Positions 1 to 64,000 of a DNA stretch of 64,000 nt are shown here, piece after piece. Position 1 is the first letter of the stretch. Each line of letters opens with the position of its first letter. The notes under the pieces were generated by a model. The model had not been told where the DNA came from, ran no database searches, and worked only from the letters and a program-made list of their open reading frames with translations. The DNA comes from Ascidia mentula (taxonomy: Eukaryota; Chordata; Ascidiacea; Phlebobranchia; Ascidiidae): NCBI GenBank assembly GCA_947561715.1, contig OX387204.1, positions 8,251,001 to 8,315,000 of the forward strand. Reading direction: 5' to 3'. The translations under genes and the position numbers were made by a program.

Positions 1-490
1 AGGATTAAAACAAAGGTATGAAACATTTTGTTACATATATATTCAATAATGACTGCAAAATTGTGACCTAGGGCTCTGTTTTGTTCAGATATTAGGTTTC
101 TGAATCCCACAATTGATTTTGAGGCAGGTATGCAAATCAAAAAAATTACGTAATCACTTGAATGACGTAATTACATGTCTTACGTCATCTTTGAGGTTGA
201 CGCGACGATGTGTTGATAATTTTTCAGCATGTAAGGTTAGAAACACGCAGTTAAACAATATATTTTAGCGCGTTATATTCAAAATCATCCCGATATTTGT
301 TAAGATTATGACAAAACTACTTGCATTTCACTTAAACCATTACACTATGTCGCATTAACTTAAAGTTTTGCCCCGCTATTTAAGCCAAAGACCAATGCAT
401 TTTCCATTTTGCATAAAGTGTTACTCATGCGTGACGAAAAAGATTTTCCGTTCCATTTTTTAGTTAGTAGTCTATGGTTTCAGCATAGTA
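1..490. mobile_element. Right-hand part of a spacer element, cut by the window edge
   Basis: Positions 1-490 match 8886-9380 of spacer copy 1, including the right inverted arm (about 390-485). The left half lies outside the window. Confidence 0.5.
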
Positions 491-826
491 TACTCTATTT
501 CAACGTTCTATGAATGAAGGGTACTTGTGCCTCGTTTCTCTCATTGCGGGTGGCGGTTTTCCTGCCCAATTGGGCTGTTTTTTTAAATCGAGTTGCGGGT
601 TTTTTTACGGGCTGTGCCAGTGGTTTATATGACACATTCAACAAAACACTTTGAAACATTTTTACCTGGCAACGTTTGCTTTCATGGGATTTCGTTATGT
701 ATCCAGCTTGTGTGCGCTGTGTTGTCTTTTTTCAAATTTATTATTCGTGTTTTGCCTTTTTGAGAGTTTTCGTTGCTGTTTCAGAACCAAACACCAAGGC
801 TTGCCTGCTGGATACCGTGACCTAAA

Positions 827-834
827 TGACGTCA
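827..834. promoter_or_regulatory. Perfect CRE palindrome, unit A
   Basis: The sequence tgacgtca sits in the conserved context gacctaaatgacgtcacag. It recurs at the same place in all five units. Confidence 0.4.
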
Positions 835-2364
835 CAGCCAGTGCATTTGTGTTTACATGAGACATCAAAGGAATAGTACAACCAGCACAGATCGTTGAAT
901 TTTGAATACAATATATTGAACAAGTGTTTTATTCCTTCCATTGGAGATTAGATTTATGCGGCAGACGATATATTGGCTCTACGAATTCTGCGTCGATGCT
1001 GCGATCAGTTGGCAAATCACTATGTTACAGTTAGAAAACTTGACCACCGAACGTTTCCGGGTGTTTGATACTCATTTGTAGTTGCTTGGGAAACAACTGA
1101 ACATGTCTAATAAACAGCAAACCACTAGGTAGTTGTGCACAACGCTAGTTACGCGGGGTGATTTTGACCAACATGTATTTTCCTGTGAGGTCGTTCATAA
1201 TCGTGCATTGGTTTAGATACAAAATGTTTCTTAAGACATCTCCCCTCTGTAAAAACACAAATGTTTGGCACGTGACGAATACCTAAATGAACAACCAATA
1301 TGTCATGATAACTGTTTGAGTTGTGCACCCCTGCCATCAGAGTAGGACAGGTCACAACATATGAGCTATTCAATTCGTTGTAAGTTTTACTACTTGAAAG
1401 TTTTTTGTTGCAAAATGTTACAAGAAAAGTGGACGTTTTTCAAAATAAACCGAATCATTGGAAAACATTCCAAGACAAACCAAAAGAACGATCAAATATC
1501 AGTTTAATTGCTATTAACAATAACTGCATAATGGAATCCCAGTGAACATACAGACCTATTGGTTGGTTTATGCTGTAATTAATGTCACGAGCCCGTCGTC
1601 TAACTCCCACTAATACAAACAAAATATACCCTCACCAAAGTTTAACGTAATTATTTCAGGAAGCGTTTTGTTTGTTACTTACACATCCGTTGATAAATGT
1701 ACAATAGTTTGTAACATGGGCGGAAATCCTTGGGGGCCCAGGGGGCTTGTCCTCCTCAATATTTCAATTCGTGGGCGCATAACATGATTTGTTCCACCCC
1801 CAAAACTCAATGATCTTTAATGTTTGGTATTTTAACTCCCTCGAATATTATCAATCGAATCCGCTAAATTAATGAATTATTCGAAAGAAACAAAAAGAAA
1901 GTTTCTACATAACTCATCGTTTGCCTCTCTGTGAAGGTTCAAATATGCGCTCAATAGTCCAAGTCGCCAATTCTGTCGAAACGCCTTAACAGCCTATACC
2001 CAAGTTACGCTTTTAGTGTAAATTTTGTAGAGAACAGAAAATCCTAATTGACATTGAAGCGATTGTTCGAAAAACGAGTTTGAACCAACACGAAATTATA
2101 GATAACCATGATAATCTGAGTCATCATGTTGCTGCATTGTTGGTTTATACATCTTTGGATAATTATTATAGTGATAAACAAATTTTTATTACATATATAT
2201 ATTTATTTTATTGTACAAGAAAAATATGCAAAAACAGAAATGTTATTCGCCATATAATAACAACAAGTGTTTGTTGTACAGAGACCAAGTGGTCGATAAC
2301 AATGAATAGTGTTTTGCCGGGAGAGCTCTGTTTGCCTCATAAATGATACGTTTGTATCAAATAA

Positions 2365-3352
2365 TTAGACGACTTGGATCTGTGGAAGATCATCAAGTTT
2401 GCTCAGCAGTTGCTCATCCAAATTGATGATCATTCCCCTGTTTTCGATTCCAGCATAAAATCCAACCATGGAGTTTCCAATCGCATTCTATAAAACATAT
2501 TTCTATTGAATAATTTCAAAAACGCATGAGCGTAGACAGATAATTCGGAAACTAACGCGATCAAAAACGTTGTCCAGAGTTTTCATGAGGCCTCCAATTT
2601 CATTGGAAAACATCATGTCCAACACAGTGTAGGGCTTCCCTTTTTTCTCATTGACTTCAGAATCATCCTGTACAAAGCGTATATATCACTTTCCTGCCGT
2701 TACGTTTATCCACAAGTATCTCTATACCGTTGTTGGCAAAGCCGCCTTCAGTTGATTAGACGCATTATCACCGGCAGCAATTGGTTCTTCCATCTAGCAA
2801 TATACAATAAATTAAATCAAAAGATTTGTAAACAAATACTCAAAGGAAAAACAGACACATACGTTTTCGCTGACACTTGTGCTATCAAAGCTGTGATGCA
2901 CATCAACTTTAACAGCAACCAACCTCCCCTGGATTTTCTGCAAACGGCAGTTTTTGTTGATAAAAACAAAAAAACATCTTTGTCGAAAATATTCATACCG
3001 ATTTGGAGCGTCTTTTACCAGGTTTCTCAACTCCAGCAACTTTTCCCTGCAAAATAAAACACAATAAAGTTTAGTTATATCAAGTATACAACTTTAACAA
3101 AGTGGATATAAATAAAAAAGGACAGTTTGTATTCAACTAAACACGCAACACAGCTTTATGAACGTTACCAGAGAAACGTCTTGTTCATCCGTCCCGTGTA
3201 CTGCTTCTATCACTTCCAACTCAAGAGGCACAGCCTTCGATACTTGCCGCACTTTCTGCGAAAAGGTAAAAAAGTCAAAGCTAATACGCAGTGTTACAGA
3301 CAAGCGTAAGTCTTACTTTTGTAGCACTCTTTCTTCCGAAGCAATTTCCCAT
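2365..3352 (-). CDS. MGNC-start small protein, array copy A (unrecognised family)
   Basis: Seven exons on the minus strand, all with phase-0 boundaries and GT-AG introns: 3317-3352, 3169-3255, 2999-3046, 2863-2937, 2728-2793, 2557-2667 and 2365-2487. They join into 181 codons plus stop. The N-terminus MGNCFGRKSATK has Gly2 and Cys4 followed by basic residues, the usual arrangement for N-myristoylation plus palmitoylation, so a membrane-anchored cytoplasmic protein is inferred. Exon 3 encodes a Lys/Arg-rich stretch (KPGKRRSKS). The last two exons form a mixed hydrophobic/acidic C-terminus ending LPQIQVV. No known domain was recognised. The start codon is preceded by an AT-rich stretch with a TATA-like sequence about 45 nt upstream. 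The function is unknown. The gene call rests on matching splice phases and on four further intact copies. Confidence 0.8.
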
Positions 3353-4314
3353 TGTTTTCTTGTAAGATATCTTTAAAACTTCACCTCAATAAATATAACC
3401 TCTTCCCTCTTTGATTTACTACACTCTAAAAATTTCCATTTTTGAAAACACATTTACTTGTCCATTGTTTTGCGTTGGTTGGGTGGATACCGTTCATTGT
3501 TACGTTTAACTTGTTTGGGATCCAGTCAAACGTCACAATTACTACTTTATTGCATGACAATAAACCCCTGCAATTGCCTGCATGACATGATATATTGTTG
3601 TTACTGGCACAGGTCTAACGAACAAACTTGTTTTACCGCGATTTAATATATTTAACTAATTTTCTGAAGAATTGTAAAGTTACAACCTGAATAAAGTAGT
3701 GTAGGGCTAAAAGCAGAACACACGCAAAAGCATGCAGTATCAACAGTACAGTCCATGAACTTTAACATTCATTGGCATTTAAGGCGTATAGCACTGTGAC
3801 AAAATATGGACAATTTAACAAAATTCTAAACTTATTTTTTACTTACTGGGAGATTAAATTGCGGAAATCAATCTTTTTAAATGTTCTGTAGATTAAAGGT
3901 ACTTGTGCCTCGTTTATCTCATTCCGGTGTTGTCAGATCAGCGGTCAGTAGTTAGTAGTCTATGGTTTCAGCATAGTATACTCTATTTCAACGTTCTATG
4001 AATGAAGGGTACTTGTGCCTCGTTTCTCTCATTGCGGGTGGCGGTTTTCCTGCCCAATTGGGCTGTTTTTTTAAATCGAGTTGCGGGTTTTTTTACGGGC
4101 TGTGCCAGTGGTTTATATGACACATTCAACAAAACACTTTGAAACATTTTTACCTGGCAACGTTTGCTTTCATGGGATTTCGTTATGTATCCAGCTTGTG
4201 TGCGCTGTGTTGTCTTTTTTCAAATTTATTATTCGTGTTTTGCCTTTTTGAGAGTTTTCGTTGCTGTTTCAGAACCAAACACCAAGGCTTGCCTGCTGGA
4301 TACCGTGACCTAAA

Positions 4315-4322
4315 TGACGTCA
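4315..4322. promoter_or_regulatory. Perfect CRE palindrome, unit B
   Basis: tgacgtca, about 960 bp upstream of the start codon of gene copy A (minus strand). Confidence 0.4.
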
Positions 4323-5851
4323 CAGCCAGTGCATTTGTGTTTACATGAGACATCAAAGGAATAGTACAACCAGCACAGATCGTTGAATTTTGAATACAAT
4401 ATATTGAACAAGTGTTTTATTCCTTCCATTGGAGATTAGATTTATGCGGCAGACGATATATTGGCTCTACGAATTCTGCGTCGATGCTGCGATCAGTTGG
4501 CAAATCACTATGTTACAGTTAGAAAACTTGACCACCGAAAGTTTCCGGGTGTTTGATACTCATTTTTAGTTGCTTGGGAAGAAACTGAACATGTCTAATA
4601 AACAGCAAACCACTAGGTAGGTGTGCACAACACTAGTTACGCGGGGTGATTTTGACCAACATGTATTTCCCTGTGAGGTCGTTCATAATCGTGCATTGGT
4701 TAAGATACAAAATGTTTCTTAAGACATCTCCCCTCTGTAAAAACACAAATGTTTGGCACGTGACGAATACCTAAATGAACAACCAATATGTCATGATAAC
4801 TGTTTGAGTTGTGCACCCCTGCCATCAGAGTAGGACAGGTCACAACATATGAGCTATTCAATTCGTTGTAAGTTTTACTACTTGAAAGTTTTTTGTTGCA
4901 AAATGTTACAAGAAAAGTGGACGTTTTTCAAAATAAACCGAATCATTGGAAAACATTCCAAGACAAACCAAAAGAACGATCAAATATCATTTTAATTGCT
5001 ATTAACAATAACTGCATAATAATCCCAGTGAACATACAGACCTATTGGTTGATATACGCTGTGATTATTGTCACGAGCCCGTCGTCTAACTCCCACTAAT
5101 ACAAACAAAATATACCCTCACCAAAGTTTAACGTAATTATTTCAGGAAACGTTTTGTTTGTTACTTAAACATCCGTTGATAAATGTACAATAGTTTGTAA
5201 CATGGGCGGAAATCCTTGGGGGTGCAGGGGGCTTGTCCTCCTCAATATTTCAATTCGTGGGCGCATAACATGATTTGTTCCACCCCCAAAACTCAATGAT
5301 CTTTAATGTTTGGTATTTTAACTCCCTCGAATATTATAAATCGAATCCGCTAAATTAATGAATTATTCGAAAGAAACAAAAAGAAAGTTTCTACATAACT
5401 CATCGTTTGCCTCTCTGTGAAGGTTCAAATATGCGCTCAATAGTCCAAGTCGCCAATTCTGTCGAAACGCCTTAACAGCCTATACCCAAGTTACGCTTTT
5501 AGTGTAAATTTTGTAGAGAACAGAAAATCCTAATTGACATTGAAGCGATTGTTCGAAAAACGAGTTTGAACCAACACGAAATTATAGATAACCATGATAA
5601 TCTGAGTCATCATGTTGCTGCATTGTTGGTTTATACATCTTTGGATAATTATTATAGTGATAAACAAATTTTTATTACATATATATATTTATTTTATTGT
5701 ACAAGAAAAATATGCAAAAACAGAAATGTTATTCGCCATATAGTAACAACAAGTGTTTGTTGTACAGAGATCAAGTGGTCGATAACAATGAATAGTTTTT
5801 TTACTGGAAGAGCTCTGTTTGCCTCATATATGATACGTTTGTATCAAATAA

Positions 5852-6842
5852 TTAGACGACTTGGATCTGTGGAAGATCATCAAGTTTGCTCAGCAGTTGC
5901 TCATCCAAATTGATGATCATTCCCCTGTTTTCGATTCCAGCATAAAATCCAACCATGGAGTTTCCAATCGCATTCTATAAAACATATTTCTATTTGATAA
6001 TTTCAAAAACGCATGAGCGTAGATAGATAATTCGGAAACTAACGCGATCAAAAACGTTGTCCAGAGTTTTCATGAGGCCTCCAATTTCATTGGAAAACAT
6101 CATGTCCAACACAGTGTAGGGCTTCCCTTTTTTCTCATTGACTTCAGAATCATCCTGCTGTACAAAGCGTATATATCACTTTCTTGCCGTTACGTTTATC
6201 CACAAGTATCTCTATACCGTTGTTGGCAAAGCCGCCTTCAGTTGATTAGACGCATTATCACCGGCAGCAATTGGTTCTTCCATCTAGCAATATACAATAA
6301 ATTAAATCAAAAGATTTGTAAACAAATACTCAAAGGAAAAACAGACACATACGTTTTCGCCGACACTTGTGCTATCAAAGCTGTGATGCACATCAACTTT
6401 AACAGCAACCAACCTCCCCTGGATTTTCTGCAAACGGCAGTTTTTGTTGATAAAAACAAAAAAACATCTTTGTCGAAAATATTCATACCGATTTGGAGCG
6501 TCTTTTACCCGGTTTCTCAACTCCAGCAACTTTTTCCTGCAAAATAAAACACAATAAAGTTTAGTTATATCAAGTATACAACTTTAACAAAGTGGATATA
6601 AATAAAAAAGGACAGTTTATATTAAACTAAAAACGCAACACAGCTTTATGAACTTTACCAGAGGAACTTCTTGTTCATCCGTCCCGTGTACTGCTTCCAT
6701 CACTTCCAACTCAAGAGGCACAGCCTTCGATACTTGCCGCACTTTCTGCGAAAAGGTAAAAAAGTCAAAGCTAATACGCAGTGTTACAGACAAGCGTAAG
6801 TCTTACTTTTGTAGCACTCTTTCTTCCGAAGCAATTTCCCAT
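5852..6842 (-). CDS. MGNC-start small protein, array copy B
   Basis: Exons are 6807-6842, 6659-6745, 6489-6536, 6353-6427, 6218-6283, 6044-6154 and 5852-5974 on the minus strand. The architecture matches copy A, giving 181 residues. Relative to A it has a few amino-acid changes (for example Gly to Glu at the start of exon 3, Ile to Met and Ser to Pro in exon 2) and no frame damage. The exon 6 acceptor has gained three bases, giving two adjacent CAG acceptors (positions 6155-6160). The transcript could therefore include or omit one Gln codon. Membrane anchoring through MGNC is inferred as for copy A. Confidence 0.8.
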
Positions 6843-7338
6843 TGTTTTCTTGTAAGATATCTTTAAAACTTCACCTCAATAAATATAACCTCTTCCCTCT
6901 TTGATTTACTACACTCTCAAAATTTCCATTTTTGAAAACACATTTACTTGTCCATTGTTTTGAGTTGGTTGCGAGGATACCGTTCATTGTTACGTTTAAC
7001 TTGTTTGGGGTCCAGTCAATCGTCACAATTACTACTTTATTGTACAACAAACCACTGCAATTGCCTGCATGACATGATATATTGTTGTTGCTGGTATGGT
7101 ATAGGTCTTGTTTTACTGCGATTTGATGTAATTAATTAATTTTCTAAAAAAATATAACGTTACAACCTGAAGGAAGTAGTGTAGGACTAAAAGCAGAACG
7201 CGTGGTCAACAGTACAGTCCATAAACTTTAACATTCATTGGTATTTAAGGCGTTTTGCACAGTGACAACATTTGGATAATATAACAATATCCTAACTTTC
7301 CTTTTTCTTCCAGAGGATTAAAGTGCGGAAACAAACTG

Positions 7339-9375
7339 TTTTAGCATCGAATACTAAAACATGGAATGGAAACACCGCAGCCAGAAAGTGTGTCGTCACG
7401 CATGAGTAACACTTTACGCGAAATGGAAAATGCACTGGGCAAAATACGATTTTGACGTTTTTTAGGGGGCTTAAAAACCTATTAAATCGAGCACAATTTA
7501 AATCTTTTTTGAAGAAACAAGATGTTTGCCCCCTCTTTCAAAATAAGTGGATGATTTTTAATTAATCGCGTCGCATCATTTTTTACAGCGATTTGCTGTC
7601 TACTGCCATTGGGGTAGAAATATGAACAAATAATAGCGCGCTTTTGCTGTTTGCAAGCATTGGAAGGCTGAAACCAGTAATATTATCACTTTGCTTGTTA
7701 TGTCAAATCAACTACTTGCTTGCTACTTTTTTCCTAGGACAGTATATCTGCACACAGTTATGTGGTGTTTTGAGAATATTTATTATGCAAAAGTCATTTT
7801 GACATAAAAAGTTAACAAACGATGTCATGACTGCTTGTTTCTGCGATTCCTGTATCTTGTTGAAGTAAATATTATAATGAACTAAATTTTCATAATCAGT
7901 TAATATCAGGAAATACCAAGTTGGTACAGCTGAGCACAAATGTTGCCAGTAAAATCCAGCACAAAACAACATTTTTGTGCATATGGGTTTAAAAAAGTTA
8001 AGCCTTGACAAAATATATGTTGATTGCTTGAAAATACTCAAAAGGCAGGGGGAATACTTCCAATATAAACCAACGAAAATTGGTATGTATGTGTTTACAT
8101 GCAAACAAATTCTGAAAACTTTTATCTTTTACCTTAACATGACATGTTTTTTTTGGAATATACTCCGAAGCATTTTAATAAAGAAATATCTACAACACAT
8201 TCTGTTGTGTTTTACTTATAACTGGTCTGCGAAGAAGAAATATAGTAAAAAAGGTTATATTTGTGTTTATTAAGTTCCAATTTGGCAAAAACAAAAGGCA
8301 ATCGTGTTTAGTTCAACAAAATTTTATATATTTTCAACTGTGTCATGAGCATTCAACCAAGTGTTATGATAAGAGTAAATAAATATACTTTTCATACGTT
8401 GCAAAAGTTTAAAAAAACAATTTCCTTAAAAGATATCAGACTAATCAGCACTTAAAAGCCAAACTTTCTGACCAAAAAGCCAATATATAAAACCAAATAT
8501 TTACATACAAAAACATCAAATAGAAAACTCAGTGATGTATGGAAAAAATATATGAATAAGGTTAATGATACAACAAAAGCAGGTTCATTGCTATTCACAG
8601 AGCATCAGCTCATATGTGGCATGAATTGCTCAGAACCAATGGAAAATAAAAAGGTGGCACAAAAATTTATTTTATGTCTTTTTTTTTAGAAAATTACCAA
8701 CATTTATTAATATTCATTTATATAAAAAGATGAAAAAGGGCCAAATTTAAACATAGTCAACCAAGTAAACACAATTTGAAAAAAGTAGCAAAATTTGGCC
8801 CTATCCTATCTGGCTCACAAAGGCAACAATCCGACATTTTTGGCCAAAAAAACCACAATCTGCCCAACATATGTTTTTACATAATGAGGATTAAAAGAAA
8901 AGTATGAAACATTTTGTTACATATATACTCAATAATGACTGCAAAATTGTGACCTGGGGCTCCGTTTTGTTCAGATATTAGGTTTCTGAATCCCATGATT
9001 GATTTTGAGGCACGTATGCAAATCAAAAAAATTACGTAATCACTTGAATGACGTAATTACATGTCTTACGTCATCTTTGAGGTTGACGCGGTCGCGATGA
9101 TGTGTTGATAATTTTTCAGCATGTATAAGGTTAGAAACACACAGTTAAAAAATATATTTTAGCGCATTATATTTAAAACCATCCCGATATTTGTAAAGAT
9201 TATGACAAAACTACTTGCATTTCACTATGTCGCATTAACTTAAAGTTTTGCCACGCTGAAAACCGCCAAAATCGTATTTAAGCCAATGCATTTTCCATTT
9301 TGCATAAAGTGTTACTCATGCGTGACGAAAAAGATTTTCCGTTCCATTTTTTTGGTTAGTATTCTATGGTTTCAT
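7339..9375. mobile_element. Inverted-repeat-bounded spacer element, copy 1 (between units B and C)
   Basis: The left arm at 7339-7462 (containing cgtcacgcatgagtaacac) is the inverted counterpart of the right arm at about 9262-9375 (containing gtgttactcatgcgtgacg). The arms are about 110-120 bp with mismatches and small gaps. The interior of about 1.8 kb has no convincing coding sequence and no transposase was recognised. This looks like a non-autonomous DNA transposon that was duplicated with the array. Its absence between units A and B supports its being a separable element. Confidence 0.55.
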
Positions 9376-9739
9376 CATAGTATACTCTATTTCAACATTC
9401 TATGAATGAAGGGTACTTGTGCCTCGTTTCTCTCATTGCGGTGTTGCAAGGGTGGCGGTTTTCCAGCCCGATTGGGCTGTTTTTTTAAATCCAGTTGCGG
9501 TTTTTTTTACTGGCTGTGCCGGTGGTTTATTGAGCGGATTGCAAATGACACATTTAACAAAACACTTTGAAACATTTTTACCTGGCAACATTTGCTTTCA
9601 TGATATTTCGTTATGTATCCAGCTTGTGTGCGCTGTGTTGTCTTTTGTCAAATTTATTATTCGTGTTTTACTTTTTTGAGAGTTTTCGTTGCTGTTTCAG
9701 AACCAAACACCAAGGCTTGCCTGGATACCGTGACCTAAA

Positions 9740-9747
9740 TGACGTCA
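9740..9747. promoter_or_regulatory. Perfect CRE palindrome, unit C
   Basis: tgacgtca, upstream of gene copy B across the spacer element. Confidence 0.35.
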
Positions 9748-11208
9748 CAGTGAATTTGTGTTTACATGAGACATCAAAGGAATAGTACAACCAGCAAAGA
9801 TCGCTGAATTGTAAATACAATATATTGAACGAATGTTTTTTTCCACGAATTCTGCGTCGATGCTGCCATCAGTTGGCAAATCACTATGTTACAGTTAAAA
9901 AACTTGACCACCGAAAGTTTCCGGGTGTTTGATACTCATTTGTCGTTGCTTGGGAATCAACTGAACATGTCTAATAAACAGCAAACCACTAGGTAGGTGT
10001 GCAGAATACTAGTTACGCGGGGTGATTTTGACCAACATGTATTTCCCTGTGAGGTCGTTCATAATCGTGCATTGGTTTAGATACAAAATGTTTCTTAGGA
10101 CATCTACCTTGTGTAAAAACACAAATGTTTGCCACGTGACGAATACTTAAATGAACAACCAATATGTCATGATAACTGTTTGAGTTGTGCGCCCCTGCCA
10201 TCAGAGTAGGACAGATTACAACATATGAGCTATTCAATTCGTTTTAGGTTTTACCACATGAATTTTTGTTGTTGACGTTTTTCAAAATAAACCGAATCAT
10301 TGGAAAACATTCCAAGACAAACCAAAAGAACGATCAAATATCAGTTTAATTGCTATTAACAATAACTGCATAATGGAATCCCAGTGAACATATAGACCTT
10401 TTGGTTGGTTTATGCTGTAATTAATGTCACGAGCCCGTCGTCTAACTCCCACTAATACAAACATAATATACACTCACCAAAGTTTAACGTAATTATTTCC
10501 GGAAACGTTTGGTTTGTTACTTACACATCTGTTAATAAATGTACAATAGTTTGTAACATGGGCGGAAATCCTTGGGGGCCCAGGGGGCTTATCCTCCTCA
10601 ATATATCTGTTCGTGGGCACATAACATGATTTGTTCCACCCCAAAAACATCAATGATCTTTAATGTTTGGTATTTTAACTCCCTCGAATATTATAAATCG
10701 AATCCGCCGAATTAATGAATTATTCGAAAGAAACAAAAAGAAAGTGTCCACATAACTCATCGTTTGCCTCTCTGTGAAGGTTCAAATATGCACTCAATAG
10801 TCCAAGTCGCCAATTCTGTCGAAACGCCTTAACAGCCTATACCAAAGTTCCGCTTTTAGTGTAAATTTTGTAGAGAACAGAAAATCCTAATTGACATTGA
10901 AGCAATTGTTTAAAAAACGAGTTTGAACCAACACAAAATATTTAAATAACCATGATACTCTGAGTCATCATGTTGCTGCATTGTTGGTTTATACATCTTT
11001 GGATAATTATTACAGTGATAAACAAATTTTTATTACATATATAAATTTATTTTAATGTACAAGAAAAATATGCAAAAACAGAAATGTTATACGCCATATA
11101 GTAACAACAAGTGTTTGTTGTACAGAGACCAAGTGGTCGATAACAATGAATAGTTTTTTGCCGGAAGAGCTCTGTTTGCCTCATAAATGATACGTTTGTA
11201 TCAAATAA

Positions 11209-12155
11209 TTAGACGACTTGGATCTGTGGAAGATCATCAAGTTTGCTCAGCAGTTGCTCATCCAAATTGATGATCATTCCCCTGTTTTCGATTCCAGCAT
11301 AAAATCCAACCATGGAGTTTCCAATCGCATTCTATAAAACATATTTCTATTTAATAATTTCAAAAACGCATGAGCGTAGACAGATAATGCGGAAACTAAC
11401 GCGATCGAAAACGTTGTCCAGAGTTTTCATGAGGCCTCCAATTTCATTGGAAAACATCATGTCCAACACAGTGTAGGGCTTCCCTTTTTTCTCATTGACT
11501 TCAGAATCATCCTGTATAAAACGTATGTATCACTTTCTTGCCGTTACGTTTATCCACAAGTATCTCTATACCGTTGTTGGCAAAGCTGCCTTCTGTTGAT
11601 TAGACGCATTATCACCGGCAGCAATTGGTTCTTCCATCTAGCAATATACAATAAATTAAATCAAAAGATTTGTAAACGAATACTCAAAGGAAAAACAGAC
11701 ACATACGTTTTCGCCGACACTTGTGCTATCAAAGCTGTGATGCACATCAACTTTAACAGTAACCAACCTCCCCTGGATTTTCTGCAAACGGCAGTTTTTG
11801 TTGTTAAAAACAAAAAACATCTTTGTGTAAAATATTCATACCGATTTGGAGCGTCTTTTACCCGGTTTCTCAACTCCAGTAAATTTTTCCTGCAAAATAA
11901 AACACAATATAAATAAAAAAGGACAGTTTATATTCAACTAAATACGCAATACAGCTTTATGAAGTTTACCAGAGAAACTTCTTGTTCATCCGTCCCGTGT
12001 GCTGCTTCTATCACGCCCAACTCAAGAGGCACAGCCTTCGATACTTGCCGCACTTTCTGCGACAAGGTAAAAAAAGTCAAAGCTAGATACACAGTGTTAC
12101 AGACAAGCGTAAGTCTTACTTTTGTAGCACTCTTTCTTCCGAAGCAATTTCCCAT
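11209..12155 (-). CDS. MGNC-start small protein, array copy C
   Basis: Exons are 12120-12155, 11970-12056, 11842-11889, 11707-11781, 11572-11637, 11401-11511 and 11209-11331 on the minus strand, all phase 0, giving 181 residues. Copy-specific changes include Glu to Gly in exon 2 and EKFTG in place of GKVAG at the start of exon 3. The introns are a little shorter than in copies A and B because of small deletions, but exon lengths are unchanged. In this copy intron 1 happens to be open, so exons 1 and 2 are visible in one continuous reading frame starting at 12155. That supports the choice of start codon. Confidence 0.8.
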
Positions 12156-12656
12156 TGTTTTCTTGTAAGATATCTTTAAAACTTCACCTTAATAAATATA
12201 ACCTCCTCCCTCTTTGATTCACTAGACTCTCAAAATTTCCATTTTTGAAAACACATTTACTTGTCCATTGTTTTGCGTTGGTTGCGAGGATACCGTTCAT
12301 TGTTACGTTTAACTTGTTTGGGGTCCAGTCAATCGTCACAATTACGCATTTATTATACAACAAACCACTGCAATTGCCTGCATGACATGATATATTGTTG
12401 TTGCTGGTATGGTATAGGTCTTGTTTTACTGCGATTTGATGTAATTAATTAATTTTCTAAAGAAATATAACGTTACAACCTGAAGGAAGTAGTGTAGGAC
12501 TAAAAGCAGAACGCGTGGTCAACAGTACAGTCCATAAACTTTAACATTCATTGGTATTTAAGGCGTTTTGCACAGTAACAACATTTGGATAATATAACAA
12601 TATCCTAACTTCCCTTTTTCTTCCCAGAGGATTAAAGTGCGGGAAACAAACTGTTT

Positions 12657-14282
12657 TAACATCGAATACTAAAACATGGAAAGGAAACACCGCACCCACA
12701 AAGTGCGTCGTCACGCATGAGTAACACTTTACGCGAAATGGAAAATGCACTGGGCAAAATACGATTTTGGCGTTTTTTATGGGGCTTAAAAACCTATTAA
12801 ATCGAGCACAATTTAAATCTTTTTTGAAGAAACAAGATGTTTGCCCCCTCTTTTAAAATAAGTGGATGATTTTTAATTAATCGCGTCGCATCATTTTTTA
12901 CAGCGATTTGCTGTCTACTGCCATTGGGGTCGAAATATAAAAAAATAATAGCGCGCTTTTGCTGTTTGCAAGCATTGGAAGGCTGAAACCAGTAATATTA
13001 TCACTTTGCTTGTTATGTCAAATCAACTACTTGCTTGCTACTTTTTTCCTAGGACAGTATATCTGCACACAGTTATGTGGTGTTTTGAGAATATTTATTA
13101 TACAAAAGTCATTTTGACATAAAAAGTTGACAAACGATATAATGACTGCTTGTTTCTGCGATTTCTGTATCTTGTTGGATATTTTAATGAACTAAATTTT
13201 CATAATCAGTTAATATCAGGAAATACCAAGTTGGTACAGCTGAGCACAAATGTTGCCAGTAAAATCCAGCACAAAACAATATTTTTGTGCATATGGGTTT
13301 GAAAAAGTTAAGCCTTGACAAAATATATGTTGATTGCTTGAAAATACTCAAGGGCAGTGGGAATACTTCCAATATAAACCAACGAAAATTGGTATGTATG
13401 TGTTTACATGCAAACAAATTATGAAAACTTTTACCTTAACATGACATGTTTTTGTGGAATATACTCAGAAGAAGCATTTTATCAAAGAAATATCTACATC
13501 ACGTACTGTTGTGTTTTACTTATAACTGGTCTGCGAAGAAGACACATAGTGAAAAAGGTTATATTTGTATTTATCAAGTTCCAATTTGGCAAAAACAAAA
13601 GGCAATCGTGTTTTGTTCAACAAAATTTTCTATACTTTTAACTGTGTCATGTGCATTAAACCAAGTGTTATGATAAGAGTAAATAAATATACTTCTCTTA
13701 TATTGCAAAAGTTAAAAAAAAAACAATTTCCTTAAAAGATATCAGACTAATCAGCACTTAAAAGCCAAACTTTCTGACCAAAAAGCCAATATATAAAACC
13801 AAATATTTACACACAAAAACATCAAATAGAAAACTCAGTGATGTATGGGAAAAATATATAAATAACGTTAATGATATAACAAAAGCAGGTTCATTGCTAT
13901 TCACAGAGCATCGGCTCATATGTGGCATGAATTGCTCAGAACCAATGGAAAATAAAAAGGCGGCGCAAAAATTTTGAGGTTGACGAGAAGATGTATTGAT
14001 AATTTTTTCGCATGTAAGGTTAGAAACATACAGTTAAAAAATATATTTTAGTGCGTTATATTTAAAACTATCCCCCATATTTGTAAAGATTATGGACAAA
14101 ACTACTTGCATTTCACTGAAACCATTACGCTATGTCGCATTAACTTAAAGTTTTGCCCCGCTGAAAAATTCCAAAATCGTATTTAAGCCAATGCATTTTT
14201 CTTTTTGCATAAAGTGTTACTCATGCGTGACGAAAAAGATTTTCTGTTCCATTTTTTGGTTAGTATTCTATGGTTTCAGCAT
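12657..14282. mobile_element. Inverted-repeat-bounded spacer element, copy 2 (between units C and D)
   Basis: The left arm lies at about 12657-12775 and the right arm at about 14160-14282, with the same inverted sequences as copy 1. This copy is shorter (about 1.6 kb). The part corresponding to 8680-9080 of copy 1, including the octamer/ACGT cluster, is deleted around 13975. Confidence 0.5.
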
Positions 14283-14652
14283 AGTATACTCTATTTCAAT
14301 GTTCTATGAATGAAGGGTGCACTTGTGCCTCGTTTCTCTCATTGCGGTTGCGGTGTTGCAAGGGTGGTGGTTTTCCTGCCCAATTGGGCTGTTTTTTTAA
14401 ATCGAGTTGCGGGTTTTTTTTACGGGCTGTGCCAGTGGTTTATAGAGCGGATTGCAAATGACACATTCAACAAAACATTTTGAAACATTTTTACCTGGCA
14501 ACATTTGCTTTCATGGGATTTCATTATGTATCCAGCTTGTGTGCCCTGTGTTGTCTTTTGTCAAATTCATTATTCGTGTTTTGCCTTTTTGAGAGTTTTC
14601 GTTGCTGTTTCAGAACCAAACACCAAGGCTTGCCTGGATACCGTGACCTAAA

Positions 14653-14660
14653 TGACGTCA
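14653..14660. promoter_or_regulatory. Perfect CRE palindrome, unit D
   Basis: tgacgtca in the same unit position as in the other copies, upstream of gene copy C. Confidence 0.35.
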
Positions 14661-15912
14661 CAGTGAATTTGTGTTTACATGAGACATCAAAGGAATAGTA
14701 CAATCAGCACAGAACGTTGAATTGTAAATATTTGTAAAACAAAATATATCGATAAAGTGTTTTATACCTTCCATTGGAGATTAGATTTATGCGGCAGACG
14801 ATATATTGGCTCTACGCATTCTGCGTCGATGCTGCGATAAGATGGCAAATCACTATGTTACAGTTAGAAAACTTGACCACCGAACGTTTCCGGGTGTTTG
14901 ATACTCATTTGTAGTTGCTTGGGAAACAACTGAACATGTCTAATAAACAGCAAACCACTAGGTAGTTGTGCACAACGCTAGTTACGCGGGGTGATTTTGA
15001 CCAACATGTATTTTCCTGTGAGGTCGTTCATAATCGTGCATTGGTTTAGATACAAAATGTTTCTTAAGACATCTCCCCTCTGTAAAAACACAATTGTTTG
15101 GCACGTGACGAATACTTAAATGAACAACCAATATGTCATGATAACTGTTTGAGTTGTGCACCCCTGCCATCAGAGTAGGACAGATTACAACATATGAGCT
15201 ATTCAATTCGTTGTAAGTTTTACAGTTTTTTTGTTGCAAAATGTTACAAGAAAAGTTGACGTTTTTCAAAATAAACCGAATCATTGGAAAACATTCCAAG
15301 ACAAACCAAAAGGATGATAAAATATCAGTTTAATTGCTATTGACAATAACTGCATAATGGAAACGCAGTGAACATATAGACCTTTTGGTTGGTATACGCT
15401 GTGATTATTGTCACTAGCCCGTCGTCTAACTCCCACTAATACAAACAAAATATACACTCACTAAAGTTCAACGTAATTATTTCAGGAAACGTTTGGTTTG
15501 TATGTTACACATCCGTTGATAAATGTACAATAGTTTGTAACATGGGCGGAAATCCTTGGGAGCCCATGGGGCTTATTGTCCTCTTCAATATATCTGTTCG
15601 TGGGCGCATATCATGATTTTCCACCCAAAAAGAATCAATAAATTATTCGAAAGAAACAAAAAGAAAGTGTCCACATGACTCATCGTTTGCCTCTCTGTGA
15701 AGGTTCAAATATGCGCTCAATAGTCCAAGTCTGCAATTCTGTCGAAAAGCCCTAACAGCCTATACCCAAGTTTCGCTTTTAGTGTAAATTTTGTAGAGAA
15801 CAGAAAATCCTAATTGACACTTAAGCGATTGTTTAAAAAACGAGTTTGAACCAACACAAAATTATAGATAACCATGATACTCTGAGTCATCCTGTTGCTG
15901 CATTGTTGGTTA

Positions 15913-16428
15913 ATGCACTGATGTAGCGAAAACGACAACGACACACAGCACACAGCACACAGACACTAAATCTTTTCTTTATGCTTTCTTTGTTCACCTG
16001 TGTTGTTTATTTAAATCACTCTTGTTACTTATATACGCACATCCCATCGCACTTTTGTTTATGTTTCTATCTTTTCTCGCACGTTATTTTCACAAATTGT
16101 CGTTTTTGTATGTTTGCCACGTCGTCCCGTAACGCCCCATTGATTTCCGTGTACGTTGATTGGTTGGTTGGCCGGGGCAAAGCGGTGCTTTCGGTACGAC
16201 CCGGTTAGTTTTGAGAGGGGCGTCGTGCTGTACGGGGTGGGAGTGTCGCAAAACGAGTACCGATTGTTGTATTGGCTTTTACTGAGATATGCACGTTTTA
16301 CCGTCGTTTTAGCTGTTTATTAAGGAGAAGCCCATTTAGCGAACCAGCGTGAGAGACTTTGGCTTTAGTGGTGAGCCGTTATTGCAGGGTCCGGGCCGAA
16401 GTAGGAAATAATTCCGTGACAACACTTT
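15913..16428. mobile_element. LTR-like insertion in unit D
   Basis: The other units run directly from gttggttta to tttggataattatt. In unit D about 510 bp of unrelated, more GC-rich DNA interrupts this point. It begins near tgatgtagcgaaaacgacaa and ends near attccgtgacaaca, so a TG...CA solo LTR is possible. A short flanking repeat (cact) is the only target-duplication candidate. No coding sequence is recognised inside. The element class is uncertain. Confidence 0.4.
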
Positions 16429-16637
16429 GGATAATTATTATAGTGATAAACAAATTTTTATTACATATATAAATTTATTTTATTGTACAAGAAAAATATG
16501 CAAAAACAGAAATGTTATACGCCATATAGTAACAACAAGTGTTTGTTGTACAGAGACCAAGTGGTCGTTAACAATGAATAGTGTTTTTGCCAGAAGAGCT
16601 CTGTTTGCCTCATAAATGATACGTTTGTATCAAATAA

Positions 16638-17801
16638 TTAGAGGACTTGGATCTGTGGAAGATCATCAAGTTTGCTCAGCAGTTGCTCATCCAAATTGAT
16701 GATCATTCCCCTGTTTTCCATTCCAGCATAAAATCCAACCATGGAGTTCCCAATCGCATTCTATAAAACATATTTCTATTCAATAATTTCAAAAACACAT
16801 GAGCGTAGACAGATAATTCGGAAACTAACGCGATCAAAAACGTTGTCCAGAGTTTTCATGAGGCCTCCAATTTCATTGGAAAGCATCAGGTCCAACACAG
16901 TGTAGGGCTTCCCTTTTTTCTCATTGACTTCAGAGTCATCCTGTATAAAACGTATAAATCACTTTCTTGCCGTTACGTTTATCCACAGGTATCTCTATAC
17001 CGTTGTTGGCAAAGCTGCCTTCAGTTGATTAGACGCATTATCACCGGCAGCAATTGGTTCTTCCATCTAGCAATATACAATAAATTAAATCAAAAGATTT
17101 GTAAACAAATACTCAAAGGAAAAACAGACACATACGTTTTCGCCGACACTTGTGCTATCAAAGCTGCGGTGCACATCAACAACCAACCTCCCCTGGATTT
17201 TCTGCAAACGGCAGTTTTTGTTGTTAAAAACAAAAAACATCTTTGTGGAAAATATTCACACCGATTTGGAGCGTCTTTTACCCGGTTTCTCAACTCCAGT
17301 AACTTTTCCCTGCAAAATGAAACACAATAAAGTTTAGATATATCAAGTATACAACTTTAACAAAGTGGATATAATTTGAAAAGTACGGTTTATATTAAAT
17401 TAAAAACTCATTACAGCTTCATGAACTTTACCAGTGTAACACATACCGATTTGGAGCGTTTTTTCCTCGGTTTCTCAACTCCAGTAACTTTTGCCTGCAA
17501 AATAAAACACAATTAAGTTTAGTTATATCAAGTATACAACTTTAACAAAGTGGATATAAATAAAAAAAGGACAGTTTATATTAAACTAAAAACGCAACAC
17601 AGCTTTATGAAGTTTACCAGAGAAACTTCTTGTTCATCCGTTCCGTGTGCTGCTTCTATCACTTCCAACTCAAGAGGCATAGCCTTCGATACTTGCCGCA
17701 CTTTCTGCGAAAAGGTAAAAAAGTCAAAGCTAGTACGCAGTGTTACAGACAAGCGCAAGTCTTACTTTTGTAGCACTCTTTCTTCCGAAGCAATTTCCCA
17801 T
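16638..17801 (-). CDS. MGNC-start small protein, array copy D, with duplicated exon 3
   Basis: Eight exons on the minus strand: 17766-17801, 17618-17704, 17447-17494, 17262-17309, 17136-17201, 17001-17066, 16830-16940 and 16638-16760. Exon 3 is present twice (17447-17494 and 17262-17309). Each copy is 48 nt with its own acceptor and donor, so the basic segment is encoded twice in frame (KPRKKRSKS, then KPGKRRSKS). Exon 4 lacks nine bases (three codons) relative to the other copies. Predicted product is 194 residues ending QIQVL. Changes are all multiples of three, as expected for a selected reading frame. Whether both exon 3 copies are spliced in cannot be seen from DNA. Confidence 0.78.
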
Positions 17802-19819
17802 TGTTTTCTTGTAAGATATCTTTAAAACTTCACCTCAATAAATATAACCTCTTTCCTCTTTGATTTACTACACTCTCAAAATTTCCATTTTTGAAAACAC
17901 ATTTACTTGTCCATTGTTTTGCGTTGGTTGCGAGGATACGGTTCATTGTTACGTTTAACTTGTTTGGGGTCCAGTCAATCGTCACAATTACTACTTTATT
18001 GTACAACAAACCACTGCAATTGCCTGCATGACATGATATATTGTTGTTGCTGGTATGGTATAGGTCTTGTTTTACTGCGATTTGATGTAATTAATTAATT
18101 TTCTAAAGAAATATAACGTTACAACCTGAAGGAAGTAGTGTAGGACTAAAAGCAGAACGCGTGGTCAACAGTACAGTCCATAAACTTTAACATTCATTGG
18201 TATTTAAGGCGTTTTGCACAGTGACAACATTTGGATAATATAACAATATCCTAACTTCCCTTTTTCTTCCAGAGGATTAAAGTGCGGGAAACAAACTGTT
18301 TTAGCATCGAATACTAAAACATGGAATGGAAACACCGCAGCCAGAAAGTGCGTCGTCACGCATGAGTAATACTTTACGCGAAATGGAAAATGCACTGGGC
18401 AAAATACGATTTTGGCGTTTTTTAAGGGGCTTAAAAACCTATTAAATCAAGCACAATTTAAATCTTTTTTGAAGAAACAAGATGTTTGCCCCCTCTTTTA
18501 AAATAAGTGGATGATTTTTAATTAATCGCGTCGCATCATTTTTTACAGCGATTTGCTGTCTACTGCCATTGGGGTCGAAATATAAACAAATAGTAGCGCG
18601 CTTTTGCTGTTTGCAAGCATTGGAAGGCTGAAACCAGTAATATTATCACTTTGCTTGTTATGTCAAATCAACTACTTTGCTTGCTATTTTTTTCCTAGGA
18701 CAGTATCTCTGCACACAGTTATGTGGTGTTTTGAGAATATTTATTATGCAAAAGTCATTTTGACATAAAAAGTTAACAAACGATATAATGACTGCTTGTT
18801 TCTGGGATTTCTGCATCTTGTTCAAGATGGATATTATAATGAACTAAATTTTCATAATCAGTTAATATCAGGAAATACCAAGTTGGTACAGCTGAGCGCA
18901 AATGTTGCCAGTAAAATCCAGCACAAAACAACATTTTTGTGCAGATGGGTTTGAAAAAGTTAAGCCTTGACAAAATATATGTTGATTGCTTGAAAATATT
19001 CAAAGGCAGTGGGAACACTTCCAACATAAACCAACGAAAATTGGTATGTATGTGTTTACATGCAAAAATTCTGAAAACTTTTACTTCAACGTGACATGTT
19101 TCTTTGGAATATAGCCTACTCATTTTAATAAAGACATATCTACATCAAATTCTTATGTGTTTTACTTATAACTGGTCTGCAAAGAAGAAATATAGTGAAA
19201 AAGGTTATATTTGTATATATTATGTTCCAATTTGGGTAAAGCAAAAGGCAATTGTGTTTAGTTCAACAAAATATTAAATATTTTCAACTGTGTCATGAGC
19301 ATTAAACCTAGTGGTATGATAAGAGTAAAGAAATATATTTCTATTACGATGCAAAAGTTTAAAAAAAACAACTTCCTTTAAATTCAATGTGTTTTCTTTT
19401 TAGAGCTATCAGACTAATCAGCACTTAAAAGCCCAACTTTCTGACCTAAAAGCCAATATATACAATCAAATATTTATATACAAAAACATCAAATAGAAAA
19501 CTCAGTGATGTTTGGAAAAATATATAAATAAGGTTAATGATACAACAAAAGCAGGTTCATTGCTATTCACAGAGCATCGGCTCATATGTGGCATGAATTG
19601 CTCAGAACCAATGGAAAAAAAGGTGGCACAATAATTTATCTGATCATATCAATTTTTTTACATAATCACAACATTTATAAATATTTATTTACACAAAAAG
19701 ATGAAAAAAGGCCAAATTTAAATATAGTCAACCAAAGTAAATACAATTTGAAAATAAAGCCAAAAAAATTTGACCTTATGAAACATTTTGTTATACGCAA
19801 AAAAGCCATAATATTGGCG

Positions 19820-19879
19820 AGCTACAGACAGGGTGTGTACTCCCACTGTTTCGACCTGTAAGGTCTTATCAGTGCAGCT
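19820..19879 (-). ncRNA. Type I-like hammerhead ribozyme motif, complete but with a core change
   Basis: On the minus strand, stem I (19873-19879 pairing with 19820-19826, seven pairs with one G-U) leads into ctgataa (19866-19872). Stem II follows as gacct-tac-aggtc (19853-19865), then gaa, then stem III (acag...ctgt with an inner ggg/ccc; 19828-19849). Cleavage is expected after the C at 19827. The core reads CUGAUAA where the family has CUGAUGA. The changed base is G8, a catalytic position, so this copy is probably inactive. Confidence 0.65.
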
Positions 19880-20259
19880 GTTGAAGTGGCACTGTGCCAG
19901 CTTCTACACTAGCAGGCACACTAAATTCCACTTTGTGGTACCGTTCCGGTGAACGTCGATCTTTTGGGTAGCCTATACTGAGTACCAAACAACAGAGACG
20001 AACCACTGTGGAGCGCACTATGGCCAAACGGATCTGCTTGGTAACTGATAGCGCTAAACGCAAAAACACCTGTCTGCAGCTCGCCAATATTATGGCTTTT
20101 TTAGCACATATATTGCTTCACAGTGGTTCGTCTCTGTTGTTTGGTACTAAGTATAGGTTACCCAACAGATCGACGTTCACCGGAACGGTACCACAAAGTG
20201 GAATTTATTAGTGTGCCTGCTAGTGTAGAGGCTTCTAGCATGCACTGTGCCACTTCAAC

Positions 20260-20290
20260 AGCTGCACTGATGAGACCTTACAGGTCGAAC
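20260..20290 (+). ncRNA. Hammerhead ribozyme 5' half with intact CUGAUGA core
   Basis: The plus strand carries agctgca, ctgatga, a five-pair stem II (gacct/aggtc, loop tac) and gaa. The matching stem III end and cleavage site (ctgtc) with stem I partner tgcagct are at 20070-20081, upstream, as expected when tandem monomers are cut out of one transcript. One A after GAA is missing or replaced compared with the minus-strand copy. A further degraded half lies at 20402-20420. Confidence 0.55.
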
Positions 20291-21250
20291 AGGTCGTGGT
20301 TCGTCTCTGTTGTTTGGTACCAACAGATCGACGTTCACCTGAACGGTACCACAAAGTGGAATTTAGTGTGCCTGCTAGTGTAGAAGCCAGAACAGTGCCA
20401 CTTCAACAGCTGCACTGATGAGAACACCCTACGTAGGCTATACACAACGATGAATGCAAAATTGTGACCTGCGGCTCTGTTTTGTTCAGATATTAGGTTT
20501 CTGAATCCCATGATTGATTTTGAGGCAGGTATGCAAATCAAAAAAATTACGTAATCACTTGAATGAAGTAATTACATGTCTTACGTCGTCTTTGAGGTTG
20601 ACGCGATGATGTGTTGATAATTTTTCAGCATGTAAGGTTAGAAACACACAGTTAAACAATATATTTTAGCGCGTTATATTTAAAACCATCCTGATATTTG
20701 TAAAGATCATGACAAAACTACTTGCATTTCACTTAAACCCTTGCACTATGTCGCATTATCTTAAAGTTTTGCCACGCTGAAAACCGCCAAAATCGTATTT
20801 AAGCCAATGCATTTTTCATTTTGCATAAAGTGTTACTCATGCGTGACGAAAAAGATTTTCCGCTTCATGTTTTGGTTAGTATTCTATGGTTTCAGCATAA
20901 TATACTATATTTCAACGTTCTATGAATGAAGGGTACTTGTGCCTCGTTTCTCTCGTTGCGGGTGGCGGTTTTCCTGCCCAATTGGGCTGTTTTTTTTAAA
21001 TCGAGTTGCGGGTTTTTTTACGGGCTGTGCCAGTGTTTTATAGAGCGGATTGCAAATGACAAATTCAACAAAACACTTTGAAACATTTTTACCTGGCAAC
21101 GTTTGCTTTCATGGGATTTCGTTATGTATCCAGCTTGTGTGCCCTGTGTTGTCTTTTTTCAAATTTATTATTCGTGTTTTGCCTTTTTGAGAGTTTTCGT
21201 TGCTGTTTTAGAACCAAACACTAAGGCTTGCCTGGATACCGTGACCTAAA

Positions 21251-21258
21251 TGACGTCA
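21251..21258. promoter_or_regulatory. Perfect CRE palindrome, unit E
   Basis: tgacgtca in the same unit position, upstream of gene copy D. Confidence 0.35.
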
Positions 21259-22786
21259 CAGTGAATTTGTGTTTACATGAGACATCAAAGGAATAGTACA
21301 ACCAGCAAAGATCGTTGAATTGTAAATACAATATATTGAACGAATGTTTTTTTCCTTCCATTGCAGATTAGATTTATGCGGCAGACGATATATTGGCTCT
21401 GCGAATTCTGCGTCGATGCTGCGATCAGTTGGCAAATCACTATGTTACAGTTAGAAAACTTGACCACCGAAAGTTTCCGGGTGTTTGATACTCATTTTTA
21501 GTTGCTTGGGAAGAAACTGAACATGTCTAATAAACAGCAAACCACTAGGTAGGTGTGCACAACACTAGTTACGCGGGGTGATTTTGACCAACATGTATTT
21601 CCCTGTGAGGTCGTTCATAATCGTGCATTAGTTAAGATACAAAATGTTTCTTAAGACATCTCCCCTCTGTAAAAACACAAATGTTTGGCACGTGACGAAT
21701 ACCTAAATGAACAACCAATATGTCATGATAACTGTTTGAGTTGTGCACCCCTGCCATCAGAGTAGGACAGGTCACAACATATGAGCTATTCAATTCGTTG
21801 TAAGTTTTACTACTTGAAAGTTTTTTGTTGCAAAATGTTACAAGAAAAGTGGACGTTTTTCAAAATAAACCGAATCATTGGAAAACATTCCAAGACAAAC
21901 CAAAAGAACGATCAAATATCAGTTTAATTGCTATTAACAATAACTGCATAATGGAATCCCAGTGAACATACAGACCTATTGGTTGGTTTATGCTGTAATT
22001 AATGTCACGAGCCCGCCGTCTAACTCCCACTAATACAAACAAAATATACCCTCACCAAAGTTTAACGTAATTATTTCAGGAAACGTTTTGTTTGTTACTT
22101 ACACATCCGTTGATAAATGTACAATAGTTTGTAACATGGGCGGAAATCCTTGGGGGTGCAGGGGGCTTGTCCTCCTCAATATTTCAATTCGTGGGCGCAT
22201 AACATGATTTGTTCCACCCCCAAAACTCAATGATCTTTAATGTTTGGTATTTTAACTCCCTCGAATATTATAAATCGAATCCTCTAAATTAATGAATTAT
22301 TCGAAAGAAACAAAAAGAAAGTTTCTACATAACTCATCGTTTGCCTCTCTGTGAAGGTTCAAATATGCGCTCAATAGTCCAAGTCGCCAATTCTGTCGAA
22401 ACGCCTTAACAGCCTATACCCAAGTTACGCTTTTAGTGTAAATTTTGTAGAGAACAGAAAATCCTAATTGACATTTGAAGCGATTGTTCGAAAAACGAGT
22501 TTGAACCAACACGAAATTATAGATAACCATGATAATCTGAGTCATCATGTTGCTGCATTGTTGGTTTATACATCTTTGGATAATTATTATAGTGATAAAC
22601 AAATTTTTATTACTTATATATATTTGTTTAATTGTACAAGAAAAATATGCAAAAACAGAAATGTTATTCGCCATACAGTAACAACAAGTGTTTGTTGTAC
22701 AGAGACCAAGTGGTCGATAACAATAAATAGTGTTTTTGCCTGGAGAGCTCTGTTTGCCTCATAAATGATACGTTTGTATCTAATAA

Positions 22787-23774
22787 TTAGAGGATTTGGA
22801 TCTGCGGAAGATCATCAAGTTTGCTCAGCAGTTGCTCATCCAAATTGATGATCATTCCCCTGTTTTCGATTCCAGCATAAAATCCAACCATGGAGTTTCC
22901 AATCGCATTCTATAAAACATATTTCTATTCAATAATTTCAAAAACACATGAGCGTAGACAGATAATTCGGAAACTAACGCGATCGAAAACGTTGTCCAGA
23001 GTTTTCATGAGGCCTCCAATTTCATTGGAAAACATCATGTCCAACACAGTGTAGGGCTTCCCTTTTTTCTCATTGACTTCAGAATCATCCTGTACAAAGC
23101 GTATAAATCACTTTCTTGCCGTTACGTTTATCCACAAGTATCTCTATACCGTTGTTGGCAAAGCCGCCTTCAGTTGATTAGACGCATTATCACCGGCAGC
23201 AATTGGTTCTTCCATCTAGCAATATATAATAAATTAAATCAAAAGATTTTTAAACAAATACTCAAAGGAAAAACAGACACATACGTTTTCGCCGACACTT
23301 GTGCTATCAAAGCTGTGATGCACTTCAACTTTAACAGTAACCAACTTCCCCTGGATGTTCTGCAAACGGCAGTTTTTGTTGATAAAAACAAAAAAACATC
23401 TTTGTCGAAAATATTCATACCGATTTGGAGCGTCTTTTACCCGGTTTCTCAACTCCAGCAACTTTTTCCTGCAAAATAAAACACAATTAAGTTTAGTTAT
23501 ATCAAGTATACAACTTTAACAAAGTGGATATAAACAAAAAAGGACAGTTTATATTAAACTAAAAACTCAAGACAGCTTTATGAAGTTTACCAGAGGAACT
23601 TCTTGTTCATTCGTCCCGTGTGCTGCTTCTATCACTTCCAACTCAAGAGGCACATCCTTCGATACTTGCCGCACTTTCTGCGAAAAGGTAAAAAAGTCAA
23701 AGCTAATACGCAGTGTTACAGACAAGCGTAAGTCTTACTTTTGTAGCACTCTTTCTTCCGAAGCAATTTCCCAT
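22787..23774 (-). CDS. MGNC-start small protein, array copy E
   Basis: Exons are 23739-23774, 23591-23677, 23421-23468, 23285-23359, 23150-23215, 22979-23089 and 22787-22909 on the minus strand, giving 181 residues. The layout and intron lengths match copy A exactly. Replacements include Ala to Asp and Asp to Asn in exon 2, KIQGR to NIQGK in exon 4, and a C-terminus QIQIL. All splice sites are retained. This is the copy nearest RBM22, which reads in the opposite direction, so the two promoters share about 1 kb of intergenic DNA. Confidence 0.8.
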
Positions 23775-24794
23775 TGTTTTCTTGTAAGATATCTTTAAAA
23801 CTTCACCTCAATAAATATAACCTCTTCCCTCTTTGATTTACTACACTCTAAATTTCCATTTTTGAAAACACATTTACTTGTCCATTGTTTTGCGTTGGTT
23901 GCGAGGATACGGTTCATTGTTACGTTTAACTTGTTTGGGGTTCAGTCAATCGTCACAATTACTACTTTATTGCATGACAAACCACTGCAATTGCCTGCAT
24001 GACAGGATATATTGTTGTTGCTGGTACAGGTCTAACGAACAAACTTGTTTTACCGCGATTTGATATATTTAACTAATTTTCTGAAGAATTGTAACGTTAC
24101 AACCTGAACAAAGTAGTGTAGGGCTAAAAGCAGAACACACGCAAAAGCATGCAGTATCAACAGTACAGTCCATGAACTTTAACATTCATTGGCATTTAAG
24201 GCGTATAGCACTGTGACAAAATATGGATAATTTAACAAAATTCTAAACTTATTTTTTACTTACTGGGAGATTAAATTGCGGAAATCAATCTTTTTAAATG
24301 TTCTGTAGATTAAAGGTATTTGTGCCTCGTTTATCTCATTCCGGTGTTGTCAGATCAGCGGTCAGTGTTGCCGGGGTGGCGGTTTTCCTACCTAATTGGG
24401 CTGGTTTTCGGCATCCAGTTCGGGTTATTTTTACGGATTGTGTTTTTTTGGGGGGCAGATTGCCAATGAAACATTCAACAAAACATTTTGAAACATTTTT
24501 ATCTGACAACATTTGCTCTCATGGGATTTCATTATGTATCCAACCAGCTTGTGTGCGTTTTGTTGCTTTTTTGTCAATTTTATCATTCGTGATTAGCCTT
24601 TTTGAGAGTGTTGATGGTGTTTCAGAGCCTAATTTTTTGCGTTGGTAATTTCATGTTGTTGAGGAAAATAAAATATTGTACAAGTTTTTCCGGTTTGTTA
24701 AAAGTTCACAATTTCAAAAAATTGCATATAGGCTAAGTAAAGTAATACTCTTTCTTCATGCACTAGTTTCTTAATACTAAGCATAAGATAAAAC

Positions 24795-27700
24795 ATGGCA
24801 ACGTCCTTGGGAGCAAACAGATATAACAGACAGAATTGGGAAGAAGCGGTAAGTTTTAATATTACACAGTTTTGCTTGGTTACAAATTGTAACATACAAT
24901 TACACATACAAATCGTATAATACAATAAAAATGTGAATGTAAAGTAACGTATGTCACTACACGATCCTCATTTTTAAGGTTGTCCCTTAATTTAAAGTTT
25001 TGTGTCTCGGAAAGTATGAGCACTGTCATTTTTATGTCGTTTAGTTTTGACAGGGTGTCTTTATTTTTTAGCTGCACATGGCTTCCTTTGGTCTTTATTA
25101 TTTATATGCTTTATCTCAAACAACATAAAATTTAAGCCTTTCCATTTGTGTTTAAAACAAAATTTGTAACAACAAACCACAAGAACGCAATGAAATTAAC
25201 AAACAATTTAGTGTACTGTTTTTGTTGTTAATAATTGTTCCAGTAGTTTAGTGAGAGCTGCTCCAATTTTATGGTTGAGAACGGAATGCTGCTCAATCAC
25301 AATTTGTATGGCATACTAAATAGTTTATGTATGTAAATACTTCCATATTGCCAATCTTTAAAGATTTCGAACTAATATTTTTTAGGATTTTCCAGTATTG
25401 TGTCAAACATGTCTTGGAGACAACCCCTACATACGAATGGTGAGTATGACATGTCAGTTGCACAAAAACATGCATTTGAAAGTTTTTTATTTTCTAGCAG
25501 CTTGATTTTACAAAAGAAAAATATTCAATAGACAACAAGTTTTTATTAAATTATGTAAATTTGCAGACAAAAGAAAAGTTTGGAAAAGAATGCAAGATTT
25601 GCGATCGTCCATTTACTGTTTTCCGGTGGTGTCCAGGAGCAAGAATGCGCTTTAAGAAAACTGAAGTCTGTCAGACTTGCTCTAAGTTGAAAAACATCTG
25701 CCAGACCTGCCTTCTTGACTTGGAATATGGTTAGTTTAAAATTCAATGACACCAGGCCAAGAACATCAAATGAAAAAATTGTTAATTTGCTCATGTATCT
25801 TTCTGATTTGTATTTCAGGTTTGCCTGTACAGACAAGAGATTACGCCTTAGGAATAAAAGATGACTTAGCGAAGTCTGATGTTAACAAAGAATACTTTCA
25901 TCAAAATGCAGACAGAGAGGTATGGATTTTCACCTTTTTGCTCCTGTGGGTTGAAAACAGCTATAACAGAATTAAAACATAAGCTATTTTGTCACAGATT
26001 GCCAACACTGATGGCACTGTAGCTGTTGGTTCTGTCGGCAAAGCTCAAGCTCCTAGTGATCTTCTTATGAGGCTTGCAAGAACTGCCCCATACTACAAGC
26101 GTAACAGACCACACATTTGCTCCTTCTGGGTTAAGGGCGAGTGTAAGCGTGGGGAGGAGTGTCCTTACAGGTATGAACAAACTTTAAGTTGAAAATTTGA
26201 TTGGAACTAATGTTATTGCTACTTAGTTGTTCTGAATTAAAGTAGTCAAATAGAATTGTACAGTTGTCCAAATCTGTATGCAACACATTTTTCTACTATG
26301 CTTACCATGACGTATCAAAGACAGTGTCCAGCCATGCCCAACTAAAACTTAAACCATTTCTTGCACATTCTTAGTTGTGTTCAGATGTTAAAAAAACTTT
26401 TTGCTCTGTGTACGCCAAGATGAATTTCTTTAAGATTTATTCCTGAATGTCAGGTTTATTCCTAATTTTAAGAGTTCAAAGTTTGCGGGGTCTAGGTACT
26501 TTATTTGAACAAAAAACTGTTTTAGCTGGGGTGTTGCTTTTTGCAGACATGAAAAACCAACAGATCCTGATGATCCTTTATCTGACCAAAACATCAAGGA
26601 CCGTTACTATGGAATAAACGATCCTGTTTCTAACAAACTTTTAAACCGAGCTGCAGAAGCAGCTGAGCTAGAAGCTGTTGCTCCACCTGAAGACAAAACA
26701 ATTACTACTCTGTACATTGGTGGTTTGGGTGATGTTATCGAGGAAGATGACCTGAGGTAAATGCAGAACTGCTCAACCCACAGTTTTTAATTTACTGTTT
26801 TAAAACATAGCTATCATCAACCAAAAAATAACCCAGATGCTTTTTAATACTTGAGTTCGATTTAAAATTACATAATGTGGATCTGATCCATCACTATGTC
26901 TTATCACTAACCATTTGTGTTTGATAAAAAATAGGTATGTTTAGATGGGAAAGGTAAACACGCCAGACAAAAATGAGTTTCTGAGATATAATCAAATTTG
27001 TATTTTGTAAGACAAAATTTGGTCAATCAACTCTAACTATAAACCTTTTTCGGTACAGTTTTAGTTAAGTGGTTTCTATTTTTCAGAAATCACTTTTATC
27101 AGTTTGGTGAGATTCGCTCGATTCACATGGCCACCAAACAAAACTGTGCGTTTGTTCAATACACCAGACGGAGTGAGGCAGAGTTGGCAGCACAAAAAAG
27201 TGCAGGCAGATTAATTCTGAAGGGAAAGAGGTATGTTACTTCACAAATTTATTTCACACTTCAAAAACAATTATATAAAATGCCACCAACTTGTGGTGGT
27301 ACTGGCACATATTTGCCATATTATATCAAACAGTAACATATTGCTGCTGGGAATGTACACACACAGATAATATTTAGATTTGGCCAAATGTGAACTATCA
27401 ATATTTGGTTGCATCATAAATTTTGACATGTGTTGTTACAAATTACACACACCACACCACACCACACCACACCACACCACACATCATAGTGTTGCTTGCA
27501 TGTAGTTGTAAATGAAAACAATATTAAACTGTTAACAATGCCAAACAAATTACCCAATGACAAAAACAAGTACAGTTTGTTTACAAACAATGCTCAAAAA
27601 CTAATATGATATCACATGTATTCGAACTAACAATGGGATTTTCATGCTACCCTAACGGGGTCTGGCTAATTGGGAATAATGTATTGGTACAGATATGTAC

Positions 27701-28470
27701 ATACCAAAAAATCTATTTCAATTACTAGTGTATATAGCTGCATGAGCCACTAAATACATTATGATCTAATTTTTGTACATTTAACACAAATTTCTAAATC
27801 AATTCAGACTGGTTGTAAGATGGGGAAAATCACAAGGAAGCAGCAAGAAAGACTCTGACACAGGGAAAGTGGCCAGAACAAGCTTTCAATACAGTTATGA
27901 CCCTGTTCCCGGTCTTCCAGGAGGTAGGAATCTTGTTTCTTAATGTTTTTTAAATATTTGAACATATGTTCTGTTAAAAAAACAGCATTACCGCTGCCAT
28001 CAGAGGTTGGAACTGGATCAGGGCAAGGGTTCAAGAGAGGAAACATGGTGGAGCCACCACCTCCAGGAACCAACCTACCACCGGGAATGGGAGGTATGCC
28101 CCCGAGAATGATGGGAATGCCCCCTCCAATGCTTATGATGCCCCAGAGTAAGTTTAACCCCAAGACTAAATAATTATTTTAGGTCTATGGTTGGGTTTAT
28201 GTTTTTAGCTAATTTGTTGTCAATAACTTTGGAGTTACAATGGTCATACTGTTGCAGTGTACAGCCCAGGGGTAAAAAAGTAATTGTATATCTTTGAATG
28301 ATAGCAATCCTTTCCATTGTTTTTATTTCGAAAACAAATCAACCTGATTGTTGTATTTTGTGTTGTGTCACACAGATTATGGTGGAGGACCATCCAACAT
28401 GCCAATGCCTCGGATGCCAGTCCATTATCCATCACAGGATCCTCAGAGAATGGGGTCGAACATGAAGTGA
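24795..28470 (+). CDS. RBM22: Pre-mRNA-splicing factor RBM22
   Basis: Ten exons: 24795-24848, 25386-25439, 25567-25729, 25819-25919, 25998-26170, 26547-26756, 27087-27230, 27808-27923, 27986-28147 and 28376-28470. They encode 423 residues, against about 420 in vertebrates. The N-terminus [18 protein letters not shown] and the CxxC-rich region that follows match the family's zinc-binding domain. A CCCH finger (C-x8-C-x5-C-x3-H, about residues 159-186) spans exons 5 and 6. An RRM follows at about 233-305, with RNP2-like LYIGGL and RNP1-like CAFVQY. The tail is Pro/Met/Gly-rich and ends near [11 protein letters not shown], as in orthologues. RBM22 (yeast Cwc2/Ecm2 relative) contacts U6 and intron RNA in the active spliceosome in the nucleus. 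Frame is continuous through every junction. Confidence 0.97.
27445..27484. repeat. Pentanucleotide microsatellite (acacc)n in RBM22 intron 7
   Basis: About eight copies of acacc run between exon 7 and exon 8. Confidence 0.9.
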
Positions 28471-28546
28471 AAACTATTTCCATCATAGCTTGTGTATTTT
28501 GTGGTCCCACGCTGGTAATGTTTTTATGGGACTCCCAAGGTGCCGG

Positions 28547-28566
28547 CGAGTGAGTGAGTGAGTGAG
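28547..28566. repeat. Short gtga tetranucleotide repeat in the RBM22 3' region
   Basis: Four to five copies of gagt/gtga follow the stop codon by about 80 bp. Confidence 0.7.
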
Positions 28567-28639
28567 CGGCAGTAACGTCGGCGTTCAACTGGTGTGACAT
28601 AGTTACATTTACGATGTGTCCAAAACCGATTTTCGCCTA

Positions 28640-28645
28640 AATAAA
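28640..28645 (+). terminator. Polyadenylation signal of RBM22
   Basis: aataaa lies 170 bp after the stop codon at 28468-28470, a normal distance for a short 3' untranslated region. Confidence 0.6.
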
Positions 28646-31012
28646 CTGACTGGGACCAACGTGTGGGTTCAGTGTTATTAAATAGTTGCACTGTTTCAGG
28701 GAAAATCAAACCACGTAGTTCGTGGGAGAAAAATAGTATTGTGCCATGTGGGTATGTTTGTTAGTGGAGGCAAAATCTTCTATTTAGTGAGGACCTTAAT
28801 CAGATGCGAAACATTTTTCTATCGGTTTGCAAAATTATGGCAAATAAAATTTATCATTTATTGGAACTTTCCGAAAGCTAATCAGCATTCCAAAAGATAC
28901 ATGCCTCTGAAAGTAAGCAGACCCGAAACTATGATTTCTATCGAGTGTTACTAATGATCAATGTAGTGGTGGTCAAAGTGTGTGCCCGTCTCCAGTGAAA
29001 AGACACTAGAAAATACATTTATAATGTTTTTTTTGGCGGAAAACACTTTTACTAGAGAACTCTTAATATATTTGTATTTTGCACTTGTTAAACATATATC
29101 TTGCAAGTCATTAGTTTTCCACAGTTTTTGCCATTACAGTTGCCTTTTTTCCTTGGTCTCACTTCGCTATGTTTTACCGTGAATTTTAGTGTCACTTTCC
29201 CAAGGATAACAAACATACAACATTTGACAATATTTGTAGAGGCCGGCCCTTAAATTATAGTCAACCGAACAAACAACACGAGGTGCAGCATAGACTTCGA
29301 CAGTTTGTTCAGTGAGCTCAGTTCGGAACCGCAAAGAGTTATACAGATTTTTAGATTGTACAAAGGTACAGAATTTTATGACGCAAGTCATAAACTTTAG
29401 ACATTTAGATGTCTTTCGCAACAACAACAACACTAAACTAACACGAACTGTCCATCTCGTTTCGTAAATAAGTGAACGGCAATTTGCCGGCACCCCATCG
29501 ACTGTTGGTGGCAATAACGTTGTTGGTGGGCATGCTTTTATTACGGGCGCGTTGAACAAACCTGGGGAGCGTGACATTTGAATGCTTGCGCCCGGTCCTA
29601 CTGGCCTCGGTTGCGAGCTAACGTCGCGGCGAGAAGAATGCAGTTGGCTATCAGTCGTAATAGATTCAGCTGTCATGCTGTGAGCGAGGCTGTAGCTTAG
29701 TTGAGAGTGCGAGTTAACGGAATTTGCGAGAACGACTTCTGTGGTGAGCTGCTGCCAGAGCGCAAATGAATCTCGACAGTTGTGATCTGGTTTTGTGACG
29801 TATGTTTGACGCCCGGCAGCCGGTGGGAACTCGTTAGTCATTTGCGTTGGCGGCCTTACTTCTTGTTTATTCAAATTGATCGATGTGCGTCCGGAATTAT
29901 AGGATGGAAGGTGTTTTTGTTATAACAGCACGCTGATTATAAAGTTGAACCTCGGTAACTGCGTGAAATGTCGACTTAATAAGAACAGAACGCTTCAAAG
30001 AGTTTTGTGTTTGTACAAATGCCACACCCGAGTAGTAATGGCTTGGGTAAATATCAGCTTTTACATGATCGTCAGTTTAACAAAGGTACGTAACAGGCTA
30101 AAGTTTGGGTTTTTAGCGTGAAAGACTTTTGAGGGTTCACTTAACTAAACCGAATAGCGCATATCAGGAAATTACGTCAGGCAGTCTTGCCAGGCATGTA
30201 CTTCGGTATCCTGTTGAAGAGCAGAGATAAGTTCGTGTGTTCGTTGGGACGATTTTTACCGTTTTTCAACAGCTTAAAAGCAATGAAGTCAAATGTGGAA
30301 GACATATATTACTCTGCTGCTGTCTGTGACCATAAATACATTTGTTTCGCCGCAGGCAGGTTTTATTTTGTCATGATAAATGCCTGTGAATAATAGCATA
30401 AGCTGAGACTGGACAATGCAAGAAGTTTTAGTCAAAAGCAAAAACACATCGAAGTATTTGTTGACAGTTACAAGCCAAGTTCGGGAGTGTGTTTTTGGCG
30501 CGATTGGTTTTAACAATAATGAAAGGAAACGTTTTTGTCAACGATTACGCAATACAGCTTTTGCGTGAAGAAGAGTCGGTTAGGTGCAAAATCTAGTGGG
30601 ACAACACGGTGGACTCGTCTCTGTCAAAGGGTTTACGGCTATTTCCATATTTGGAAGTTTCTAATGCGGTGATTCCCCTCATGGAGTACTGGCACTTAAA
30701 TTATTCAATGAACAGCAAGATCATGGTAGGTCGCAGATAACCAGGCCAAAATTAAGTGTTTAATATATTAAAATGAACGATTAAACATCAATTTATATGG
30801 TCAGTGGCATGTAACTTTTGAAACAAATATGTTAGTATCATAAAAAAAAAAATTCTCAAACTACATTCAATGCAAATTGCTGAGGTTTTTAGGAAAATTA
30901 TTTCTACTTTTAATTTCTGTACACTTTTTGTGTGATTTTATTTCGTACGATTTGTTTCCAGTTATTTGGGTCGCTAGTTTAGATATTAAAAACATTAGAC
31001 TTCAAAAATATC
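28646..31012. other. Intergenic region between RBM22 and the PDZ/ZM gene
   Basis: There is no recognisable gene. It probably holds the promoter and 5' untranslated exon(s) of the downstream gene. A donor-like catggtaggt at about 30724 could end a 5' exon that splices to an acceptor (tagtttag) at about 30981. A 235-codon open frame on the minus strand (29167-29874) has no recognised domain and is discussed separately. Confidence 0.4.
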
Positions 31013-31971
31013 ATGCCTCAGCCAAGAATCCAAACATCTATCACACTTTTTGGTTCTCCTCCATGGGGTTTTCGCTTATCTGGTGGAAAAGAATTCAACC
31101 AAGCATTAGTTATTACACGGGTAAGGTATCTTGTTTATAAAAACTTTGCTTTTTGTTTTAACCTTGACTTGCATCTTTAGATCACACCTGGAAGTTTAGC
31201 TGCGAAGTGTGGCCTTACTGCGGGTGATGTTTTGATCACAGTTAATGGACAATATGCTGGAGAGATGACCCAGGATGAGTGCGAGGCCAAAATCAAACAA
31301 GCTGTTGGATCATTGTATTTGGTTGTAGAAAAGTGAGCATCTGAATTGCTGTTGGTCAAAGCATGGCCACATTTATTTCAACACTTCTTTGCAGAAATGC
31401 AGCCAAAGTGTCACAGTTGCCATCAGGAGAAATGACAATGGAGGCAGACAGAAGTGTTTATGTGAGTATTTGTGTTTTTTGTGCAAATTTGCCTGCTACA
31501 TTTGTGTGACAGAATTGACAGTCTGTGTGTGAGGTCTGTCCTAAAGTGGCATTCTAACCATCATGTTTTTAATGCATGTTTGTGTCCTGCCTGTTTGCAT
31601 GGCACACCACACTACAGACCAAAGAAAAAGAGGAACAGGATCGCGTGGCTCGTCATAATCGTTCAGCAAAGCCATTTGCCCCATTTTCACCCAGCACCGA
31701 TGTGACTCAACCAAAAACAACAACTGCCCCCAAGAAAGCTGGGTTTAGATCTGTAGCTGCTCCCACAAAATCATCTGGTGGCTCTAAAAATGGCGGCAAT
31801 TCAAGAGGTCAACCAGATGGAGGCCCCCCTGTTACAACCCCTGATTTTATAGAAGCACCAGCAGCTGAAAGCAATAAGCATGTGCTTGGCCCTAATGCAG
31901 CTGTGGGATTATATTCTGGTGCAAACGTAGAGGAAGCATACAATGCACAAGTTCGCAGCTCTGACTTGTAG
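31013..31971 (+). CDS. PDZ-only short form of the PDLIM/ZASP-family gene
   Basis: If exon 4 is not spliced at 31967, translation ends at TAG 31969-31971 after 226 residues. The product keeps the PDZ domain, the Pro/Ser/Gly-rich linker and the first ZM-like segment, ending RSSDL. The sequence does not show which form is used. Confidence 0.6.
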
Positions 31972-33850
31972 GAATTTACTACAACCGTCACAATACCACA
32001 TATATCAAGTTTCACCATGAGAGTGTTTTGCATTTGCTTGTAGTGATTGCTGTTGTTTAAATGACGTCAGATTGTTGATTGTACTTCTTCCGTCCATTGA
32101 TTGCCATTCAGGACTGCCTCAAATCTTGAGGGTGGCCGATAGCCACTTGCACGCATCCGTATCCACCGCCTATATAAAAGACCTAATTACTACCTGTATT
32201 ACGGCGCGCCGCTTAATTACATGTACACTGTAATTCTACCCTCTCGTAGCGATTGCCTTTTAAGCTTGGTGAACGACTACCGTAGCTATAATCAGCCTAT
32301 TTTGTGATCACAGCTGCAGTAATGTGTGCGCCGCCAATTTACACCGTCATTCACTTTCAATTAACCGTGAACGCATCGCCATAACGACGCACTTTTACCG
32401 CGCCTTGATCAAGTTCGCCTTTCTGCACACCTATTCACACCACATTTGACATGTGACTTAAGGTTACGTGGCGACGCACTTTTCACCCACCACAGCCTTG
32501 TTGTTAATCGCTTACGTTTGCTGCTTGAATTATCCCTTATAGCATAAGTGTTGTGTGGTTGTGTTTTGCACAAAGGCACCAGTGTCATGCTTACGGCTTT
32601 GTGTGGAGATGTCAGCGGAGGATAAGGTAAAACGATAATAAAGTTTGTACACATCGCTTTTAGTTTGCACTTTACGATAAGAGAAAACTTGCTGAAAGGT
32701 TGCGTAGAAGTTTTATATGAAGTAACAAATAGTGTGGTGCTTTCAGGCACCAAAGTCTGTCGGCTCCAGTCACAACCGCACAGCTCAAGGCTTCCGGCCA
32801 ACCAATGGACCCCCAACAGCGCCGAGGTAGTAAAAATAATAGCATAGACATAATGCAATACGTGGTCCCAAGACAAGGAATTGTTGTTGTGGTTAAACGT
32901 GTGGTTAGCAACAATACTAACTAAGACAGACAATACCAAAGAACGTACACCGCTTGTGTGAATTGATCACAATTTATTTAGCCTGTACGTTATAAGCTGG
33001 CCTGTATGTCTATAAGTTAGCCTGTATGTCAATGTAGTAAAATATTTGCCTCTATTGAAAAAGTCCTTGATCAGGTTTTATTTTTTCGAAACTAGACTAG
33101 TACATGCGCCGTTCGTCGCACCAACTCAAGTTCCAGTTTTTGATCCGACAGCTTTAAAGAAGACCGCTGCAACGAAGCAAGGCGCAATGGTGGTAAGTGA
33201 CCACGTAGTAAATCTTTGTCTAAACTACTTTCCCATTACAATTCGACAATGCACAGATGAAAGGCCCTGGAAAATCTCGGGTTATCCATGCTCAGTACAA
33301 CACGCCCATGGGAATGTACTCGAACGACAATATCATCGACACAGTCCAAGCTCAAGCGCAATCAGTGGGCGTTTCTTTGCCTGGGTAAAGTGTATAAAAA
33401 ACTACTAGTTGTTTATACTTTACGTCATTTAAAACCAAATTTCCATAAATGAAGCAAAAAGGAATATGTGGTATAACAATTCGTGATGAAATCTTTGTAT
33501 TTTTGTGCCAAAAAATTACAACGAAGATAAACAATAACCACGAAAAATAAAAAAGTCCCCAATGAATCCCATCCATCGTGACATCATAAGCACCTTTTAT
33601 CACACAATAGATAAGTGCAGGTCGTTTATTCGATAATATACCAACTGGTCGCATTTAAAACTGGAGTTTGCATTTATCTTCCAATAGTGCCGGTGACGTC
33701 ACAGGCCAGCAGACGCCAAGGGATCCGGACTCGGCTGTGTACAGGGAAGTACATAGACAAGATGCAACACCCAAGGGAAAAGCAGTGCAGTCTCGAAGCT
33801 TCAAAATGCTACAAAGCATGGTACAACCTGAAGACGTGGATGTTCAATAA
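31013..33850 (+). CDS. PDZ and ZM-motif protein of the PDLIM/ZASP family, long form without LIM domains
   Basis: Exons are 31013-31120, 31181-31332, 31395-31461, 31618-31967, 33096-33192, 33257-33384 and 33688-33850, giving 354 residues. Residues about 5-85 form a PDZ domain of the ALP/Enigma type ([19 protein letters not shown], then [10 protein letters not shown]). A ZM-like segment ([17 protein letters not shown]) ends exon 4. A clear ZM motif ([16 protein letters not shown]) is in exon 6. The last exon has the family segment [11 protein letters not shown] and stops at CAA-TAA. Family members anchor to alpha-actinin at muscle Z-discs and actin structures. No LIM-encoding exon is seen on the plus strand before the convergent slo gene, so this locus appears LIM-less. 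The long form needs the donor at 31967/31968, which overlaps a stop codon. Confidence 0.85.
32062..32069. promoter_or_regulatory. CRE palindrome upstream of the internal promoter
   Basis: tgacgtca is placed about 100 bp before the TATA box. A cagctg E-box follows at 32311-32316. In Ciona, CRE and myogenic E-box sites are known components of muscle enhancers. Confidence 0.5.
32171..32180 (+). promoter_or_regulatory. TATA box of the internal promoter
   Basis: The sequence tatataaaag is a consensus TATA box inside the intron after exon 4. A CRE lies 102 bp upstream (32062-32069). Confidence 0.65.
32609..33850 (+). CDS. Internal-promoter form of the PDLIM/ZASP-family gene, lacking PDZ
   Basis: An alternative first coding exon (32609-32626, MSAEDK, followed by gtaaaa) joins in phase 0 to an otherwise unused exon at 32747-32826 ([18 protein letters not shown]...). 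That exon ends in phase 2 and fits the shared exon starting at 33096. The joined frame is open through 33257-33384 and 33688-33850, giving 161 residues with the ZM motif but no PDZ domain. A TATA box lies about 430 bp upstream of the start codon. Two exons in correct phase with good splice sites make chance unlikely. Confidence 0.65.
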
Positions 33851-35468
33851 TTGTCTGCTTGTTAAGCGTACCGTTTTAACAGCAACAATTTACTGGCGGA
33901 ACTTATCGTCCTTTTAACTGAGCATAGCGGGTGTTGTTCGTCGCACTTTTCTGTACAATTGTTTTCGTGATTCACTATTCGCACTGGCTTTTCTTCTTGG
34001 TAATTTTACGCATAGTGTACAGCCTTTGCCAGCACACAGCCGGAATACAAAACTTCAACACAAAAGTACAGTGTTTCCCAAACTTGTTTGATTGATAACC
34101 CCGGCAAGGTTACATAAAAAAATGTTAAAAAAAACAGATAGTATCCTTGGAACCCTTTAAGTTGGTTTTTCCTAGAGTTCCGCGGAACTCAAGTATATAA
34201 CTTAGTCCAGTTGATTAGATGTAATCGTCCGAGTTGTCACAAGTCTTTGATATTCTAGGTAGCAAAGGTGACGCACCAACTAGAAAACAACCAATAGTAA
34301 AATATTGTGGGTAATAACATCTAAACCCGTCGTTATTGTGCTAGTAAATGCTACAAGTTTATCCAATTATTATTAATTTAGAACGCTAAACTTTTCTCGA
34401 TAAACATGGGACTTACCTTGTATGTTTTGCAGTCTTGGGTGCTGAACGCAAAGATGGCTAAAAAATTGTTTAAATGAGCTGTTTTGGGAATTGCCAACTA
34501 ATCGTCATGATCACATACTTACAGACGGTGGTTTGTGTGTGATCTATTGACACTATTTGAGTGAGTTTTAGTAACCTAGGTTTTTTAGCATGCAGTACCG
34601 TTTGTTTTTCCCTTACTTACAGCCATCGGCTTTGTTATTATTTGACGTATCTGCATAACTGCCTTTGCTATCGCAAAAAGCATTTTACAACCACTTGATT
34701 CGCGCTATTTCTTTTCTGCGTTCGCAAGTGTGATTAAACGACAAATGGCAAAAAGTCGTCACGCCCAAGATCAAGTCGACGGTGAAAAAACAGCGGGACG
34801 GTAAAAAAATAATCACTAAAAGCGAATGCTTTGGAGCGACGTCAGAGCTGACGGCGGTTGCAAAAAAAAACATGATATCGAAAGAGCAGCTACTCCCAAG
34901 CCATGCAACGCCAAGACGGTGTATACCAACGGTTTTGTGCCCTTGAAAAATTAAACGTACCAAAATTAAACGCTTTGTACCGTCCTTGAAAGCATAGTGC
35001 GCCTACACATGATAGTGGGCAAGAAAAGGTAGGACAAGTAAAAAAACAAGAAGCGTAATGTACATCTTCTACAAAAGATTATGATGCGAAACGATCTAGG
35101 ATCGTACTAAAAACGCTAAAAAACGGGGTCGCGTTTTACAGGATTTGGATTCGGGATAGCTACAGCGAGTGTCAACAGTTGGGTAAGTATCGTGGCGCGC
35201 TGTGCAAGATACAGATAAAAAGTACGCATATGGACGGCGAGGGAGCAAAGCCCATCGCGCTCGACGAACCCCACGTTTAGGATTTACGTTGATTAGAACA
35301 AACAAAATTAAAGCACGAAAAACACAAATAAAAAAAATTGGGGCGTTGACGGCTACAGATCGACTAGCGGTGGCAACCCACAGTTTTCATCGAGCAAGTG
35401 CAGGTGACCAAGACATTTCGAAGACACATTTGCAGTGCCCAACGTGCCTTTCTACCAGTGGTTTGACG
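33851..35468. other. Convergent intergenic region between the PDZ/ZM gene and slo
   Basis: The two genes end tail to tail here. I see no LIM exon, no other gene and no large repeat. It should contain the 3' ends of both transcripts. Confidence 0.5.
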
Positions 35469-54884
<19,416 letters not shown>

Positions 54885-57100
54885 GGTGCTTCTTTAGTTT
54901 TCAAAAGATTTATGCAGGTTTCATCAGCAAACAGAATTAGGTCCGATCACAAATGTACTTAAACTGATGACTACTCAGGTAACATCCATTTGCAGGTATC
55001 CATAAGTTTTCAATGAATTCCTACTGTCCTTGGATTTCAGATGAAGAAAATATATATAATAAAGCCCACGGCTGTGCCAGCAGCAATACTGTAAAACAAA
55101 AGAGAAAATGAAGCTGTTGTTGTGCTTCTTCCAACTCACAACAAAGGATGCCTCTAATGATAGCCTGGCGTTATACAAAAACCAGAGCTGCGCAACGTGT
55201 TGATTGCTAGGTGTAAATCCGGGGTGCTAACACCGTGACATTTAGGCCGGGACAAGCAGCCTAAACAACGCGAAAAGTGACAAGCGAACATGTATCAGGG
55301 TGTTAAACGCATTTAGCTTCAGGTCGATAACGATTAAACCAAGACTTTTCAAAATCAAACGCGACTGCAGGTCCCGAACGTCTACGCGATCCCACGAGTT
55401 TGCTGCTTAATGCTCAATGAACGCTGGCCAGAACGGAAAACAATGTCTTCGGTTTAAAGCAAATAAACCACATTTAGACCGACATCGGCATCGGGTAACG
55501 GTTTAGATTCCGCCGATCACGAAGCTCGCGCCTAAAGGGTTTGTGGCAACCTGGCAATGGGCAACCGTAGGTAATGAATTATTTACGAGCTAAGAACGCC
55601 CGATACCAGCACGTCTCTATAACGTATAACGTTGATATATCAAAAAGGACGTAAATAATGTCATCCGTCCGGTTATGAGCGCGCCTCCCAGCTACAGACG
55701 CTATATCCCGTGGTCTGTAGTTGCAAAATTCTTTATTTCGAATTTGCGATAACAAAACAATCATTACGACGTATATAAAACACCGTCCAATAAAAGCGGT
55801 CGATATTCACAGCATTAATGTGAAGCAAAATGTTACACAAACAACGTATTGTATTATTAAAACAGACGCACTGTCAGACCAGGTAAACATGGTACACAAA
55901 GCAATTTAAAGCAGGCTTTCTTGTGATCGATGTGCAGTCTAGGATTCAATCGAACAACGGTAAGGTATCGATTACAAGAAAAGAAATCGAGCTACAACAG
56001 GTGGACAAGTTTGAAAGCACTTAAAATTCGACGGCTAAAGCAACCTTGACACACAAGCATATTCACGTGCAAGCAATCGGTCACATTCCATCGAGCTTGT
56101 ATATTTTATTGCCGCCTTTGAGCTGTGGCTATTTTTACCGAGTTTTAAGCAATTATTTTCTATAGCTGTCCAAGGGAATTGAAAGGCGCTCATAAACTCA
56201 TTCCCATACGGCAAAATAGTCCCAGCGCGGACTAATTACCAGCGATATTGGATTTCTGAAACACTGATCGAATTCGAAATCATGCGTACTAACAACAAGA
56301 TGGCTTGAATTCTATACTTCAAGGCATGCACAAAAAATGGCCGACAATAATAACATCGTCACAGTAATGGCACTACTTGGAACACGTCTATTTCAACGAA
56401 TCTACGCGTAACATCCACGCTTGGAGCCAGGATTATTACAGATAAACAAAAACGGTGTAGAACAAAAACGGTGTAGAGTGTTTCAATTGTGAATTCATGT
56501 TCTTTGCTAAAATCAAGTATTCACCTCATACACAAAACTCGGCATAACATATAGCAGAAAATGCGTTACTGAACGATTAAATTAACTGCTACAAGGAAAC
56601 TGCGCACCACTCACTTGCAGCTATGCTTGAATTGATAACTTTGTCTGGCATAACAATAACTTCCTAAAATCAAGATTTTCTCTTGTGGTGCACCTAAACT
56701 GTTAATGTTTGACCAATGTTTTCCTTCGTAAACCAGGAATGGCGATCGTTGCTTATATAAGAGTAACTTCTTGGTACCGCAGCTTGGTGAGAACTTTCAC
56801 AGTTTGCGATGAGAGCGAAAACAAAAACAGCTTGCAGCTTCATGGTAAGTCGACGGTGCAAAACTAATATTTGGTAACTGGCAAGTCAAGGTGTGTCACT
56901 AATAATCCAATTCACATAACTCGGGGGAAGTTGCAAGAAAGCCCGTAATCAGTATTTAAAACAACGCGTCGCCATTGGCGAAAGGCAACGCATAAGGTCA
57001 GTCTATAGGCTAATAATTAAACTATACTAATTACGCAGGGAATTATATCCATTCAGGTTAACGGATCTTTAACTAACACAATAGCAGAGCCTTGGAAACA
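54885..57100. other. slo upstream region
   Basis: This should include the slo promoter, which reads to the left. No gene is seen. A short 16-bp direct repeat (aacaaaaacggtgtag twice) lies near 56447-56478. Confidence 0.4.
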
Positions 57101-57231
57101 GCGTACAACTCCATTGCTGAGAAAAATGAACCAATCTTATGATTACCATTGTATGGCGGATTAGGAAATATAGCTTGGCTTTTGTTCACAACAAGCGCCA
57201 GTAAAACCTGACTACATTTTAACGACATTTT
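57101..57231. repeat. Dispersed repeat, copy 1
   Basis: About 130 bp (gcgtacaactccattgctga ... gactacatttt) recurs in the same orientation at 59709-59842 with roughly 85 percent similarity by eye. No coding content was seen. Confidence 0.8.
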
Positions 57232-59708
57232 CAAAATATTTTCCTTTTCCAAGCGGGCCAAATTCACCACTGGCACAAACAGTCACACTTATCACAGCCA
57301 TTTCAATTGTGAAAGGCGTTTGCATGCAACGTAAACAAACGCAAACACCGTTCACGATTCCTAGGGTGTTTTCGTAACGCCAACTATTTCCACAGTTCGA
57401 GGACAGAGACAAACTTGACCTCAGCGCCGATCGAAATTGGCTCACTTAGAGCTCTCGCTGTTCAAGCATCCGGTCCAACGTGTATAACATATTAATAATG
57501 TAATGCACCTCTGTCGCTCTGGATCAACCTGGACCAAGGCGATTAGTCATACGCATAACGGAGAATCGATCGTCCTTTCATGGAGGTCGCATCGACCGGC
57601 GGCGCAAACCACGCAGCAGATATCCTTGGTAGTTCACATCGATTTGTTTTTTAACGGTATAACTAACACTATTGTTAAATGGTCAAACACCGATTGCTTT
57701 GTACCCTTCGAAGTCTGTTGGGACGCACTAGCACATACTTCAAGAAACAACGCGTTGTAACCTTTCCCTGGCGCAAGTATAATTATCTGTGAATAGGTAC
57801 CGACTAAGTCACGGTGGTGCTTAGGGCAACACTTTTAACAACAGACGCAAAAACCTTTTCGCCAGTGCGCTGGCCACGCACTGTGACTCCAAAAGGCGCA
57901 GCTATTGTGCGTCCCATTTATGTGGCGAAATAGTTACAGGGGCAGGACTCGTTGAAAGCAATCGACGCAAAATCACCTTTCACTTATTGGAGTAATAGGA
58001 ATTACTTTCTTCTATTTTGTGCACATTACTCACTTCTTTAATGTATTTTTTATTAATGAAACTGGGTTGAATAAATTAATGTTTTTGTTTATGTTTTTCA
58101 TCTAAAAATTGAACTAAATGTGTAAAGAACAAATCTTGTCACTGTTGTTTAAAACATAAAATTTAATTAATTGTGCTCTATGCAAATGCTTAATCAATAT
58201 ACAATTGTCTTCACATGTGGATATCGAACTTATCATTTCATTGTAAAAAAAAACAAAAAACTGTTGGTTTAATACAGAAATTATTTATGATATGTTCAAA
58301 AATTTTAACAGCAATATACTGTTTTATGTCATATCACAAAAAAATTACCAGTGCTTGTTTTTTTTCAGTTGCTGGCACGAAGCAACAAATACTAATTATT
58401 TCTGTATAAACTTTTGTAATTTGTTAGTTTCACAACCTTTGTTTAGAATCAATATCTCACAAAACATTCAACAAAACACATGGTGTGTATAACTTTTCAA
58501 CTGTTTTAGACAATAAGAAATACATAGACACATACCATACACATTTTACCCTATGTAGATCCAATTAAAACCTTAAATATGGTAATAATGATTATATTAT
58601 ATTTCTTGCATGTTAAACAAACAAAACCATACAATAACCTACTCTACATCAATTGTTAGGAGGCAAAACAAGACTAACATCACTGAAAAATACACATGGG
58701 ACATGATACATCACTTACCACAGCTAAATGTAACAACAGGTCACCCAGGTACAATACTGTCTGTTGGCAATACTACGTTCCTGCTCACTTCTCACATGCA
58801 CAAGGCATAACAATCCACGCAGCTGTCCAATACTGCAATGTGTTCATTTTCCCCCATCACCAATATGTTCCGGCAGATTGATTAATTTGACTACAACTTA
58901 ATACTCCACCATGCGGAAGAAGTAATATGCCATAACTGGCCACGAGAAGCGCAACACGTTGTATGTACACTATACAGTGAAACTTGCTACCGCCACACAG
59001 CTCGAGAAATCCAGTTGATATGAAACTTCTAACATCTTATCATCCAGGGATTTTCAACCTTTTTATCGGCCCGTACCACTTCATTTTATGACAAATGAGA
59101 GGGTTGCCGGACTGTGATAAGTGCTTGAATCCAACTTGCAGAAAAAAGGCCAATGAGAATTTTCTAAAAAAAGTCATGCCCTTTCAATAAAGGCCGAATC
59201 TTCAAACCATTGTTTCAGTCAGATTTCAGGCCAAAGGTTCATCATTAGAAGTCGGCAACGTCCTCACTATGCGCATTCTGGTCCTGCTCCGTTCGTTCTG
59301 TCTCACTCTCAGAAACGGAAGATACTAAAACATCATAGATCAGGTGTGAATAAAGCAACCACCTAATGTTATTTTTGGTTTTATATTTAAATTAAAACAC
59401 TACACTAAATTATCACGTTAAACTCGCACAGATTTCTATGGTATAGGCTTATATGGGGATCAAGTATGCCGACAATTTGTGTCCCGATCTTTAAGTATTT
59501 TCCTTCAGAAACGATCCACTCATGTTTTCACATCGAGTGTTCGTGTTACAGTAGTGATGAAGCGGTGTTTCTGTTGGATAACGCATTTTAAACAGGGCAA
59601 ATTATAAGGCAAGAGTTGTAAAGAATATCTGGCAGGTTAATGCCCAAATGCTTGAATTTTGGCAAGGTCTTTGTTCTTAAACAAAATGTCGTTTCACATT
59701 ACACTAAA
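57232..59708. other. Intergenic DNA, AT-rich in its second half
   Basis: No gene, RNA or large repeat was recognised. 58000-58700 is strongly AT-rich with only short chance open frames. Confidence 0.4.
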
Positions 59709-59842
59709 GCGTACAACTCCATTGCTGACAAAATAATGAACCAACCTAATGATTACCATTGTATGGCGGATTAGGGAAATACAGCTCGACTTTTGTTCAT
59801 ACTAAGCGTCAGTGAAATCTGACTACATTTTTACGGGCATTT
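59709..59842. repeat. Dispersed repeat, copy 2
   Basis: Matches 57101-57231 in direct orientation. Confidence 0.8.
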
Positions 59843-59865
59843 GCCTTTTAACTTGATTACCAACC

Positions 59866-59980
59866 TCAAATGATTTATAAACTACGGTTGCTACTAGCTA
59901 CTGATTCCTATAGCTACAACTGACACTGGCTGTTTGTCAGTAGCTAGGAGCAACCGAATCGTAGCTTATAAATTATTTGC
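59866..59980. repeat. Inverted repeat (hairpin) upstream of the Ly6/EGF gene
   Basis: The arms at about 59866-59905 and 59936-59980 are reverse complements (sharing tttata, gctac and ggttgct...tagctac) around a loop of about 30 bp. The hairpin directly follows dispersed repeat copy 2 and may be part of the same small mobile element. Confidence 0.7.
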
Positions 59981-60147
59981 AAAATGCTTACGCTGGACAT
60001 AAGCTGGATTGGGGCGTTTAGCAATGAAATAAAATTATTTACCGCAAGCAGTATAAGTTTCGTTGAAACGAAATTTCAGCTTAAAACTGACATTGGTTCT
60101 CCGCAGGGTTTTGTGTTTTGACGTAAGAGTAGACATTGCGCAAGAAA

Positions 60148-62545
60148 ATGAAGTTTATATTTTTGATAGTGGCAAGTTTTGTTGTTGTGCGGGGTAAGTT
60201 AAATTCACAACAAGGTGGTAAAATTCAACAGATTTGTTAAAATACAATGTGTGATTCAAGGCCAAACGTCAGTGACGATTAGCTGCAAGAATTGCATGAC
60301 CGGTCTCTTTAACGGCAACCCATTGTCTAACAACAACTGTTACGACAATGTCACAAACGTCCCCTCGACCTCCATCACTGCCGAAGCTAATGTGTACTGT
60401 TCCACTCTGTTTACATTCAGTGACGGTAACAATGCGGCGTATTGTAACAAATCTCCTCAAAAATAACAAAGAATTTGTGTTCGTAGGAATGCCAACAGCA
60501 GTTGGCAGACGACCGAATAATGAAAATGTCGACCCTGATCTTACAACAACCGGGATTCCCAACACACCTGGATGCTTATATAACCATTCAGCACTCGGTC
60601 TACTTGACTGTACTTACGTCTGCACGACAGACAACTGCAACACCATCACTCTGGGTAGGTCGTTTTCTTTGGGGACTGCAAAGTGTTGGATAAATGTATT
60701 CTAACTTCAGACAGCCTTATGTCATGTGTGGTTGATTGTGGGACCAACGGATATTGCAACTATTTCACCGGATCGTGTACTTGCAACGATGGTTATAGTG
60801 GAAGCAGTTGCGCAACAATTGGTATAACTTATAAGAAGTCCAAAAACAACTGCTTTGCACATAATATTTACAGATACAGTTACATATCGTTCATGTGTTC
60901 AATGCAATGAGGATATTGATAGTGGTTGCCCCACAAAAACTGCCGGTACACAATGTGCCATAAACAGTACAGCAAGCAATGTGTTCTGCATTACAAGGAA
61001 GACAACTTTGTTGGATGCAAGTAAGGAAGAAGAATTTAACAAACATTATGCTGCTGTTGCTGCCAGATAAAATGAAATTATTAATATAGCTGACCTGTTG
61101 GCAAAAATATAATATGAAGTCTCGCCGTATGGCAGACGAAACGAGCAAAGAATAAACAATTCGTTATTTTTTTCAAATGGTCAGCTGTATTGTAAGGAAC
61201 CTGATGTTAAATCAGGATTTGCCAATTAAACAAACATATATTTTCAGGTGGGAGTGTTGTAAGAAGTCGCATCACCAGAAGTTGCACGGCTGCTAATGGA
61301 GTCCAGGACCAATGCACGTTCTCTGACCCAGCAGATCCAGTGTATTCAGGATTTACTGAAGAAACTTACAACAGCACTTGTGAAACCGACAATTGCAACA
61401 CTGGAACACGTAATCACTTATACCCAACGGTTTATGCTATAAATTTAGTACCCCGGGACCTTAATCGTTTTTCAATGAAAAAATCCAATTATTTACAATA
61501 AAGCTGATGGAGGTTTGGCGGCCAGCGAAACAAGTTCACTTTACTGTGTGCAATGTACGGGTATGGGTCCAAACAACGGATGTTACGCAGCAACTGCACG
61601 AACTCTCTGTCCGAACACCGCAAACCAATGTTACTCCAAGATTGTTTACTATCATAACGAAAGATCGGACCTGCGAAACAATGGTAATATTTACAAACAA
61701 TTTGACAACGCAATGTATATTCTACATTGTCAAAGTATAGCCTATATACTAAAATTGCCAATATTTCAGCTGATCCCGCTATTAGATATGCCTCAATCGA
61801 ACGCAGTTGCCGCCAATCCTCCAACTCAGTTAATTCTTGCACCAACGAAACTGTGACAGGAACCAACTCCCTTAAAGTTACATGCGAGGAAAGTTGCACC
61901 ACCGACGGATGCAACGATGATTGGCGTGAGTTTTTGGTTTTAAAATAACCTAAATCAGCCAGACTGAATTCCATTGTTTGCAGCTGCCCGCCCAAAGTGT
62001 TCCCAGTGCATTTCATCACGAAATATGAGTGACCCTGATAGCTTATTCAATGGATACGATAGATGTTTGCTAAATCCACAAGAGGCAACAAAATGTAACT
62101 CACCAGCTGAAATATACTGTGTTCGTATACAACATGCCAGTGAAAACAACTTTTTCTCAAGTCTATTATCAGGTAAGCTATAGACACAAAACGCCTGAAG
62201 TTCCCACCTTTCAAACCGTTTTCGCTTGCAGTTGGTGGCTCGAACGGATATTTCCACGGTGTTACACGTACTTGTGCGTTCCAAGACCACGGAAATTCCT
62301 GCAACACGTCATTCATAGTTGGTGACGTCAAGGTGATGGAGTGCAACAAAACGTGCACTGAGGATAATTGTAACCAAGGTAACCATTGACATTCATTCAG
62401 AAAGTTGCCATAAACCTTGTAGCAGTTTAAAGTAAATCAATTCCATGTTTCAGGGAATGGTTCGATCGCTCCAGCAAGTCAGAGTACGGTGATGTTTCCC
62501 CTTCTTGCTTTTCTTGCTCGTTTACTTCAACAACTTTCACAATAA
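60148..62545 (+). CDS. Secreted GPI-anchored protein with four Ly6/uPAR modules and one EGF-like module
   Basis: Exons are 60148-60193, 60261-60425, 60487-60654, 60711-60821, 60874-61020, 61248-61409, 61504-61683, 61770-61925, 61984-62172, 62232-62378 and 62454-62545. Every intron is phase 1 and the product is 520 residues. A signal peptide (MKFIFLIVASFVVV) is followed by Ly6 module 1 (exons 2-3, ending CTYVCTTDNCNT). Next come a six-Cys EGF-like module (exon 4), Ly6 module 2 (exons 5-6, ending TCETDNCNT), module 3 (exons 7-8, ending SCTTDGCND) and module 4 (exons 9-10, ending TCTEDNCNQ). The hydrophobic C-terminus (VMFPLLAFLARLL) looks like a GPI-anchor signal. The repeated CxxDxCN ending is the Ly6/uPAR signature. 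A cell-surface recognition or adhesion role is inferred. The exon 7 acceptor (aataaag) is weak. Confidence 0.85.
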
Positions 62546-62584
62546 TCCCCGGAGGTTGTGTCATTGAATTTTTAGTTGACAAGA

Positions 62585-62590
62585 AATAAA
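62585..62590 (+). terminator. Polyadenylation signal of the Ly6/EGF gene
   Basis: aataaa lies 40 bp after the stop codon at 62543-62545. Confidence 0.6.
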
Positions 62591-64000
62591 GTAAAATGAT
62601 TGGTTGCGTATTTACTGAAAAGGCAACAAAATATTTAGCCTGACAAAACTTTTTCATATTATTTTGTGTCCTTTACAACAAGGCATCAATCAAGTGAAGT
62701 GTACATTTGCAAGTGAATGTATTTACATAATATTAATACACATAATATTAGTGTGATTTACGTGCTTTTTACACCTTGTTGTTTGGGAACAGAAATAGAC
62801 ACAATTCATTTTTTGCGGCAAAACAAAAAAATGTTTTATTTCGTTACATTAAAGTAACCGCTTACCAAAAGTTTGTTTGAAAGTCTGAATGGTGAAATCG
62901 GTTATCTTATTAATCTTAGAAGGTTTTCTTTCAACAAAGTGACGTTTACTTGACCACAGTTTCTGTACACCAAACAAAGGATATATTCCTTCTTGATCGC
63001 CCCATGACCACAGTCACAGTTTTTCTGCAATTAAGAGCAACAGAAACGTAGTTGTGATGAAATAAAAATTTTGTGATGAAATAAAATAATTTACCTTAAC
63101 CAGGATATGTTTCGATCAAATTTGAAGTGTATCTCGGGTAATAAATTGCAAACTGAATTTCGTTGAACGTAACAAAATCCACAGCACGTTAAATACTAAC
63201 ATTATAGGTACCCTGCAGGTTTTTTATGTAAGAAAAGACATTGCACAAGAAAACGTTTCTTATTTCATCTGCCATGATTTTCCATACCAGCAAAACTTTA
63301 TGGTCACAGTGAAACCGCACACCCAAGAAAGAATTTTTCTGCTTTGCCTAAACGTAAATTTTTCTGAAAGGAAGATTACTGCTGGGCTATTTTATCAAAA
63401 AACTATAACCTAAACCAAATTATTTGCAGCCAAATTTTTACATAGCGTTGTGACGTACACAGACCTATTGATGACGTGGAGTCGGGACCAAGAATATATG
63501 ACTATATCAATAAAAAGAGAACGCTTGTCGCGTGCCGCGTTTAAGGTAGCCAACGTTTATGAAAGAACCCAAAATACCATGCAAGCCAATTCAAGAACAT
63601 AAAATATATAATCAAGTTTTCAATATAAACGACAGTCCCAAAACCGCGAGGTGAAGAAAAAGACAAGCAAGGTAAAATTATCGTAGATTATGCAGTTGCG
63701 CAAGCAGCGTAGAGGGCTGTCAACACAGTGCAAAGACGTTATTAGAAACAAAAGAAAAATAGATTTTAGGTATTTCAAAAGCGAGTTGGGCGCAAAATTC
63801 CATACAAAATCTGAAATTTTATTTTGTGATAAAACATCACAGCCGTATAATTTAAGAAAATGAGATGCCAGCAGTTATGCTACGTTTACACCTATACTTT
63901 CGACATACTCCAAAATGTATTAACTTATTCATTTACTTGGGGTGATTCCTAATTAAGTTCTTTAGCTTGTGTGGTCCATTGCGCCAGCACAGAGGGGAGA
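62591..64000. other. Downstream intergenic DNA
   Basis: Apart from the first-exon remnant at 63213-63259, I see no gene, RNA or repeat to the window end. Confidence 0.4.
63213..63259 (+). pseudogene. Decayed copy of the first-exon region of the Ly6/EGF gene
   Basis: The stretch around gacattgcacaagaaaac resembles 60104-60155 around the real start codon (gacattgcgcaagaaaatg). The start codon is replaced by ACG here and no further exons follow. Confidence 0.4.

Follow-up and report, generated by a model that had tools for sequence, protein, structure and literature searches.

A tandem gene array on chromosome 8 of Ascidia mentula as one branch of a multigene family with a putatively acylated N-terminus

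Do the repeated units that lie in tandem on chromosome 8 of the ascidian Ascidia mentula hold functional protein-coding genes, and if so, what kind of protein might they encode? We analysed a stretch of 64,000 nucleotides of this chromosome (the window), for which a preliminary description had claimed a five-copy array of chains of seven short exons (eight in copy D) with agreeing phases and splice sites, and a joined frame that is intact in every copy. Using splice patterns, we rebuilt the exon chains of copies A to E, all of which lie on the minus strand.

3352-3317, 3255-3169, 3046-2999, 2937-2863, 2793-2728, 2667-2557, 2487-2365, minus strand: copy A, 7 exons, 181 aa
6842-6807, 6745-6659, 6536-6489, 6427-6353, 6283-6218, 6157-6044 (or 6154-6044), 5974-5852, minus strand: copy B, 7 exons, 182 or 181 aa
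12155-12120, 12056-11970, 11889-11842, 11781-11707, 11637-11572, 11511-11401, 11331-11209, minus strand: copy C, 7 exons, 181 aa
17801-17766, 17704-17618, 17494-17447, 17309-17262, 17201-17136, 17066-17001, 16940-16830, 16760-16638, minus strand: copy D, 8 exons, 194 aa
23774-23739, 23677-23591, 23468-23421, 23359-23285, 23215-23150, 23089-22979, 22909-22787, minus strand: copy E, 7 exons, 181 aa

The introns of copies A to E are GT..AG and phase 0 throughout. Exon lengths in the array copies are 36/87/48/75/66/111/123 nt, each divisible by three. In copy B, splicing at the upstream AG of a NAGNAG acceptor would extend exon 6 to 114 nt, and exon 4 of copy D is 66 nt, that is, 9 nt shorter. Copy D has eight exons because exon 3 is duplicated (17494-17447 and 17309-17262), and repeat analysis gave a 185-bp spacing for the duplicated stretch. 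The joined frames are open in all five window copies, which are mutually non-independent; in an order-1 Markov control of equal length, the frame was open in 9 of 100,000 trials. Thus, the exon chains and open frames described earlier were recovered in each copy. The count of five holds for the window, but the array in full has six members, copy F lying upstream of the window at chr8:8,245,951-8,246,897. No RNA families or tRNAs were found in the window at the thresholds used.

Our analyses revealed further members elsewhere in the genome. Chromosome 2 carries copy G, and two diverged branches lie 0.9 and 1.6 Mb from the array. In total, the genome contains at least 14 gene loci, six in the array and the others at three further places. 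We modelled 12 of these genes (A to L), which fall into three branches, types 1, 2 and 3, with K and L belonging to type 3. The frames are intact in all 12, the exons are phase 0 and the introns span 57-160 nt. The expansion proposed in the preliminary description is therefore borne out by the members upstream, on chromosome 2 and in the two diverged branches, and, as judged from these gene models, the array is one branch of a larger protein-coding multigene family of A. mentula.

The family is coding and under purifying selection between its older copies, as shown by paralogues that lie beyond the window. Comparison of the array with copy G gave dN/dS values of 0.19-0.24 (NG86). Specifically, A and G differ by 28 non-synonymous and 29 synonymous changes, against an expectation of ∼75% non-synonymous (p=1.8e-5), and the signal of constraint is greatest in exons 6-7. 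Between types 1 and 2, dS is 1.23-1.99 and dN 0.41-0.45; for exons 1-5, a raw count uncorrected for multiple hits gave a weak signal (p 0.11 for A-H, 0.041 for A-J and 0.12 for G-J). For counts of non-synonymous and synonymous changes, the first exon-3 copy of D, the extra NAGNAG codon of B and a single additional codon in G were removed, and the 9-nt gap of D was masked. Type-3 NG86 values (for example, 1.70 for K versus L) were not used because the protein alignment behind them is unreliable in the type-3 spacers.

Conservation extends into the region upstream of the start codon. The 200 bp preceding the start (-200 to -1) can be aligned across the 12 modelled genes, and poly(A)-signal-like motifs are present past the stop codon.

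3353..3552, minus strand: proximal promoter of A (-200 to -1)
about 3397-3388, minus strand: TATA-like box of A, TATATTTATT, read by eye
6843..7042, minus strand: proximal promoter of B, from the upstream alignment
12156..12355, minus strand: proximal promoter of C, from the upstream alignment
17802..18001, minus strand: proximal promoter of D, from the upstream alignment
23775..23974, minus strand: proximal promoter of E, from the upstream alignment
2185..2212, minus strand: poly(A)-signal-like AATAAA motifs of A, 153 and 175 nt past the stop; similar in B-E

In the four pairs measured, identity between types is 61-68% at -200 to -1 versus 27-38% at -300 to -201, and hence ∼200 bp upstream are kept between branches that are near silent-site saturation. 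Within the array, the -200 promoters match the exons in conservation, with 0.035 differences per site against 0.17 farther out, where not every copy may be homologous. For H versus J, the region from -600 to -201 is about equal in conservation to that from -200 to -1 (0.082 versus 0.075).

The array copies could also be recent, largely non-functional duplicates of one functional gene, with frames that are open merely through youth. A comparison of dN/dS across the copies, the check suggested in the preliminary description, was uninformative here: among the six array copies the ratio is indistinguishable from 1 (27 non-synonymous and 11 synonymous distinct changes; p 0.19-0.42 under three transition weights), as it is for the close pair H-I (p=0.46). 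Substitution rates in introns and exons are similar as well, both within the array (0.034 versus 0.021-0.038) and between the array and G (0.096 versus 0.100-0.104). This would be expected of young duplicates, but frames, splice sites and start are intact in all six array copies, and the -200 promoter is conserved like the exons. Moreover, exons do differ from introns in one respect, namely indels, which are rarer in exons: length changes of exons among the window copies are all multiples of three, and introns carry ∼4-5x more gap runs per kb. We therefore regard the young-duplicate explanation as unlikely. A second candidate, that the true gene lies on the plus strand as a continuous frame of 173-178 codons crossing exons and introns alike (for example, 2536-3057), has next to no probability. 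This frame is open in all five window copies and in copy F, but in copy G on chromosome 2 indels of 1 and 2 nt interrupt it, leaving a longest frame of 105 codons, and the substitutions there lack a third-position excess (23/16/16). Nor does any plus-strand frame exceed 105 codons in the examined stretches of the three type-2 genes, whereas all of these copies and genes retain the sense frame. The plus-strand frame was rejected on the basis of the breaks in G and its absence from these type-2 stretches.

What, then, might the proteins do? The MGNC start, previously described as of the acylation type, proved to be part of an MGNCF N-terminus that is invariant in all 12 modelled genes; codons 3-5 show only silent differences between types 1 and 2 (AAT TGC TTC versus AAC TGT TTT). 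In all 12 modelled proteins, the context of Gly2, directly after the start Met, matches the PROSITE sequence pattern for N-myristoylation, PS00008. Position 6 is Gly or Ala, not Ser. Cys4 is likewise invariant (12/12) and is the sole Cys in types 1 and 2, where the first 21 residues include 6-7 Lys/Arg. The three proteins tested for hydropathy contain no hydrophobic segment (maximum 19-residue Kyte-Doolittle values of 0.63-1.08), and MGNCF, the basic residues and the hydropathy of these three proteins give no sign of a signal peptide. The best-conserved part of the protein is the C-terminal ∼77 residues encoded by exons 6-7.

Consistent with its earlier description as unrecognised, the protein has no significant match in the libraries searched. 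Pfam gave none for A, C, D, F, G, H, J, K and L, nine of the 12 proteins modelled, the best hits being PF09119 in the repeat spacer of K (E 0.023, 15.1 bits versus a cut-off of 25) and PF04563 in H (E 0.048, 13.6 bits versus a cut-off of 28.2). There was none for six of the 12 (A, C, F, G, H and J) in NCBIfam and PHROGs (best E 0.16 and 0.087), nor in the PDB for A, K and a profile of A, C, F, G, H and J (best E 0.19). AlphaFold modelled exon 7 alone with a mean pLDDT of 58.9. Modelling exons 6-7 together with the intervening intron (TAG=Q) gave a mean pLDDT of 71.4 and a pTM of 0.34, but this model was given no weight because it is one long helix that passes through the intron-derived stretch. 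Among the matches listed in a literature search on ascidian myristoylated, tandem or exon-array orphan families, nothing fitted.

From these features we favour, with a probability of about 0.5, a family of membrane-tethered, probably lipid-anchored cytoplasmic adaptors with a spacer of variable length. Each gene would encode a small soluble protein lacking a transmembrane segment. As predicted by motif, Gly2 is most likely N-myristoylated and Cys4 S-palmitoylated, and the acylated N-terminus would tether the protein to the cytoplasmic side of a membrane. Exons 2-5 would supply a polar spacer and exons 6-7 a head that binds a putative partner, so that the protein may act as a tethered adaptor. 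Because the internal exons are all phase 0, gain or loss of a single exon preserves the frame, and spacer length therefore differs by gene, with exon 3 present twice in D and 5, 7, 40 and 42 modules in the third branch. Peripheral membrane adaptors that are dually acylated and begin with MGxC include LAMTOR1/p18, FRS2 and BAALC. The Ascidia proteins resemble them in the Met-Gly-x-Cys start, the basic stretch that follows it (types 1 and 2), the lack of a transmembrane segment and the small soluble body; they differ in having no significant Pfam or PDB sequence match, and their acylation is predicted.

In the third branch, the module is a 57-nt exon, a fused exon 4/5, and all 94 of its repeat exons are intact. 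The commonest form of the 19-residue module in two of the arrays is VDDRDTKAIEVDVHSVTDN. In the two longest repeat genes (40 and 42 copies), most of exon 7 is absent. The near-identical exons of these two genes show greater divergence from unit to unit (0.043-0.070 per site) than the introns (0.010-0.012 per site). Per-unit rates were taken only from units with the next unit exactly 134 nt on (94 units, chr7 array included), and the palindrome and repeat arrays come from a single assembly and may contain assembly errors. Variants per site in the repeat exons are 0.67 synonymous versus 0.47 non-synonymous; since synonymous variants are not rarer than non-synonymous ones, the repeat-exon protein bears no clear mark of positive selection.

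These exons also bring to mind a micro-exon-type family, in which alternative inclusion of symmetric short exons would generate isoform diversity as the function itself, for example in recognition or immune variation. Micro-exon genes (MEG) of Schistosoma have symmetric exons, and the Ascidia genes are like them in consisting of many short symmetric exons, all phase 0; the excess of exon over intron divergence in the 40- and 42-exon genes would also suit such a role. An excerpt of PMC10526429 describes the Schistosoma exons as 3-81 bp, with introns up to 5 kb and secreted products. The Ascidia exons, by comparison, measure 36-123 nt and the introns of the modelled genes are short, and unlike secreted MEG products the proteins begin with an acylation-type sequence and show no hint of a signal peptide. 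Furthermore, the repeat exons lack a clear mark of positive selection, and each exon occurs once in types 1 and 2, exon 3 of D excepted. We thus consider a micro-exon function quite unlikely. Still more improbable is that the family corresponds to the vanabin-interacting proteins (VIP) of vanadium-accumulating ascidian blood cells. A. mentula is congeneric with Ascidia sydneiensis samea, the source of VIP, in which VIP1 and its variants form a multi-member set with great variation in length and sequence, according to an excerpt of PMC9486056. The genus, multiple members and variable length are shared by description, a match by circumstance only. This lead, were it correct, would bear on vanadium handling.

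With respect to the favoured adaptor family, the analysis describes an apparent protein family that has no described relative in the libraries searched but a clear anatomy of anchor, modular spacer and head, in which protein length can be changed by the very plain route of copying a frame-neutral exon. An extension of this reading, which we hold to be a long shot, is that these are tunicate-specific lipid-anchored proteins whose reach or valency would be set in the genome by phase-0 exon copying (from none to 42 modules), with a constant acylated anchor, a constant head and repeat exons diversifying faster than introns. If true, such an exon-copying anchor system could serve variable recognition, for example on blood cells or gametes. 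The states of 0, 5, 7, 40 and 42 exons within one genome form a natural series for exon-array expansion. The same series, in which introns within the repeat arrays are mostly 77 nt, suits the study of splicing across dozens of near-identical small exons.

Using splice patterns, we rebuilt the exon chains that the preliminary description had proposed for the minus-strand array, recovering seven exons in copies A, B, C and E and eight in D, all in phase 0 and with open frames. The joined frames of A–E begin MGNCFGRKSATK. Copy D carries exon 3 twice and has an exon 4 shorter by 9 nt, and in copy B a NAGNAG acceptor adds one extra codon. In order-1 Markov sequences of the same length the frame was open in 9 of 100,000, a chance estimate to be read with the array copies not being independent of each other. 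Thus, a joined open frame is not expected by chance. All five copies are intact as claimed, but the array extends beyond the window, with a further copy, F, adjoining upstream. We searched the species' own genome (195.8 Mb, 79 contigs) with DNA and protein queries and modelled the loci; the member counts are lower bounds. The Ascidia mentula genome note gives chromosomes 8, 2 and 7 as 19.66, 19.88 and 19.87 Mb, and 197.0 Mb in 95 scaffolds (PMC11109543).

Family members and repeat-exon arrays
A, B, C, D and E (type 1): window 2365..23774, minus strand; 181, 182, 181, 194 and 181 aa
F (type 1): same array, directly upstream of the window; intact, 181 aa
G (type 1): chromosome 2, 14,976,247-14,977,232; intact, 182 aa
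H, I and J (type 2): chromosome 8, 7.309-7.324 Mb; 180 aa each, start MGNCFARRNRVK
K (type 3): chromosome 8, 6.692 Mb; 207 aa, start MGNCFGCRNRAE, five copies of a 57-nt exon
L (type 3): chromosome 8, 6.700 Mb; 245 aa, start MGNCFGCRNRAE, seven copies of the 57-nt exon
Two tail-to-tail genes (type 3): chromosome 8, 6,667,727-6,679,738 (stretches L042, L036, L037); 42 and 40 copies of the 57-nt phase-0 exon
Detached array: chromosome 7, 13,811,002-13,812,352 (stretch L043); 10 of 10 copies of the 57-nt exon intact

The type 2 genes share the seven exons and phases of the array copies. In K and L, the 57-nt exon copies stand in place of exons 2–4, and this exon resembles the start of exon 5 fused to the end of exon 4. 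Partial or broken copies lie at chromosome 8 7.301-7.304 Mb (two) and on chromosome 7 (several); the next 10 kb upstream of F held no family match. Weak minus-strand matches to an exon 3–4 motif occur in two other stretches, L032 (4218-4117 and 2561-2496) and L035 (2239-2138), with E values of 0.08 to 4.2 using A and 0.45 to 2.5 using J; they may reflect chance similarity or distant kinship. Read by eye, the frame at L032 4218 runs on upstream into a Cys-rich stretch.

Judged between older copies, the family is coding. Each of A–F compared with G gave a dS of 0.27-0.34 and a dN of 0.060-0.070, a ratio of 0.19-0.24 (NG86). Specifically, A and G differ by 28 non-synonymous and 29 synonymous changes, where 75% non-synonymous is expected (p=1.8e-5), and exons 6–7 alone by 9 and 14 (p=0.00013). 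H and J gave a dN/dS of 0.40 (NG86; count test p=0.017). Between types 1 and 2, dS was 1.23-1.99 and dN 0.41-0.45 (NG86); the raw count over exons 1–5, uncorrected for multiple hits, was weak (p 0.041-0.12). Within A–F, the distinct changes comprise 27 non-synonymous and 11 synonymous ones, a low-power comparison (p 0.19-0.42 with transition weights of 1-3). Thus, dN/dS is indistinguishable from 1 in the array alone, an outcome that the preliminary description had named, together with the lack of a homologue in a related ascidian, as telling against a gene family, but not between array and G, and the little power of the array-only test leaves selection to be decided by copies outside it. These comparisons and the rebuilt exons establish both gene structure and selection. 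Contrary to expectation, intron substitution rates do not exceed exon rates, either within the array or against G; gap runs within the array are rarer in exons (1.1-1.4 per kb) than in introns (5.4).

In F and in each of the five window copies, a plus-strand frame of 173-178 codons also crosses the exon–intron region. We rejected it as a gene: 1- and 2-nt indels break it in G, it was not found in the stretches of the three type 2 genes examined, and its substitutions show no third-position excess. We therefore regard it as a by-product of the array's youth.

Alignment of the 300 bp upstream of the start codon in 12 genes revealed that conservation extends from near -200 to the start codon, in a stretch holding a TATA-like box ∼40 nt 5' of the ATG and the string ACGTAACAAT. 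For the four pairs measured across types, identity was 61-68% in this stretch versus 27-38% at -300 to -201; within type 2, H and J lack the contrast (0.075 versus 0.082 differences per site). The first AATAAA lies 66-215 nt past the stop codon in all 12 genes, a weak sign of a poly(A) signal in AT-rich DNA.

A FastTree tree of exons 6–7 from the 12 genes separated type 1 from types 2 and 3 on a long branch (support 1.000) and weakly placed G within the array group (support 0.394). Types 2 and 3 were not cleanly apart (J with K and L, 0.991; K with L, 0.228), indicating that they have the C-terminal head in common and differ in the spacer of exons 2–5.

Most unusual in the family is the branch with exon arrays, which lies outside the window. 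In the genes with 42 and 40 copies of the repeat exon, spaced at a 134-nt period, AG, GT, the 57-nt length and the open frame are kept in 42/42 and 40/40 repeat exons (94/94 intact including K and L). Exon 7 is lost after ∼16 nt in both, at the palindrome centre (cut point by eye), and the tail-to-tail palindrome is either genuine or a fold-back of the assembly. Exact patterns found no exon 1, 6 or 7 in 10 kb around the detached chromosome 7 array. In all five arrays measured (L036, L037, L038, L039, L043), units differ by 0.018-0.070 per site in exons versus 0.004-0.013 in introns, the reverse of the usual pattern. Distinct variants per site in repeat exons were 0.67 synonymous versus 0.47 non-synonymous; as synonymous variants are not the rarer, we do not claim positive selection.

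We found no significant match in Pfam (A, C, D, F, G, H, J, K, L scanned), in NCBIfam or PHROGs (A, C, F, G, H, J), or in the PDB (A, K and a profile of A, C, F, G, H, J). The family, real and larger than noted, is not placed in any known family by these scans. By itself, a tunicate orphan family would be nothing unusual. The N-terminal MGNCF is invariant in 12/12 genes (between types 1 and 2, codons 3–5 show silent differences only), and the myristoylation pattern fits all 12 proteins; acylation is predicted from this motif. In types 1 and 2, 6-7 of the first 21 residues are Lys/Arg and 0-1 are acidic; in type 3 the counts are 4 and 4. The three proteins tested lacked a hydrophobic segment. 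The best conserved part is exons 6–7. The protein would comprise an acylation-type start, a polar spacer whose length changes through frame-neutral exon copying, and a conserved C-terminal head. "Membrane-anchored" is a reasonable predicted label, and a membrane-tethered adaptor best fits this layout; the family may work in a mode similar to MGxC adaptors. Identity with the vanabin-interacting protein family of Ascidia sydneiensis samea, a likeness drawn from circumstance, is improbable. Like schistosome micro-exon genes, the family has short symmetric exons, but long introns and secretion, also features of those genes, were both looked for in the family and not found.

Elsewhere in the window, a plus-strand frame at 61479-61853 weakly matches the u-PAR/Ly-6 domain (PF00021), with an E value of 0.00052 that falls short of the curated cut-off, and a minus-strand exon-like stretch at 52463-52813 matches potassium/ion channel pore profiles (PF07885, E 5.8e-10; PF00520, E 3.7e-8).
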